From assembly GCF_000154705.2 (NCBI RefSeq), contig NZ_CM002917.1:2126461-2190460 (forward strand): DNA of 64,000 bases. Direction: 5' to 3'. Positions within the stretch are counted from its first letter, which is position 1. Every line of letters starts with the position of its first letter. The stretch is from Hoeflea phototrophica DFL-43. Lineage in GTDB: Bacteria; Pseudomonadota; Alphaproteobacteria; Rhizobiales; Rhizobiaceae. Position numbers and translations under genes: made by a program. Below are positions 1-64,000 of the stretch, piece after piece. The notes below the pieces were generated by a model. The model saw only the letters and a program-made list of their open reading frames with translations. It was not told where the DNA came from and did no database searches.

Positions 1-458
1 ACGTGGAGCGCGCGCATCGTGCCCTGCGCCATGTGGCGTCAAACTACACCCATATGGGGCCTTCAGGCGCAGGCCAGACGACCAAATTGATCAACCAGGT
101 GCTGTGTGGCCTTGGTTTTCTTGCTGTTGCAGAGGCCACGCAGCTGGCGTTGGATGCCGGGGTGGATGCCGCGAAAATCCCCCAGGCATTGAAGGGTGGG
201 CGTGCGGATTCCGCGCTTTTGCAGGAGTACCTGCCGCGCTTTGTCGAAAAGGATTACCGCCGCACGGGACGGATTGACAATATGGTCAAGGATTTGAACG
301 CCGTGAACGATCTGGCACGGCAAACCGGCACATCGATGCCGATGACCGCGCTCTGCGCCGAAATCCACAGAATGCTGACGGCTGCTGGTCTGGGTGGCGA
401 GGACCAGGCGGCCGTAATGGAATTTTTCAAAGGTGCCAAACAGGAGTTTGAGGTATGA
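1..458 (+). CDS. NAD-binding beta-hydroxyacid dehydrogenase, 3' part (partial)
   Basis: The 5' end lies outside the window; codons run in frame from base 3. The visible ~150 residues are the C-terminal all-helical domain of the 3-hydroxyisobutyrate/tartronate semialdehyde/threonate dehydrogenase family. GPSGAGQTTKLINQ carries the conserved G-x-x-x-K-x-x-N catalytic Lys/Asn segment and MVKDLNAVNDLARQTG is the usual late helix. The Rossmann NAD(P) domain is missing only because of the window edge. Its stop overlaps the next start (ATGA), so the two are translationally coupled. Substrate cannot be read from this part; the neighbouring sugar importers suggest a sugar-acid or its C3/C4 breakdown product. 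Confidence 0.85.
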   Translation, partial: VERAHRALRHVASNYTHMGPSGAGQTTKLINQVLCGLGFLAVAEATQLALDAGVDAAKIPQALKGGRADSALLQEYLPRFVEKDYRRTGRIDNMVKDLNAVNDLARQTGTSMPMTALCAEIHRMLTAAGLGGEDQAAVMEFFKGAKQEFEV

Positions 459-787
459 TTTCACGTTTTGCGATGTTCGAAGGAACGGTCAAGGACGGCA
501 GCACAGAGGCGTTTCGAAACGCTGTGAAAGAACGATTGGTGCCGTTGTGGCGGCAATTCCCGGGCAACATCGATGTCCGTGTCATGTTCTCGGATGACCG
601 TGATGAAGGTGCACCGGAGTTTCCTTTGATCCTGGCGATCACATATCCTGATATGGCGACCATGGAAGCTGCACTCGAAGCGCCCGCCCGTTACAAGTCA
701 AAAGAGGTGACTGGCGAGATTGTGGCAGAGTTCTTCGAAGGGCGTATCCATCATCACGTCACTCAGTTGAACGACTATAAGGCTTGA
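455..787 (+). CDS. Small dimeric alpha/beta-barrel-like protein (EthD/ABM-like), unknown function
   Basis: A 110-residue cytosolic protein without signal peptide or membrane segment. The alternating strand-helix pattern (RFAMFEGTVKDG, then PEFPLILAITYPDMATMEAALEAP) and short length fit the dimeric ferredoxin-like barrel superfamily that includes EthD and antibiotic-biosynthesis monooxygenase-like proteins. No catalytic residues can be assigned. It overlaps the dehydrogenase by 4 bp and is followed after 1 bp by a LacI regulator gene, so the three are probably one operon. A role in breakdown of the transported carbohydrate is an inference from position only. Confidence 0.6.
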   Translation: MISRFAMFEGTVKDGSTEAFRNAVKERLVPLWRQFPGNIDVRVMFSDDRDEGAPEFPLILAITYPDMATMEAALEAPARYKSKEVTGEIVAEFFEGRIHHHVTQLNDYKA

Positions 788-788
788 T

Positions 789-1790
789 ATGAGCCGCCGT
801 GTGACCATGCGTGATCTGGCCCGAGCCGTGGACATGTCACCCATGACCGTCAGCCGCGCGCTGCGCGGTGACGAGACGGTGAATGCAAAAACCCGCGGCC
901 TGATCAAACAGGTCGCGGATGATTTGGGCTATGTCTATGACAGCACAGCCCAAGCCTTTCGGACGCAGAAAAGCGGCTTTGTTGCCGTCCTGCTGCCATC
1001 AATCAACAACGCAAATTTCGCAGAGACCTTTCGCGGTTTGTCAGATGTGTTGACTGGCGACGGGTTGCAGCTGCTTCTGGGCAGCACCAACTACCGCGTC
1101 GAAAAGGAAGAGGAGCTGGTCGGGCAGCTTCTGACCCGCAATCCCGAAGCTATCATTCTGATGGGTGGGCACCACACTGCCGTAACCCGCAGAATTTTGG
1201 AGAATGCCAAGATTCCGGTGATCGAGATCTGGGATCTTCCGCCTCACCCCCTCGGACATGTTGTTGGCTTCTCCAACGCCGACGCGGCCAAACTGATTGT
1301 TGAGCACCTGGCCAAACAGGGGCGGCGCAAACTGGCTTTCGTTGGAGCATCTCCCGGAGCGGATCTGCGCGGCGGGTCCCGGCGTGAGGGTGTAATTGCA
1401 TCCGCGGCGGCATTGGGTTTGCCGTCGGTTGAGGTAATTGATGCCGGAGAAGCGCCGGTTTCCATGCGTCATGGTGCGGCAGTGGTTGCGGATTGGGGGC
1501 CGGCGATTGCTGAGTTCGACGCGCTGGTTTGCGTGTCGGATCCGGTTGCGTTCGGCGCGTTGAACGAATGCAGACGTCTGGGGATCAACGTGCCTGATGA
1601 TTTGGCAATCACCGGGTTTGGTCACTTTGATGTCGCAGCGGTCTCGAGCCCGCGCATCACCACCGTCAGCGTCCATGCAACGGAGATCGGACGCAGCACA
1701 GCGGCTGTTCTGCGGGATGTTTTTGCCGGAAAAACCGAGCCGCAATGGATCGATGTTGGCGCGGAGCTGGTTTTAGGAGAGACCAGCTAG
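789..1790 (+). CDS. LacI-family transcriptional regulator (GntR/IdnR-like)
   Basis: This 333-residue protein has an N-terminal LacI helix-turn-helix (TMRDLARAVDMSPMTVSRALRG, about residues 5-27) and hinge. A type-1 periplasmic-binding-protein fold follows, with the usual GFVAVLLPSINNANFAE opening and a LGINVPDDLAITGFG late segment. It presumably binds a sugar or sugar acid and represses nearby transport genes. It starts 1 bp after the upstream small gene and converges with the next LacI gene, overlapping by 18 bp at the 3' ends. It is clearly related to the regulator at 10038-11078, and both may read the GTTACCGGTAAC-type sites here. Confidence 0.92.
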   Translation: MSRRVTMRDLARAVDMSPMTVSRALRGDETVNAKTRGLIKQVADDLGYVYDSTAQAFRTQKSGFVAVLLPSINNANFAETFRGLSDVLTGDGLQLLLGSTNYRVEKEEELVGQLLTRNPEAIILMGGHHTAVTRRILENAKIPVIEIWDLPPHPLGHVVGFSNADAAKLIVEHLAKQGRRKLAFVGASPGADLRGGSRREGVIASAAALGLPSVEVIDAGEAPVSMRHGAAVVADWGPAIAEFDALVCVSDPVAFGALNECRRLGINVPDDLAITGFGHFDVAAVSSPRITTVSVHATEIGRSTAAVLRDVFAGKTEPQWIDVGAELVLGETS

Positions 1791-2813
1791 ATTGCGAACG
1801 GTGCTGCCGGGTATCAGTTTGAAGCCGATGTCGCGCACATCACCAACGGGCTCACCAGACAGCCGCGCGATCATCATCTCAGCCGCGGCCTGGCCGAGTT
1901 TCAAATGGGGGACATGCATTGACGTCATGCGCTTGGCCAATACCGAGGCGATTGGAAGGTCACCCCAGCCGGCAATGCCGATATCACCTGGAACACACAG
2001 GCCCTTGCCGGTGCAAAATTGCAGGCCGCCGAAAGCCATCGCGTCATTCTGATAGAATATGGCGTCGATATCGGTGCCGGAAGCAAGCAATTGTTCGGTG
2101 CCATAAAACCCCGGATAGTAGCTCGCTGAATCGTGCAGGCAGAGCTGCTTCGTGACCTGCCCGCCGCCACTCTCTATGGCTTTGCAAAATCCCGCCAATC
2201 GGGTTGTCGCCGCGTTGGCGATGTCATGAGAGGTCCCGACATAGCCCAGATTCCGGTAGCCGCATTGCACCAGATACCGGCCCATATCAAAGCCGGCATC
2301 AAAGTGATTGATCCCGACACTCATGTCTATCGGGCTGGAATTCAGGTCCCATATCTCGACAATCGGAATGCCTGCATTGCGAAGCAACTCGGTTGCGCGG
2401 GGGGAATGCAACCGGCCCGTCAGAATCAAACCTGCAGGCTGCCAGGACAGCACTGTAGAGATCCAGGTTTCTTCTTCCTCGGCGGTGTGCTGGGTCAGCC
2501 CAAGCACAGTCTGATGGCCAAATGTCCCGAGCTTGCGGTCGATGCCTTCGAGCACTTGGGAGAAAACCTCGTTTCCAAGCTCCGGGATCGAGACGCCCAC
2601 AAAGGTGGATGTCTTGTCGCCTGCAAAAACCGCGGCCAACCGATTTGGCAGATAGCCAAGCTGGTCGACTTTTTCCATCACCAGTTTTCGGGTCTTTTCC
2701 GAGTAACCGCCTTCACCACGCAAAACGCGGCTGGCCGTCATCTTGGACACACCCGCGGCGCTGGCCACTTGGGTGAGGCTTATCTTTTTGTTTTTATTGG
2801 GAACATCATGCAT
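1773..2813 (-). CDS. LacI-family transcriptional regulator
   Basis: This 346-residue protein opens with a LacI DNA-binding domain (SLTQVASAAGVSKMTASRVLRG, about residues 12-33) followed by a sugar-binding core (FVGVSIPELGNEVFSQVLEG, and CVPGDIGIAGWGDLP near the end). It is transcribed divergently from the sugar importer that starts at 2937. The 123-bp gap holds two GTTACC-GGTAAC-type operators, so it probably represses both itself and the importer. It is more distant in sequence from the two plus-strand LacI proteins in this island than they are from each other. Confidence 0.93.
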   Translation of the reverse strand: MHDVPNKNKKISLTQVASAAGVSKMTASRVLRGEGGYSEKTRKLVMEKVDQLGYLPNRLAAVFAGDKTSTFVGVSIPELGNEVFSQVLEGIDRKLGTFGHQTVLGLTQHTAEEEETWISTVLSWQPAGLILTGRLHSPRATELLRNAGIPIVEIWDLNSSPIDMSVGINHFDAGFDMGRYLVQCGYRNLGYVGTSHDIANAATTRLAGFCKAIESGGGQVTKQLCLHDSASYYPGFYGTEQLLASGTDIDAIFYQNDAMAFGGLQFCTGKGLCVPGDIGIAGWGDLPIASVLAKRMTSMHVPHLKLGQAAAEMMIARLSGEPVGDVRDIGFKLIPGSTVRNLAGLS

Positions 2814-2827
2814 TTGACAAGTTTCAC

Positions 2828-2839
2828 GTTACCGGTAAC
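2828..2839. promoter_or_regulatory. LacI-type operator, perfect palindrome
   Basis: GTTACCGGTAAC is a perfect 12-bp palindrome with a central CG step, as LacI-family operators have. It lies just upstream of a TTGACA -35 candidate (2847-2852) for the 2937 importer and 15 bp from the divergent LacI start. The same core recurs at 2884-2895 and 11121-11156. Confidence 0.7.
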
Positions 2840-2846
2840 TTATTTC

Positions 2847-2876
2847 TTGACAGATCGTCAATATTAACAAAACATA
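2847..2876 (+). promoter_or_regulatory. Candidate sigma-70 promoter of the first sugar importer
   Basis: A consensus TTGACA (2847-2852) is followed at 18 bp by a weak -10 candidate AACATA (2871-2876). It is bracketed by the two operator palindromes, the layout expected for repression by looping or occlusion. The -10 match is poor, so only the -35 is convincing. Confidence 0.45.
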
Positions 2877-2883
2877 GCGCAAC

Positions 2884-2895
2884 GTTACGGGTAAC
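2884..2895. promoter_or_regulatory. LacI-type operator, second copy
   Basis: GTTACGGGTAAC differs from the palindrome at 2828-2839 by one base. The centres are 56 bp apart. It sits downstream of the predicted promoter and about 40 bp before the importer start, a normal place for a repressor roadblock. Confidence 0.65.
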
Positions 2896-2936
2896 TCAAC
2901 TGGAGGGTTGAGCCGAAACGCGGGAGAGGACCAGCG

Positions 2937-4463
2937 ATGCAGAACCTGCAGTCGGGGCTGTTTTTTGACAGCATCGATAAACATTTTGGCGGCACTTACG
3001 CGCTGAGAAATGTGTCGCTGTCTGTTGGCGTGGGCGAGATCGTTGCCTTGCTGGGCGAAAACGGCGCTGGCAAATCCACCCTGATTAAAGTGTTGGGCGG
3101 CATTCACCAGCAAGACGCCGGGCGCGTTCTGATCGACGGTGTGCCTTACCAACATCGCCCTGCCGGTTTTGGCGAACGCCAAAAGGTTGCCTTCATTCAC
3201 CAGGACCTGGGACTGATTGAGTGGATGACCGTGGCCGAGAACATCGCGCTGGCGCTCGGCTTCGCACGGCAGAACGGCCTGATCCGTTGGAGCGCGGTGG
3301 AAGCCTTCGCTGCGGATGCACTGAAAAAAGTTGACTGCGATTTTGACCCCACCACCAGGGTTGAAGATCTGTCGCGCACCGAGAAATCGCTTGTGGCGAT
3401 TGCCCGTGCTCTGGCTGTGGACAGCGAGTTTCTGGTTTTGGACGAACCAACAGCGTCGCTGCCCGCCGATGAGGTGGAGCGCTTGTTCAAGGCTCTTCGC
3501 CCGTTGCGGGACCGCGGTGTTGGGATGATCTACGTCAGTCACCGCCTGGATGAAATCTTTCAGATTGCCGATCGCGTGGCCGTGCTGCGCGACGGGGTGA
3601 TGGTTGGCATGCGGGACATCGCGCACACCACGCCCGAAGAATTGGTGCAAAAAATCGTGGGCCGCAAAACCCGTGACACGATCAAGACCAGCACTGCGCC
3701 AGGTGCCCCCATTCTGAGATTGGAAGAGTTCGAGGCGGGAGGTGTTGGTCCGCTGAATTTCGAACTGGTTGAAAACGAGATCGTCGGCCTGGTCGGTTTG
3801 CGCGGCGCAGGACACGAGGTCATCAGCCGGGCATTGTTCGGGTCCGAACCCTATGCTGGCAAGGTTGTCCTGAAAGGCGAGGAGCCGGATCTTTCGACAC
3901 CGCAGAAAGCGTTGAAAGCAGGGGTAGGGCTGGTTGCCAAGGACAGGACAGAGGAATCTGTCGCGATGAACCTGACCATCCGGGAGAACACGTTCCTCAA
4001 TCCACAAGCCATCGGGCGCAAGATCCTCGATATCCTGTCGCCGCGGGTCGAGGCTGAACAGGCCAGCATCATCGGCGCCGAACTCGGCCTGTCGCCCAAT
4101 GATCCGACACTGGCGATCGAGGCGCTTTCGGGCGGCAATCAGCAGAAAGTTGTGATCGGCCGCTGGCTTGCGACAAACCGCAAACTGCTGATCTGCGAAG
4201 ACCCGACTGCCGGGGTTGATGTGGGCGCAAAGGCCGAGATCTACGCGCTGCTGAACCGCGCACTGGCTGAAGGCGTCGGGATCATCGTGGTGTCTACAGA
4301 CTTTGAGGAAATCGCAACAATCTGCCACCGGGCGATCGTGTTCAGCCAAGGGGCCATCGTTGATGAACTCAGCGGCACCCGCCTGACCACGGAAAGCCTG
4401 ATCCAATCGGCATCGGCCGGCAACATCACGCAGCAAAAGGATGCAATCCATGCAATCGCTTGA
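2937..4463 (+). CDS. Sugar ABC importer ATPase, double-domain RbsA/MglA type
   Basis: A 508-residue cytoplasmic ATPase with two tandem ABC domains, the standard layout of ribose/galactose-type (CUT2) importers. Domain 1 has a good Walker A (GENGAGKST, residues 40-48) and Walker B (FLVLDEPTASLP), but its signature reads LSRTEKS instead of LSGGQ. Domain 2 has the degenerate P-loop typical of RbsA (LVGLRGAGHE) and an intact signature, ALSGGNQQKVVIGRWL. A GGGAGAGGA ribosome-binding site precedes the ATG. It overlaps the permease gene by 23 bp. It energises the permease at 4441-5487 for the sugar bound by the 5501 protein. Confidence 0.92.
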   Translation: MQNLQSGLFFDSIDKHFGGTYALRNVSLSVGVGEIVALLGENGAGKSTLIKVLGGIHQQDAGRVLIDGVPYQHRPAGFGERQKVAFIHQDLGLIEWMTVAENIALALGFARQNGLIRWSAVEAFAADALKKVDCDFDPTTRVEDLSRTEKSLVAIARALAVDSEFLVLDEPTASLPADEVERLFKALRPLRDRGVGMIYVSHRLDEIFQIADRVAVLRDGVMVGMRDIAHTTPEELVQKIVGRKTRDTIKTSTAPGAPILRLEEFEAGGVGPLNFELVENEIVGLVGLRGAGHEVISRALFGSEPYAGKVVLKGEEPDLSTPQKALKAGVGLVAKDRTEESVAMNLTIRENTFLNPQAIGRKILDILSPRVEAEQASIIGAELGLSPNDPTLAIEALSGGNQQKVVIGRWLATNRKLLICEDPTAGVDVGAKAEIYALLNRALAEGVGIIVVSTDFEEIATICHRAIVFSQGAIVDELSGTRLTTESLIQSASAGNITQQKDAIHAIA

Positions 4464-5487
4464 ATCGGGTGCTTTGGAGCCAACCAAAGCCGATCTCAAA
4501 GGTCTTCCCTTTGGACGACGCGTGGTTCGGTTTCTGCCCGTTTATGGACTGGTGATCCTGACGGCATTCTTGATCGTGCTGTTCTCGATCCTGCTGCCAA
4601 ACACCTTTCCGACAATGCTGAATTTGCGGGCGATTGTGTCTGACAAGGCAATCATCGCACTTTTGTCTCTGGGCGCGATGATTCCGATGGCCGCTGGGCG
4701 GATTGATCTCACTGTGGGGTACGGGATCGTGCTGTGGCACATCCTCGCGATCAGCCTTCAGACAATCTACGGCTTGCCCTGGCCTTTGACGGTGGCGATT
4801 GTGTTGATGCTCGGCGCCCTGTCCGGTTTCCTCAACGGACTTCTGGTCGAGGTCGCCAAGATCGACAGCTTCATTGCGACGCTGGGCACCGGGACCGTGC
4901 TGTATGCGCTGGCCTTGTGGCATACCGGCGGTCGGCAGATGGTGGGCGTGCTGCCCGAAGGCTTCCTGTCGATCAACGGCACCTTTGTCGGCGGCCTTCC
5001 GATCACCGGTTTGTATGTTCTGGCGATCACCATCACAATGTGGGTGATCCTCGAATACACGCCCATAGGCAGGTATCTCTATGCGATCGGCGCAAACCAG
5101 CGCGCAGCGCAACTCAACGGCATTCCAACACGGAAATATGTCATCGGCGCCTTCCTGTGCTCGGGCACGATCACGGCGCTTGCCGGTGTCATTCTTGCCT
5201 CGAAACTTCGGATCGGACAGGCTTCGGTGGGGCTGGAGTTCCTGTTGCCGGCGCTTGTCGGGGCCTTTCTGGGATCAACAACAATCAAGCCGGGCCGGGT
5301 CAATGTCTGGGGCACAATTGTCGGTGTCGCCATTCTGGCCGTGGGGATTTCCGGCATTCAACAGTTCGGTGGCTCCTTCTGGGTCGAGCCATTGTTCAAT
5401 GGTGTCACGCTGCTGATTGCCATTGGCATTGCAGGCTATGCACAGCGCAGAAAAGGTGCGGAAAAACGTTCAAAAGCAAATGTATAA
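4441..5487 (+). CDS. Sugar ABC importer permease (BPD_transp_2, RbsC-like)
   Basis: A 348-residue polytopic inner-membrane protein. The first hydrophobic segment is around residues 35-55 and about eight to ten follow. It carries the CUT2 permease hallmark GANQRAAQLNGI...K...C in the cytoplasmic loop that docks to the ATPase. It would act as a homodimer with the 2937 ATPase. A second in-frame ATG at 4450 is an alternative start; both lie inside the 3' end of the ATPase gene, indicating coupling. Confidence 0.92.
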   Translation: MQSMQSLESGALEPTKADLKGLPFGRRVVRFLPVYGLVILTAFLIVLFSILLPNTFPTMLNLRAIVSDKAIIALLSLGAMIPMAAGRIDLTVGYGIVLWHILAISLQTIYGLPWPLTVAIVLMLGALSGFLNGLLVEVAKIDSFIATLGTGTVLYALALWHTGGRQMVGVLPEGFLSINGTFVGGLPITGLYVLAITITMWVILEYTPIGRYLYAIGANQRAAQLNGIPTRKYVIGAFLCSGTITALAGVILASKLRIGQASVGLEFLLPALVGAFLGSTTIKPGRVNVWGTIVGVAILAVGISGIQQFGGSFWVEPLFNGVTLLIAIGIAGYAQRRKGAEKRSKANV

Positions 5488-5500
5488 AGGGAGAAATGCA

Positions 5501-6550
5501 ATGAAGAAGCGAACATTTCTAAGTACGATCCTGGTGGGTAGTGTTGTTGCAGGCTTGGGCGTGCCGGCACTGGCCGAAGTCCCGTTTGACGGACCATCTG
5601 CCGGCCCGACGGCGGCGGAGGGCAAGTCGATTGTCGTGCTTGCCGGCGATCTCAAAAATGGCGGGATTTTGGGCGTGACAAACGGCGTCGAAGAAGCTGC
5701 CAAGGTCATTGGTTGGGACGTGCGTGTCCTTGATGGTGGCGGATCAATCCAGGGACGGACGGCTGCGATCGGTCAGGCGATGGCATTGAAGCCCGATGGC
5801 ATCATCATCAACGGCTTTGACGCGGTTGAACAGCAAGCGGCTCTTGAAGGTGTTGTGGCCGCGGACATTCCTATGGTCGCCTGGCACTCCGGCCCGAAAA
5901 TCGGCTGTGATGCTCCCGGCGGCATCTTTGCCAACGTGTCCACGGATGCGATGACCGTGTCCGAAGTCGCAGCCAAATGGGCCATGGAGGACGGTGGAGA
6001 CAATGTGGGTGTGGTGATCTTCACCGACAGCACCTATCAGATCGCCATCGACAAGGCGGACCGGATCAAGGAAACCATCGAGGCAATGGGCGGCACGGTG
6101 CTGGAGTATGTCGACACTCCAATTGCGGACACATCCAGCAGAATGGGGCCCCTGACAACCAGCCTGCTGCAAAAGTATGGCGCGAGCTGGACCCATGCTC
6201 TGGCGATAAACGACCTTTATTTCGACTTCATGGGGCCCGCGCTCGCATCGGCCGGAATTCCTGGTGATGGCGCTCCGCTGGCCGGCTCTGCCGGCGACGG
6301 TTCCGAGGCGGCGTTCCAGCGCATTCGTGGCGCACAGTATCAGGCCATCACCGTGGCAGAGCCGCTGAACCTGCAGGGCTGGCAGCTGGTTGATGAACTG
6401 AACCGTGCTGTGCAGGGCGAGCCCTGCTCGGGATACATCACATCGCCTGCACTGGTGACGCAGGAAGGCCTGGCCAAAATGGGCGACAGCAATCAGTTCG
6501 ACCCGGATTCGCCTTACCGCGCCGCCTACACGGCGATTTGGGGCAAATAG
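5501..6550 (+). CDS. Periplasmic sugar-binding protein (Peripla_BP_4, RbsB-like)
   Basis: A 349-residue secreted protein. I start it at MKKRTFLST because an AAAGGGAG ribosome-binding site sits 7 bp upstream and a signal peptide follows (cleavage near ALA-EVPF). The mature part is a type-1 binding fold: IVVLAGDLKNGGILGVTNGVEEAAKVIGWDV, then KPDGIIINGFD and an ADIPMVAWHSGP strand. It captures the sugar for the preceding ATPase/permease pair. The ligand is not identifiable by eye. A strong hairpin follows the stop at once, as often seen after highly expressed binding-protein genes. Confidence 0.92.
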   Translation: MKKRTFLSTILVGSVVAGLGVPALAEVPFDGPSAGPTAAEGKSIVVLAGDLKNGGILGVTNGVEEAAKVIGWDVRVLDGGGSIQGRTAAIGQAMALKPDGIIINGFDAVEQQAALEGVVAADIPMVAWHSGPKIGCDAPGGIFANVSTDAMTVSEVAAKWAMEDGGDNVGVVIFTDSTYQIAIDKADRIKETIEAMGGTVLEYVDTPIADTSSRMGPLTTSLLQKYGASWTHALAINDLYFDFMGPALASAGIPGDGAPLAGSAGDGSEAAFQRIRGAQYQAITVAEPLNLQGWQLVDELNRAVQGEPCSGYITSPALVTQEGLAKMGDSNQFDPDSPYRAAYTAIWGK

Positions 6551-6870
6551 GCTTCCTCCCAAGGGCCCTCGACCCTTCGTGGTCGGGGGCCACAATTCCA
6601 GACCTTGGTTTCAAGGTGCGTGACGCAAGGAATGCCTTGTTGTCGGTCTGGTTGCCGTTTTGGTGCCTCGCTTTCCCGAGACGCTTCAAGCCAAGGCCGA
6701 GAAACCGCTTCGCACTCCGCGCGCAGGTCTCTGGACGAAATCAAGTTGCCTCACCAGCCGATAGGCGAGGGGAGCGGGACCCGCCGCAGGACGCTGTGCG
6801 TCAGCGACAACTGAACTTGGGACGCGGCGAAACCGCCAGCACCCTTGTCATACTATGAAAGGTGCATTTG
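6551..6870 (+). other. 320-bp gap between two sugar-importer operons
   Basis: Apart from the hairpin at 6564-6591 I see no convincing gene. Short frames on both strands lack ribosome-binding sites and protein-like composition. It probably carries the transcription stop or processing site of the first importer and the leader of the second. Confidence 0.6.
6564..6591 (+). terminator. GC-rich hairpin after the first binding-protein gene
   Basis: GGCCCTCGACC and GGTCGGGGGCC pair over 11 bp with one G-T wobble around a CTTCGT loop, 13 bp after the stop codon. There is no T-run after it, so an mRNA-stabilising or processing stem is as likely as a terminator. Confidence 0.55.
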
Positions 6871-7629
6871 ATGGCTGAGATCCCTTTGGTGCAAATGCGT
6901 AACATCACCAAGAAATTTGGCGGCGTGACAGCGCTTTCGAATGTTGATCTGGATGCCTATGCAGGCGAAGTGCTCGCGATCGTCGGGGACAACGGTGCCG
7001 GGAAATCCACACTGATCAAGATTCTGACGGGGGTCTATCAGCCCTCTGAGGGGCAAATGTCGCTTGCCGGAAAACCGGTGGCATTTTCAAATCATGCCGA
7101 GGCCATCGAGCAAGGCATTGATGCGGTGTATCAGACCCTGGCCTTGGCGGATCACCTGGATCCGGCGGCGAACATGTTTCTGGGCAACGAACTGACGCGC
7201 AAGGTGTTCGGCATCACGATGCTGGACAACAAACGCATGCGCGAAGAGACCGAGCGGGTGCTGCTGGAGCGGCTTGGCGTGCGGCTGAAGTCGCTCGATG
7301 CGACCACTGAAAGTCTTTCGGGCGGGCAGCGCCAGGCGGTCGCCATTGCACGCGCCGTCTATCACGACGGCCTGCGGGTTCTGGTGATGGACGAGCCGAC
7401 AGCGGCGTTGGGGCCGCAGGAAACCGCGCGGACCCTCAAGCTGATTGAAGCTGTGAAAGCGCAAGGGTTGGTGGTCATCCTGATCAGCCACTCGCTTGAT
7501 GATGTGTTTCAAGTGTCTGATCGCATTCATGTTCAGCGCCGCGGCCAGTGCGTCGGTGTGGTCAAAACATCAGACAGCAACGTACAGGAAGTGCTTGGCA
7601 TGATCGTCGGCGCAGAGGAGGCCGCGTAA
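6871..7629 (+). CDS. Sugar ABC importer ATPase, single-domain FrcA type
   Basis: A 252-residue single ABC domain, about half the size of RbsA, as in the fructose importer FrcBCA. Walker A is GDNGAGKST (residues 39-47), the signature is LSGGQRQAVAIARAV and Walker B is LVMDEPTAALGP; the H-loop ISHS is present. I prefer the ATG at 6871 because GAAAGG lies 8 bp upstream; a GTG at 6862 is in frame. Its stop overlaps the permease start (TAATG). It would act as a homodimer, unlike the two-domain ATPase of the first importer. Confidence 0.92.
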   Translation: MAEIPLVQMRNITKKFGGVTALSNVDLDAYAGEVLAIVGDNGAGKSTLIKILTGVYQPSEGQMSLAGKPVAFSNHAEAIEQGIDAVYQTLALADHLDPAANMFLGNELTRKVFGITMLDNKRMREETERVLLERLGVRLKSLDATTESLSGGQRQAVAIARAVYHDGLRVLVMDEPTAALGPQETARTLKLIEAVKAQGLVVILISHSLDDVFQVSDRIHVQRRGQCVGVVKTSDSNVQEVLGMIVGAEEAA

Positions 7630-8750
7630 TGGCGATTGCAGTGTCAGACAGGCCTTCATTCACAGAGAGGCTCGAGCCCTATATCGCGATCATTGGGCCA
7701 ATGGTGATGATCCTCGCCATTCTTGTGTTTATGGGGATCGTGGAGCCCGCGCGCTATTTCCGTGCGACCAACCTTAACCTGATCCTTCTGGATGCAGCCC
7801 TTTACATGCCGATGGCGATGGCAATGACGTTTGTCATCACCCAAAGGGGGATCGATCTGTCGATCGGCTCAATCGCAGCTTTGTCTGCGATCATAATGGC
7901 CTTCCTGATCAAGCAATACGGATTCTCCGTCTACGTGGCCGTACCCATTGCGATCGCTCTGGGCGCTGTCATGGGGCTTGTCAACGGATTGATTATCACC
8001 CGTTTCAATGTGCCCGACCTGATTGGCACCTTGGCTATGGATTTGGTTTATCGCGGGTTCGCTCTGGTTCTGGCCAAAGGGCTGGTCTTGGCCCGTTTTC
8101 CTGATTTCCTGACGGATATGGGGCGGGGCCAGATCCCCGGATTTGTCCCGATCCCGGTCTTGATCGGACTTGCGACGATGATCGGCGGCTACATCCTGCT
8201 CAAGCGCACCTATTTCGGCCGCTACACTGTTGCCATCGGCTCAAACCCCGAGGCGGCAGAACTCACAGGGATCTCAGTCAACCGCCACAAGGTCTATGCC
8301 TATGTCCTGTGCGGTGCCTGTGCGGCCCTGGCGGGCGTGATGCTGACCGGCAAACTCAATGCGATCCAGGCGACCTCGGCGCCGTACTTCAATCTGCATG
8401 TCATCGCCGCTGTGGTTGTTGGCGGCACCTCGTTGTTCGGTGGGCGTGCTTCGATCATCGGATCGTTCGCCGGTGTGCTGTTGTTGTCGATGATGATCAA
8501 CGCATTGGTGACATTGCGGATCGAGTTCTTTTGGCAGTCGGTGGCCTCCGGTGTGGTCATCATAAGCTCGGTGGCCTTGTACACATGGATGCAAAAGAAG
8601 GACCGGGACGGTTCGAACAGTTTTCTCTCAGGGCTCAACACCCCCGAGGGGCAGAAAATGCTGCGCTTCAGCGCGGCTCTTATAGGTGTGCTGATCGCAT
8701 TGTTGGCGGTCGGGGCGCTGTTTGCCGGGAACCCAAATCCAAGCGGGTAA
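7629..8750 (+). CDS. Sugar ABC importer permease (FrcC/RbsC-like)
   Basis: A 373-residue multi-spanning membrane protein. The first hydrophobic segment is at about residues 18-38 and the last at about 345-368. GSNPEAAELTGISVNRHK is the coupling-loop motif of CUT2 permeases. It shares a base with the ATPase stop, so it is translationally coupled. It probably forms the channel for the sugar bound by the 8836 protein. Confidence 0.92.
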   Translation: MAIAVSDRPSFTERLEPYIAIIGPMVMILAILVFMGIVEPARYFRATNLNLILLDAALYMPMAMAMTFVITQRGIDLSIGSIAALSAIIMAFLIKQYGFSVYVAVPIAIALGAVMGLVNGLIITRFNVPDLIGTLAMDLVYRGFALVLAKGLVLARFPDFLTDMGRGQIPGFVPIPVLIGLATMIGGYILLKRTYFGRYTVAIGSNPEAAELTGISVNRHKVYAYVLCGACAALAGVMLTGKLNAIQATSAPYFNLHVIAAVVVGGTSLFGGRASIIGSFAGVLLLSMMINALVTLRIEFFWQSVASGVVIISSVALYTWMQKKDRDGSNSFLSGLNTPEGQKMLRFSAALIGVLIALLAVGALFAGNPNPSG

Positions 8751-8761
8751 CCGGTGTCTAA

Positions 8762-8812
8762 CGCGGGGTGGTCGGGTCGGGGTGCATCCCGACTCCGACC
8801 GATGGTCCCGCG
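8762..8812 (+). other. Nested stem-loop between permease and binding-protein genes
   Basis: An inner stem (GTCGG-GTCGGG at 8771-8781 with CCCGAC-T-CCGAC at 8788-8799) is flanked by CGCGGG (8762-8767) pairing with CCCGCG (8807-8812). It lies just upstream of the AAAGGGAGGA ribosome-binding site of the next gene and may cause differential expression by processing. No T-run. Confidence 0.5.
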
Positions 8813-8835
8813 CTCATCTAAAGGGAGGAACCAAG

Positions 8836-9975
8836 ATGAAACTTTTAGTGACAACGGCAGTGGTTGCAAGCGCACTCCTATCAGGCGTTGCGTTCGCTGA
8901 TGGACATCTGCCACTCAGGGAAACGGACGGCATTGCCGATCGCGATTACTGGGTGCCCAATGAAGTCAACGCAGAAGGCAAACTTGAAGCGCTGCAGGAA
9001 ACAGTCGGCGCCAATGCTGTGCCGTTCGCCGGTACGCTTGAAAAGCCGATCGAGATCGCGCTGATCTACCCATCAGCCGATACCTCTGATTTCTGGGCCC
9101 GCAACTATCTGGCCTTGACCAAGCGGCTTGACCAACTGGGCATCGCCTACAAGACCACTGAATTCGCCAGCCGCCAGGTGGAGCACTCTTTGCAAGCCAC
9201 CTATGCCAGCCAGGTGGAGCAGGACGCTGATCTTTACGATTATGTGATCTTCGGGCCGTCCGAACTGGCCATTCAGGCGGACAACATCGACAAGCTGGCC
9301 GCCAATGACGGGTTCTCGACCTATGTCTGGGCTTTCCATACACCGCTGAAGTATCTGAAAAACCAGCCTGATGTCTGGTTTGATTTCTCCTCGGCCGCTG
9401 GTGCGCTGACCATGTGTGAGTACATGCTTGGCCGTCTTGGGGAAGGCGTGACGATGGCGATGAATCGCGGCATTCCCGGCATCACGGACAACCAGCGCTC
9501 CGGCGATTTCAAGGCTTGCGTAGAAGAGAAGGGCGGCTGGAAGACCGCCTATGAGCACTATGGTGAGTACCAGACAGAAGGCGGCTTCGAAGGCACAACG
9601 CTGATCATGCAGGCCTATCCGGAAGCCACGGTCATCCACAATGCCAATACTGCAATGGCAATGGGTTCGGTTGAGGCGCAGCTGGCAATGGGCAAGGAGA
9701 AGGAGGTCTTCTCAACCGGTTGGGGCGGTACTGGTCTTGAGCTGGAAGCCATCCGCCGCGGCGAGCTGGACGCGACACCCATGCGCATGGGCGACGATGT
9801 TGGTGCAGCAACCGCCGAAGCGATCAAGGCTGATCTGGAAAGCCGTACCGATGAGCTTCCATTGGTCTTCCTTGGCCGTATCACCATTGCGCATGACCAG
9901 ATGAGTGCGGACGAGTTGAACGCGCTGGAAACCGAAGCGTTCCGCTTTTCCGGTGTTGGTGCGCTTTCACGCTAA
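8836..9975 (+). CDS. Periplasmic sugar-binding protein of the second importer
   Basis: A 379-residue protein starting at MKLLVTTAVV with AAGGGAGG 10 bp upstream. A signal peptide ends near AFA-DGHLP. The mature protein has the type-1 binding fold (IEIALIYPSADTSDFWARNY, then DYVIFGPSELAIQADNIDKL). It is longer and clearly different from the binding protein at 5501, so the two importers should take different ligands. Operon order is ATPase-permease-binding protein, followed by its own LacI gene, which is linked to it by a long inverted repeat. Confidence 0.9.
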   Translation: MKLLVTTAVVASALLSGVAFADGHLPLRETDGIADRDYWVPNEVNAEGKLEALQETVGANAVPFAGTLEKPIEIALIYPSADTSDFWARNYLALTKRLDQLGIAYKTTEFASRQVEHSLQATYASQVEQDADLYDYVIFGPSELAIQADNIDKLAANDGFSTYVWAFHTPLKYLKNQPDVWFDFSSAAGALTMCEYMLGRLGEGVTMAMNRGIPGITDNQRSGDFKACVEEKGGWKTAYEHYGEYQTEGGFEGTTLIMQAYPEATVIHNANTAMAMGSVEAQLAMGKEKEVFSTGWGGTGLELEAIRRGELDATPMRMGDDVGAATAEAIKADLESRTDELPLVFLGRITIAHDQMSADELNALETEAFRFSGVGALSR

Positions 9976-9988
9976 CCACTTGAAACTC

Positions 9989-10044
9989 GCGACACCCTGG
10001 CCCAGACTGTGACCGATAACACAGGAGTAGACTCAGGGTGTCGC
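9989..10044 (+). promoter_or_regulatory. 11-bp inverted repeat enclosing the start of the third lacI gene
   Basis: GCGACACCCTG (9989-9999) is perfectly complementary to CAGGGTGTCGC (10034-10044). The right arm contains the GTG start codon (10038-10040) and the 34-nt loop contains the AGGAG ribosome-binding site. In mRNA this would hide the start codon; in DNA it could be a regulator site. Confidence 0.55.
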
Positions 10045-11078
10045 AATCAGAAAAAGGCGCGTCAAGCGTCACCATGCGGGATGTCGCGCGCGTAGCGGGC
10101 GTATCCCGCATGACTGTTTCGCGGGCTCTCAAGAAGGACAGCCCGGTCTCCAAAGAGACCAGAGAACACATCCTCAATGTGGTTCGGGAGATGAACTACG
10201 TTCCGGATCAAATGGCAGGAAGCCTGTCGACCAAACGGTCTGGTTTTGTCGCGGTTCTGGTTCCATCGCTGAACAACCTGCATTTCGCAGAAACCGTCCA
10301 GGCTTTGACACAGCAGCTTGAGGGCATCGGGCAGCAGATATTGTTGGGCTACACCGACTATTCCGCTGGGCGCGAAGAACGTCTGATCGAGACAATGTTG
10401 CGCCGCCGACCCGAAGCCATTGTGTTGTCCTATGACGGCCACTCAGACCGTGCGATGCAGTTGCTGGGCGAAGCCAATGTGCCGGTGATCGAGCTTTGGG
10501 AACGGCCTGAAGACCCTGTCGCTCACACGGTCGGATTCTCCAATTTCTCTGCGGCGGCTGAAATGACCCGTGCCCTGATTGCGCGCGGCTATCGCAACAT
10601 TGCCTTTCTGGGTGAGGATGAAGATGACTGGACCCGCGGCGCGGCGCGTCGCAAAGGATTTTTGCACGCCATGGAGCAGTCCGGCCTGTCTTCGCACCGT
10701 CTCCTGAGATATGGCAGGCCTCCTTTGTCAATTGAAGATGGGGCTGCTGCGCTGCCCGCTCTGCTCGCGCAGTTTCCCGACACGGACTGCATTTTCTGTG
10801 TCTCTGACGCTCCGGCCTTTGGTGCGCTGTCAGCGCTCAAGGCGATTGGGCGAGCCGTGCCTGATGACATCGGTATTGCAGGGTTTGGAAATTTTGAAGT
10901 GTCGCGCTTTGCCACGCCTTCAATAACCACAGTCACAGTCGACCCGAAAACCATTGGCAACATGACCGGCAGGCTTATTGCGGACCTGTTGGTGGACAGA
11001 GGCGTAGACGTGGCATCCGGGCGGCACATCAATGTGGATGTCACCCTGACTTTCCGGGACAGCACGCGCCGTTTGTAA
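10038..11078 (+). CDS. LacI-family transcriptional regulator (GntR/IdnR-like)
   Basis: A 346-residue regulator with a LacI helix-turn-helix (TMRDVARVAGVSRMTVSRAL) and a binding core opening GFVAVLVPSLNNLHFAETVQ. It resembles the regulator at 789-1790 closely in both domains, suggesting paralogues with the same or similar operators. It starts with GTG inside one arm of a perfect inverted repeat. Immediately downstream, two face-to-face copies of the GTTACCGGT half-site precede the next importer, its likely target. Confidence 0.93.
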   Translation: MSQSEKGASSVTMRDVARVAGVSRMTVSRALKKDSPVSKETREHILNVVREMNYVPDQMAGSLSTKRSGFVAVLVPSLNNLHFAETVQALTQQLEGIGQQILLGYTDYSAGREERLIETMLRRRPEAIVLSYDGHSDRAMQLLGEANVPVIELWERPEDPVAHTVGFSNFSAAAEMTRALIARGYRNIAFLGEDEDDWTRGAARRKGFLHAMEQSGLSSHRLLRYGRPPLSIEDGAAALPALLAQFPDTDCIFCVSDAPAFGALSALKAIGRAVPDDIGIAGFGNFEVSRFATPSITTVTVDPKTIGNMTGRLIADLLVDRGVDVASGRHINVDVTLTFRDSTRRL

Positions 11079-11120
11079 AACGGGATCGCAGACTTCAGAA
11101 AAAATTTCGGAAGGCGCTTG

Positions 11121-11156
11121 TGTTACCGGTCACAGTTGTTAATGTGACCGGTAACA
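11121..11156. promoter_or_regulatory. Tandem LacI-type operators forming a perfect inverted repeat
   Basis: TGTTACCGGTCACA (11121-11134) and TGTGACCGGTAACA (11143-11156) are exact reverse complements. Each is itself a near-palindrome around ACCGGT. Their centres are 22 bp apart, about two helical turns, so two repressor dimers could sit on the same DNA face. The pair lies between the LacI stop and the ATPase gene at 11179, and shares its core with the sites at 2828 and 2884. Confidence 0.7.
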
Positions 11157-11178
11157 ATTAGGGGCGAATTGAGAACAC

Positions 11179-12267
11179 ATGCCTACGATCCATCTGGAAA
11201 ATCTGATCAAGCGTTACGGCTCCGTGCAGGTGCTGCACGGCATCGAGCTTGAGATGGCGGACAACGAGTTTACCGTTCTTGTTGGCCCTTCAGGCTGCGG
11301 AAAGTCGACAACGTTGCGCATGATCGCCGGGCTTGAGGATGTCAGCGAAGGTGAGATCTATGTTGATGGAAAGCCCGTCAGCCAGTTGGAACCCAAGGAT
11401 CGCGACCTTGCGATGGTGTTTCAGGACTATGCTCTTTACCCGCATATGAACGTCGCCAAGAACATGTCTTTTGCGCTGTTGCTGCAAAAACGTCCAAAGG
11501 CCGAAATCGACCGCAAGGTACGGGAAGTGGCGGCGACGCTTGGATTGACTGACTATCTCGGCCGTAAGCCTGGTGAGTTGTCCGGTGGCCAGCGCCAACG
11601 GGTGGCCATGGGGCGCGCGTTGACGCGTGACGCCGGGATTTTCCTGTTCGATGAGCCTTTGTCGAACCTTGATGCAAAGCTGCGTGGCCAGATGCGCGCG
11701 GAACTCGCGTTGATGAGCCAGCGGGTTCAAAAGAACATGATCTATGTCACCCATGATCAGATCGAGGCGATGACGCTGGCCGATCGTATCGTGGTGATGC
11801 ACGGCGGATATATTCAGCAGCAGGGTTCGCCTGAGGAGTTGTTCAAGAAGCCGGTGAACAAGTTCGTGGCCGGGTTTCTGGGTATGCCTCCAATGAATTT
11901 CCTCAACGGTGACATCGCGGATACAGCCGATGGCGTCTTTGTGAATGGCGATGGATTTGCCCTGAAGCTGGAGGGTGAAAGAGCCTCTGCCGCCAAGGCC
12001 CATTCCAGTCGTCAGGTGACGTTGGGCGTGCGCCCGTCCGATCTCGTGTACGACGCGGATGCCAGAGCCGGGAGCGCTCTGCAACTGGACATCATCGTCT
12101 CCGAATATGTCGGTGCGCAAACGGTGCTGCTGTGTAGATGCGGACCTGCCAATGTGGTGGTCGAGGTGAATTCCCAAACACCCATAGCCTTGGGGCAGAC
12201 ACTGACATTTGCGGTCAATTCAGCAGGGGTGCACCTGTTCGATCGCGATAGCGAGGTCGCGCTTTAA
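11179..12267 (+). CDS. Carbohydrate ABC importer ATPase, UgpC/MsmK/MalK type with TOBE domain
   Basis: A 362-residue ATPase. The N-terminal ABC domain has Walker A GPSGCGKST (residues 36-44), the Q-loop in VFQDYALYPHM, the LSGGQRQRVAMGRAL signature, the FLFDEPLSNLDAKLR Walker B/D-loop and VTHDQ. From about residue 235 comes a TOBE/OB domain (TLGVRPSDL), which in this family dimerises and can bind regulators. It would energise the permease pair at 13724 and 14635. Here the ATPase gene comes first, directly behind the double operator. Confidence 0.93.
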   Translation: MPTIHLENLIKRYGSVQVLHGIELEMADNEFTVLVGPSGCGKSTTLRMIAGLEDVSEGEIYVDGKPVSQLEPKDRDLAMVFQDYALYPHMNVAKNMSFALLLQKRPKAEIDRKVREVAATLGLTDYLGRKPGELSGGQRQRVAMGRALTRDAGIFLFDEPLSNLDAKLRGQMRAELALMSQRVQKNMIYVTHDQIEAMTLADRIVVMHGGYIQQQGSPEELFKKPVNKFVAGFLGMPPMNFLNGDIADTADGVFVNGDGFALKLEGERASAAKAHSSRQVTLGVRPSDLVYDADARAGSALQLDIIVSEYVGAQTVLLCRCGPANVVVEVNSQTPIALGQTLTFAVNSAGVHLFDRDSEVAL

Positions 12268-12295
12268 CAACCATTTTGTTCAAAGGGAGGAAGAC

Positions 12296-13639
12296 ATGAA
12301 GACATATCTGAAATCAGGTGCCATTGGCTTGGCTATGGCCACAATGATGGCAGGAACAGCACTTGCCGGAAGCCATAGTGAAGGCCCATACGCTGACTTT
12401 GAGGGGACCACTCTGATTGTGAATTTCCCCGCTCACCCGCACTATGATGCGGTTATGAAGATCCTGCCGGAGTTCACCAAGGAGACCGGCATTGAAGTTG
12501 AGGTAGATCAGCTTCCTTATCTGAAAATGCGCGAGCGCCAGACACTGGAATTGGCGCAGGACGAGGGCGAATACGACCTGATCGCCTATGTGGTTTTTTC
12601 CAAGGCTGACTATGTCTATGCTGATCAGCTGGAAAATCTAGCCAAATATTTCATGAATCCACAGCTGTCCGATCCAGCTTATGATTCTGCTGACCTGATT
12701 GACGGCTATGTCTACAACATCGGCTTTGCCGGTGGTGACCGCGGCTATCTTGCCGGGTCGACGGGGTCGCTGTTTGGATTGCCCTACGGGTCCGAAACGT
12801 CCGTGCTGGGATATCGCAAGGACATCTTTGAAAAGCACGGCCTGGAAGTCCCTGAAACCTATGATGAGCTGCTTGCGCTGGCTTGCCAGATCCCGGAACT
12901 GGAGCCAGGAATGGGGGGGCTGGCATCACGTGCAGCTTCCGGTCATCACGCCGCCCATGCATTCCTATTGCACCTGAACCCCCTGGGTGGTGCGATCTTT
13001 GACGGCAATTGGGAGCCTGTTGTGAACAACGCCCAAGGTGTTGCTGCCGCAGAGGCGCTGAAGACGATCATTGATTGTGGTCCTGAGGGCGCTGTGAATT
13101 TTGGTTTTGGAGAGGCGCTGGGAGCGTTCCTGAACGGTGACACGGCGATGTTCCTCGACACCACTATTGTCGCAGGTCAGGTCGATAACCCTGAAAAAAG
13201 CAAGGTCGTCGGCAAGGTCGGTTGGGCTTTGCATCCCATGGGCACGGAGCGCGCCAGCCAGACTGGCGGATTTGGAATTGGTATTCCGGCCAACGCCGAA
13301 AACAAGGAGGCAGCGTTCTTGCTGATGCAGTGGCTGACCTCGAAAGAGGGTGACAAGCTGGTCGCGCTGGCTGGGGGCAACCCGTCGCGGTTCTCGACCC
13401 ATGCCGATGCTGAAGTCAATGCGAAGTTCCCGCATATGGCAACCTTCGGTGAGGCTTTGAAATATGCCGATCCAGACTGGCGTCCGATCATCCCTGTCTG
13501 GGGCAAGATCAACGCTGATCTCGGCACCACGCTTTCCAAGGTTCTGACTGAAGATCTGGACATCCAGGAAGCGCTTGACGGAGTGGCAGAGCGTACCCGC
13601 GGCGTCATGGATGAAGCCGGATACTACACCTGGAATTAG
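12296..13639 (+). CDS. Extracellular solute-binding protein family 1 (sugar/polyol)
   Basis: A 447-residue periplasmic protein starting at MKTYLKSGAI after an AAAGGGAGGA ribosome-binding site. A signal peptide is cleaved near ALA-GSHSE. The mature part has the family-1 pattern: TTLIVNFPAHPHYDAVMKILPEF, EKHGLEVPETYDELLALACQ and a late MQWLTSKEGDKLVALAGG segment. It delivers a sugar, oligosaccharide or polyol to the two permeases that follow. A 10-bp perfect stem-loop directly after the gene probably raises its mRNA level over that of the permeases. Confidence 0.92.
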   Translation: MKTYLKSGAIGLAMATMMAGTALAGSHSEGPYADFEGTTLIVNFPAHPHYDAVMKILPEFTKETGIEVEVDQLPYLKMRERQTLELAQDEGEYDLIAYVVFSKADYVYADQLENLAKYFMNPQLSDPAYDSADLIDGYVYNIGFAGGDRGYLAGSTGSLFGLPYGSETSVLGYRKDIFEKHGLEVPETYDELLALACQIPELEPGMGGLASRAASGHHAAHAFLLHLNPLGGAIFDGNWEPVVNNAQGVAAAEALKTIIDCGPEGAVNFGFGEALGAFLNGDTAMFLDTTIVAGQVDNPEKSKVVGKVGWALHPMGTERASQTGGFGIGIPANAENKEAAFLLMQWLTSKEGDKLVALAGGNPSRFSTHADAEVNAKFPHMATFGEALKYADPDWRPIIPVWGKINADLGTTLSKVLTEDLDIQEALDGVAERTRGVMDEAGYYTWN

Positions 13640-13660
13640 ATCGCCCGCCAGGTTGCAACC

Positions 13661-13690
13661 GCTGTGCAGGGCTTAAACGTCCTGCACAGC
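13661..13690 (+). other. Intercistronic stem-loop after the family-1 binding-protein gene
   Basis: GCTGTGCAGG pairs perfectly with CCTGCACAGC around a 10-nt loop, 21 bp after the stop. There is no T-run and the permease gene begins 33 bp later on the same strand, so an mRNA-decay block is more likely than a terminator. Confidence 0.6.
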
Positions 13691-13723
13691 GCTTACCACG
13701 TCCGAAAAACCGAAAGTTCCTCT

Positions 13724-14635
13724 ATGTCACGCGCATTGGCCAATCGGCTTACGCCCTACATGTTTATGGCGCCTGCGGTCGTCATCATGACGATGGCTCT
13801 GCTCTATCCGTTGATGTACATGGTCTGGGGCAGTTTTCGGGACTGGAATCCAAGCCAGACCATTGGCGAGGCTGAATTCGTCGGCCTGAAAAACTACATC
13901 ACGCTCTGGAACGATCCGAACTTTCACGAAAGCCTTGGCGTGACGCTGCGGTTCGCGTTCTTCGTGGTTGGTTTCGAGATGTTGATCGGCGTCGGCCTGG
14001 CCTTGCTGCTTGATCGCAACATTCGCGGCATGTCGGTTCTTCGGACCCTGTTCATACTGCCGATGATGATAGCGCCTGTCGTGGTTGGCCTAATGTGGCG
14101 CTACATGTACCACCCGACCGTTGGCACGTTTAACCGTTTTCTCGACGATGTCGGTTTGCCGAAAGTGGACTGGCTGGGGCAGCACGCATTGGGATCGATC
14201 ATCATTGCCGACATCTGGCAATGGACACCCTTTATCTTCATCCTGTCGCTGGCTGCTTTGCAGTCCTTGCCCCGCTCTGCGCTGGAAGCGGCGCGGATCG
14301 ATGGCGCCACGGCATGGCAGCAGATCATTCATATCAAACTGCCTTTGATGATGCCGGTTCTGATCGTTACCTGCCTGTTGCGGCTGATTGATGCCTTCAA
14401 GGTGCTTGAAGTGATCCTTGTGATGACAGAAGGCGGCCCCGGGCTGTCCACCGAGATTCTCGCGCTCCGCATCTCGCGCACGGCCACCGAGTTTCGTGAA
14501 CTTGGAGTCGCGGCTGCGATGTCGAACTATCTTCTGGTGCTGCTGCTGGCCTTCACTGTCGCAATGTTCGCCTTCACCAGTCTTCAGGAAAAGCGCGCCG
14601 CCCGGATCCGTGCAGCTGTAGAGGAGGACGAGTAA
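13724..14635 (+). CDS. Carbohydrate ABC importer permease 1 (UgpA/MalF-like)
   Basis: A 303-residue inner-membrane protein with about six hydrophobic helices. The EAA coupling loop is EAARIDGATAWQQIIHIKLP. I start it at MSRALANRL because an upstream in-frame GTG (13664) falls inside the stem-loop; the ribosome-binding site at 13724 is weak. Its stop overlaps the next permease start (TAATG). It forms the heterodimeric channel with that protein. Confidence 0.9.
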   Translation: MSRALANRLTPYMFMAPAVVIMTMALLYPLMYMVWGSFRDWNPSQTIGEAEFVGLKNYITLWNDPNFHESLGVTLRFAFFVVGFEMLIGVGLALLLDRNIRGMSVLRTLFILPMMIAPVVVGLMWRYMYHPTVGTFNRFLDDVGLPKVDWLGQHALGSIIIADIWQWTPFIFILSLAALQSLPRSALEAARIDGATAWQQIIHIKLPLMMPVLIVTCLLRLIDAFKVLEVILVMTEGGPGLSTEILALRISRTATEFRELGVAAAMSNYLLVLLLAFTVAMFAFTSLQEKRAARIRAAVEEDE

Positions 14636-15570
14636 TGTCCACCAAATACGAAAAGCAGAACCCAGCGTTTTATGTCCTGATCGCCATTCTGGTTTTCATG
14701 TCGATAGGGCCAGTGCTGTTGATGTTCATGAACTCGTTCAAACTGGATGTGGACATTATCTCCGGCACTTCGGGGCTGCTGTTCCTGCCGACGATCCAGA
14801 ACTATGAGAAAGCACTTTGCGATGTGCTCTGGTATGAACCGGACCATGTGGATTTCTGCTCATTGAAGTTCGGTGGCGCCTTTATCAATTCCTTGTTCAT
14901 CGCGCTCATTTCGACGTTTCTGACACTGGTGATCGGCTGCATGGCGGCCTACGCCTTGGTCCGGTTCCGCTTCATGGGGCGGGACACCGCTTCCTTGACC
15001 ACCTTGATGGTGCGCATGGTCCCGCCTGCTGTGTTGCTCGTGCCGGTGTTCGGCCTGTGGAACAACGAGTTCTGCCTGGACAAGGAAGGACTGGTTGGCG
15101 GGTTTATCCGTGACACTTTCGGCGGTCGTGGCGATGTCTGTCTTGCCGGAACGCATTCGGGCATCATTCTGATCTACGTGGCGATGAACCTGCCATTTGT
15201 GATCTGGATCCTGCAGAGCTTCATCGTGCAGGTTCCACGCTCCCTGGAAGAGGCTGCGCGGGTGGATGGGGCAGGGCCGTTCCAGGTCTTCTTCAAGGTG
15301 GTGTTGCCCCTGATCAAGCCAGGCTTGGCGGCGGCGGCAATCTTCACCTTTCGAATTGCCTGGAACGAGTATCTTCTGGCCTCTGCGCTGAGTGACCGCA
15401 ATACCAAGACGGTGCCGATCCTGATCGTGAACAACATGTCCGAGTTCAACGTCGAATGGGGAGTTATCATGGCCACAGGCATGTTGCTGGCCATTCCGCC
15501 GATCATCTTCACGCTGTTTGCATCGCGTCAGATTATCACCGGGATGACCGCTGGTGCAGTCAAAGGCTGA
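14635..15570 (+). CDS. Carbohydrate ABC importer permease 2 (UgpE/MalG-like)
   Basis: A 311-residue membrane protein with an N-terminal helix (about residues 11-31) and the EAA loop EEAARVDGAGPFQVFFKVVLP. A periplasmic-loop insertion between helices 1 and 2 and another around WNNEFCLDKEGLVGG contain several Cys residues, which is less common in this family. It is coupled at both ends: TAATG with permease 1 and TGATG with the cytochrome b561-like gene. Confidence 0.9.
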   Translation: MSTKYEKQNPAFYVLIAILVFMSIGPVLLMFMNSFKLDVDIISGTSGLLFLPTIQNYEKALCDVLWYEPDHVDFCSLKFGGAFINSLFIALISTFLTLVIGCMAAYALVRFRFMGRDTASLTTLMVRMVPPAVLLVPVFGLWNNEFCLDKEGLVGGFIRDTFGGRGDVCLAGTHSGIILIYVAMNLPFVIWILQSFIVQVPRSLEEAARVDGAGPFQVFFKVVLPLIKPGLAAAAIFTFRIAWNEYLLASALSDRNTKTVPILIVNNMSEFNVEWGVIMATGMLLAIPPIIFTLFASRQIITGMTAGAVKG

Positions 15571-16274
15571 TGTGGGAGTGGCTTCTATCACCGGTTGACC
15601 CGAGCCGCGCACATGATGTCGGCTTTGCGATCTCGTGGCACGCCCGCTCGATGGTGCTGGGATGGGGAATTCTTGCGCCGCTTGCCGTGATTGCGGCGCG
15701 CTTCCTGAAGATCATGCCAGGGCAGGATTGGCCGCGTGAGTTGGACAATCCGGTCTGGTGGCGCAGTCACTGGATAGCGCAAACCGTTGTGTTTGCGCTG
15801 ACGATAGGTGCATTGGTTTTGGTGCTGCCAGCAGACCTTTCACAGATGAGCCTGCATCGCTGGATGGGCTATTGCGTGTTGTTTGGCATGGCGGTGCAAG
15901 TGGCTTTGGGGGTGTTTCGTGGAAGCAAGGGCGGGCCGACGGCCCCTGCCGCCGATGGCAGCCTGCGGGGTCACCACTATGACATGACGCCGCGGCGCCT
16001 GGGCTTTGAAGCGGTTCATAAAACACTGGGCTACGGCCTCTTGTTTCTGGCTGCCGGCACGATTCTCTTGGGGCTTTGGGAAACAAATGGTCCTCGCTGG
16101 ATGTGGCTGGCGATCATGGTGTGGTGGGTTGTTCTGATTGTCCTGTTCTGTATCCTTCAAAAGCGCGGGATGGCGGTCGATACCTACCAGGCAATCTGGG
16201 GGGCGGATCCTGCCCATCCGGGCAATCAGAGGCCTGCTCCCAAATGGGGCGTGAGACGGCCGGGAAATCAATAG
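15570..16274 (+). CDS. Cytochrome b561-like membrane protein
   Basis: A 234-residue integral membrane protein with about five hydrophobic helices. Conserved-looking His residues lie in ISWHARS, RSHWIAQ, LHRWMGY and EAVHKTLGY, matching the four haem-ligand histidines of eukaryotic-type cytochrome b561 domains. Such proteins move electrons across the membrane. Its ATG overlaps the sugar-permease stop, so it belongs to the importer operon, which is unusual. The C-terminal tail (after about residue 205) is polar and Pro-rich. The electron donor is unknown; a periplasmic sugar dehydrogenase or ascorbate-like donor is speculation. Confidence 0.75.
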   Translation: MWEWLLSPVDPSRAHDVGFAISWHARSMVLGWGILAPLAVIAARFLKIMPGQDWPRELDNPVWWRSHWIAQTVVFALTIGALVLVLPADLSQMSLHRWMGYCVLFGMAVQVALGVFRGSKGGPTAPAADGSLRGHHYDMTPRRLGFEAVHKTLGYGLLFLAAGTILLGLWETNGPRWMWLAIMVWWVVLIVLFCILQKRGMAVDTYQAIWGADPAHPGNQRPAPKWGVRRPGNQ

Positions 16275-16284
16275 GGGGACAGTG

Positions 16285-17211
16285 ATGTTTGGTGTGATCG
16301 AGGGAACCGGCTTTCAAGCCATCAAGCCTGAATTCAATGATTGCGTCATTGGCCATGCGCGGGTGGAACGGTTGTGGACCGGCGCACGCTGGTCGGAGGG
16401 ATCGGTATGGTTCGCAGCGGGACGTTATCTCCTCTGGTCCGATATTCCCAACAACCGCATCATGCGGTTTGATGAAACCGACGGCAGCGTTTCGGTCTTC
16501 CGTGATCCCTCCAACAACAGCAATGGCCACACGGTGGACCGCCAGGGAAGGCTGATCAGCTGCGAACATCTCACACGCCGGGTCACGCGGACCGAGCTTG
16601 ACGGCTCGATCACTGTGATCGCGGACAGCTACGATGGTAAGAGGCTGAATTCACCCAATGATGTGGTGGTGAAATCGGACGGGACAATCTGGTTCACGGA
16701 CCCGTCCTATGGAATCCTCATGGACTATGAGGGCGATCGCGCGACCAGCGAGATTGGCGCCTGCCATGTCTACCGCGTCGATCCCGGGACGGGCGCTGTC
16801 GAGATGGTTGCCGATGATTACGTCAAACCCAATGGACTGGCTTTCTCCCCGGACGAAAGTCACCTCTACATCGCTGATACCGGGATCACCCATACGCCGG
16901 GCGGACCTGCCCATATCCGCCGGCACAGCGTCGGGGCCGATGGCCGCCTTTCGGGCGGAGACGTGGTGGCGGACTGCAGCGCGGGCGTGTTTGACGGCTT
17001 CCGCGTTGATCGTGATGGGCGGATCTGGAGTTCAGCCGCAGATGGCGTGCATTGCCTCACAGCTCAGGGGGATCTCATTGGCAAGATCCTGATCCCGGAG
17101 CTGGTCGCCAATGTCTGTTTTGGCGGTCCGAAGCTCAACAGACTGTTTATCTGCGGAACCACCTCGCTTTATGCAGCCTACCTCAATGTGAATGGCGTCT
17201 CGCCCGTCTAG
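16285..17211 (+). CDS. SMP-30/gluconolactonase-family lactonase
   Basis: A 308-residue six-bladed beta-propeller hydrolase without signal peptide. The family's metal-site landmarks are visible: WSEGSVWF (Glu ligand), SPNDVVVKSDGTIWFTDPSYG (Asn and Asp) and YIADTG. It probably opens a sugar 1,4- or 1,5-lactone to the aldonic acid. ATG at 16285 is preferred over GTG 3 bp upstream because of the AGGGGGAC spacing. Directly after the b561 gene, it suggests that the imported compound is oxidised to a lactone. Confidence 0.88.
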   Translation: MFGVIEGTGFQAIKPEFNDCVIGHARVERLWTGARWSEGSVWFAAGRYLLWSDIPNNRIMRFDETDGSVSVFRDPSNNSNGHTVDRQGRLISCEHLTRRVTRTELDGSITVIADSYDGKRLNSPNDVVVKSDGTIWFTDPSYGILMDYEGDRATSEIGACHVYRVDPGTGAVEMVADDYVKPNGLAFSPDESHLYIADTGITHTPGGPAHIRRHSVGADGRLSGGDVVADCSAGVFDGFRVDRDGRIWSSAADGVHCLTAQGDLIGKILIPELVANVCFGGPKLNRLFICGTTSLYAAYLNVNGVSPV

Positions 17212-17372
17212 TTGTTGCCCGGCCCATGTTCCGTTCTGGGCTCGGTCCAAGTCGGTCTGCGTATGGCCAATCCTGCCAAACCGATATCCACGTTTCGAAC
17301 GGCACTCCTCAACGGGTTACGTTGATGCGCATTGCCGATAGTCATCCAATCTGATTGAAGCTGAGGTCACCT

Positions 17373-17795
17373 ATGAACTTTGTCCAGAAGACAATCGAGC
17401 TCACACACGAGGCGGCACTCGAAATGTTGCAGGCCGGCGTTGCAGCTGCAACCGAAATGGGTCAGCCGCAATGCATCGTCATTGTCGACAAAAGCGGGGA
17501 GAGCCTTGCAACGCTTCGCATGACCGGTTCGAAGTATCTCAGCCTTCTCAGTGCGCGCTCAAAAGCACGAACAGCTGCCTCCATCGGAGTTGAATCGGAT
17601 AGGATCCCGCCACAGGTGGCTCCATTGATCGCGGCCGCCACACAAGGCGCAGTCACCGGACTTGGCGGTGGATTGCCGATCTACCTCGATGGTGTCTTGC
17701 TGGGCGGCGTAGGGGTCGGTTCCGGAAGCCCGGAGCAAGACCGGTCTGTCGCCAAAGCCGCCATCGCTGCCATTGGCGCGCAGTTTGAAAAATGA
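17373..17795 (+). CDS. GlcG/HbpS-like (DUF336) protein
   Basis: A 140-residue alpha/beta protein of the HbpS/GlcG fold. Diagnostic segments are ALEMLQAGVAAATEMGQPQCIVIVDKSGE, the Gly-rich GGGLPIYLDGVLLGGVGVGSGSPEQD and a final AIAAIG helix. Some members bind haem or cobalamin; others accompany glycolate or sugar-acid operons with unknown roles. Start at ATG 17373, with GAGG 7 bp upstream. Only 6 bp separate its stop from a 52-bp perfect palindrome. Confidence 0.82.
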   Translation: MNFVQKTIELTHEAALEMLQAGVAAATEMGQPQCIVIVDKSGESLATLRMTGSKYLSLLSARSKARTAASIGVESDRIPPQVAPLIAAATQGAVTGLGGGLPIYLDGVLLGGVGVGSGSPEQDRSVAKAAIAAIGAQFEK

Positions 17796-17801
17796 CACCA
17801 A

Positions 17802-17853
17802 TGCATGTTCGTTATCGCTCAATTGGATCCAATTGAGCGATAACGAACATGCA
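17802..17853. repeat. 52-bp perfect palindrome
   Basis: Bases 17802-17853 read identically on both strands with no spacer, centred on GGATCC at 17825-17830. The core AATTGGATCCAATT (17821-17834) resembles TTGG-CCAA operators of FadR/GntR-type regulators. A remnant of such a regulator follows. It could also act as a terminator hairpin for the DUF336 gene or mark a recombination junction. Confidence 0.9.
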
Positions 17854-18149
17854 CCCTTTGAAGGTGCTACAGCGCTCTTTGCCACGAACATGCTGACCGG
17901 GGTAGATCCGATAGTCGCCAGTTTCCTGTCGAGCCTGTGGGGTCAGTCGGACCGTATTGTCCGCTTGCTTAAACTGTCCGGTGCCGCACCGCTTGGCGCC
18001 GTAGAGGCCGAAGCTCTGGTCGCCGCCCATCGCGCGGGGGATGCTGAGGCGATCCGCGTTATTCGTTTGCGTGAAATCGAAAAGATTCAGAGTTTCGTCA
18101 GTCTTGCGCTGCTCAACGACAGCAGTGAACTGACGATGGAAAGAGGAGA
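17854..18149 (+). pseudogene. GntR-family regulator remnant (FCD ligand domain)
   Basis: About 95 codons without a proper start encode a helical stretch (VASFLSSLWGQSDRIVRLLK, then VAAHRAGDAEAIRVIRLREIEK) that looks like the C-terminal part of an FCD ligand-binding domain. The winged-helix DNA-binding half is absent and the frame reads from the palindrome. The match is by pattern only and could be chance helical coding, but the H-x-x-A-G-D-A-E-A end of FCD proteins is quite characteristic. Confidence 0.45.
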
Positions 18150-18503
18150 ATGGAAACCGGGAGCGTCCAAGCAAAAGCAAAAACAACCAGCGCCCCCACA
18201 AGAACCGGTCCGGACTTCTCAAGCCCGCAGCTCGGCCAGTTCAACTCGATCGTCGGCGCCAAGAAGTGTGATGAGGACACCGTCATTCTATTGACCAGCA
18301 AGCCTTACCCCGCGCTGATGGCTCAGCTGGTCAAGCTCTCGGTGGTGCCCGAACATGTCGCTTCCGAACTCGGCCAGGAAGGTTTCAATGAAGCGCCTGT
18401 CGGATCGGGCCCCTACAAGCTCGTCAGTTCGGATCGCGGCGTCAAGGTTTCGCTCCATGCTTTCCGTCCAGCCACTCACCAGCACCATAGATCTTCAAGG
18501 TGA
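18150..18503 (+). pseudogene. Dipeptide/oligopeptide-binding protein (SBP_bac_5) fragment
   Basis: The open frame has a plausible AGAGGAG site and ATG at 18150, but the first ~30 residues are low-complexity Ala/Lys/Thr. From about residue 31 it matches the middle of SBP_bac_5 proteins: DEDTVILLTSKPYPALMAQL, SVVPEHVASELG, then FNEAPVGSGPYKLVS. Full-length family members have about 500-600 residues with a signal peptide, so this is an internal fragment. It probably no longer makes a working protein. Confidence 0.7.
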
Positions 18504-18582
18504 TATCAGGCTAACTTGAGCTGAAAGGTTTGTGGCCCTTTCGCCGTGGTGATCGGCGGCCGGAAACACTGGCTCTGACGCG

Positions 18583-19896
18583 CTACATCTGCGATGGCAG
18601 GAAAAGCACCAGCCAGGGGAACAGCATCAGGATCAGCAAGCGGACGATGTCCATGATCCAGAATGGCGTGACACCCCGGAAGATGGTGCCGACCGAGATA
18701 TTGCCAACCACGCTTTTGAGGATGAAGACGTTCAGGCCGACTGGCGGGGTGATCAGGCTGATTTCGGTCACCACGACGACGACAATGCCGAACCAGACCG
18801 GATCATAGCCGAGCCCGATTACGATCGGGAAGAAAATGGGCACCGTCAGCAGCAGCATGGACAGGCTTTCAAAGACGCAGCCCAGTGCGACGTAAATCAG
18901 GATAATGACTGTCATAACCAGCCAGGGTGAGAGCTCGGCACCGACAATCATGTCCTTGAGCCCTTCGGGAAGGCCGGCATAGTTGACGAAGTTCGAGAAA
19001 ATCCAGGCACCGATCAGGACACTGAAAAGCTGTGCGGTGGTGGTCGCGGCTTCCTTGAGAACCGTGAGTGTTTCGCGGAACGAAAGCGAACTGCGCGACA
19101 GTGCGATCAGGAACGCGCCCATCGCACCCATTCCGGCGGCCTCTGTGGGCGAGAAGGTCAGGTGGATTGGCCAGAAATCGAGCGCACCATACAGCCCGCC
19201 GATCACCAGGAAAAACAGCAGCAGGACAGACCAGACGCCGCGCAGCGCCTGCAGCTTTTCAGACAGGCTGAAGCGCCGGCCGGCCGGACCCGCGGCGGGA
19301 TTCCGGAACACCGATATCTGGACCGCGATCAGATAGAACACGATGCCGAGAATGCCGGGAATGATGCCGGCTATGAACAGCTTGCCGATGGAAGTCTCCG
19401 TCAGAAGACCATAGATCACGAGGATCACCGATGGCGGGATCAGGATCCCCAAGGTTCCGCCGGCGGCAATGGAGGCCGAGGAGAGTTCATCGGAATAGCC
19501 GAGCTTGCGCATTTCGGGCATCACCACCTTGGACATTGTGGCAGCGGTGGCGAGCGACGATCCGCAGATTGCGGCAAAGCCGCCGCAGGCGGCGATCGTG
19601 GCCATGGCCAAACCGCCACGGAAATGGCCGAGAAAGGCGTTCGAAACCTGGTAGAGTTCGCGGCTGATGCCGCCCTTGTTGACGAAAAGGCCCATGAGAA
19701 TGAACAGCGGCACAACCGACAGCCCGTAATCCTGGCTGGTGTCGATGATCAACCGGGACACCAAAGAGATCGCCGCTCTGAAATTTGTCTCGTACGTCAA
19801 GCCGATCATGCCGACAATGCCCATGGCGAAGGCGATGGGCATGCGCAGCAGAACCAGGATCAGGACTGCTCCAAAACCGATGAGGGACTCAATCAT
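18583..19896 (-). CDS. TRAP transporter large permease (DctM type)
   Basis: A 437-residue polytopic membrane protein with about twelve hydrophobic segments. Typical DctM stretches are FAMGIVGMIGL at the start, AICGSSLATAATMSKVVMPEMRKLGYSD and GTLGILIPPSVILVIYG in the middle. It is the ion-coupled channel of a tripartite ATP-independent importer. Its ATG overlaps the 3' end of the small-permease gene by 8 bp. With the 20458 binding protein and the MarR gene it likely imports an organic acid for the oxygenase operon on the other strand. Confidence 0.93.
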   Translation of the reverse strand: MIESLIGFGAVLILVLLRMPIAFAMGIVGMIGLTYETNFRAAISLVSRLIIDTSQDYGLSVVPLFILMGLFVNKGGISRELYQVSNAFLGHFRGGLAMATIAACGGFAAICGSSLATAATMSKVVMPEMRKLGYSDELSSASIAAGGTLGILIPPSVILVIYGLLTETSIGKLFIAGIIPGILGIVFYLIAVQISVFRNPAAGPAGRRFSLSEKLQALRGVWSVLLLFFLVIGGLYGALDFWPIHLTFSPTEAAGMGAMGAFLIALSRSSLSFRETLTVLKEAATTTAQLFSVLIGAWIFSNFVNYAGLPEGLKDMIVGAELSPWLVMTVIILIYVALGCVFESLSMLLLTVPIFFPIVIGLGYDPVWFGIVVVVVTEISLITPPVGLNVFILKSVVGNISVGTIFRGVTPFWIMDIVRLLILMLFPWLVLFLPSQM

Positions 19897-20395
19897 GTGC
19901 GCCTCGCAGCAGCTCTGGCATGAACAGGGTGACCACGCCGCGAAGCGCCATTGCGCCAGCGGTTGCGAGGGTCATGAGGGCAATGAACCAGGTGATGTAG
20001 AAAACCGGGATCGAGAGATACTCGGTCAGATCGCCGTAACTTCTGGCGCGCTCGGCGAGATCAAAGGCGCGCATGGCGGGCCAGACAAGCAGAATGCCGC
20101 AGGCCAGAGTGATCACTCCGTCGAGGATACGTTTGATCCTGGCGCGCTGAAACAGCGGATCAAGCAGGTCGACAACAATATGTTCGGCCCGGCCAGACAC
20201 GACCGGGAGCGCGGAAAACACGATCACCGCCATGGCTATGCGGGTCAGCTCTGTTGCGGCCTCGATCGGGGCGGAGAATGTGGAGCGCATGATGACATCT
20301 GCGAACGTCAGCACCATCAGGATGAAGAGCGTTGCTCCGGCGACGAGCATTGGCAACTCCGTCAGCCGATTGAGCACTTTCGCGATGGATTTCAT
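19889..20395 (-). CDS. TRAP transporter small permease (DctQ type)
   Basis: A 168-residue protein with four predicted transmembrane helices and the usual MLVAGATLFILMVLTFADVIMR first helix plus FSAPIEAATELTRIAMAVIVF. It partners DctM in the membrane. It overlaps the DctM gene by 8 bp and lies 62 bp after the binding-protein gene, with a strong stem-loop in that gap. Confidence 0.9.
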   Translation of the reverse strand: MKSIAKVLNRLTELPMLVAGATLFILMVLTFADVIMRSTFSAPIEAATELTRIAMAVIVFSALPVVSGRAEHIVVDLLDPLFQRARIKRILDGVITLACGILLVWPAMRAFDLAERARSYGDLTEYLSIPVFYITWFIALMTLATAGAMALRGVVTLFMPELLRGAHD

Positions 20396-20419
20396 GGATG
20401 GCTCCTCAAAGGCAGATCT

Positions 20420-20450
20420 GCGGGGGCAGGGCGCGCAGCCATGCCCCCGC
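20420..20450 (-). other. Intercistronic stem-loop between TRAP binding-protein and small-permease genes
   Basis: GCGGGGGCA (20420-20428) pairs perfectly with TGCCCCCGC (20442-20450), 8 bp after the binding-protein stop. No T-run follows. This position is typical for stems that stabilise the upstream binding-protein message. Confidence 0.6.
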
Positions 20451-20457
20451 GATGAAC

Positions 20458-21480
20458 TTACTTACCGTAGGAGGCCATTGTGGACGTCACCATTTCATGG
20501 GCGGCATCAGCATCGATGCCAAGTGCCGAGATCTCGCCAAGGACCTTGGTGCGCACACGCGCAGCCATATCGGCAAATGTTGCCTGATCCTCTGCGCTGG
20601 CGGTAACAATGGTGTTATCGCCCGCAGCCATGGTGGCCTCGCGCGCCCGCTCGTCGCTTGCGTCCCAGGCAATCCCCATCATCTTGGATGCAGGCTCGCC
20701 GAAGACCTTTTCTTCAAGTGCGGTCTTCACGTCATCAGGCAGAGAATCGAACTTTTCTTCACTCATGATCACGGCAAAGGCGCCGCGATAGAAGCCGCCG
20801 GGCATTTCGTAGACGTTCTTTGCGACTTCGTTGAGCTTGAAGCTCAGCCGTTCGCCCATGTTCATCGCCACCGCATCGGCTGCACCTGAAGACAGGGTCT
20901 CGTAGACCTTTGGTGCCGGAACCTGAATGCCGATGAGCCCGAGTTCCGCGCCGACATCCGCAGAAACGCCGCCACCGAGACGGGTCTTGAGGCCCTGCAG
21001 ATCAGCCAGGGAACTGACAGGCTTGTTGGAGTGGATCTGACCCGGGCCATGGGTGTTAAGGGCAATGACCTTGGTTCCTTTGAACTCATCGAGCTGGGCG
21101 AGATATTTCTCGTGGACCTGCCAATAGGCAACGGATGCGGCTTCCGCATTGCCTTCGTAGCCCGGAAGTTCGATCAGCTTGGTGCCGACGAAACGGCCCG
21201 GCTGGTAGCCGTTGAAAATGATCGTGATGTCGGCTGCACCATCGAGTATGAGATCCATCTGCGCCGGAGGAGGGGCCAGCCCCATCTTGATTTCGCCGCT
21301 GACCTGGCCGTCCGTCGCGTCTTCCATCATCCCGATGAGGCCCTGCAGCATTTCGGTGTTGATTGGATGCGATGGCGGCAACCAGCTTGAAATGGTCATG
21401 TTGATGTCTGCCGCCATTGCGGACGCGGAAAAGCCGACCGCCAGCACCGTGCTTGCGAATAGTGTTCCAATCTTTTTCAT
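20458..21480 (-). CDS. TRAP transporter substrate-binding protein (DctP type)
   Basis: A 340-residue periplasmic protein with signal peptide (cleavage near AMA-ADINM). INMTISSWLPPSHPINTEMLQG, LQGLKTRLGGG and VPAPKVYETLSSGAADAVAMN follow the DctP pattern; the R in KTRLGGG is at the position of the carboxylate-binding Arg. This indicates an organic-acid ligand. It is the first gene of the TRAP operon and lies behind the MarR gene on the same strand, with an ATATG-n4-ATCAT site in the gap. Confidence 0.92.
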   Translation of the reverse strand: MKKIGTLFASTVLAVGFSASAMAADINMTISSWLPPSHPINTEMLQGLIGMMEDATDGQVSGEIKMGLAPPPAQMDLILDGAADITIIFNGYQPGRFVGTKLIELPGYEGNAEAASVAYWQVHEKYLAQLDEFKGTKVIALNTHGPGQIHSNKPVSSLADLQGLKTRLGGGVSADVGAELGLIGIQVPAPKVYETLSSGAADAVAMNMGERLSFKLNEVAKNVYEMPGGFYRGAFAVIMSEEKFDSLPDDVKTALEEKVFGEPASKMMGIAWDASDERAREATMAAGDNTIVTASAEDQATFADMAARVRTKVLGEISALGIDADAAHEMVTSTMASYGK

Positions 21481-21537
21481 GCGCTTCCTCCCGGTAGATG
21501 ATGGTCAGAACTCCCTTTTCCGACCGTGAAGCCAGAA

Positions 21538-21553
21538 ATATGCATTATCATAT
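21538..21553. promoter_or_regulatory. Candidate MarR operator before the TRAP operon
   Basis: ATATGCATTATCATAT is an inverted repeat (ATATG/CATAT). It shares ATATG-n4-ATCAT with the site at 22176-22189 on the other side of the MarR gene. It lies 58 bp upstream of the TRAP binding-protein start in an AT-rich stretch. Confidence 0.55.
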
Positions 21554-21635
21554 AAAAACATTCAATATCATGGATCGTGTTTTTCCGGATTTCGCTTAAG
21601 TAGCACCCAAGTTCAGCGAAGCAGGGCGCGATTGA

Positions 21636-22097
21636 TCAGGGCTGGTCAGATTCAAGGTGCCGGATCAGCGCGCGCAACGTATCCTTGATCTCGGCGCCTT
21701 CATTGCCCTGGAATGATGTGAGCAGTTCCAATTCATGGGTCTTCGCATCCGCAACCAGTTCGTCTGCGAGTGCGCGCCCCTCCTTCGTCAGGAAAACCCG
21801 GACGCGCCGGCCGTCTTTTGGATCGCTGCGGCGTGTGACAAGGCCACGGGCGTCCATCTGTATGATTATCTTTGTCAGTCTTGACTGTTCGATCATTGCG
21901 TATCGCGCCAACTCAGTGACCATTGAGCCATCGGTATCCGTCAGGCATGCCAAAACACGCCACTCTGGCACGCGCAGGCCGCGTTTGCGCACATGGCTGT
22001 GAAAGCGCGCACTTGCCGCCTCGCTTGCCGCTGCCAGCAGATAGAGCAGGTAGTTGGGAACAAAGGGGGACTTGGGGGTGTCGATTGTGTTGCTCAT
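21636..22097 (-). CDS. MarR-family transcriptional regulator
   Basis: A 153-residue winged-helix regulator. GSMVTELARYAMIEQSRLTKIIIQMDARGLVTRRSDPKDGRR contains the recognition helix and the D-x-R-D/G-x-R wing of MarR proteins. It is divergent from the Rieske oxygenase operon and upstream of the TRAP operon, with a shared AT-rich motif in both gaps. The likely role is derepression of uptake and catabolism by an aromatic-type acid or its CoA thioester. Confidence 0.92.
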   Translation of the reverse strand: MSNTIDTPKSPFVPNYLLYLLAAASEAASARFHSHVRKRGLRVPEWRVLACLTDTDGSMVTELARYAMIEQSRLTKIIIQMDARGLVTRRSDPKDGRRVRVFLTKEGRALADELVADAKTHELELLTSFQGNEGAEIKDTLRALIRHLESDQP

Positions 22098-22163
22098 CCG
22101 GATTCCGCATTCTCAGGGGGAACTTTCATCGCATCCCCCAAGTGTATCTTCAACAAAAACCTC

Positions 22164-22192
22164 TTGACAAAAAATATATGAAAAATCATGCT
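22164..22192 (+). promoter_or_regulatory. Candidate promoter with MarR operator for the oxygenase operon
   Basis: TTGACA (22164-22169) could be the -35; the -10 (about 22187-22192, CATGCT) is weak. Between them lies ATATGAAAAATCAT (22176-22189), sharing ATATG-n4-ATCAT with the site before the TRAP operon. A repressor bound there would block polymerase directly. Confidence 0.5.
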
Positions 22193-22215
22193 TTGTCACA
22201 AAGGGGATAAGAAAG

Positions 22216-23175
22216 TTGGTTGAGCCGATTAAATTGAAAGTCGCATCAGCGCGCATGGTGACCGATGCAGTTCGTGAGCTGGTGTTCGTTCCCGGCGATG
22301 GCGACAGGCTTGCTGGTTACACGCCCGGCGCTCACGTCAAGTTGCAGTTACCGGTCGGCGAACGATCATATTCCCTCATTGATTTCGAGCCTGTGAGCGA
22401 AAATGCCGGCATAGGCCGGTATCGTTTCGCAGTTCAGCTCGAGGCACAGAGCGCTGGCGGATCCCGGTTCATGCACGAACTCGCGTCCGGCGACGAGGTT
22501 GCGGTTTCTCCGCCCGGCAATGATTTTCCATTGCAGCTCAACAAGCCGGCTCTGCTGATTGCGGGCGGCATCGGAATTAATCCGTTGATCAGCATGGCAA
22601 CCGCGCTCAAGCATGAGGGCACCCCGTTCCGCTTCCACTATGCCGGACGGACCAGGGCTAAGATGGCCTATCGCGACGAATTGGAACAGGCGTTTGGCGG
22701 TGAGCTGACCCTGCATTTCGACGATCAGCCTGAAACCGCATTGAACATTGCCGGTCTGGCGGCGTCGGTTGATGCAGACGAGCATGTTTATGTATGCGGT
22801 CCCAAAGGGATGATCGAAGCGGTTAAATCGGCCATGGGAGCTGCCGGCATCGCCGCGGATCACATTCATTTTGAACTGTTCACCTCGGCAGCCGAAGAGT
22901 CCGGGGACAGGAGTTTCGAGGTCGAGGTTCATGCAACCGGTGAAGTCTTCACGGTGCCACCAGGCAAGACCATCATTGATGTTCTTGAAGCTGGCGGTGT
23001 GGACCTCATTCACGACTGTCTGCGGGGCGATTGCGGGATCTGCAGGACCGACGTCATCGAGGGCGTGCCCGATCATCGCGACGTGGTGCTCAGCGACAGC
23101 GAAAAAGCCGAAGGCAAGGTCATGCAGATTTGCGTGAGCCGAGCGAAATCCGCACGTCTCGTGCTCGATCTATAG
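22216..23175 (+). CDS. Phthalate-dioxygenase-reductase-type oxidoreductase (FMN, NADH, 2Fe-2S)
   Basis: A 319-residue electron-transfer protein with the domain order of VanB/PDR-type reductases. A flavin domain (RSYSLIDFE, about residues 52-60) comes first, then a pyridine-nucleotide domain (AGGIGINPLISM and YVCGPKGMIE) and a C-terminal plant-type ferredoxin (DCLRGDCGIC, with a last Cys in QICVS). It passes NADH electrons to the Rieske oxygenase encoded next, 11 bp downstream. A TTG start at 22216 is used, with AAGGGG upstream; other starts are less good. Confidence 0.92.
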   Translation: MVEPIKLKVASARMVTDAVRELVFVPGDGDRLAGYTPGAHVKLQLPVGERSYSLIDFEPVSENAGIGRYRFAVQLEAQSAGGSRFMHELASGDEVAVSPPGNDFPLQLNKPALLIAGGIGINPLISMATALKHEGTPFRFHYAGRTRAKMAYRDELEQAFGGELTLHFDDQPETALNIAGLAASVDADEHVYVCGPKGMIEAVKSAMGAAGIAADHIHFELFTSAAEESGDRSFEVEVHATGEVFTVPPGKTIIDVLEAGGVDLIHDCLRGDCGICRTDVIEGVPDHRDVVLSDSEKAEGKVMQICVSRAKSARLVLDL

Positions 23176-23186
23176 GAGAGGTATCC

Positions 23187-24530
23187 ATGGGACGCTATGC
23201 AGACAACCCGGCAGCGATCAGAGCGCTGTTTCGCGGCAATGAAGTCCATCGTGACGTCTATGTCGATCAGGAGATCTACCGGCTCGAAATGAGGCACCTG
23301 TTCGCCAATGCCTGGGTGTTTGTCGGCCATGAAAGCCAGACGCCAAACAAGGGTGATTACTTCTCCACGCAGGTGGGCGATCAGCCGGTGATCCAGGTCC
23401 GCCACAGCGACGGCGAGGTGCATGTGCTCCACAACCGCTGCCCGCACAAGGGGACAAAGATCGTCATCGATCGGGCCGGAAACACCGGCAAGTTCTTCCG
23501 CTGTCCCTATCATGCCTGGTCGTTCAAGACCGATGGATGCCTGCTCGCGATTCCGCTGAAAAAGGGCTACGAGAACACCGGCTTTGAAAACAGCGACAGC
23601 AAGAAGGGCATGCGGGCCGTCGGCGAGGTCAGGAACTACCGCGGCTTCATCTTCTGCCGCCTGGCCGAGATCGGTATTTCGTTCGAGGACTTCTTCGGCG
23701 AATCCCTCTCTTCGATCGACAACATGGTCGATCGTTCGCCCGCAGGCCGGCTTGAGGTCGCCGGGCCGCCGCTCAGATACATGCATCATTGCAACTGGAA
23801 AATGCTGGTCGAGAACCAGACCGACACCTGCCATCCGATGGTGGCCCATGAAAGTTCAGCCGGCACAGCGGTGAAGCTCTGGGAAGAGCTCGACATGCCG
23901 GAAGGAACGCCATTGCCGCCGGCGATGGAGATCATCGCACCGTTCATGTCACCCTACGAGTTCTTCGAGAACATGGGGATCCGGACCTGGCCGAACGGAC
24001 ACGGCCACACCGGGGTTCATCACTCGATCCACTCCAATTACTCGACCATTCCGGGCTACATGGACAAGATGGTCGGGGCCTATGGCGAGGAGAAGGCCAA
24101 GGCGATCCTCGATGAGAACCGTCACAACACTGTCTATTTCCCCAACATCATGATCAAGGGGCCGATCCAGCAATTGCGGGTGTTCATCCCATTGGCTGCC
24201 GACAAGACCCTGGTGGAAAGCTACATCTACCGGCTGGTCGACGGCCCCGAGCAACTGACGGCGCGCACCGCGATGTACAACCGAATGATCAATGCGCCCA
24301 CCTCCATTGTCGGCCATGACGATCTGGAAATGTACGAGCGGGCGCAGGAGGGGCTGCAGTCCGACGGGATGGAGTGGGTCAACATCCAGCGCCTCTATGA
24401 GGAAGACGAGGATTTCAGCGAGGAGAAGGTCGAGAACGGCACCACCGAACGGCAGATGCGCAACCAGTTCGATGCCTGGGTCAAGTTCATGACTTGCGAC
24501 ATGGATGATGTCCGGGAGGCGGCGGAATGA
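23187..24530 (+). CDS. Rieske ring-hydroxylating oxygenase, alpha subunit
   Basis: A 447-residue catalytic subunit with an AGGAGAGG site before the ATG. The Rieske [2Fe-2S] ligands are C85-x-H87 and C106-x2-H109. The mononuclear iron site is D213-x2-H216-x4-H221 (DTCHPMVAH). An alpha-plus-beta oxygenase with such a site typically hydroxylates an aromatic or cyclic acid. It overlaps the beta-subunit gene by 4 bp. The substrate cannot be predicted by eye. Confidence 0.93.
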   Translation: MGRYADNPAAIRALFRGNEVHRDVYVDQEIYRLEMRHLFANAWVFVGHESQTPNKGDYFSTQVGDQPVIQVRHSDGEVHVLHNRCPHKGTKIVIDRAGNTGKFFRCPYHAWSFKTDGCLLAIPLKKGYENTGFENSDSKKGMRAVGEVRNYRGFIFCRLAEIGISFEDFFGESLSSIDNMVDRSPAGRLEVAGPPLRYMHHCNWKMLVENQTDTCHPMVAHESSAGTAVKLWEELDMPEGTPLPPAMEIIAPFMSPYEFFENMGIRTWPNGHGHTGVHHSIHSNYSTIPGYMDKMVGAYGEEKAKAILDENRHNTVYFPNIMIKGPIQQLRVFIPLAADKTLVESYIYRLVDGPEQLTARTAMYNRMINAPTSIVGHDDLEMYERAQEGLQSDGMEWVNIQRLYEEDEDFSEEKVENGTTERQMRNQFDAWVKFMTCDMDDVREAAE

Positions 24531-25006
24531 GCGTTTCCAGGGATCAGCTGATCGACTTCATCTATGACGAAGTGCGCATGCTCGATGAAGGGCGTTATGA
24601 CGAATGGCTCGCGCTGTGGCTCAAGGATGGCCATTACTGGATGCCGCTCGACTACAACCAGACCGATCCCGTGAATGTCACCTCGCTGATGTATGAGGAC
24701 CTCTTCATGCTGAAACTTAGGGTCGAACGCCTGAACGGCGCTCGGACCTTCTCGCAAAAGCCCAAGAGCCGGTGTCATCACGTCATCCAGCGCCCCTTCG
24801 TCGACGAAATCGATGTTGCGGGAGGAACCTACGTCACGACCACCTTCATGCATTATGTCGAGACCCGGCTCGACGAGCAGTTCCTGCTGGCGCTGACCGC
24901 GCGGCACGAACTGGCGCTGGTCGACGGCAAGCTCCGGATCGCCAACAAACGGGTCGACATCCTCAATTGCGACGCGGCCTTCCGCAACATCCAGCTGCTA
25001 CCATGA
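24527..25006 (+). CDS. Rieske oxygenase, beta subunit (SnoaL-like fold)
   Basis: A 159-residue small subunit of alpha3beta3 dioxygenases. DFIYDEVRMLDEGRYDEWLALWLKDGHYWMP is the classic beginning and VTTTFMHYVETRLDEQFLLALTARHEL the conserved middle. It has a structural role around the alpha subunit. It overlaps both neighbours by 4 bp (ATGA on each side), which fixes the stoichiometric expression. Confidence 0.92.
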   Translation: MSVSRDQLIDFIYDEVRMLDEGRYDEWLALWLKDGHYWMPLDYNQTDPVNVTSLMYEDLFMLKLRVERLNGARTFSQKPKSRCHHVIQRPFVDEIDVAGGTYVTTTFMHYVETRLDEQFLLALTARHELALVDGKLRIANKRVDILNCDAAFRNIQLLP

Positions 25007-26646
25007 TCGAGCCTGGCACCCAATCGATATGGCAGGCCTTTGCCGCCTCCGCCGGGCTTCTCCCGGATCGCCCGGTTTTCAATGTCCTGAGCGAGACTGC
25101 CGGGATCTACGGCATCGAGCCCGGCAAGACGAGCTACCGGCAGGTGCAGGAGCAGGTCACCGAACTGGCGGCAGCGCTGCAGCAAAAAGGCTATGGGCCC
25201 GGGTTCCGGGTCATGCTGCTTCTGGAGAACCGGCCGCAGTTCTTTGTCTGGCTGCTGGCGCTCAACCGGATCGGCGCCTCGGTGGTTCCGGTCAATCCGG
25301 ATCTGAGGCATTCCGAGCTCAGCTATATGGCTGGTCACTCGGAGCCTTCGCTGATCGTGGCGCTCGCGGACCGTTGCGACGGTCTCGCCGCTGCGGCCCG
25401 GGAAGCCGGGCTTTCGGTTCCGGTAATCGCGCCGGGTGATGTTGTGCCTCAACCCGGAACAGCAGGAGCGGTGGCGCTTCGCGTGGACGCGGGCGGCGAA
25501 CCGCTGGATGGCGAGGAGATGGAAGCGGCGCTGCTCTACACCTCAGGCACCACCGGCAGCCCCAAGGGCTGCATCCTGACCAACACGTATTTTCTGGAGG
25601 CCGGGCGCTGGTATGCCGAGGCAGGAGGGCTATGCGCGCTCAACACTGATGGCGAGCGGATGATCACGCCGCTGCCGGTCTTTCACATGAACGCTATGGC
25701 TTATTCCTTCATGGCGATGGTCGCGGTCGGCGGCTGCCTGACCGTGCTCGACCGGTTTCATCCGTCAAGCTGGTGGAAAAGCGTGCGCGAAAGCGGGGCT
25801 ACCTGCCTGCATTATCTTGGCGTGATGCCGTCGATGCTGATGGGCGCGCCGGAAAGTCGGGAGGACCGGAACCATTCGGTCCGGTTTGGCTTTGGCGCGG
25901 GCGTTGACCCAAAACTGCATGCGAGCTTTGAGAAACGCTTCGGGTTTCCCCTGGTCGAGGCCTGGGCGATGACCGAAACCGGCGCAGGGGCGGTAATATG
26001 CGCAAACCAGCTGCCGCGCCGGGTGGGCGAGAGCTGCCTGGGCAAGCCGGGCCCCGAACTCGATGTGCGGATCGTCGAGGCAGATGGGAAAGCCAGCCAA
26101 AGCGGCCCCGGCGAACTGCTTGTCCGCCAAAAGGCAGAAGATCCACGTCGCGGGTTCTTCGCAGGCTATTTCAAGAACCCTGAAGCCACCGAGGAAGCCT
26201 GGGCCGACGGCTGGTTTCACACCGGTGACATCGTCCGCCGCGAAGCGGACGGCTCGATGTTCTTTGTCGACCGCAAGAAAAATGTCATCCGGCGATCGGG
26301 CGAGAACATCGCCGCAGTCGAAGTGGAATCGGCTCTGATGCGGCACCCGGCGGTCAAGGCTGCCGCCGTGGCCGCGGTTGGCGATCCGGTGCGCGGCGAC
26401 GAGGTATTTGCCTGCCTGAAGGTCGACGGCGAGGCGGGTGAGGCGCTGGCTCTCGAGATTGTCGGTTGGTGCCTGGGGCAGCTCGCCTATTACAAGGCGC
26501 CGGGCTATATCGCCTTTGTCGACGCCCTGCCACTGACGTCGACGCAGAAGATCCAGCGAAGGGAACTAAAGGAGCTGGCGGAGAGACTTGTGCAGGACCC
26601 GGCAACGGTAGACACTCGCACGATGAAGAAGCGGACGGCAGCGTGA
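25003..26646 (+). CDS. AMP-forming acyl-CoA ligase
   Basis: A 547-residue adenylate-forming enzyme. The P-loop-like motif LLYTSGTTGSPKGC, the acyl/AMP motif AWAMTETGAG and the hinge GWFHTGDIVRREADGS with FVDRKKNVIRRSGENIAAVEVE are all present. The late catalytic Lys is in the TSTQKIQRREL segment. It would convert a carboxylate to its CoA thioester. Start at the ATGA overlap with the beta-subunit gene; stop overlaps the thiolase-like gene (GTGA). Confidence 0.92.
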   Translation: MIEPGTQSIWQAFAASAGLLPDRPVFNVLSETAGIYGIEPGKTSYRQVQEQVTELAAALQQKGYGPGFRVMLLLENRPQFFVWLLALNRIGASVVPVNPDLRHSELSYMAGHSEPSLIVALADRCDGLAAAAREAGLSVPVIAPGDVVPQPGTAGAVALRVDAGGEPLDGEEMEAALLYTSGTTGSPKGCILTNTYFLEAGRWYAEAGGLCALNTDGERMITPLPVFHMNAMAYSFMAMVAVGGCLTVLDRFHPSSWWKSVRESGATCLHYLGVMPSMLMGAPESREDRNHSVRFGFGAGVDPKLHASFEKRFGFPLVEAWAMTETGAGAVICANQLPRRVGESCLGKPGPELDVRIVEADGKASQSGPGELLVRQKAEDPRRGFFAGYFKNPEATEEAWADGWFHTGDIVRREADGSMFFVDRKKNVIRRSGENIAAVEVESALMRHPAVKAAAVAAVGDPVRGDEVFACLKVDGEAGEALALEIVGWCLGQLAYYKAPGYIAFVDALPLTSTQKIQRRELKELAERLVQDPATVDTRTMKKRTAA

Positions 26647-27764
26647 AGCGACAGAACTACGATGGCGTGGTCGTAACGGCACCCGTCTCGGTGCCCTATG
26701 TCCGTTACTCTCAGGAAACCGCGCACTGGTGGATCGCACGCGCGCTGAAACAGACGCTTGATGTGGCGGGTCTGTCGCCGCATGAGCTGGATGGATTTTC
26801 GGTGTCCAGCTTCACGCTGTTTCCGGACACACCGGCGGGACTGACCCAGCATCTGGGGCTGAGCCCGCGATGGCTCGACAGCATCCCGATGGGCGGGGCC
26901 AGCGGTGTGGTGGCGCTCAGGCGCGCGGCGCGTGCGGTGCAAGCGGGTGATGTTGACGTGGTGGCCTGTGTCGCGGGTGACGCCAACCGGATCGACAGTT
27001 TCCGCCAGCTGCTGTCCTCGTTCTCGCGCTTTGCCATGGATGCATCCTATCCCTATGGCTCGGGTGGACCGAACGCCAGTTTCGCACTGATCGCCGACGC
27101 CTACATGGCCGAGTATGGCGCGACACGCGAGGATTTCGGCCTCATCGCGGTGGCCCAGCGCGCCAATGCGCTTGCCTATCCCAACGCCATCATGAAGAAG
27201 CCGCTGACGCTGGAGCAATATCTCAACGCCCGGCCGATATCCGAGCCGTTCGGCCTGTTTGATTGCGTCATGCCCTGCGCCGGTGCAGAGGGCTTTCTGG
27301 TGATGCGCGAGGAGGAGGCGCAGAAGCGCGGCCTTGCCTATGCCCGGATCTCGGCCACGATCGAGCGCCACAACGCCTTTCCGGAAGACCCGGTGCAGAT
27401 GCGCGGCGGCTGGGTCATGGATATCGATGAACTTTATGAAATGGCAGGCTCCGGGCCTGAAGCCATCGACCTGTTACAGACCTATGACGATTATCCTGTC
27501 ATTTCGATGATGCAGTTCGAGGATCTGGGCTTTTGCGCCAAGGGCGAGGGCGCGCGGTTTGTCCGCGAACACGACCTGACAATCATCGGCGACTTTCCGC
27601 ACAACACCTCGGGCGGTCAGTTGTCGGCCGGGCAGGCGGGGGCTGCCGGCGGCTATCTCGGGCTGGTCGAGGCGATAAGGCAGGTGACTGGCCAGGCGGG
27701 CGGAACCCAGGTCGCAAGCGCCCGCACCGCCATGGTATCAGGGCTTCGGCATGATCAATTTTGA
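26643..27764 (+). CDS. Thiolase-fold protein without nucleophilic Cys (candidate acyl-CoA retro-aldolase subunit)
   Basis: A 373-residue thiolase-superfamily protein of the SCP2/lipid-transfer type. Where thiolases have the acyl-accepting Cys in a C-x-x-G turn, this protein has M-G84-G85-A86-S87-G88, so the Cys is replaced by Gly. The C-terminal active-site region is NTSGGQLSAGQAG (from about residue 321) instead of GGxxxxGHPxGxSG, so the usual His is gone too. Cys-less thiolase folds paired with DUF35 proteins are known as aldolases in steroid side-chain degradation (Ltp2-type). A DUF35 gene follows. GTG start overlaps the ligase stop. Confidence 0.8.
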   Translation: MKRQNYDGVVVTAPVSVPYVRYSQETAHWWIARALKQTLDVAGLSPHELDGFSVSSFTLFPDTPAGLTQHLGLSPRWLDSIPMGGASGVVALRRAARAVQAGDVDVVACVAGDANRIDSFRQLLSSFSRFAMDASYPYGSGGPNASFALIADAYMAEYGATREDFGLIAVAQRANALAYPNAIMKKPLTLEQYLNARPISEPFGLFDCVMPCAGAEGFLVMREEEAQKRGLAYARISATIERHNAFPEDPVQMRGGWVMDIDELYEMAGSGPEAIDLLQTYDDYPVISMMQFEDLGFCAKGEGARFVREHDLTIIGDFPHNTSGGQLSAGQAGAAGGYLGLVEAIRQVTGQAGGTQVASARTAMVSGLRHDQF

Positions 27765-27810
27765 CCGGGGTCTGTGTTCCTTCGGCGGCGATCCTGACAG
27801 GGGATGGCGC

Positions 27811-29055
27811 ATGACCGACAAGCTTCTGCCGCCGAAGAAGAAAAACCCGCAACTGCGCCAGATGGTGCCGACCCTGCCGCCGCAAACACGCTCGCGGGCG
27901 GCACTGGGGCTGACGGCTGCGGCCGCGCGCGGAGCGTTCTCGCTGCAGCATTGTGATGAATGCGGCATGGTTCAGTATCCGCCGCGCGATGCGTGTTCTT
28001 CATGTCTCTCGGTGGATCTCGCCTGGCGCGAGACGGTGCGGGATGGAACGGTGATCGCCGAGACCCGCATTCATGCGTCGCCCGATCCCTACTACCGCGA
28101 AAGGCTGCCCTGGCGGTCTGGCCTGGTGCGGTTGCCGGCGGGGCCCACGGTGCTGTGCCATCTGCATGGCGATGTGGGGCGTGGCGACGCGGTTCGCATG
28201 GATCTCAAACTCGACAAGGCCGGGCAGGGCGTGATGATCGCTTTGCCCAGGGAAAGGACACCCGACATGGAGGACGATCCGCAATTGCGCGAGTTCACAG
28301 CGCACCCGAAACACCGGCGGGTGCTGATCACCGACATCAGGTCGCCTGTGACACGACCGCTTATCGACGCACTGCTCACGGCGGGCGCCGCGCAGATATT
28401 CGTCGGAGAATCGGAAAGCTGGCGGCGCGGCTCCGGTCACGCGGCAATCGCTGCACACGACCGGGTCTCGGTGATGTCGCTCGATGTCTCCGATCCGTCT
28501 TCAGTGAAGAAACTTGCTGCCGAAATCGGCGGCAAGACCGACATCCTGATCAACACGGCGCGCCATGTGCGGCCTGGTGGCGTGCTTGGTTCGGACACGG
28601 TGTTCGCGCGTGAGGAGTTCGAGATCAATGCGCTCGGACTGATGCGGCTGGCGCAGGCCTTTGGTCCAGCGATGACCTCGCGCACCGCTGATGGTGTTAA
28701 TTCCGCTGCAGCCCTGGTCAACATCCTGTCGGTTCACGCCTTGTCTGCCGATCCGCAATACGGCGCGTTCTCGGCCAGCCAGGCCGCGGCGCTTTCGATC
28801 AGCCAGACGCTCAGGGCGGAATTTCGTGCGTCGGGTCTGAGAATGATCAATGTCTTTTCCGGTCCGACTGACGATGAATGGCATCAGCCGCTGCCGCCGC
28901 CGAAGGTGGCGCCGAAGGCGTTGGCCAAATCCGTCGTCGACGGCCTCTGCGAAGGGCTCGAGGATGTGTTTTGCGGCGATGTGGCCAAGGATCTTGAAGA
29001 ACGCTGGCGGCGTGACCCGAAGGTTCTGGAACGCGAACTGGCGGGAGGAGGCTGA
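27811..29055 (+). CDS. DUF35 zinc-ribbon/OB-fold protein fused to a degenerate SDR domain
   Basis: A 414-residue fusion. Residues 1-165 are a DUF35 acyl-CoA-associated module: Lys/Pro-rich start, zinc ribbon C48-x2-C51...C62-x2-C65, and an OB-fold. Residues ~168-400 follow the short-chain dehydrogenase fold, but key residues are lost. TGxxxGxG reads TDIRSPVT, NNAG reads NTAR, and the Ser-Tyr-Lys triad is S307, F320, Q324 (FSASQ for YSASK). The SDR part is therefore probably non-catalytic. An in-frame ATG at 27751 would add 20 residues; 27811 is preferred for its GGGGAT site. It is the predicted partner of the thiolase-fold protein. Confidence 0.82.
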   Translation: MTDKLLPPKKKNPQLRQMVPTLPPQTRSRAALGLTAAAARGAFSLQHCDECGMVQYPPRDACSSCLSVDLAWRETVRDGTVIAETRIHASPDPYYRERLPWRSGLVRLPAGPTVLCHLHGDVGRGDAVRMDLKLDKAGQGVMIALPRERTPDMEDDPQLREFTAHPKHRRVLITDIRSPVTRPLIDALLTAGAAQIFVGESESWRRGSGHAAIAAHDRVSVMSLDVSDPSSVKKLAAEIGGKTDILINTARHVRPGGVLGSDTVFAREEFEINALGLMRLAQAFGPAMTSRTADGVNSAAALVNILSVHALSADPQYGAFSASQAAALSISQTLRAEFRASGLRMINVFSGPTDDEWHQPLPPPKVAPKALAKSVVDGLCEGLEDVFCGDVAKDLEERWRRDPKVLERELAGGG

Positions 29056-29852
29056 TGACCAATCCGCTCGAAGGACTTGCCGCGGCGCTGGCCGACGGCT
29101 CGGTCGAAATCGTCGATCTCACCCACACGCTGGATCCGGATTTTCCGGTGATCGTGCTGCCGCCGGAATTCGGCCAGTGCGCCCGGTTCCGGATGGAGGA
29201 AGTCTCGGCCTATGACGGCCGCGGGCCGGCCTGGAAATGGCACAACATCTCGATGAACGAGCACACCGGCACCCATTTCGACGCGCCGATCCACTGGGTG
29301 TCGGGCCGCGATGTCGCCAATGGCGCGGTCGATGAGATCGATCCCTCGGTTTTCGTCGGGCCGGTCGTGGTGATCGATTGTTCCGAGGGCGCTGCGACCG
29401 ACGACGATCTCGAGTTGACGCCGGAGATCATCGAGGCGTGGGAGGCCGAACATGGCCCGGTTCCGGCCGACAGCTGGGTGTTGATGCGAACGGACTGGTC
29501 GAAACGGCGGGGTGCTGAGTATCTGAACATGGCAGAGGACGGGCCGCATTCGCCTGGGCCAACGCCTGGCGCGATTGAGTTGCTGCTTGCCCGCAAGATC
29601 CGCGGCTTTGGCACCGAGACAGTGGGCACCGATGCGGGGCAGGGCGCGCATTACGTGCCGCCCTATCCGGCGCATTTTCTGCTGCATGGGGCCGGGAAAT
29701 ACGGGCTGCAGTGCCTTTCCAATCTCGACCTTCTGCCGCCGACCGGTGCGATGCTGATCGCGCCGCCGCTGAAAATCAAGGGCGGCACCGGCAGCCCGCT
29801 TCGCGTGCTGGCGCTGGTGCCGGTCAGGTCAGTTTCTGGAGAAAACGCATGA
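29055..29852 (+). CDS. Cyclase-family metal-dependent hydrolase (kynurenine formamidase-like fold)
   Basis: A 265-residue protein with the metal signature HTGTHFDAPIHW (H-x-G-T-H-x-D-x-P-x-H). Members hydrolyse amides, lactones or ring C-C/C-O bonds, for example kynurenine formamidase and isatin hydrolase. The family's late elements (GTDAGQG and HFLLHGAGKYGLQ) are present. TGATG overlap with the DUF35 gene and ATGA overlap with the SDR gene place it within the operon. It could open a lactone or hydrated ring made by the oxygenase; the precise reaction is unknown. Confidence 0.85.
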   Translation: MTNPLEGLAAALADGSVEIVDLTHTLDPDFPVIVLPPEFGQCARFRMEEVSAYDGRGPAWKWHNISMNEHTGTHFDAPIHWVSGRDVANGAVDEIDPSVFVGPVVVIDCSEGAATDDDLELTPEIIEAWEAEHGPVPADSWVLMRTDWSKRRGAEYLNMAEDGPHSPGPTPGAIELLLARKIRGFGTETVGTDAGQGAHYVPPYPAHFLLHGAGKYGLQCLSNLDLLPPTGAMLIAPPLKIKGGTGSPLRVLALVPVRSVSGENA

Positions 29853-30574
29853 GCGACTACACCGCCGTCATCACCGGCGCGTCCAAGGGTATCGGCGCGG
29901 ACCTGGCAGGCCAACTGCTGGAACGCGGCTACACGGTGATCAACCTGTCGCGCAATGCGCCCGAGTGGGCGCACGAGCGGCTCGTCAGCCTGGAATGCGA
30001 CCTGCTCGATGCGGAGGCGGTGAAGGCTGCTGCGGAGCGTATCGCCAGCGAGCACGAAGTCACACATTTCGTCCACAATGCCGGACTGATCTGGCCCAAT
30101 CTTGTCGAAGAGGCAAAGCCCGAAGACATCACCGGTCTGGCGCAATTGCATCTGGGGTCGGCGCTGACGCTGCTGCAGGGCTTCCTGCCGTCGATGAAGG
30201 CGAAGAAGTTCGGCCGGGTGATGTTCAACGGGTCCCGCGCGGCGCTGGGCGTGCCGACCCGCACATCCTATTCGGCCACCAAGGCGGGCATGATCGGCAT
30301 GGCGCGGACCTGGGCGCTTGAACTGGCGCCGCATGGCATCACCGTCAATGTGGTGGCGCCGGGTCCGGTCCAGACCGACAATTTCTGGGGCATCATCCCT
30401 AAGGGCAGCGAGCGCGAGGCGGAGCTTGCCAACAGGATCCCGGTCGGACGGCTGGGATCTGTCGAGGATGTCAGCAATGCCTTCCTGTTCTTCTGCGATC
30501 CGGCCAGCAGCTTTGTCACCGGCCAGACGCTTTATGTCTGTGGCGGCACCAGCATCGGCATGATCAATCGGTAG
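29849..30574 (+). CDS. Short-chain dehydrogenase/reductase (canonical)
   Basis: A 241-residue classical SDR with intact TGASKGIG (about residues 9-16), a HNAG motif and catalytic SYSATKAG. Late APGPVQTDNFW and VTGQTLYVCGG segments are typical. As last gene of the oxygenase operon (4-bp overlap with the cyclase gene) it may dehydrogenate the cis-diol from the Rieske reaction or a beta-hydroxyacyl-CoA. It contrasts with the degenerate SDR domain two genes upstream. Confidence 0.9.
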   Translation: MSDYTAVITGASKGIGADLAGQLLERGYTVINLSRNAPEWAHERLVSLECDLLDAEAVKAAAERIASEHEVTHFVHNAGLIWPNLVEEAKPEDITGLAQLHLGSALTLLQGFLPSMKAKKFGRVMFNGSRAALGVPTRTSYSATKAGMIGMARTWALELAPHGITVNVVAPGPVQTDNFWGIIPKGSEREAELANRIPVGRLGSVEDVSNAFLFFCDPASSFVTGQTLYVCGGTSIGMINR

Positions 30575-30627
30575 TCTTGGCCCAAGTCATGTATCAGGCA
30601 GGCAGCGGGCACCCCGGATGGAGCGTC

Positions 30628-30645
30628 CGAAACGGTCTCGTTTCG
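30628..30645. terminator. Weak bidirectional hairpin between convergent genes
   Basis: CGAAAC (30628-30633) pairs with GTTTCG (30640-30645) around GGTCTC, between the ends of the oxygenase operon and the MOSC gene. A short stem without T-run; only its position suggests termination. Confidence 0.3.
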
Positions 30646-30658
30646 AAAGGCCGGTGAC

Positions 30659-31441
30659 TTAGGCGGCAACGAGCTTGATCTGGTCGCCGACTTCGATCAC
30701 GCCATCGGTGAGAACTTCGGCATAGACCCCCATGTCAAAATGCCCGTAGGCCTTCTTCAGGAGATTGGGCAACTTGATGTCACGTTCCGCCGTGTCGGGA
30801 TTGACCTCGGTAGCCAGGCAGCGCTTGGTGCGGAGAATGATTTTGAAGGTCACTTCACCCACCTGAACCTGCCGTCCCACCAGGTCGAGCTCGCTGAAAG
30901 CGGGCCAACCTTCAAACACGATGTTGCCCCGGAACCGCCGGGCGTCAACTGGCTGCGAAATCTCCTGTTCGAAGGCCCGCACCGAATCGAGATTTATGAA
31001 AGAGATTGCGTTCATCAGTGTATCGGAGGCGACCGAAGCGTCGGTGAAACGGTGCGGAAAGGCGGAAGCGAAGAACGGCACTTCCTCGTCCTTGAGATCC
31101 AGCAGGCTGGTCAGAAAATCGCTTGCGCCTATCGCACCCGCTTCGGTGGTCATGTCGAATTCCAGCGCCGGCGAATCCTTGGTCCGGATTGTCAGGATGC
31201 GGGTCGCGGCATCAAACGCGGTTTCAAGTCCGGCGAGTTTTGCGTGCTGGAGCAGAACGATAAAATTATGCTTGGGCAACGGCTTGGGGTCGGAAGGATC
31301 AAAACCGCTGTTTCTTTTGGCGAAGCCAAACAGGCGGTCGCCGGGAAATCCGTCACCGGTCTTCAAGTCGGCCTTCTGATGACCTTGGGCGCTCAGCCCC
31401 TTAATCGGATAGCTCGACAGCGATAGGATTCTACCGTTCAT
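30659..31441 (-). CDS. MOSC domain-containing protein (MOSC_N plus MOSC)
   Basis: A 260-residue protein with an N-terminal beta-barrel (ILSLSSYPIKGLSAQ) and a MOSC domain. VDARRFRGNIVFEG and LRTKRCLATEVNPDTAERD carry the Cys (in RTKRC) that binds the Mo cofactor sulfur in this family. Related proteins are mARC/YcbX-type molybdoenzymes that reduce N-oxygenated compounds. It is 14 bp downstream of the amidase gene on the same strand, likely one operon. Confidence 0.88.
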   Translation of the reverse strand: MNGRILSLSSYPIKGLSAQGHQKADLKTGDGFPGDRLFGFAKRNSGFDPSDPKPLPKHNFIVLLQHAKLAGLETAFDAATRILTIRTKDSPALEFDMTTEAGAIGASDFLTSLLDLKDEEVPFFASAFPHRFTDASVASDTLMNAISFINLDSVRAFEQEISQPVDARRFRGNIVFEGWPAFSELDLVGRQVQVGEVTFKIILRTKRCLATEVNPDTAERDIKLPNLLKKAYGHFDMGVYAEVLTDGVIEVGDQIKLVAA

Positions 31442-31455
31442 GAATGTTGCTTCCT

Positions 31456-32787
31456 TCAGCTCAATTTGGCTTCGATGGCGCGGCCGATGGCCAGCAGTCT
31501 GCGGTCCGATCCCGATGGGCCAACCAGTTCCAAGCCAAACGGCAATCCGTCACCGCACAGACCGGCCGGAAGGGTAAGTGCTGGAAGGGCGGCGATGCTG
31601 GCGGTGAGTTCCCGGCGCGTCATTGTCGGGAACAATGGCAGACTCTGACCGTCAATGTCGATCATCTCGGTTTCATCAATCGGTGGTGCCGACCGGGCCA
31701 ATGTCGGAAAGACAATCGCATCTGCACCGGTCTCGGAAAACAGACCCGCAAGGGCCTTCTGCAGCTCCGGCCGGTGGTGATCCATCGCCGCGCGATAGGC
31801 ATCTTCGCCCGGCATCTCGCCGCGCGCCATCTGCTGATACAGCCCCCTTACGTCGGGGCTCGCAATTCTGTCGGCAAACTCCGCCAGTGACAGCCCCGCC
31901 AACACGCTTGCCAGCAGCTGCCAGTTCCGCTCCGTTTCGAACAGCGCGATTGGAAAACCCGCCGCTGCGGTCAGCGTTTCGAGTTCTGGTGCGTTGCGTT
32001 CAATAAGGGCGACCCCGGCGGCTGCGAGCTTATCTAGCGCGCGTCTGCCGAGCTTGCCCATTTCCTCATTGATGCCGAGCCAGAACGGATCGCCCACCAC
32101 CAGAAGGCGGATCTGAGCAGCATCGTGGGCCTCGACAGGCGCTTCAGACATGATCGCCGCGTCCAGCTTCGCCAGATGCTCCATGTCCGATCCCATGATC
32201 GAAATCGTATCAAGCGTGTCGGTCAGTTTGAGAATGCCTTCGCCGGGATAGCGTCCGGTGGTGGGGCGAAGGCCGGCACAGCCGCAGAAGGCCGCCGGGA
32301 TCCGGCCGGACCCTCCGGTGTCGGTGCCCAGCCCGATGTCGAAGATGCCAGCACCGATCGCTGCGGCAGTACCGCCGCTTGAACCTCCGGTCATGCGGGA
32401 CGGGTCATGCGGATTGCCGACAGATCCGAAATGGGCATTGGCGCTGGTCGTCCCGAAAGCGAGTTCATGCATGTTGGCCATCGCCACAGGTATTGCGCCA
32501 GCCTCGCAAAGCCGTTGCACAATGGCGGCGTTCTTCTTGGCAATACTGGCGCTCAGGGCAGGGCAGGCCCCATCATGGCGCATGCCGGCAACCGCGATGT
32601 TGGCCTTGACGATCAGCGGCACGCCATGCAGCAGACCGGCTTCTGAACCGGTTGCCGCATCAAGGCGTTCGGCTATCTCCAGTGCAGCCGGCTCATTGAG
32701 CTCGGTGGCGAGGTTGAGGGCTGCCTGTTTCTCCAGCTTTGTCAGGGCGGTTTTCACCGCTTGCGCCGCAGATGTTGTCTGGGTCAT
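31456..32787 (-). CDS. Amidase signature-family hydrolase
   Basis: A 443-residue Ser-cisSer-Lys hydrolase. The Lys lies in GVPLIVKANIAV, the amidase signature in MTGGSSGGTAAAIGAG and the nucleophilic Ser in GTDTGGSGRIPAAFCG. The length is normal. It hydrolyses an unknown amide; GatA is unlikely because GatB/C partners are absent. The gene ends 14 bp before the MOSC gene start. Confidence 0.9.
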   Translation of the reverse strand: MTQTTSAAQAVKTALTKLEKQAALNLATELNEPAALEIAERLDAATGSEAGLLHGVPLIVKANIAVAGMRHDGACPALSASIAKKNAAIVQRLCEAGAIPVAMANMHELAFGTTSANAHFGSVGNPHDPSRMTGGSSGGTAAAIGAGIFDIGLGTDTGGSGRIPAAFCGCAGLRPTTGRYPGEGILKLTDTLDTISIMGSDMEHLAKLDAAIMSEAPVEAHDAAQIRLLVVGDPFWLGINEEMGKLGRRALDKLAAAGVALIERNAPELETLTAAAGFPIALFETERNWQLLASVLAGLSLAEFADRIASPDVRGLYQQMARGEMPGEDAYRAAMDHHRPELQKALAGLFSETGADAIVFPTLARSAPPIDETEMIDIDGQSLPLFPTMTRRELTASIAALPALTLPAGLCGDGLPFGLELVGPSGSDRRLLAIGRAIEAKLS

Positions 32788-32880
32788 CCGACTTCCTCTC
32801 CTGGTTCGTCACTTGCTCAATGTTCTGCCGTGGGGCCAACTCTTTCAATCCAGCTTGTCTACCGGCCTCAGCCGTGCGGT

Positions 32881-33747
32881 CTAGGGCAGGAAACTCGCGA
32901 TGTGTTCTTTCAGAAAGGCGTCCAGCGTACGTGGGTCGTCGCCCGTGATGTTCGCCACGTCGCTCGTCACCTGCTCTTGCGCACCTTGCCTGACGGCCAC
33001 CATCAGATCGACCAGCAGAGTGGTTTTCCAGCGCGGCATCCCGGTGAGCAACGGCATGACCAATCGGGCGAGCGGTGCAGGTGGGCTGGTATAGCCGATC
33101 TTGACCCCGATAAGGTCTGAAAGCTTGGCCGTGACGTCTGAAAATCCATAGGCCGCCGGGCCGGTCAACGTGTAGATCTTGCCCGCATGCTTGCTGTCCG
33201 TCAGGCAGTGGGCCGCCACGGATGCGATGTCGCGGACATCCACCATCGCGGTTCTGCCTTTGCCCATCGGAGCGGTGATCGCCTTCTTCTTGGCAACGTC
33301 GCCGCTCATCAAGAGCAGTGATTGCTGGAAAAAGGTGGGCCGCAGGATGGTGTAGCTCAAACCGCTGCGCTCAAGCGCCTGCTCAGTATTGCGGTGCTGA
33401 AAGCCGAAACTGACTGGTGGGTTCAAGCCTGCAGATTGAGCCGAAAGCTTGACGACCTGCGCCGTGCCGATGCTCTGCAGATGCTCTATCAGCCGCATCT
33501 CTGTGCTGTCCTGGTCCCGGGCATCGGACGATGCCAGGAACACGCCGTCAAATCCATCAAGCTTGGCCACAAGCTCTTCAGGTCGCCTGATGTCGCCGAC
33601 AATTGGAGAAATGCCGCGCTGTACCAGACGGCCCGCCGCTGCGTCATTCCGGGTAACGCCCGCAACCTCATGTCCTCTCAAAAGCAATTCACTGCACAAA
33701 GCTGAGCCGACCTGACCGGTCGCGGTAAAGACCAAGAATCTGGACAT
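32881..33747 (-). CDS. NmrA/QOR2-like NAD(P)-binding protein
   Basis: A 288-residue atypical SDR. MSRFLVFTATGQVGSALCSELLLRG gives the glycine motif TATGQVG, followed by VTRNDAAAGRLVQRG and a C-terminal substrate region. AGGGGTGAG precedes the ATG at 33747. It acts as NADPH sensor or quinone/ketone reductase in related proteins. It lies 4 bp downstream of the nitronate monooxygenase gene. Confidence 0.85.
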   Translation of the reverse strand: MSRFLVFTATGQVGSALCSELLLRGHEVAGVTRNDAAAGRLVQRGISPIVGDIRRPEELVAKLDGFDGVFLASSDARDQDSTEMRLIEHLQSIGTAQVVKLSAQSAGLNPPVSFGFQHRNTEQALERSGLSYTILRPTFFQQSLLLMSGDVAKKKAITAPMGKGRTAMVDVRDIASVAAHCLTDSKHAGKIYTLTGPAAYGFSDVTAKLSDLIGVKIGYTSPPAPLARLVMPLLTGMPRWKTTLLVDLMVAVRQGAQEQVTSDVANITGDDPRTLDAFLKEHIASFLP

Positions 33748-33751
33748 CTGC

Positions 33752-34768
33752 TCACCCCTGGTATTTCGACAGAAGCTGCTTTGCCTCGGCTGCCATGCGC
33801 GCGACAATTTCGGCAGCCGATGGCAGGTCCCTGATCAGCCCTAGTCCTTCGCCGGCCAGCAAGGGCAACTCATCGAAAGCGCCGGTTGCGCCTTGCATGG
33901 GGACCATGTTTGTAAAGCGGTGAAGCGGCACCTGCTGCCCCAAAAGGTCCATTTCTCCGATTTGTGGATGGTGCTCTGCTCCCACTGCGATCTTGTCGAC
34001 CTTGTCGTTCCATTCCGTCACAAGTGGCGTGCGAAGCACGCGGATCGGATTGAAATCCGGATGTTCCCGGCCGAATATGTGGGTCAGATCCGTGTCGGCC
34101 GTGTCGCTTTCAACGATGCGCTGCTTGTACTCTTCGGCAACCGCGGCCTCCCGTGTTGCAACGAACCTTGTGCCGATCCAGGCGCCATCGGCGCCAAGCA
34201 TCAGCGAAGCGGCCAGTCCGCGCCCATCTGCAATGCCGCCAGCAGCCAGCACCACAGCGCGGTCGCCCACTGCATCTACCACTGCAGGTGTCAGGGCGAT
34301 GGTTCCGGCCGTGCCGTAATTGTGGCCACCGGCTTCGGCACCCTGGGCAATGACCAGATCAATGCCATCCGCCACGGCGGCAATCGCGTCCGTGACCGAA
34401 CCGACCTGTTCCCAGACGTCGATGCCCGCGGCATGCATCTGATCGATCCAGGCTTTCTGCGGATGTCCCCAATGAAATGAAACCGCCTTCGGCTTCATTT
34501 GGCACATCAAATCGATATGTGCCTGGGATGTGAAAATGGTGATGAAATTGACATGATAGGCACGTGCAGTGCCGGCATTCATGCCGTTGACCAGCATTTC
34601 GACACCCTCGGGTGGGATGATCCCCACGCCCGCGATGGAACCCATTGCGCCAGCCTCACTCACCGCGATACCCAATGGCGGCGTCATGCCTGCAAAGGCC
34701 ATTCCCGCCTGTACGATTGGGACGGACAGACCATATTTCTCGGTAAGCCTGGTGCTGATTGTTGTCAT
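33752..34768 (-). CDS. Nitronate monooxygenase-family flavoprotein
   Basis: A 338-residue FMN-dependent TIM-barrel protein. VPIVQAGMAFAG, VNFITIFTSQAH, AQGAEAGGHNYG (with the catalytic-region His) and VLAAGGIADGRGLAASLMLGADGAWIGTRF are all family hallmarks. It oxidises alkyl nitronates in characterised members; some homologues have other roles. Start at ATG 34768 with GAGGGA upstream. It forms an operon with the NmrA-like gene and is divergent from an AraC regulator. Confidence 0.9.
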   Translation of the reverse strand: MTTISTRLTEKYGLSVPIVQAGMAFAGMTPPLGIAVSEAGAMGSIAGVGIIPPEGVEMLVNGMNAGTARAYHVNFITIFTSQAHIDLMCQMKPKAVSFHWGHPQKAWIDQMHAAGIDVWEQVGSVTDAIAAVADGIDLVIAQGAEAGGHNYGTAGTIALTPAVVDAVGDRAVVLAAGGIADGRGLAASLMLGADGAWIGTRFVATREAAVAEEYKQRIVESDTADTDLTHIFGREHPDFNPIRVLRTPLVTEWNDKVDKIAVGAEHHPQIGEMDLLGQQVPLHRFTNMVPMQGATGAFDELPLLAGEGLGLIRDLPSAAEIVARMAAEAKQLLSKYQG

Positions 34769-34839
34769 TCCGGTTCCCTCGGATACTGTCTTTTTCGATG
34801 GTGCCAGCGAACGGCATCGGGGTTGCCGTGGCAAGAGAG

Positions 34840-34857
34840 GCACTTGATCGAGAGTGC
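34840..34857. promoter_or_regulatory. Imperfect palindrome in a divergent intergenic region
   Basis: GCACT (34840-34844) and AGTGC (34853-34857) flank a TTGATCGA-like centre between the nitronate monooxygenase and AraC genes. It could be a regulator site; support is only symmetry and position. Confidence 0.3.
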
Positions 34858-34896
34858 ACTTTGACCTTATCTGGACGCAGTCCGGAGAAGATTTGA

Positions 34897-35832
34897 ATGC
34901 ATTTGGAGCGTCCGAAGCAGACCAATGTGCCCGCCAAAGTCTGGTCGACGAAAGGCTTGGCAAAGCCCTTCGGCTACTGGCAGGAGACCGTCAGCCAGGC
35001 CTACACAGCGTTGTCTCCCGAACCTGTCGACAGCAGACCATTTCATGGCCAGATCAAGCTTTTCGAGCTCGCTGACGATGCCAGCATCTCGTCAATCAAG
35101 GCCGGCGCGCAGATTGTTCGGCGGACCCGGCAGGACATACAGCTTCGGGCTTGCGAAGCTGTTTTCATCAATTTTCAGCTGCAGGGACAAAGCACGATTT
35201 CCCAGCGCGGAATCGAGGCCAAAATCGATGCGGGCTCGCTCGTTCTACTCGATGCGACCGAACCTTTTGCAATGAAATTTGACCGCCAGTTCGAGCAAGC
35301 CTGTCTGCATCTTCCGAAATCGGCGCTGGAGGTCAACGGCATCCGGGCCTCGGAATTCGTCGGCCGCGCCGTCACAAGGCAATCGGGCTTCGCCGCGCCG
35401 CTGTTTTCGGCCATCGACAGTCTGACCGCCGGCGTGCCGGCGCCACATGTGCTGCCTGGACTGATGCAGATGCTGTCCTTCGGATTGTCCAATGCGCGCA
35501 GGAATGCCGTTGCAGATCAACATCTTGTAACGGTTCAGAACTTCGTAGTTCACAACATGGGAAACAGCGATCTGTCGCCCGGGCTGACCGCACGGCATTT
35601 CCGGATTTCAACGCGTCACCTGCACAAATTGTTTGCCCGAGACGGAATCACATTCGGCACGTTCTTGCTTGATGCCCGGTTGCAGGCCTGCCGGAAGCGG
35701 ATACTTGCTTCGCCGGACGAGCCCGTCAGCCTTGTCGCCTTCGCCCATGGCTTCCGCAGCCAGAGCCATTTTTCCCGCGCATTCCGCCAGAAGTTCGGAT
35801 GTTCGCCAAATCAACTGCGAAAATCCCATTGA
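34897..35832 (+). CDS. AraC-family transcriptional regulator
   Basis: A 311-residue protein. The N-terminal ~190 residues match the AraC-binding-like domain 2 (FINFQLQGQSTISQRG, then DAGSLVLLDATEPFAM). The C-terminal ~100 residues are a double helix-turn-helix (LTARHFRISTRHLHKLFARDG and VAFAHGFRSQSHFSRAFRQKFGCSP). It is divergent from the nitronate monooxygenase/NmrA pair and likely activates it. Confidence 0.9.
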   Translation: MHLERPKQTNVPAKVWSTKGLAKPFGYWQETVSQAYTALSPEPVDSRPFHGQIKLFELADDASISSIKAGAQIVRRTRQDIQLRACEAVFINFQLQGQSTISQRGIEAKIDAGSLVLLDATEPFAMKFDRQFEQACLHLPKSALEVNGIRASEFVGRAVTRQSGFAAPLFSAIDSLTAGVPAPHVLPGLMQMLSFGLSNARRNAVADQHLVTVQNFVVHNMGNSDLSPGLTARHFRISTRHLHKLFARDGITFGTFLLDARLQACRKRILASPDEPVSLVAFAHGFRSQSHFSRAFRQKFGCSPNQLRKSH

Positions 35833-35898
35833 AATGCCGGCGGCTTCGCCGGTGCATTTGGGACCAAGCCGAAAAAGACCAACAGTCTCGAGCAGCGA

Positions 35899-36451
35899 TT
35901 AGATGAAGTGAAGGCTGATCGGTTTTCCCGCGATCAGCTGCACATCGATCCTGAAGCCGAACAGGGTCTCCAGCACCTCCGGGCGCATCACGTCCTCGCT
36001 GCTGCCGTCGGCAACGATCTTTCCTTCACGCATCCCCACAATCCGGTCGGCATGAACAGCGGCATGGTTGAGATCGTGCAGGACGATGATGATGCTGCGA
36101 CCGGTCGTGTCCGCCACTTGGCGCAGGGTGCGCATCAGTTCGCGTGCATAGAAGATGTCGAGATTGTTCAACGGCTCATCGAGAAGCATGTAGCCGGTGC
36201 CCTGCGCGAAACACATCGCAGCCCGGACCCTCTGGCGCTCACCGCCTGACAGGGTGTCGACGAATTTTCCCCTGATGTCCCAGAGATCGAAGGTCTTGAG
36301 TGCCTGTCCGACTTCGTCATGATCTTTGCCTGTTGGCCGGCCCTGATGGTGCGGGTACCGGCCAAACTGGACAAGCTCGCCAACCCGCAACCGGCTGGCG
36401 ATGCTGTTGTCCTTGTCCGACATCAGCGCCCTTGAGACAGATTTGGTTTAA
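35899..36451 (-). pseudogene. Iron/siderophore-type ABC transporter ATPase, N-terminus removed by IS element
   Basis: The signature LSGGERQRVRAAMCFAQ, Walker B MLLDEPLNNLDIFYAR and IVLHDLNHAAVHADRI are intact, as in FecE/FepC-type ATPases. Walker A and about 80 N-terminal residues are missing. The first ATG on this strand is at 36423, but the frame stays open upstream (ending ...SVSRALMSDK) right to the IS boundary near 36451. This shows truncation by the insertion. The 5' part is not found beyond the IS, so a deletion followed. No cognate permease or binding protein remains nearby. Confidence 0.88.
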
Positions 36452-36502
36452 TTGAGAAGAGAGGATTTTCGGCTCATCGTAGCTCACTCAAAGGAAGCGA
36501 AG

Positions 36503-36877
36503 ATGAGACAGAAAACCGGGCCACAGACATCGGCGGCAGAGAAGACGATCAAGGACATTCGCCGCGCGACGCGCAAACACCATTCGTCCGAGGACAAAAT
36601 CCGTATCGTGCTGGAGGGCCTTCGTGGCGAGGACAGCATTGCCACAATCTGCCGCCGCGAAGGCATCGCCGAGAGCCTGTATTATAGCTGGTCGAAGGAA
36701 TTCCTCGAAGCCGGCAAGAAGCGGCTTGCCGGAGACACGGCCCGTCCGGCGACCAGCGACGAGGTGAAGGTGCTACGCCGTGAAAGCCGTGACTTGAAAG
36801 AGGCGCTGGCCGACCTCACCCTGGAAAACCGTCTGCTCAAAAAAAGCATGATCGGGCATGGGGGCGACGAGGAATGA
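36503..36877 (+). CDS. IS3-family transposase OrfA
   Basis: A 124-residue DNA-binding protein. SEDKIRIVLEGLRGEDSIATICRREGIAESLYYSWSKEF is the helix-turn-helix and is followed by a Leu-rich coiled coil (LADLTLENRLLKKSM). AAAGGAAG precedes the ATG at 36503. The stop overlaps the OrfB start (ATGA). A run of seven A (36839-36845) near the end lies where IS3 elements often shift to -1, and the -1 frame is open from it into OrfB. Confidence 0.92.
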   Translation: MRQKTGPQTSAAEKTIKDIRRATRKHHSSEDKIRIVLEGLRGEDSIATICRREGIAESLYYSWSKEFLEAGKKRLAGDTARPATSDEVKVLRRESRDLKEALADLTLENRLLKKSMIGHGGDEE

Positions 36878-37854
36878 GATATCCTGCCACTGAGAAGCTT
36901 GAAATCATCCGGCTCGTCGAAGAATCTCACCTGCCTGCCAAGCAGACGCTCGACAAACTCGGCATTCCCCGGCCGACCTTCTATCGCTGGTACGACCGTT
37001 TTCTGACACACGGCGTCGAAGGCCTGGAAGATCGGCACTCGGCCCCATCGCGGGTGTGGAACCGCATCCCCGACGACATGCGTGATCGCATTGTCACCAT
37101 GGCCCTGGACCATGCAGATCTGTCTCCACGCGAGCTGGCGGTCAAGTTCACCGACACGGAAAGCTATTTCGTGTCAGAGGCTTCGGTCTACCGCCTTCTG
37201 AAGGCCCACGACCTGATCACGTCGCCAGCCTATATAGTCATCAAAGCCAACAACGAGTTCAAGGACAAGACCACGCGACCGAACGAGATGTGGCAAACCG
37301 ACTTCACCTATCTGAAGGTCATTGGCTGGGGATGGTTCTACCTATCGACCATCCTCGACGACTATTCCCGCTACATCATCGCCTGGAAGCTGTGCACCAG
37401 CATGAAGGTCGATGACGTCACAGACACGCTCGACCTGGCGCTGGTCGCATCAGGCTGCGACACGGTAAAGGTCGAACACCGACCGCGCCTGCTGTCGGAT
37501 AATGGCCCATGTTACGTCGCTGCCGATCTCGGTGAATGGCTGGAAAAACACAAGATCGGCCAGGTCCACGGTGCTCCGGGCCATCCGCAGACGCAAGACA
37601 AAATCGAACGCTGGCACCAGACGTTAAAGAACCGCATTCTCCTGGAAAACTACTTCTTCCAAGAAGACCTCGAAGCCCAAATCGCGGCTTTCGTCGAGCA
37701 TTACAACCATCGCCGATACCACGAGAGCCTCGACAATCTCACCCCGGCTGACGTCTACTTCGGGCGAGGCCAGACCATCTTGCTCCAACGCGAAAGGATC
37801 AAACGAAACACCATCAAGCAGCGCCGCTTGAAGCACAATGCAAAAGCGGCTTAA
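36874..37854 (+). CDS. IS3-family transposase OrfB (DDE integrase)
   Basis: A 326-residue catalytic subunit with an N-terminal helix-turn-helix (LDKLGIPRPTFYRWYDRF) and an rve integrase core. The DDE residues are visible in MWQTDFTYLKV (D), LSDNGPCYVA (D) and GHPQTQDKIERWHQ (E). Length is normal and no interruption is visible, so the element may still be functional, alone or as an OrfAB fusion made by frameshifting. Confidence 0.93.
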   Translation: MRYPATEKLEIIRLVEESHLPAKQTLDKLGIPRPTFYRWYDRFLTHGVEGLEDRHSAPSRVWNRIPDDMRDRIVTMALDHADLSPRELAVKFTDTESYFVSEASVYRLLKAHDLITSPAYIVIKANNEFKDKTTRPNEMWQTDFTYLKVIGWGWFYLSTILDDYSRYIIAWKLCTSMKVDDVTDTLDLALVASGCDTVKVEHRPRLLSDNGPCYVAADLGEWLEKHKIGQVHGAPGHPQTQDKIERWHQTLKNRILLENYFFQEDLEAQIAAFVEHYNHRRYHESLDNLTPADVYFGRGQTILLQRERIKRNTIKQRRLKHNAKAA

Positions 37855-38008
37855 ATCGAACCGCAAACCGAGCCGGAAACTCCACTCTTCCAACGCACGA
37901 AAAGTCTCAAATCATTCGACGACGGACAATTTGAACCTGAGTGCTTGTCAAAAACCAATGACAAGTAACGTGCAGCCCCCGGTCTTCCTCAATGGTGCTG
38001 CTGTCGCG

Positions 38009-38752
38009 CTAATAGGTGGCACGGCCTCCAGACAGGTCGAACACACCGGCAGTGGTGAAGCTGTTTTCGCGCGAACACAGCCAGGCGATCATCTCGGCCG
38101 CTTCGTTGAGTTCAAGAAAGCGGCCTCGCGGAATCTTTGACAGCATATAGTCGATATGGGTTTGCGCCATCTGGTCAAAGATCCGGGTGCGCGCCGCTGC
38201 TGGAGTTACGCAATTCACGGCAATGTCCAGCCCGGCAAGCTCCTTTCCAAGTGATTTGGTAAAGCCGATGACGCCCGCTTTTGACGCGGAATATGCGGAT
38301 GCGTTGGGGTTGCCTTCCTTGCCTGCAACCGAGGCGATGTTGACGATCCGGCCATAGGCCTGTGCCCGCATGGTCGGCACGACGGCGCGGTTGACGTGAA
38401 AGGTGCCGTTCAGATTGACCGCGATGATTTTCGCGAACTCATCCACCGGGTACTCCTCGACGGGCGCGTTGGAACCGGCGATGCCTGCCGAATTGACGAG
38501 GATGTCGATACGGCCAAGCGCGTCGAGCGTTTTCGCACAGGCGCTTTGAACATCGTCCCAGTCGGAGATATCCACCTTCAGGGCAATTGCCTGATCAAGA
38601 CTTTGCGCGGTCCGTTCTGCCAGTTCCTGGTCCATATCCCATAGGGCGATCCTGGCGCCTCCGCTGCTCAACCGCCGCGCCACGGCTTCGCCAATGCCCT
38701 GCGCTCCGCCAGTCACGATTGCGACCATCCCCTGGAACTGATTGTCACTCAT
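38009..38752 (-). CDS. Short-chain dehydrogenase (FabG/2-dehydro-3-deoxy-sugar-acid dehydrogenase-like)
   Basis: A 247-residue classical SDR with TGGAQGIG, NSAG and SAYSASKAG motifs; the ending reads DLSGGRATY. GGGAGA lies before the ATG. The sequence style (AVNLNGTFHVNRAVVPTM, KEGNPNASAYS) recalls sugar-acid dehydrogenases from rhamnose/fucose pathways, but the assignment is not firm. It stands alone between the IS and two gene remnants, so it may be an orphan of a lost operon. Confidence 0.88.
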   Translation of the reverse strand: MSDNQFQGMVAIVTGGAQGIGEAVARRLSSGGARIALWDMDQELAERTAQSLDQAIALKVDISDWDDVQSACAKTLDALGRIDILVNSAGIAGSNAPVEEYPVDEFAKIIAVNLNGTFHVNRAVVPTMRAQAYGRIVNIASVAGKEGNPNASAYSASKAGVIGFTKSLGKELAGLDIAVNCVTPAAARTRIFDQMAQTHIDYMLSKIPRGRFLELNEAAEMIAWLCSRENSFTTAGVFDLSGGRATY

Positions 38753-39042
38753 ACGTTTTCTCCCAATTCACTTACTCGGCGCTCGTCTGACCGTGAACAC
38801 CTGTTTCCGTCTCCCCAGCGGTAACCGCAGGATGTGCCTGCATTCTTGCATGGTGCTTCGGTTCGGCACAGACCGCTACACATCCGCTCAAAAATAAAGA
38901 CGCAGGGGTATGGCGACCAACCCCGGGGCATCGCGGCCTGGCGTGAGGCTGCCAACCTTGGGTCAGGTGCCGTATTTATCATGCAGGCGACGGGGTGGTG
39001 ACCTTGGGAGAAGTGGTCCGCGCCTGCTTGGGGAGGAAGGCC

Positions 39043-39308
39043 ATGAAAAAGGCACTTGTCGATTCAGTAGCGACTTGTTTCCTGCTGCCCGCGGGAGCGT
39101 TGGCAGAGGACACCGTCAGGATTTGCATCCTGGTTGCGCCTGAGGGCGTTTTCGCAGCCGGTGGCGCCGATGGCGTTCGCAATGTGGAAATGGCATTCGA
39201 CCAGGCTGGCGGCATGGCCGGTGGCAAAAAACCGAGATTGTCGGCGCACCCAGTGACACCATGCCCGACACAGCCGTGCGCCAGTTCCGCGCCTTGAGCC
39301 AAGGCATG
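39043..39308 (+). pseudogene. Branched-chain amino acid/urea-type ABC binding protein, 5' remnant with frameshift
   Basis: A strong GGGGAGGAAGG site and ATG at 39043 begin a signal peptide and the start of a type-1 binding protein (EDTVRICILVAPEGVFAAGGADG...MAFDQAGGM). At the run of six A (39225-39231 region) the frame breaks. Adding one A restores TEIVGAPSDTMPDTAVRQF, typical of LivK-like proteins. After about 88 codons homology stops abruptly and another gene fragment begins. Full members have ~400 residues. Confidence 0.8.
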
Positions 39309-39595
39309 ACGAATTCGTGGTTGAGAAATTACGCATGTCGGCCTGGGAAGGCTCAAGTCTCGAGACCATTCTCAAGGCCGAAGGCCGTGACATGATCATT
39401 GAAACCGGCGCGTGGACGAACATGTCCAACGAGCACACCGCCCGCACCGGAGCCGACAAGGGCTATATCATGGTGATCCCGGAAGACGGATGCTCGAGAA
39501 TGAATGCCGACTGGCACAACGCCTCGATCAATTACGCGCTTCAGAATGTGTCGCTGGTGACCAAGACCGACACCGTGATAGCGGCGCTCGGTTGA
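39308..39595 (+). pseudogene. Isochorismatase-family cysteine hydrolase, 3' remnant
   Basis: From 39308 the frame encodes the last ~95 residues of a cysteine hydrolase: LRMSAWEGSSLETILKAEGRDMIIETGAWTNMS corresponds to the family's late helices. However, the catalytic Cys position of (V/T)GxxTNxC reads TNMS here. GADKGYIMVIPEDG and NASINYALQNV complete the fold. The N-terminal half is absent and the fragment is joined directly to the binding-protein remnant, a deletion fusion. Confidence 0.75.
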
Positions 39596-39636
39596 GGTTG
39601 CCGAGATCAGCCAAGAAGCTGTGTAGGGCGCATGGT

Positions 39637-39900
39637 CTACGTCGGTCGAACAGCTTCAGCCGGAGGAACGGTTGCATTATCCTGAAAAGGCTTGTCGCAA
39701 GTTTCAACGGCATCATGCAGCAGGTTACAAATTCTTTCGGCCGTCGAAATTGCGTTCTGCCAGACCAGAGATTGGATCTCCTCGAATTCGAGTGTCTCCA
39801 ACCCGTAGCTGGCAAGAGCGATCCAGTCATTGGACTTCGGCATCCCGTCTGGTCTTGATTGATCCGTCCGCGAGACTGCATCGTTAAATGCACTGATCAA
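39637..39900 (-). CDS. Possible small hypothetical protein
   Basis: An open frame of about 87 codons (possible TTG start at 39900; the frame is open up to an ATG at 40011 inside moeA). The sequence SNDWIALASYGLETLEFEEIQSLVWQNAISTAERICNLLHD looks like a real helical protein. I do not recognise it and no good ribosome-binding site is visible. It may be a remnant like its neighbours. Confidence 0.3.
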   Translation of the reverse strand: MISAFNDAVSRTDQSRPDGMPKSNDWIALASYGLETLEFEEIQSLVWQNAISTAERICNLLHDAVETCDKPFQDNATVPPAEAVRPT

Positions 39901-39955
39901 GAACCTTACGGCCGCATCGCCATCTTCCGACCGGCGAAACCAAGCATTGCAACGG

Positions 39956-41167
39956 TCAATCCCGCAACACGAGCACGTCACATGCTTCACCGGCCTTTGC
40001 GGCGGGCGCAAGGGGTGGGCGGATGATCAGGCAGCGGGCATCGGCGAAGACCTTCATCAGCGACGAATCCTGCCGTGGCATAGGGCTGGCGACAAGGGCG
40101 CCGGATGGGTCGCGGGAGAGATCGCCGCGCAGATAGTCCTGACGCAGATCGTTTGAGGGCAAATCCCGGCCAAGGACTGCGGATTTGACCCGCGCCGGAT
40201 CCGGCAACCCGGCAAGGCGGGTGATCAATGGCTCCAGGAACAGATGTGCGCAGACGAGGCTCGACGCCGGGTTCCCAGGCAGACCCAGAACACGCATGTT
40301 GCCAAGACGGCCCGACATCAGTGGCTTGCCCGGCCGCATGGCGATTTTCCAGAAATCAAGAGCCATCCCGCGTGCCGTGAGCGCTTTCTGCACCAGGTCA
40401 TGGTCGCCCACCGAAGCTCCGCCGATGGTCACCAGCACGTCGGCTCGTTGCGCAATGGCTGAATCCAGCGCCCCATCAAGCGCTTCCATCCGGTCTTCCG
40501 CGATGCCCAGATCGAACACTTGAGCGCCTGCGCCGCGCGCCAGCGCGCCAACGCCGTAAGTGTTCGATGCAATGATCTGGCCCGGCCCGAGTGTCTCGCC
40601 CGGCAGCCGCAATTCGTCGCCTGTGGCAAGAATGGCAATCCTGGGCTGCCTGTAGACGGGCAGGGTGGCGTGGTTCATCGCCGCGGTAAAGGTGATCGCA
40701 CCGGCGTCAAGCAAGCGCCCGGCCTCAAGCCCGGTCTTTCCTTCCTCGAAATCGATGCCGGCGGCGCGAATGTGCCGCCCTGGTTCCGCAGCCGCGGTGA
40801 TCCGCACGGAGCCACCGTCGATCCGCTCGGTGTTTTCCTGGATCACCACCGTGTCCGCGCCCGCGGGCACCGGCGCGCCGGTAAAAATACGAACTGCAGA
40901 TCCGGCGGACAGAGTCCCGTCAAAGCCATGTCCGGCAGCAGATTCACCCTGCAGCTTCAGCACCGCACCTGCCTGCGCATCTTCGGCTCGAACCGCATAA
41001 CCGTCCATTGCGGAGGCCGCGAAGGGCGGATGGGTGCGCAGCGCCTTGAGATCACTTGCAAGGACCCGGCCAAAACTCTGCGCCAGGGGTAGCATCTCAG
41101 CTTGGCTATCCGGAGCCGCGCCATCGAGAATGCGCGCAAGTGCTTCATCAACCGGCATCAAGTTCAT
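39956..41167 (-). CDS. moeA: Molybdopterin molybdenumtransferase MoeA
   Basis: A 403-residue cytosolic enzyme that inserts molybdate into adenylyl-molybdopterin. SAMDGYAVRAED, FTGAPVPAGADTVVIQE, ATGDEL, GGASVGDHDLV and LGLPGNPASSLVC are all MoeA landmarks. Its start overlaps the moaC stop. It ends the trpD-trpC-moaC-moeA run, with only degraded DNA downstream. Confidence 0.95.
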   Translation of the reverse strand: MNLMPVDEALARILDGAAPDSQAEMLPLAQSFGRVLASDLKALRTHPPFAASAMDGYAVRAEDAQAGAVLKLQGESAAGHGFDGTLSAGSAVRIFTGAPVPAGADTVVIQENTERIDGGSVRITAAAEPGRHIRAAGIDFEEGKTGLEAGRLLDAGAITFTAAMNHATLPVYRQPRIAILATGDELRLPGETLGPGQIIASNTYGVGALARGAGAQVFDLGIAEDRMEALDGALDSAIAQRADVLVTIGGASVGDHDLVQKALTARGMALDFWKIAMRPGKPLMSGRLGNMRVLGLPGNPASSLVCAHLFLEPLITRLAGLPDPARVKSAVLGRDLPSNDLRQDYLRGDLSRDPSGALVASPMPRQDSSLMKVFADARCLIIRPPLAPAAKAGEACDVLVLRD

Positions 41168-41676
41168 CAGCTCTTGCCCTTCGATGCAACGGCCCAGTTG
41201 CCGGATTTGCCGCCGGATTTGGTGATCACCCTGATCCCGCCGATCTCCATGCCGCGGTCCACAGCCTTGCCCATGTCATAAATGGTCAGGCAGGCAACCG
41301 AAGCCGCCGTCAACGCTTCCATCTCGACGCCGGTCTTGCCGGTGAGCTTGGCGAGCGTACGTACCTGCAAGCCGGGCAGGGCCTCGTCCGGTGTGATCTC
41401 GACACTGACCTTGGTCAGCGCCAGCGGATGGCACAGCGGAATAAGGTTGGCGGTCTGTTTGGCGGCCATGATGCCGGCGATCCGCGCGGCACCGATGACG
41501 TCGCCTTTTTTCATGTCGCCGGCCATGATCAGCGCAAGCGTCTCGGGCCTCATCCGCACATGACCTTCGGCCTCTGCGATGCGGGTCGTGTCGGCCTTGT
41601 CGCCGACATCCACCATCACGGCCGTCCCGTCTTCGGCCAAGTGTGTCAGGCGTGGAGCGCCGGGGTCGGCCATCAT
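41167..41676 (-). CDS. moaC: Cyclic pyranopterin monophosphate synthase MoaC
   Basis: A 169-residue enzyme of molybdenum cofactor biosynthesis. [31 protein letters not shown] (with active-site His) and [20 protein letters not shown] are diagnostic. The N-terminus reads MMADP; the second Met at 41673 is an alternative start. It overlaps the trpC 3' end and the moeA start. Confidence 0.95.
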
Positions 41677-42488
41677 TCGGCTGCCGCAGCAGCGTCAGCG
41701 CCAGTGAGCAGCGCACGGGTGGCAGCGGTGACATCGTCCTGCCGCATAAGGCTCTCGCCCACCAGGAACGTGGATATCGCGCTTGTGGAGAGGCGTACGC
41801 AATCGGCATGGGTACCAATCCCGCTTTCTCCCACCAGGATGCGGCCGTCTGGAACCATCGCGGCCAGCCGCTCGGACACCGACAGCGAAACCTCGAAGGT
41901 GCGCAGATTGCGGTTGTTGACGCCAATCAGCGGGCTGTCTAGCTTCAGCGCGCGTTCCATCTCACGCTCGTCATGAACCTCGATCAGGGCTGCCATACCA
42001 AGCCCGTGGGCTTCATCTTCAAGCCGCCTGGCGTCGTCATCGTCAAGCGAAGCCATGATGATCAGGATCGCGTCGGCATCCCAGCTCCGGGCTTCGTGGA
42101 CCTGGTAGATGTCGAACATGAAATCCTTGCGCAAGGCCGGCAGGCTGCAGGCCGCGCGGGCTGCGGTCAAGAACTCCGGCGCACCCTGAAACGACGGGGT
42201 GTCGGTGAGCACTGACAAGCAGGCCGCACCACCGGCCTCATAGGCCTTTGCAAGTGCCGGCGGGTTGAAATCGGCACGGATCAGACCCTTGGAAGGGCTT
42301 GCCTTCTTGATTTCCGCAATCAGCGCGTAGCCGCCAGCCTGATGCTTGGCTTCGATCGCGGCTGCGAAGCCGCGCGGCGCTTCAAGGTCGCGCGCTCGCG
42401 CCTTGACCTCAGCAAGCGGAACCCGTGCCTTGGCGGCGGCAATCTCGTCGCGCTTGTAGGCTTCGATCTTTGCGAGGATGTCGCTCAT
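41673..42488 (-). CDS. trpC: Indole-3-glycerol phosphate synthase TrpC
   Basis: A 271-residue TIM-barrel enzyme for the ring-closing step of tryptophan synthesis. [20 protein letters not shown] contains the catalytic Lys, [22 protein letters not shown] and [12 protein letters not shown] follow. Start ATG 42488, 4 bp after the trpD stop. It is monofunctional, as usual in rhizobia, with trpF elsewhere. Confidence 0.95.
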
Positions 42489-42492
42489 CGTG

Positions 42493-43527
42493 TCACCCCT
42501 TCTTCGGTGCGGGTGCATGGGCGGTGGAAACCGCCACCAGCGTCTCGAGAGCGGTCAGTGCCGCGCCGCTGTCAATCGCGTGTGCTGCCTGCTCAATACC
42601 CTCTTGCAGCGTTTCGGCCTTGCCTGCGACCACAAGCGCGCCTGCCGCATTCAAAAGCGAGATGTTGCGATAGGCGTTGATCTCGCCCTCGAGCACCTTC
42701 TTGAGTGCCTTGGCATTGTAGATGCCGTCGCCACCCTTGAGTGCGGCGAGATCGACGCGCTCGAGCCCCAGCTCCTCGGGCGTTGTTTCGAAACTGCGGA
42801 TACGGCCATTTTCGAGCGCGACCACCCGTGTTGGCCCTGTGGTTGTCATCTCGTCGAGTCCGTCACCATGCACCACCCAGACGGTTTCCGAGCCAAGATC
42901 CTTGAGCACCTCGGCAATCGGCTCGAGCCAGACCGGCGAAAACACCCCAAGCAGCTGTTTCGTCACGCCTGCCGGGTTGGACAAAGGGCCCAGCAAATTG
43001 AAGATCGTGCGGGTTCCAAGCTCCACCCGGCTTGGGCCCACATGCCGCATGGCTGAATGGTGTGCCGGTGCGAACATGAAGCCGACACCGGCCTCGCGGA
43101 TGCAGGCCGCAATTCCGTCCGGATCGAGCTCAAGGGATACGCCAAGTGCGGCGAGCGAATCTGCGGCACCGGATTTCGATGAGAGCGCACGATTGCCGTG
43201 CTTTGCGACCTTCAGGCCGGCGCCTGCGGCAATAAAGGCCGCGGCAGTTGACACATTGTAGGTGCCTGACGCGTCGCCGCCAGTTCCGACGATGTCGACG
43301 GCTCCCGCGGGCGCGCTGACCGGCAGCATCTTTTCGCGCATCACGCTGACCGCGCCATAGATCTCGTCCACGCTCTCGCCACGCACCCGCAGAGCCATCA
43401 GGAAACCGCCGATCTGCGCTGGTGTCGCGTCGCCCGACATCATCACGCCGAACGCCTTGCGGGCATCCTCGCGGTTCAGCGGTTCGCCCGCGGCAACCTT
43501 GGCGATGAAGGATTTCAGATCAGCCAT
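42493..43527 (-). CDS. trpD: Anthranilate phosphoribosyltransferase TrpD
   Basis: A 344-residue enzyme transferring phosphoribose to anthranilate. The PRPP motif [38 protein letters not shown] and [11 protein letters not shown] are diagnostic. ATG at 43527 begins [12 protein letters not shown]; the longer upstream frame has no family similarity. It heads trpD-trpC-moaC-moeA, 43 bp downstream of ppiD. Confidence 0.95.
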
Positions 43528-43570
43528 GTACGCCGGCTCCCCCTGTCTCGCGGCAACGCCCGCATTCCTC

Positions 43571-45460
43571 TTAAAAGGCCAGTGCCCGCTCGGCCAGTTC
43601 CCGATTGACCGAGACGCCGTATTCGGCCTGAAGTTGCGCCACCACCTGGTCGAGAATGTCGTCCGCGATCTGCTGGGAGATCTGGTCGCGCTGTTCCTGG
43701 CTAACCGAATCCGCTGTGGTCCCGGATGCATCATTGACTGAGGTGACCTGGATCAGGATTTTGTTGTCTCCCGAAGTGTCATTGGCCACCGTCACCAGAC
43801 CCTGCGGGCCCGAAAACGCTGCGGCGACCGCTGCTTCGCCGAACACCGGGTCCGTATCGGTCCGGTTAAGTGAGAACTTGGTTTCCACCGCGATCGACAG
43901 TTCCGCGGCGATGGCGGACAGGTCTGCGCCCCTTTCGAGCCGTTCCTGAAGCGCCGTCGCTTTGGCGCCCAATGCTTCAAGCTCCTGCTCGCTGCTCCAG
44001 TCGGCAACAACCTGCTCGCGGACTTCATCGAGGGTGCGGTCCCGTGCCGGTGTCACATCTTCGACCTCGAACCAGACGAAACCTTCAACGCCAAGGCTGA
44101 TCGGCGGGGCTTCAACACCTGGTTCCGTCTCAAAGACATCGCGTAGCAATTGTTGTGATTGCGGCAACTCGGAAAGCACTGTGCCATCCGGTGTCTGTCC
44201 GCTGCGGTCGGCCGCTTCAATGGTGACGGGCGTGAGTTTTTGCTGTGTTGCAGCCTCCATCAAGGTCATGCCGCCGGCGCGGGCATCCTCATAGGCGTCA
44301 TGCACGTCAAGAAGAACCTGTGCGGCTTCCGCCAGCGCCAGTTCGTCGCGGATCTCGGTTTGCACCTCTTCGAAGCTCCGGGAGGATTCGGGTGTAATTT
44401 CGGCGACCCGCAGAATCACCGGGCCGAACTGACCGTCAACAACCGGAGAAACGCCGCCCGCGTCAGTGATTGCGAAAGCGGCATCGGCCAGAGACTGGTC
44501 CGGCACTGTTTCCTCGGTGAAACTGCCCAGCCGCACATCAGCGGCGGTGCGTCCCTGATCAGTGATCAGCGTGTCGAAACTCTTGCCCGAGGCAAGTTCC
44601 GCCTCAGCTGCTTCGGCCGCCTCGCGATCAGCAAACACCAGCTGATCGATGGTCCGGGTTTCCGCCGTGGTGTAACGGTTCTTGCGCGCCTCGTAATCCG
44701 CCCGCGCCATCTCGTCACTGATCGCAGCGGGATCGGCGATGTCTTCGCTTTCAAGCTTCACATAGGTGAACTTGCGATACTCAGGCGCTGCATATCGGGT
44801 TTTGTTGCTCTCGAAGAAGGCACTCAATTCATCGTCGGAGGGTGCTGGGACCGGATCGATGTTGGCTTTCGTCAGCAGCAGATAATTCACATCACGGGTC
44901 TCGGCTTCATACTGAGCCAGGGCAGATATCATCGCGTCGGGCGCATCAAAACCTTCCGCGACCGCTTCGACGATCTGTGTGCGCACTGCCACCTGGCTGC
45001 GGCTGCGGATATAGTCTTCCTCACTCATGCCGACGGAGTTCAACACGCGACGGAAGATTGAGCGGTCGAAGCGGCTGTTGAAATCATGAAAAGCTGCATC
45101 CTGGGCAATCAAGGCAGCAAGCCGGCTGTCGGACAGGCCGAGATTCATCTCGCGCGCCTGCTCATCGAGCAGCGCACCGGCGATCAGTTGTGAATAAACC
45201 TGATTTTCGATGCCGAAGGCGCGTGCCTGTTCCTGGGTCAGACGGGTGCCGAGCTGTTGGCCGACAGCCGCCATTTGGCGGTCATAGGCGAGACGGAACT
45301 CGTTGGGAGACACTTCAGTGTCACCCACCGTGACAACCGCGCTGCCGCCAGCATTCAGGATTGACCCCGAGATGCCCCAGACCGCGAACGAGGCGACCAG
45401 CAGAACGAGGAGAAATTGGGCGACCCAGCTTTTGGCGCCCTTGCGCAATGTATCAAGCAT
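43571..45460 (-). CDS. ppiD: Periplasmic folding chaperone/peptidyl-prolyl isomerase PpiD-like (SurA_N)
   Basis: A 629-residue inner-membrane-anchored protein. One N-terminal helix ([19 protein letters not shown], about residues 13-31) is followed by a large periplasmic SurA-like N domain ([35 protein letters not shown]) and a parvulin-like domain around residues 270-380 ([20 protein letters not shown]). It assists folding of outer-membrane proteins. A GCAGGAG site precedes ATG 45460. It sits upstream of trpD as in other rhizobia. Confidence 0.92.
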
Positions 45461-45789
45461 CGAAGCTCCTGCATCGAGATATCCGCGGTCCCGAACGCGT
45501 TCGAAGACGCGCACGAAACCTGTCAAAGTCCCTTTAGACGAAAGCTTTGGCGAAATGAAGGGCAGGGGCGTAGAATAGACACGATCGAAAAAGCAGATCC
45601 GCGGCTGAGAAGCCGTCTCGGAGTTCAGATGGCGGTTGCTGAACGATTGGCACCCCGCTCAGACCAAAAGCGGCTGCGCTATGGTCGGCATGCGTGGTCA
45701 AACACCGCTCAGTTTTCGTTGAATTCATTCTCTGAGAAGGCACCACCAGGCCGCCAACATCGGGTACGGCCCAATTGTCGATGCGGCTT
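45461..45789. other. 329-bp gap upstream of ppiD
   Basis: Only short unsupported frames are present. It should hold the ppiD promoter, but I cannot point to a clear -35/-10 pair or hairpin. Confidence 0.5.
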
Positions 45790-46254
45790 TCAGGAAAAGC
45801 TGAATATGTCGCCGATGTTTTCGATAATCGCCACCAGCAAGACGACGCCAGCTATCAGCAGGGCGACCCACCACAAAAAGTGAAACACGATTGCTGCAAT
45901 GCCCAGTCCGGCGCCATATGTGTAGAAGCGCTTGTTTTCGCGCAAAACGCCAGAGACCAGGGACAGCACGATTGCGATGACACCAAGTATGGGGGCGGCG
46001 AATGACACATAGGTCCACACCGAAACGGGGGCAGGCGCAGGTGCTTCATTCGCCAAGCCAAAAAACGACCGCCATGCCGATCGTTTGATCTCTCCGGCGA
46101 TCTCACCGATTTGCACAGCGGCGGACGGCTTCGCTTCAAAAGACGGCCCTGCCATCTGGGCAAAGACAAGAATTAGGGCGGCCGCTCCGGCAATGACTGC
46201 CCAAAACCCCCATTGCCGTAGAATAACAGGCTTGTCGAATATCTGATTTTCCAT
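45790..46254 (-). CDS. Conserved hypothetical inner-membrane protein
   Basis: A 154-residue protein with three strong hydrophobic segments: about residues 16-36 (WGFWAVIAGAAALILVFAQ), 83-104 (FAAPILGVIAIVLSLVSGV) and 118-146. A Pro/Ala-rich loop (EAPAPAPVSVW) lies between the first two. I do not recognise a named family. It is divergent from tpiA and stands alone. Confidence 0.7.
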   Translation of the reverse strand: MENQIFDKPVILRQWGFWAVIAGAAALILVFAQMAGPSFEAKPSAAVQIGEIAGEIKRSAWRSFFGLANEAPAPAPVSVWTYVSFAAPILGVIAIVLSLVSGVLRENKRFYTYGAGLGIAAIVFHFLWWVALLIAGVVLLVAIIENIGDIFSFS

Positions 46255-46503
46255 AGGTGCAGCTTGCCACGAAGAAATCTAGGGAGCGTTAAGCCATTAA
46301 TTAAAAGCCATCAAATCGTATGGGTTTGCATGTCGGGTCTGTTTTGGTGTTCGACACCTGGAAGACAGGTTCGGCAGAGTTGTTGTAAGACAGATCTGAT
46401 TTGCGAGCCGAGTTCTGCCGTGTCCGCGTCGTTTGCAAAGTTTGCCCGGTCTGCTAAGGCCCGGTGCAGCACTATCTGATGAAATTTCGAACGGGGACGA
46501 CAG

Positions 46504-47274
46504 ATGACACCTGACATTCGCCCACTTGTGGCTGGTAACTGGAAAATGAACGGCACGCGTGAAAACCTTGATCAGATCAAGGCAATCGCTGATGGTCTGG
46601 GCCCGGATCTTACGGACAAGATCGACGCACTGATCTGTCCGCCGGCAACGCTTCTTTACGTGGCAACCGCAATCGCTGATGAAACGCCATTGGCAATAGG
46701 CGCGCAGGATTGCCACACCGAACAGTCCGGTGCATTCACCGGCGACATTTCAGCCCAGATGATCGCCGACTGCCTGGCGGGCTATGTGCTGGTTGGCCAT
46801 TCAGAGCGCCGCACGCTGCACAAAGAGAGCGATGCGACCATTCGCGCCAAGGCGGAAGCCGCCAAAGCTGGCGGGCTGGTCCGCGTCATCTGCATCGGCG
46901 AGACCGAGGCCGAGCGCAAATCCGGGGATACGCTGAAGGTTCTGGAAACCCAGCTTGCGGGTTCCGTGCCCGATGGCGCCACTGCAAAGGACACCGTCAT
47001 TGCCTATGAGCCGGTCTGGGCCATCGGCACGGGGCTGACACCGACTGTTGCGGATGTGGCCGAAGCCCATGCCTTTATCCGCGAGCAGATGAAAAGCCGT
47101 TTTGCCGGCGAAGGCGCTGCAATGCGGCTTCTCTATGGTGGCTCGGTCAAGCCGTCCAACGCTGCTGAACTCATGGCTGTGCCCCATGTCGATGGCGCAC
47201 TGATTGGCGGGGCAAGCTTGAAAGCGTCGGACTTCCTCGCCATTTGTAAGGCGTGTCGCAGCCTGTTTGGGTGA
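46504..47274 (+). CDS. tpiA: Triosephosphate isomerase
   Basis: A 256-residue TIM-barrel glycolytic enzyme interconverting DHAP and GAP. The substrate Lys is in AGNWKMNG, the catalytic His in VLVGHSERR and the catalytic Glu in [22 protein letters not shown] closes the phosphate site. GGGACGACAG precedes the ATG. It is followed by secG and pyrG. Confidence 0.96.
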
Positions 47275-47403
47275 TCCGGCGCAGGTTTTGGCTGGTCCGC
47301 ATATGGAGTTGCGGCCACCCGGGACTTGGAAAGACGGCGTTGCTCGTGTAAAGAGCCGCAAAACCGACGATGATTGCGCCCACAGCGGGCAGGAAAGAAC
47401 CCT

Positions 47404-47793
47404 ATGCAAACCGTATTGATTGTCATTCATCTCATGATCGTGCTGGCGCTTGTCGGCATCGTGCTGGTTCAGCGCTCGGAAGGCGGCGGTCTGGGGATCG
47501 GCGGCGGTTCCGGCTTCATGTCGGCGCGAGGCGCTGCCAATGCGCTGACCCGCACCACCGGGATTTTGGCGGCTGCCTTCTTTGTCACGTCGTTGGCACT
47601 TGGTATTCTGGCACGCTATGGCGACAGCCCGACCGACATCATCGACCAAATCTCTGTCCCGACTCAGGGCACCGGCTCAGGTGTTCTCGACCAGCTTGGT
47701 GGCGCGCCAACCCCGGCAGCTCCAGCGCAAGGGGCAGCAGGAGATATCCCGGCAGCACCAGCCGCACCGTCGGATGTGCCGTCTGGCCAGTAA
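47404..47793 (+). CDS. secG: Preprotein translocase subunit SecG
   Basis: A 129-residue membrane protein with two helices (VLIVIHLMIVLALVGIVLVQ and ILAAAFFVTSLALGIL) joined by the typical QRSEGGGLGIGGGSGFMSARGAANALTR loop. A C-terminal Pro/Ala-rich tail is common in rhizobial SecG. It supports SecYE-mediated export. ATG 47404 chosen for GGAAAG upstream. A terminator hairpin follows. Confidence 0.94.
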   Translation: MQTVLIVIHLMIVLALVGIVLVQRSEGGGLGIGGGSGFMSARGAANALTRTTGILAAAFFVTSLALGILARYGDSPTDIIDQISVPTQGTGSGVLDQLGGAPTPAAPAQGAAGDIPAAPAAPSDVPSGQ

Positions 47794-47824
47794 GGCTTCC
47801 TAACTCAGCAACAAGATTTCTTTC

Positions 47825-47869
47825 GCCGGCCCGCGCCAGATATGATCTGACCCGGGTCGGCTTTCTTTT
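47825..47869 (+). terminator. Rho-independent terminator after secG
   Basis: GCCGGCCCG (47825-47833) pairs with CGGGTCGGC (47853-47861), with an inner CAGAT/ATCTG stem, followed at once by TTTCTTTT. It ends the tpiA-secG unit before pyrG. Confidence 0.75.
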
Positions 47870-47941
47870 GTGAGCTGCATTGCGTTATGCACCGAAAAAT
47901 CGGCCTGATGTTTTTTTGGGGTGGCGGAATCACAGAACTGA

Positions 47942-49597
<1,656 letters not shown>

Positions 49598-50024
49598 TCA
49601 GCCGCGGCCGGGATTGCGGTGCCGCGGGCAATTCCATCATGGGTGTAGAGTTAATCAAAGGACGGCCAGCGTGTTCTCGCGGCAGCTGCGTGACGTCAAT
49701 CTACAGCCCGACCCCGTTCTATAGATAACGGCAGTCGCGTCCGGGGATGCTTTTGGCAGATGGGCGGGGATACGTCCAGAGCAGGGCGATGGTGCCCGCG
49801 CCGCAAGGCTGCATGCCGTCGGCAAGCAGCTTCGACGGAAAACTGAATCCCGACCTCATCACTCTGTGCAAACAACCTGATGGCGCCGCCTTTGGCCTGC
49901 GTGTTCGCCGCTAGGGGGAAACATGCTATCCTTGACACTCTTGTGGTGTGGCACGGCTGCGAGCCTTGGCGATGGCGGTTGGCGCGGGCCACCATTCGCG
50001 CGCGAACATGAGGAGGAGCAGACC
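49598..50024. other. 427-bp gap after pyrG
   Basis: A hairpin directly after the pyrG stop (CCGCGGC 49602-49608 with GCCGCGG 49621-49627, no T-run) may end transcription. The rest holds no gene I can support; the end carries the ribosome-binding site of the next small gene. Confidence 0.5.
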
Positions 50025-50435
50025 ATGCGACATCGATACACAGTTCTTGCAACCATAGCTGCGGGCATTCTGGCTGCGCCGGGCGCAACACCGGCCCATG
50101 CCACGCAATCGATCAGCTGCACTGACATGAAATTCGACTCCAATGTCGACATCCTTCTGGGTGCTGGCCCGGTTCCCAATGTCCTCAGGGTCTTGATCGG
50201 GATTGGAGAACGGGACCTGACAACTGAACCGAGCTTGCCGGGGGAGCAGGTGGTGATTGCACAATCCTTTGATGATGGTGAGCTTTTTCGCATTGATCTG
50301 GTGGATCCGCAGGCGACCAAGCGGATCGCCGCCATCAGGTTGCTTCGCGGTGAGCACGACAGCGCTCCATTGCAGATCGGCTTTGTGCAGATCGAGGACG
50401 AGCCACCGGTCGGAATCTCCTGCGTCGGCCCCTGA
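50025..50435 (+). CDS. Secreted hypothetical protein
   Basis: A 136-residue protein with a signal peptide (VLATIAAGILAAPGATPAHA, cleavage near AHA-TQSIS) and AGGAGGAG before the ATG. The mature part has two Cys (SISCTDM and GISCVGP at the extreme end), which may form a disulfide, and a beta-rich pattern. Unknown function; not similar to a family I can name. Convergent with the carboxypeptidase gene. Confidence 0.65.
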   Translation: MRHRYTVLATIAAGILAAPGATPAHATQSISCTDMKFDSNVDILLGAGPVPNVLRVLIGIGERDLTTEPSLPGEQVVIAQSFDDGELFRIDLVDPQATKRIAAIRLLRGEHDSAPLQIGFVQIEDEPPVGISCVGP

Positions 50436-50498
50436 TCTGTCTGCCCAGGCAGAACGGTCAATCAACGGCTCTGCCGGGAGGAGAGTTCGAAGCTGAAG

Positions 50499-51368
50499 CT
50501 ATTTGGCGCGCTTGATGTAAGCGGACATCAGCTGGGTCATTCGTGCATCGCGAATGCTGGCCTTGTCCTCACCCATCACCACGCCGACGACCGATTTGCC
50601 CTGGTGCCGTACCGACGTTGCCAGGTTGAAGCCCGAGGCGCGGGTGTAACCTGTCTTGAGCCCGTCAGCGCCCGGGATCATCTTCATCGCCTTGTTGTGG
50701 CCCTTGATCGTGCGGCCTGCAACAGTCACCTCGGTCTGTCCGAAATAGCTGTAATGATGCGGGAAATTCCGTCTCAGCGCGATCGACAGCCGCGCCATGT
50801 CGGTCGCGGTTGAAACCTGATCCGGATCGGGCAGGCCTGAGGCATTCTTGAAGGTCGTGCGGCTCATGCCGAGTGTCCGCGCCTTGGCTGTCATCATGTC
50901 GGCGAACCGCGCCTCCGAGCCGCCGCCGAGGAATTCACCCACGGCCGTGGCCACGTCATTGGCTGACTTGACCACAAGCACCCGGATGGCGGTGTCAACG
51001 GGGATCGATTGGCCGGCCTTCAGGCCCAGCTTCGAGGGAGGGCGGCGTGCGGCATTGCGGCTGATCGGAATTGGTGTGTCGCGGCTGATGCGGCCCTGAT
51101 CCATCGCCTCGAACAGCATGTAGACCGTCATCATCTTGGTCAGCGAGGCGGGATAGCGCAGCTCATTGACATTGGCGCCATAGAGCATCTTGCCGGACTT
51201 CTCGTCGACCACGATTGCGGCATATTTGGCGGTCGTAGGCGCAACCGAATAGACGGCTTCATCGATCGACCCGCCAGACGAGGCGCAGGCAGACACAAAA
51301 GCCGCTACCAAAAAAATGGATATCGACAATTTGCAGCGATTCCACGCGCCCGCAACCAGCCCGATCAA
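50499..51368 (-). CDS. Lipoprotein-type D-alanyl-D-alanine carboxypeptidase (peptidase S11)
   Basis: A 289-residue penicillin-binding carboxypeptidase. All three motifs are present: S75-L-T-K78, S135-A-N137 and K238-T-G240. A lipobox V25-S-A-C28 follows a hydrophobic signal, so the protein is probably lipid-anchored. It ends shortly after the transpeptidase fold; the C-terminal beta domain and amphipathic anchor of PBP5 are missing. It trims peptidoglycan pentapeptides. Stands alone. Confidence 0.92.
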   Translation of the reverse strand: MIGLVAGAWNRCKLSISIFLVAAFVSACASSGGSIDEAVYSVAPTTAKYAAIVVDEKSGKMLYGANVNELRYPASLTKMMTVYMLFEAMDQGRISRDTPIPISRNAARRPPSKLGLKAGQSIPVDTAIRVLVVKSANDVATAVGEFLGGGSEARFADMMTAKARTLGMSRTTFKNASGLPDPDQVSTATDMARLSIALRRNFPHHYSYFGQTEVTVAGRTIKGHNKAMKMIPGADGLKTGYTRASGFNLATSVRHQGKSVVGVVMGEDKASIRDARMTQLMSAYIKRAK

Positions 51369-51502
51369 AGGTCAACTCCCTTTCAGCCCCGGCCAATGGA
51401 TAGCGCTTGAGCGTGATTCCCGCAAGGGTAGGGCCGGAATACACCCGGTTGCGCGGCGATCGGCGATGCTGATATGGGAGGGCGGAACGGAGTGAGAAAC
51501 AG

Positions 51503-52396
51503 ATGACATCCCCGCGAACCCCGCGACCGCTCGACCATCTGGTTTTGCCGGTTGAGGATCTTGAGACAACCCGTGCCCGCCATGCGGCGCTCGGCTTTAC
51601 CGTTGCCGCGGATGCGCGTCATCCCTTTGGCACCGAGAATGCCTGCGTCTTCTTCGCCGATGGCACCTATCTCGAACCCCTGGCGGTGGCCTCGCGTGAG
51701 GAATGCGAACAGGCGGCGCGCGCAGGCAATGTCTTCGTCGCCCGTGACCAGGCCCACCGCTTCCGGCTGGGCGACACCGGTTTTTCCGCATTGGTGGTCG
51801 GATCGGGCGACGCCGACGGCGATCATGCCCGTTTCCAGGAGCTGGGCATGTCTGCCGGCGATTTGCTGGGCTTTTCGCGGCCGATGAAGTTTCCTGATGG
51901 CTCGGAGCAAACAGCAAGCTTCAAGCTCGCCTTTGCGGCCGATTTGCGTGCGCCCGATTTCTTCGGTTTCGCCGTTGAGCGCATCAATGTGCCCGCTGCC
52001 GACCGCTCGGCCCTGACCGCCCATGCGAATGGCGTTGCCGGCATTTCGGAAGTGTATCTGTCCGAACCCAACCCGACCGATTTTCAGTATTTCATCCAGG
52101 AGCTCTGCGACAACCGTGAGGTCGATGCCAACTCCTTCGGCATGACCATCGAGCTTGATGGCGCAGCAGTCACAGTGCTCAACCGTGCCGGACTCGAAGC
52201 CTTTCTCGGCCTGGTTGACACAAGCCGCGAGCGCGGCCTTCTTGGCCGGGCGCTGGCATTCAGAGTGCGCGATATGGTCGTCCTGGCCGAACTGTTGCAG
52301 AAGAACGGCGTGAGCGCCCGCGAAGTGGGGTCGCGCCTGCTGGTTGATCCCGCGCCAGGCCAGGGTGCGATCTATTGCTTTGAGGAAATACGATGA
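51503..52396 (+). CDS. VOC/glyoxalase-like domain protein
   Basis: A 297-residue protein. PRPLDHLVLPVEDLETTRARHAALGF is the opening of a glyoxalase-like fold, and a second related half begins near residue 150 (FFGFAVERINVP). Metal-ligand pattern is partial (H12 and late Glu), so activity is uncertain. Its stop overlaps the kdsA start (ATGA), suggesting co-expression, a placement seen in rhizobia. Confidence 0.8.
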   Translation: MTSPRTPRPLDHLVLPVEDLETTRARHAALGFTVAADARHPFGTENACVFFADGTYLEPLAVASREECEQAARAGNVFVARDQAHRFRLGDTGFSALVVGSGDADGDHARFQELGMSAGDLLGFSRPMKFPDGSEQTASFKLAFAADLRAPDFFGFAVERINVPAADRSALTAHANGVAGISEVYLSEPNPTDFQYFIQELCDNREVDANSFGMTIELDGAAVTVLNRAGLEAFLGLVDTSRERGLLGRALAFRVRDMVVLAELLQKNGVSAREVGSRLLVDPAPGQGAIYCFEEIR

Positions 52397-53235
52397 GTGA
52401 AGCCAACTCCACCGTAACAGTCGGCGATGCGGTTTTCGACAACACCAGGCCGCTGACGCTGATTGCAGGGCCGTGCCAGTTCGAATCCCGGGATCATGCT
52501 TTTGACATGGCCGGAGCGCTGAAGGAATTGTGCGCAGGCCTGGGCATCGGGCTTGTCTACAAATCGAGCTATGACAAGGCCAACCGCACATCGCTGTCGA
52601 GCACACGCGGCGCCGGGCTGGATGCTGCAATGCCCGTGTTTGATGATCTGCGCCAGCAACTCGGCCTGCCGGTGCTCACCGATATCCACACCGAAGAGCA
52701 TTGCGCCATCGTTGCCCCCCATGTCGATGTGCTTCAGATCCCGGCGTTCCTGTGCCGGCAGACCGATCTGCTGGTGGCTGCGGCAAAGACTGGCAAGGTG
52801 ATCAATGTCAAGAAGGGCCAGTTTCTGGCGCCCTGGGACATGAAGAACGTGCTCGGCAAGATCACAGGCTCGGGCAACGCGAACGTGCTGCTGACCGAGC
52901 GCGGCGCCTCGTTTGGCTACAACACGCTGGTTTCCGACATGCGGGCGCTGCCGATTATGGCAGATATGGGCGCGCCGGTGATTTTCGACGCCACGCACTC
53001 GGTGCAACAGCCAGGCGGACAGGGAGCCACCTCGGGCGGTGAACGCCGGTTTGTCGAGACACTCTCGCGCGCCGCCGTCGCAGTTGGCATTGCCGGAGTC
53101 TTCATCGAGACCCATCAGGATCCGGACAACTCTACATCCTCCGATGGTCCCAACATGATCCCGCTCAAGGATCTGCCAAGGTTGCTTGAGACCTTGATGG
53201 CATTTGATTCGGTGGCCAAACGCGGCGCTGCCTGA
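52393..53235 (+). CDS. kdsA: 3-deoxy-8-phosphooctulonate synthase KdsA
   Basis: A 280-residue enzyme joining PEP and arabinose 5-phosphate to KDO 8-phosphate for lipopolysaccharide. LIAGPCQFESRDHAFDMA, YKSSYDKANRTS, FLCRQTDLL, KKGQFLAPWDM and FDATHSVQQPGG are diagnostic. It is translationally coupled to the VOC gene and ends at a strong terminator. Confidence 0.96.
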   Translation: MSEANSTVTVGDAVFDNTRPLTLIAGPCQFESRDHAFDMAGALKELCAGLGIGLVYKSSYDKANRTSLSSTRGAGLDAAMPVFDDLRQQLGLPVLTDIHTEEHCAIVAPHVDVLQIPAFLCRQTDLLVAAAKTGKVINVKKGQFLAPWDMKNVLGKITGSGNANVLLTERGASFGYNTLVSDMRALPIMADMGAPVIFDATHSVQQPGGQGATSGGERRFVETLSRAAVAVGIAGVFIETHQDPDNSTSSDGPNMIPLKDLPRLLETLMAFDSVAKRGAA

Positions 53236-53270
53236 GTTTCAGACTGGAACCGGTTTGTTTGGCAGAAACA

Positions 53271-53307
53271 AAAAGGGCCGCCGGACAAATGCCGGCGGCC
53301 CTTTTTT
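53271..53307. terminator. Strong bidirectional rho-independent terminator
   Basis: GGGCCGCCGG (53275-53284) pairs perfectly with CCGGCGGCCC (53292-53301) and is flanked by A-run and T6. It lies between the convergent kdsA and chemoreceptor genes and serves both. Confidence 0.9.
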
Positions 53308-53326
53308 CAGCATGTTGCGAATACGC

Positions 53327-55288
53327 TTAGAATTCGTCCCACTGCTCTTCTTGTTTCTTCGCTGACGATGCGCCGCCACCAAAGGCCGAGGCGATCTTTG
53401 CGCCAAGTGCCCTTGCGGGTGAAGCTGTCGGCCGCGCATTTGCGGAAGCCGGAGCGGGCGCATTGCCGCGTGCCGGTGACTGGGCCGCAACCCGGCCCGT
53501 AGCGGTGCCGCCGGTCTTGAAACGCTGCACCAGGCTTTCGAGCTTGACAGCCTCGCTGGAGAGGCCCTGCGTGGCAGCATTGGTCTCTTCCACCATCGCC
53601 GCGTTCTGCTGGGTCACCTGATCCATCTGGTTGATGGCCGAGTTGATCTCGCTGAGTGCCGTCGATTGCTCGCGGGCACCGGTCACGATCGAACGGATGT
53701 GATCATTGATCTTGATCACCTGGCCCTCGATCTCACCAAGAGCCACGCCGGTTTCGTTGACCAGCGACACGCCTGCGCCGACCTGGGTCGAGGAGGTCTC
53801 GATCAGGGTCTTGATCTCCTTGGCAGCATTGGCGGAACGGCCGGCCAGTTCACGCACTTCCTGGGCGACCACGGCGAAGCCCCGGCCGGCTTCCCCGGCA
53901 CGCGCTGCTTCCACACCGGCATTCAGCGCCAGCAGGTTGGTCTGGAAGGCGATGTCGTCAATCACCGAGATGATCTGGCTGATGCGGCCAGAGGATTCCT
54001 CGATCTTTTCCATGGCAGAGATGGCGTCCTGGACCACCTTGGCCGACTTCTCGGTACCCGCCTTGGTCGCGCCGACCATATTGCTGGCTTCATCGGCGCG
54101 CTGCTCGGAACTCTTGACCGTCGCGGTGATCTGGTCGAGCGCTGCTGCGGTTTCCTCAAGCGAGGCGGCCTGCTGCTCGGTGCGCTTGGACAGATCATCC
54201 GCCGAGCTGCCGATTTCCGAAGACGACATGCGCACAGCTTCGGTGGTGACTGCGATCTCCTGCATGGTCTCGTTGAGCTTTTCAACAGAGGCGTTGAACT
54301 CGGTGCGCAGCTTCTCGTAGTCCGGAGCAAAGGCTTCGCCGATGCGGTAGGTCAGGTTGCCTGCAGAGAGATTTTCCAGTCCAGCTGTCAGCGCTTCGAT
54401 GACACGCACACGCTCGGCGTCAGCAGCAGCCTGCCGTTCTGCAGCCTCCTGTTCCTGCCGAAGGGACTCTGCTTGCAGCTGCTCCGACTGCTTCCGCGAA
54501 GTCCTGCGATCGAGGGCCGCCTGGCGGAAGAAGGCGACCGACTGTGCCATCTCGCCAATTTCGTCCCTGCGGTCAGCATAGGGGACTTCTTCGGAGTAAT
54601 CGCCAGCTGACAGCTTGCCCATGTAGTCCTTCATGGCCGTCAATGGAAGCACGGCGCGACGACGGAACATGTAGAGGCCGCCAAGGAACATCAGGACTGA
54701 CACTGCGCTTGCCACGACTGTAAGAATTGAAAACGTTCCACTGGTGGTTTGAGCGTTGGTTTCGACGCGTGTGAGGTAAGTAGAGGCCGTGTCTACGAGT
54801 TCATTGACCGCTTTGTCATGCACGTGAAATGTATTGAACAGTTCGCCGAGAGCAATGAGGGCAGCGTTTGCGTCGCCTGACTCCACAGCCGGAATGTATT
54901 GGTCATTCATCACCGACCAGTAAGCATCGCCCTTGACCAGAACATCATCCTGCAGCTTTGCATTGAGCGCGGGGTCGAGCGTAGACTCCTGCCAGTAGAC
55001 CCTCCGCTCTTCGTACAGATCCTTGAGAGTCGCGATCTTCGCGAAATTCTTCTCCTGGATAGTCGGGTGCGCGTTGACCTCATTCGCGAGCATGTAAGAT
55101 TCTACAATGTAAAGTGGCGGAGGAAGAATATCGGCGATAAGGTCCTTGCCATAGACAATGTCTTGGTAGACAGGGCCATTCACTTTCAGTTTGTCAAAAG
55201 CATAGTTCTTGAGCCCGACCGATGCGAGGAGCCCGAGAGTTACGAAAATAGCGAAAGCCATGAGACTGCGACTGATATTCAAGTTCAT
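53327..55288 (-). CDS. Methyl-accepting chemotaxis protein
   Basis: A 653-residue chemoreceptor. TM1 (about 9-28), a ~160-residue periplasmic helical sensor rich in Tyr/Asp, and TM2 (about 187-210) come first. Two HAMP-like segments follow (the first near PLTAMKDYMGKLSAGDY, the second ENLSAGNLTYRIGEAF). The signalling hairpin reads AFQTNLLALNAGVEAARAGEAGRGF. The C-terminus ends W650-D-E-F653, a W-x-x-F tether of the CheR/CheB docking type. Start MNLNISRS at 55288. Sensor ligand unknown. Confidence 0.92.
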   Translation of the reverse strand: MNLNISRSLMAFAIFVTLGLLASVGLKNYAFDKLKVNGPVYQDIVYGKDLIADILPPPLYIVESYMLANEVNAHPTIQEKNFAKIATLKDLYEERRVYWQESTLDPALNAKLQDDVLVKGDAYWSVMNDQYIPAVESGDANAALIALGELFNTFHVHDKAVNELVDTASTYLTRVETNAQTTSGTFSILTVVASAVSVLMFLGGLYMFRRRAVLPLTAMKDYMGKLSAGDYSEEVPYADRRDEIGEMAQSVAFFRQAALDRRTSRKQSEQLQAESLRQEQEAAERQAAADAERVRVIEALTAGLENLSAGNLTYRIGEAFAPDYEKLRTEFNASVEKLNETMQEIAVTTEAVRMSSSEIGSSADDLSKRTEQQAASLEETAAALDQITATVKSSEQRADEASNMVGATKAGTEKSAKVVQDAISAMEKIEESSGRISQIISVIDDIAFQTNLLALNAGVEAARAGEAGRGFAVVAQEVRELAGRSANAAKEIKTLIETSSTQVGAGVSLVNETGVALGEIEGQVIKINDHIRSIVTGAREQSTALSEINSAINQMDQVTQQNAAMVEETNAATQGLSSEAVKLESLVQRFKTGGTATGRVAAQSPARGNAPAPASANARPTASPARALGAKIASAFGGGASSAKKQEEQWDEF

Positions 55289-57118
<1,830 letters not shown>

Positions 57119-57203
57119 TCGCGTTCATTCCGCGTGCAGCGGACTTGCAGCATTTTCGCAGCTGGTGAGACAAGTTCGCTGTAGGTGAGACAAGCAATCA
57201 AAT

Positions 57204-57233
57204 ACAATGCCCGCGCTCCGCGCGGGCATCTTT
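57204..57233 (+). terminator. Hairpin terminator after eno
   Basis: ATGCCCGCGC (57207-57216) pairs perfectly with GCGCGGGCAT (57220-57229) over a TCC loop, then CTTT. It probably ends eno transcription about 90 bp after the stop. Confidence 0.7.
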
Positions 57234-57380
57234 GTATGCGGACCTCGCTATGGTGAGGGCCGAGGCATGCCACTTGGTGGCAACAGGTTCAACTGGCACC
57301 AAGAATCCCGGCAGGAAGCTAACCCATTCTTAAACATGTGGTGGCAGGTTCGAAACATCGCACGGGTAAGGCGTTTTTGA

Positions 57381-57689
57381 ATGCGAACACAGTTTCGGCG
57401 GCAGCAATCCTGGGGGCTCTGGGTCATTCCGGTGCTCTCCATTGGCTGCTTTGTCTATTTCGGGTTTCATTCCTGGCATGGAGACTTCGGGCTCAATGCC
57501 ACGGCGGCGCTTGAGCAGCGTCGGGTGGAGTTGACCGAGCGGCTTGCAACCCTGACTGAACGCAGGCAACATCTGGAAACACGGGTGAAGTTGCTCAGCG
57601 ATGGCATTGTAGAGGCCGACGCGCTCGATGAACGTGCGCGGCTGATGCTCAATGTCGCGCGCGAAGATGAGATTGTGTATTTCAATTGA
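57381..57689 (+). CDS. ftsB: Septum formation initiator FtsB/DivIC-like
   Basis: A 102-residue bitopic membrane protein: one helix (LWVIPVLSIGCFVYFGFHSW, about 13-32), then a periplasmic coiled coil (AALEQRRVELTERLATLTERRQHLETRVKLL) and an ERARLMLNVAREDEIVYF end. It joins FtsL/FtsQ in the divisome. Position between eno and pdhA supports the assignment. Confidence 0.9.
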   Translation: MRTQFRRQQSWGLWVIPVLSIGCFVYFGFHSWHGDFGLNATAALEQRRVELTERLATLTERRQHLETRVKLLSDGIVEADALDERARLMLNVAREDEIVYFN

Positions 57690-57698
57690 TTTAGGTGA

Positions 57699-57717
57699 TT
57701 AACCGAAATTCGGTTAA
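57699..57717. promoter_or_regulatory. Palindrome upstream of the pdh operon
   Basis: TTAACCGAA-A-TTCGGTTAA is a perfect inverted repeat with a one-base centre, 10 bp after the ftsB stop and 119 bp before pdhA, followed by TATAAAG. It could be a regulator site or an ftsB terminator stem without T-run. Confidence 0.45.
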
Positions 57718-57835
57718 TATAAAGAAATCCTAGCAATTTCAATATCTTGAATATCATGGCAGCCATGCATTAATGCGCTTGCTGATGGGTCTGAATTTCC
57801 CTATGGTCAATTAACATGACCACTGGGAGGATGAC

Positions 57836-58873
57836 ATGGCTCCACGGAAAACCGCGACTGCAGCTCCCCGCAAGAAACAGGCCGCGAAAAGCGGACTGAA
57901 CGGCGGGATCACCGAATTCAGCAAAGATGCCGAGCTTGAGGCCTATCGTGAGATGCTCATGATCAGGCGATTCGAAGAGAAGGCCGGACAGCTCTATGGC
58001 ATGGGCTTTATCGGCGGTTTCTGTCACCTTTACATCGGGCAGGAAGCAGTTGTTGTCGGCATGCAGATGTCGCTCAAGGATGGTGATCAGGTGATCACCG
58101 GCTACCGTGACCACGGCCACATGCTTGCAACTGGCATGGAAGCGCGCGGCGTTATGGCCGAGCTCACCGGCCGCCGCGGAGGCTATTCCCGCGGCAAGGG
58201 CGGCTCCATGCACATGTTCTCCAAGGAAAAGAATTTCTACGGCGGCCACGGCATCGTCGGCGGCCAGGTTTCACTCGGCACCGGTCTGGCGTTTGCCAAC
58301 CGCTATCGTGGCAACGACAACGTGTCGCTGACCTATTTTGGCGACGGTGCGGCCAACCAGGGGCAGGTCTACGAGAGCTTCAACATGGCAGCCCTTTGGA
58401 AGTTGCCGGTGGTCTATATCGTCGAGAACAACCGCTACGCCATGGGCACCTCGATTGAGCGCTCGTCAGCGCAGTCGAATTTCTCGCTTCGCGGCAATTC
58501 CTTCGGGATTCCGGGGCATCAGGTCGACGGCATGGATGTGCGTGCGGTTCACGCGGCCGGCGAAGAGGCTGTCGCGCATTGCCGGGCCGGCAAGGGCCCG
58601 ATCATTCTCGAAATGCTCACCTATCGTTACCGTGGCCACTCCATGTCCGATCCTGCCAAGTACCGCACCAAGGACGAAGTCCAGAAGATGCGTGCCGAGC
58701 ATGATCCGATCGAACAGGTCAAGGCGCGTATCCTCGAGATGAAGCACGCCAGCGAAGATGATCTCAAGGCGATAGACAAGAATATCCGGGATGTGGTGGC
58801 TGACTCGGCTGATTTTGCTCAGGCCAATCCGGAGCCGGATGCGTCCGAGCTTTACACCGACATTCTGCTTTAA
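57836..58873 (+). CDS. pdhA: Pyruvate dehydrogenase E1 alpha subunit
   Basis: A 345-residue thiamine-diphosphate enzyme subunit. A Lys/Ala-rich N-terminus precedes the [23 protein letters not shown] start. The ThDP motif is [18 protein letters not shown], with [21 protein letters not shown] ([11 protein letters not shown]) and [15 protein letters not shown]. With PdhB it decarboxylates pyruvate. GGGAGG precedes the ATG; pdhB follows after 14 bp. Confidence 0.96.
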
Positions 58874-58887
58874 GGGGAGGGAAAACC

Positions 58888-60273
58888 ATGCCGATTGATA
58901 TCCTGATGCCTGCGCTTTCCCCGACCATGGAAGAGGGCACGCTGTCGAAATGGCTCAAGAACGAAGGTGACAAGGTCGTCTCGGGCGATGTGATCGCCGA
59001 AATTGAAACCGACAAGGCGACGATGGAAGTCGAAGCCGTTGACGAGGGCGTGGTCGGCAAGATCATGGTTCCCGCCGGCACCGAAAACGTCAAGGTCAAC
59101 GCGGTGATCGCAGTCCTGCTGGAAGAGGGCGAGAGCGCCTCCGACATCGGCTCAGCGAAAGCCGCCGAACCTGCGCCTGCACCGGCCGCGGAAGCCCCGG
59201 CTTCTGAACCAGCCGCGACCGCATCTGCGCCTGCTGCCCCGGTCAGCAATATTGCCGCCAGCGATCCTGCCATCCCCGTAGGCACCGAAATGGTGCCAAC
59301 CACCGTACGCGAAGCGCTGCGCGATGCGATGGCCGAGGAAATGCGCGCCAGTGAAGACGTCTTCGTCATGGGCGAGGAAGTGGCCGAGTATCAGGGCGCC
59401 TACAAGATCACCCAGGGCCTTCTCGCCGAATTCGGCTCCAGACGGGTCGTCGACACCCCGATCACCGAACACGGCTTTGCCGGCATCGGTGTTGGCGCTG
59501 CCATGGCCGGCCTGCGCCCGATCGTCGAGTTCATGACCTTCAACTTCGCCATGCAGGCGATCGACCACATCATCAACTCCGCGGCAAAGACACTCTACAT
59601 GTCGGGCGGCCAGATGGGCGCGCCGGTCGTCTTCCGCGGACCCAACGGTGCGGCGGCTCGCGTCGGCGCCCAGCACTCGCAATGCTACGCCGCCTGGTAC
59701 AGCCATATTCCCGGCCTCAAGGTTGTGATGCCCTACACCGCGGCTGACGCCAAGGGCCTGCTAAAGGCAGCGATTCGCGATCCCAACCCGGTGATCTTCC
59801 TCGAGAACGAAATTCTCTACGGCCAGACCTTCGATGTTCCCAAGCTCGATGATTTTGTGCTGCCGATCGGCAAGGCGCGGATTCACAAGCAGGGCAAGGA
59901 TGTCACCATCGTCTCCTTCGGCATCGGCATGAACTATGCGGTCAAGGCCGTCGATGAGCTCTCCAAGCTCGGCATCGATGTCGAATTGATCGATCTGCGC
60001 ACCATCCGTCCGATGGATATGCCCACCGTGATTGAAAGCGTCAAGAAGACCGGTCGCCTGGTCACCGTCGAGGAAGGCTATCCGCAAAACTCCGTCGGCA
60101 CCGAGATTGCCGCCCGCGTCCAGCAACAGGCATTCGATTATCTCGACGCGCCGATCATTACGATCGCGGGCAAGGATGTCCCGATGCCCTACGCCGCAAA
60201 TCTGGAGAAGCTGGCCTTGCCGAATGTTGGCGAAATCGTCGACGCGGTGAAAGCCGTCACCTACACTTCGTAA
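58888..60273 (+). CDS. pdhB: Pyruvate dehydrogenase E1 beta subunit with N-terminal lipoyl domain
   Basis: A 461-residue protein. Residues 1-80 are a lipoyl domain with the lipoylated K43 in IETDKATME, then an Ala/Pro-rich linker (~90-135). The E1-beta fold ([27 protein letters not shown], then [24 protein letters not shown]) follows. An extra lipoyl domain on E1-beta is known in alphaproteobacteria. It shares 44 identical bases with pdhC in the lipoyl region. Confidence 0.96.
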
Positions 60274-60288
60274 GAGGAGGACTGAAAG

Positions 60289-61635
60289 ATGCCTATCAAC
60301 ATCACAATGCCTGCTCTTTCGCCAACCATGGAAGAGGGCAACCTCGCCAAGTGGCTGGTCAAGGAAGGTGACAAGATTGGTCCTGGCGACGTGATTGCCG
60401 AAATTGAAACCGACAAGGCGACGATGGAAGTCGAAGCCGTCGATGAAGGCACTGTCGCCAAGATCGTGGTTCCCGGCGGCACCGAAGGTGTCAAAGTCAA
60501 CGCCCTGATTGCCATTCTGGCAGGCGAGGGCGAGAGCGTCGAGGACGCTGCCAAGGGCGGCGGAGACGCGGCACCAGCTCCGGCAACGGCCCCGGCCGAG
60601 GCTCCCAAGGTGGAAGCGGCCCCCGTTGCAGAACCAGCGGCGGCATCTGCTGCTGCACCAATTGCGGCCACACAGGCACCTGCGGCTTCATCATCAGGCG
60701 AGCGCACGTTCTCGTCGCCGCTTGCGCGTCGTATCGCCAAGGATGCCGGCGTTGATGTGGCGCTGATTTCCGGCTCTGGTCCCCATGGCCGCGTGGTCAA
60801 GAAGGACGTCGAAGCGGCTATTGCCGCAGGAACCGGCAAGGCAGCCACTGCTGCTGCGCCAGCCTCTGCAGCAGCACCGGCAGCGGCCCCAAAGGGAATG
60901 TCGGAAGAGGCGGTGTTGAAGAACTTCGCCGAAGACTCCTACGAACTGGTCAAGCACGACGGCATGCGCAAGACCATTGCCCGCCGCCTGCAGGAATCCA
61001 AGCAGACGATCCCGCACTTCTACGTCACCGTGGATTGCGAACTTGATGCGCTGCTGGCCCTTCGTGCACAGATCAACAAGGCAGCGCCGCTTAAGGATGA
61101 CAAGCCGCTCTACAAGGTCTCGGTCAACGACATGGTGATCAAGGCCCTGGCGCTGGCGCTGCGTGATGTGCCCAATGCCAACGTCTCCTGGACCGATGAA
61201 AACATGGTGATGCACAAGCATTCCGATGTTGGCGTCGCCGTGTCGATTCCTGGCGGCCTGATCACTCCGATCATCCGCTCGGCAGAAGAGAAGACACTGT
61301 CAGCCATTTCCAACGAGATGAAGGATCTGGGCAAGCGCGCCAAGGAGCGCAAGCTCAAGCCCGAAGAATACCAGGGCGGCACCACCGCGGTCTCCAACAT
61401 GGGCATGATGGGCGTCAAGGACTTCGCTGCCGTCGTCAATCCACCGCACGCCACCATTCTGGCCGTTGGCGCCGGTGAACAGCGTCCGGTTGTCAAGAAT
61501 GGCGAACTGGCGGTTGCCACCGTGATGAGCGTGACCCTGTCGACCGATCACCGTGCGGTCGATGGCGCGCTCGGTGCCGAACTGCTGGCAGCCTTCAAGG
61601 GCTACATCGAAAGTCCGATGGGGATGCTGGTCTGA
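60289..61635 (+). CDS. pdhC: Dihydrolipoamide acetyltransferase E2
   Basis: A 448-residue core subunit with one lipoyl domain (K43), an Ala/Pro linker, and a peripheral-subunit-binding domain ([33 protein letters not shown]). Catalytic acyltransferase: [14 protein letters not shown] and the [16 protein letters not shown] motif with active His and Asp. It transfers acetyl to CoA. One lipoyl domain here plus one on PdhB replaces multi-lipoyl E2s. Confidence 0.96.
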
Positions 61636-61651
61636 TCCGGGAGCGATGGTC

Positions 61652-62290
61652 ATGAAAACCGTTCTTTGTTTCGGTGACTCTCTGACCTGGGGGTATGACG
61701 CGAAAAGCCGCGCCCGGCATGCACTTGAGGATCGTTGGCCATCCGCCCTGGCTGCCGCGCTTGGTGAGGGTGTGCATGTGGTGGCGGACGGGCTCAATGG
61801 CCGGACCACGGTCTTTGATGATCTGACCGGCGATTGCGACCGCAATGGAGGCCGCCTTCTGCCGACCGCGCTGCATGCCAACGCACCGCTCGACCTGGTT
61901 GTCCTCATGCTCGGTTCAAACGACATGAAGCCGATGATCCACGGATCCGCGCATGCGGCATCAAAGGGCATGCGGCGTCTGGTCGATCTGGTGCGTTGCC
62001 ATTCCTGGCCCGTGGAGCAGGAACCGCCGCAGATCCTGGTGGTTTCCCCGCCGGCGCTGGTGGAAACCGCCGATCCCGATTTCGCAGCGATGTTCGAGGG
62101 CGCTGTGCGCGAATCGGCGATGCTCGCCTCGTTCTATGCTGATCTCGCTGACGAGATGGGAGCAGGGTTCTTCGACGCCGGCTCGGTGGCGCAATGCACG
62201 GCCATCGACGGGGTGCATCTTGATGCAACAAACACCCGCAACCTTGGACGCGGTCTTGCACCGGTGGTCAGGCTGTTGCTGGGACAATGA
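61652..62290 (+). CDS. SGNH/GDSL-family hydrolase (arylesterase-like)
   Basis: A 212-residue esterase-like enzyme. Block I CFGDSLTWG contains the Ser nucleophile, GSNDMK is block III, and IDGVHLD supplies the Asp/His pair. ATG 61652 is preferred with GGGAG 9 bp upstream; 61646 is an alternative. It is cytosolic, no signal peptide. Standard passenger between pdhC and lpdA in rhizobia; substrate unknown. Confidence 0.88.
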   Translation: MKTVLCFGDSLTWGYDAKSRARHALEDRWPSALAAALGEGVHVVADGLNGRTTVFDDLTGDCDRNGGRLLPTALHANAPLDLVVLMLGSNDMKPMIHGSAHAASKGMRRLVDLVRCHSWPVEQEPPQILVVSPPALVETADPDFAAMFEGAVRESAMLASFYADLADEMGAGFFDAGSVAQCTAIDGVHLDATNTRNLGRGLAPVVRLLLGQ

Positions 62291-62431
62291 TGTCGAACAT
62301 CGCGGAGGCAAGTCCAATCCTTTGCGAAATAACGACTTATACGGCTATGCGATTGATCAGGGTCAAGGAGGACAGATAGGCCGGGCGGCTAGAGTGCAAT
62401 CATCTTGGTACCCCTTATGAGGAGATGATTG

Positions 62432-62668
62432 ATGTCGCACACGCCCCATGAACTTGCGGAGGAATTCCCCGAACACGTCGCGAAGATGCACGAGCTGAAA
62501 ACGAGCAATGCCCATTTTGCCAAGCTCTTCGATGCCTATCACGACATCAACCGGGCCGTTCACCGCGCCGAAACCAATATTGAGCCGACTGATGATTTCA
62601 ACATGGAATCAATGCGCAAGGAGCGCCTGAAGCTCAAGGACGAAATCTACGGGATGCTGGCGGGATAA
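62432..62668 (+). CDS. YdcH/DUF465-family small protein
   Basis: A 78-residue helical protein: HELAEEFPEHVAKMHELKTSNAHFAKLFDAYHDINRAVHRAE, then MRKERLKLKDEIYGML. This matches the DUF465 coiled-coil pattern. Function unknown in the family. GAGGAG precedes the ATG. It lies in the pdh cluster. Confidence 0.88.
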   Translation: MSHTPHELAEEFPEHVAKMHELKTSNAHFAKLFDAYHDINRAVHRAETNIEPTDDFNMESMRKERLKLKDEIYGMLAG

Positions 62669-62729
62669 ACCGCTTCCGGCCTGCTCCCGCCAAACCGGCC
62701 CGAAACGCCGGACCTAACAGGAGCAGGCC

Positions 62730-63326
62730 GTGCATATTCGCCCAGCCACACGTGCTGACAGCGCCGACATCGCCATACTCGACGACATTGCGTCATCGGG
62801 ACTGGCCTCGCATGTGCTGGAATCGGGTGTGCGCGACGGCAAATATGATCGGCCGCTGGAATTCGGCCGTGACGGCTATGCCTTCATCGATGGACCATAT
62901 TCCTGGAAGAATGTGCTGATTGCAGAAACCGCTGACGGCATTGCCGGCATGTCGCTCTCGTTTGAGCTGACCGGCGGCCTTGGCGATTCCGGTTTGCCTG
63001 ATCCCGTGCTGGAGCCGCTCGAAGGGCTTAAGGCACAGGCTGTCGGTACCCGGTTGATCGACAGCGTCGCCGTCTATACCCGCTTTCGCGGTCAGGGCAT
63101 CGGCCGGGCGCTGGTCGAGGCTGAGCTCGCCCGCGCAACCGGCCCGTCTTCGATTATGACAGACAGCGCAAATGCCCGCGCCTTGTCGCTCTATCAAAGC
63201 CTGGGCTTTGAAGAGCAGGCCCGCGCGCCACTTGTCGCTTTTTCACCAAACCAAACCGCCACACAATGGGTGCTGCTGACGCGGCCTGCAGTATATGTGT
63301 GTGGCGCGCCGGCATCCGCCCACTGA
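62730..63326 (+). CDS. GNAT-family N-acetyltransferase
   Basis: A 198-residue acetyltransferase: MHIRPATRADSADIAILDD opening, acetyl-CoA motif YTRFRGQGIGRALVEAEL (about residues 112-129), and a SLYQSLGFEEQARAPL end. GTG start with AGGAG upstream. Substrate unknown; located directly before lpdA. Confidence 0.9.
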   Translation: MHIRPATRADSADIAILDDIASSGLASHVLESGVRDGKYDRPLEFGRDGYAFIDGPYSWKNVLIAETADGIAGMSLSFELTGGLGDSGLPDPVLEPLEGLKAQAVGTRLIDSVAVYTRFRGQGIGRALVEAELARATGPSSIMTDSANARALSLYQSLGFEEQARAPLVAFSPNQTATQWVLLTRPAVYVCGAPASAH

Positions 63327-63338
63327 GGAGACTGTTCC

Positions 63339-64000
63339 ATGGCCAATAACTACGACGTCATCATCATCGGTTCGGGCCCCGGCGGCTACATCGCAGCCAT
63401 CCGCGCAGCTCAGCTGGGCCTGAAGACCGCCGTGGTCGAGCGCGAGCACCTGGCCGGCATCTGCTCCAACTGGGGCTGCATTCCAACCAAGGCGCTGCTG
63501 CGCTCTGCCGAGGTTCTCCATCTCTCCGAGCACGCCAAGAATTATGGTCTCAAGCTCGAAGGCACCGTGATCCCGGATCTTGAAGCCATCGTCAAGCGCT
63601 CGCGCGGCATCGCCGAGCGGATGAATGGCGGCGTCGGCTTCTTGATGAAAAAGAACAAGATCGATGTGATCTGGGGCGAGGCGAAACTCACCAAGCCTGG
63701 CGAGATCGTGGTCGGCAAGATGACCAAGAAGGTCGTCGAGCCGCAGGCCCCATTGCCCAAGAACACGCTGGGCGAGGGGACCTACACCGCAAAGCACATC
63801 ATCGTCGCCACCGGCGCGCGCCCACGCGCTTTGCCGGGCATCGAGCCCGACGGCAAGCTGATCTGGACCTATTTCGAGGCCATGAAGCCAGAGAAGATGC
63901 CAAAGTCGCTTCTGGTCATGGGCTCCGGCGCCATCGGCATCGAGTTCGCATCGTTCTACCGCACCATGGGTGTGGATGTGACCGTGGTCGAAGTGATGAA
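63339..64000 (+). CDS. lpdA: Dihydrolipoamide dehydrogenase E3, 5' part (partial)
   Basis: The first 220 residues are visible; the gene runs off the window. FAD motif IIIGSGPGGYIAAIRAAQ, redox disulfide C42-S-N-W-G-C47 and the start of the NAD domain (MGSGAIGIEFASFYRTMG) are present. It reoxidises lipoyl groups of PdhB/PdhC. GAGGAG precedes the ATG. The N-x-V-G seen between the Cys residues in many E3s reads SNWG here, which is the form common in rhizobial pdh-linked E3. Confidence 0.95.
   Translation, partial: MANNYDVIIIGSGPGGYIAAIRAAQLGLKTAVVEREHLAGICSNWGCIPTKALLRSAEVLHLSEHAKNYGLKLEGTVIPDLEAIVKRSRGIAERMNGGVGFLMKKNKIDVIWGEAKLTKPGEIVVGKMTKKVVEPQAPLPKNTLGEGTYTAKHIIVATGARPRALPGIEPDGKLIWTYFEAMKPEKMPKSLLVMGSGAIGIEFASFYRTMGVDVTVVEVM

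Follow-up and report, generated by a model that had tools for sequence, protein, structure and literature searches.

IadH of a predicted auxin-degradation operon in Hoeflea phototrophica joins a DUF35 module to an SDR fold that lacks a classical active site

Introduction

What role can be served by an SDR fold that has lost its glycine loop and its catalytic Tyr and Lys, and that is fused to a complete DUF35 module? The question is raised by an open reading frame in a stretch of 64,000 nucleotides from Hoeflea phototrophica DFL-43 (contig NZ_CM002917.1, forward strand, positions 2,126,461 to 2,190,460; hereafter the window). Judged by similarity and gene order, its product is the IadH protein of an iad-type operon for the degradation of indole-3-acetate (IAA, auxin). 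Bacteria with iad loci shield roots against surplus auxin, and efforts to engineer them for this purpose are under way; the published removal of the auxin side chain currently rests on annotation, from which IadG was taken to be a ketothiolase and IadH an alcohol dehydrogenase (PMC12633357). If IadG and IadH were instead a redox-neutral retro-aldolase with a pseudo-SDR arm, the side-chain chemistry would change.

The genetics of the pathway comes from Variovorax paradoxus CL014 (Jiang 2025 preprint, PMC12633357). Deletion of iadCDE, iadF, iadG, iadH, iadI or iadJ leads to less anthranilate, and loss of F, G, H or I causes C10H9NO4 (dioxindole-3-acetate) to pile up. F, G and H were proposed to remove the side chain reductively to C8H7NO2, a compound with the formula of dioxindole (isatin plus 2H) that accumulates in the iadI mutant and also in a strain with iadCDEFGH and J and without I; IadJ was placed before CoA activation. 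Dioxindole, isatin, isatinic acid and anthranilate have all been detected in CL14 cultures (Conway 2022). A literature search covering open PMC papers found no description of the DUF35–SDR architecture or of a retro-aldol reaction of IAA or isatin.

Results

An iad-type gene series surrounds iadH

The window holds the series iadC-D-E-F-G-H-I-J, collinear with the published iad locus (Table 1). The structural matches of IadI, IadD and the MarR regulator, together with the conserved context, identify this series as an iadCDEFGHIJ operon and the protein under study as IadH. The structure 9o71 is IadDE of V. paradoxus CL014; 5NNA and 5NNB are isatin hydrolase A of Labrenzia aggregata, with a Km of 16 uM for isatin; and 3cdh is a Ruegeria pomeroyi regulator with a KD of 0.237 uM for IAA. 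The window MarR protein gives its next match, 7kki, at 76.4 bits; it falls nearest to the IadR group, and IAA binding is predicted. A steroid side-chain cluster, considered at first, was abandoned in view of the matches of neighbouring genes to isatin hydrolase and IadDE.

Table 1. Features of the iad-type operon in the window; gene names rest on collinearity and similarity
Feature	Position	Strand	Basis
MarR regulator, IadR-like	21636..22097	-	179.5 bits to 3cdh
iadC, oxygenase reductase	22216..23175	+	Fer2 + NAD_binding_1
iadD, Rieske oxygenase alpha subunit	23187..24530	+	582.8 bits to 9o71
iadE, Rieske oxygenase beta subunit	24527..25006	+	PF00866
iadF, AMP-forming acyl-CoA ligase	25003..26646	+	By eye and position; name from PMC12633357
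iadG, thiolase fold without nucleophilic Cys, probable retro-aldolase	26643..27764	+	
iadH, DUF35–pseudo-SDR fusion, 414 aa	27811..29055	+	Frame, Pfam, homologue lengths
Zinc ribbon of IadH, aa 36-67, Cys 48/51/62/65	27916..28011	+	Pfam zf-ChsH2; Cys 94/94
OB fold of DUF35, aa 72-131	28024..28203	+	Pfam OB_ChsH2_C; profile match to ChsH2 DUF35 6ok1_B
SDR-fold arm, aa 168-414, without Gly loop, Tyr, Lys	28312..29052	+	
iadI, isatin hydrolase	29055..29852	+	PF04199; 480 bits to 5nnb
iadJ, SDR, intact TGASKGIG and YSATK	29849..30574	+	

A scan of one genome per GTDB species yielded 122 relatives, of which 80 loci were retained; their hosts include Hoeflea, Rhodobacteraceae, Roseibium, Mesorhizobium, Nitratireductor, Bradyrhizobium, Pseudolabrys, Granulosicoccaceae and others. 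A PF04199 hydrolase follows iadH on the same strand in all 80, and a thiolase-like gene precedes it in 79, the remaining locus (L071) beginning 127 bases before iadH. The same gene series is found on the megaplasmid of Ruegeria pomeroyi DSS-3, and in Pukyongiella the thiolase, DUF35–SDR and hydrolase trio adjoins genes for indolepyruvate ferredoxin oxidoreductase. IadH was present in 8 of 398 genomes of a phylum sample, in 9 of 150 genomes of one family of another class and in 8 of 18 genomes of a genus sample, each sample including one known carrier. One member of the genus (G545) has three matches, one at 86% and two at 47-50% identity on one contig.

Several other features lie around these loci. 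Near the operon in the window stand one gene of the nitronate-monooxygenase family and one of the AraC family (33752-35832); their relatives (69% and 45% identity) lie just upstream of an iadC relative in another locus (L023), so both may belong to the same catabolic region. A transposase-like gene with an rve integrase core occupies 36874-37854. In a second kind of cluster (L064, L135, L136, L137 and, by eye, L124) no Rieske oxygenase lies near the trio, which is directly followed by a gene of the Asp/Glu racemase family (assigned by PF01177 in L064 and L136, by annotation in L135-L137). The trio of L124 has as its neighbour (6461-8848) a fusion of a flavin monooxygenase with an old-yellow-enzyme domain, which scores 1053.7 bits against NCBIfam PRK08255, slightly below the cut-off of 1078. 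We take PRK08255 to be linked to salicylyl-CoA/anthraniloyl-CoA chemistry, and the L124 gene would presumably fit anthraniloyl-CoA use.

IadH is a genuine and conserved fusion

The iadH frame has no internal stop; an alternative in-frame ATG lies at 27751, and the length of the relatives, about 415 aa, favours the start at 27811. The Pfam matches (zf-ChsH2, OB_ChsH2_C and, at residues 171-357, adh_short) all exceed the gathering score. The arm is a complete Rossmann SDR fold according to a fold search of the IadH model, which covers the arm and barely probes the DUF35 part. As the preliminary description held, the DUF35 part looks complete, its four Cys residues being present in 121 of 121 close sequences (query included) and throughout a wider set of 94.

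A search of 5.8 billion proteins gave 4,084 matches, and the best 120 of these (each E <= 3.2e-169, 62-92% identity) all share the same four Pfam domains, so that the fusion of DUF35 with SDR is conserved in every one of them. They were counted apart from the wider set of 94, an alignment of the window copy, the 80 loci and 13 members from further genomes. Kept outside that alignment were the L094 (G111) and L096 (G200) loci; L091-L093, L095, L097-L099 and L101-L104, which are covered by longer stretches; the genus members L139 and the extra copies of G545; and the plasmid loci L134-L138.

Could the fusion be an assembly error that joined two genes, or a decaying pseudogene? The neighbouring iadG does show a frame change near its end in the window. 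Against this stand the presence of the same fusion in 120 of the 120 homologues listed and 94 of the 94 aligned members, the intact frame, and a dN/dS of 0.11 for the arm, similar to that of the active neighbours. A sequencing error joining separate genes is thereby refuted, and we give the whole explanation next to no weight.

When the arm was searched alone (230 aa, with full-length fusions excluded by length), no stand-alone relative was found among the 120 listed of 1,678 matches; judged by their N-termini, these 120 are pieces or shorter calls of the IadH family. Many database entries (P0123-P0241; L135:9343-10221) are pieces of 255-266 aa whose Met start lies in the linker before the arm. 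They are probably contig ends or start misannotations; an internal start giving a free arm is conceivable, since a few such entries lie on long contigs. Among solved structures, 5u4s, a Burkholderia cenocepacia SDR crystallised with NADP, comes closest to the arm in both sequence and fold, C-terminal tail included. Unlike the IadH arm, it stands alone and has its Gly loop and NNAG motif intact. Where the alignment places the catalytic Tyr, 5u4s carries Leu; Tyr may therefore have been lost before the fusion to DUF35.

The SDR site is broken at the loop and varies around it

The window protein shows each of the losses named in the preliminary description: TDIRSPVT for the glycine loop, NTAR for NNAG, and FSASQ at the active site. 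The further claim that all sites were lost together needs correction. The losses are graded: the Asn and Ser of the tetrad (N273 and S307) are still present in the window copy, where Tyr has become Phe and Lys has become Gln, and across the alignment Asn is retained in 63 and Ser in 87 of the 94 members. The first Gly of TGxxxGxG is found in none of the 94 (Asp in 71, Asn in 22, Ala in 1) and in none of the 121 close sequences, query included (Asp in 119, Glu in 2). Tyr is retained in 33 members and lost in 61/94; Lys is retained in 12 and lost in 82/94. In the close set (120 plus query) the Tyr column holds Phe in 119, Tyr in 1 and His in 1, and the Lys column Gln in 96, Asn in 20, Glu in 4 and His in 1. 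An intact YxxxK together with TGxxxGxG occurs in 0/94; YxxxK without the loop occurs in 3/94, and the full N-S-Y-K tetrad likewise in three (two gammaproteobacterial MAGs and one genome of the family in another class).

The Bradyrhizobium copies retain Tyr and not Lys. The 12 Lys carriers (nine genomes of the family in another class, two gammaproteobacterial MAGs and one Hyphomicrobiales MAG) form one clade with support 1.0 in a midpoint-rooted FastTree tree, and nine of them have Phe at the Tyr column; Ser and Asn are also retained in this clade. Parsimony on the same tree counts seven changes in the Tyr column. Taken together, the motif counts and the tree indicate that every member sampled has a broken cofactor loop, around which the catalytic residues vary. 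An active SDR in the window IadH was rejected, its Gly loop, Tyr and Lys being gone, and the motif counts and dN/dS bear out the view that the arm is no classical reductase and is kept under selection. In the Lys-keeping clade, with its Ser and Asn and three full tetrads, a residual nucleotide-binding or redox role is possible.

IadG resembles the retro-aldolase Sal

In an alignment of IadG with the thiolase 7yvy, the Cys of ACASG is replaced by Gly85, HDAF by YDDY and GHP by GQA. Gly occupies the thiolase Cys position in 80 of 80 IadG sequences, and Y281, Q326 and Q331, which correspond to the catalytic Tyr of YD-x-Y/F and the two Gln of Sal, are equally invariant (80/80). Twelve further loci have YDDY and GQAG in 12/12, and GGAS in all 11 that cover that stretch. 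The best solved match by both sequence and fold is Sal (9MYR), which, like IadG, has Gly for Cys, YDCY and GQ, and which according to its authors cannot carry out thiolysis. The invariant Gly and the closeness to Sal, a DUF35-bound retro-aldolase, argue against the name ketothiolase. We therefore expect IadG to work like Sal, with a predicted retro-aldol activity, and do not place it in the Sal or the Ltp2 family: where the second catalytic residue is Cys304 in Sal and Tyr344 in Ltp2, IadG has Asp283 and Gln331 instead (80/80), and since the Sal acid Cys304 corresponds to Asp283, its acid-base pair would differ from that of Sal.

Two features of the window copy call for caution. The IadG model has a mean pLDDT of 77.8, with values below 50 at 116-143, 207-212 and 324-332, and the last of these segments holds the Gln motif, which weakens the retro-aldol model. 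Moreover, the last residues of iadG (27744-27764) are out of frame compared with 9 of 9 relatives read, in which iadG encodes 383-389 aa and, as a rule, shares its last four bases with the start of iadH. This end is either a real change or a sequencing error, and it makes the activity of the window copy uncertain; intact copies exist in the genus.

Discussion

From the architecture, motif losses, operon, conservation and selection described above we infer a reaction, a complex and a role for the arm. It is probable, by analogy with known DUF35-bound enzymes, that IadG and the DUF35 part of IadH form a redox-neutral retro-aldolase acting on dioxindole-3-acetyl-CoA, with the SDR arm as a non-catalytic scaffold or positioning part. 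IadCDE, IadJ and IadF would deliver dioxindole-3-acetyl-CoA, a beta-hydroxyacyl-CoA with a tertiary alcohol. IadG, working with the DUF35 part, would deprotonate this alcohol, upon which the C-C bond would break and isatin and acetyl-CoA would leave; IadI would then open isatin to isatinate, on the way to anthranilate. The arm would descend from an active SDR, would have lost its cofactor and catalytic motifs and been kept as a non-catalytic folded module, and would most likely serve as an oligomerising scaffold or positioning arm of the IadG–IadH complex. The preliminary description had proposed that the arm might bind the thiolase partner; by analogy with Sal/Shy and Ltp2/ChsH2, the DUF35 part should hold it instead.

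Such a reaction needs no reductase, since its sum is redox-neutral (C10H9NO4 = C8H5NO2 + C2H4O2), and its product fits the pathway, as isatin is the substrate of the next enzyme, IadI. The published alternative is that IadH is an active alcohol dehydrogenase or reductase and that the acetyl side chain is removed reductively to give dioxindole (Jiang et al. 2025, PMC12633357), a reading in keeping with the annotation, with the accumulation of C8H7NO2 in both strains without iadI and with the retention of Lys, Ser and Asn in the clade that has a Variovorax-like member. Formation of dioxindole by reduction would, however, require a reductase that IadH no longer resembles: the first Gly is lost in 94/94, Tyr in most and Lys in nearly nine-tenths of the members, and even in the Variovorax-like copy (L133) Phe replaces Tyr and the Gly loop reads TDGKTETG. 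The neighbouring gene encodes an isatin hydrolase, with isatin as its known substrate, and the carbon balance requires no reduction. We regard an active reductase as improbable. The C8H7NO2 that accumulates without IadI, read as reductive by Jiang et al., and the dioxindole of Conway 2022 nevertheless weaken the retro-aldol model; the C8H7NO2 may have arisen from isatin through reduction by other cellular enzymes. If IadGH is indeed a redox-neutral retro-aldolase, the automatic name 'SDR family oxidoreductase' seen in the IadH family would mislead.

What the arm contributes can be read in several ways. It might be the inert partner of the active SDR IadJ, in the manner of BbsC and BbsD, with IadJ, IadG and IadI in one isatin-channelling complex. 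IadJ is intact (Gly, Tyr and Lys in 54/54) and encoded beside IadH in the window, a full-length SDR match lies within 10 kb in 53 of the 80 loci, and helix E, a dimer helix of SDRs, shows stronger conservation in the arm (0.69 of mean entropy) than in IadJ (0.94). BbsCD, described in a paper title as an SDR that has inactive subunits, also serves one pathway together with the thiolase BbsAB (PMC10818641). On the other hand, IadJ acts before CoA activation (PMC12633357), and in two of the eight genomes tested (G265 and G392) IadH is present, the best SDR matches (E 8.5e-25 and 5.7e-27) are too distant for a close IadJ, and no IadD is found at E <= 1e-40. The iadJ gene lies about 22-32 kb away in G111, G200 and G217, and the SDR of at least 45% identity is on the other strand or more than 4 kb away in 6 of 54 loci. 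The pairing with IadJ is thus unlikely, and as an obligate partnership it is weakened by G265 and G392, which lead us to prefer a self-standing scaffold or binding role.

The former NAD pocket might, alternatively, bind another ligand, such as the ADP moiety of CoA or the indole ring, and present it to IadG. Hardly any variation is seen at W204, D225, N248 and R254 or in parts of the loop after beta-6, and the inert MaoC domain of ChsH2, fused to DUF35, binds the steroid ring (PMC11321319). The segments expected to take up an adenosine part, however, namely the Gly loop and beta-2, do not exceed the arm average in conservation (1.06 and 1.15 of mean entropy), and the loop after beta-6 is equally conserved in the active IadJ (0.65 vs 0.68) and therefore uninformative. 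A ligand in the old pocket is accordingly a doubtful proposition. Two observations also bear on our own model of a dead arm in a retro-aldolase. D225 and N248, which we take to be parts of SDR cofactor sites, are kept in the IadH arm, and the shift in conservation is modest, with no arm segment beating 95% of windows of equal length; both weaken the model. A somewhat less remote, though still tentative, proposal is that the arm binds CoA or the ring part of dioxindole-3-acetyl-CoA, or docks IadJ or IadI, so that the reactive isatin is passed on within one complex.

How does this arrangement compare with named systems? IadH of V. paradoxus CL014 occupies the same place between iadG and iadI in a collinear operon (PMC12633357, PMC10374108). 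It was published as 'annotated as an alcohol dehydrogenase', and neither DUF35 nor a lost SDR site is mentioned in the sections of these papers drawn on here. Our comparison with Variovorax rests on the Variovorax-like locus L133 (oxygenase 983.3 bits to 9o71) rather than on the CL014 sequence; its IadH has the same DUF35–SDR architecture and, with FSASK, keeps the Lys while Tyr and the Gly loop are lost, as against FSASQ in the window copy. A DUF35/thiolase pair and an SDR with pseudoenzyme subunits also meet in one pathway in anaerobic toluene degradation, as BbsAB and BbsCD (PMC10818641, citing von Horsten 2021 and Weidenweber 2022 for BbsCD), except that in that pathway separate genes encode the DUF35 protein and the pseudo-SDR, and BbsAB carries out thiolysis. 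The likeness of BbsC to the arm is one of description; BbsC is not among the 60 listed of 369 PDB profile matches, which decides nothing.

ChsH2, which works with ChsH1 and Ltp2, and Shy, which works with Sal, are close parallels: each joins DUF35 to a second metabolic fold and has as its partner a retro-aldolase of the thiolase fold that lacks the Cys (PMC11321319, PMC12329534). In ChsH2, as in IadH, the fused domain is catalytically inert, whereas the MaoC domain of Shy is active. In both proteins a MaoC hydratase fold precedes a C-terminal DUF35, whereas in IadH an SDR fold follows an N-terminal DUF35. Following the precedent of ChsH2, an inert fold on DUF35 may bind a bulky part of the substrate. 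The DUF35–pseudo-SDR protein is thus a variant of DUF35 joined to an inert enzyme fold, and if the proposed role of its arm is correct, the SDR would join the MaoC domain of ChsH2 as a second inert enzyme fold grafted on DUF35.
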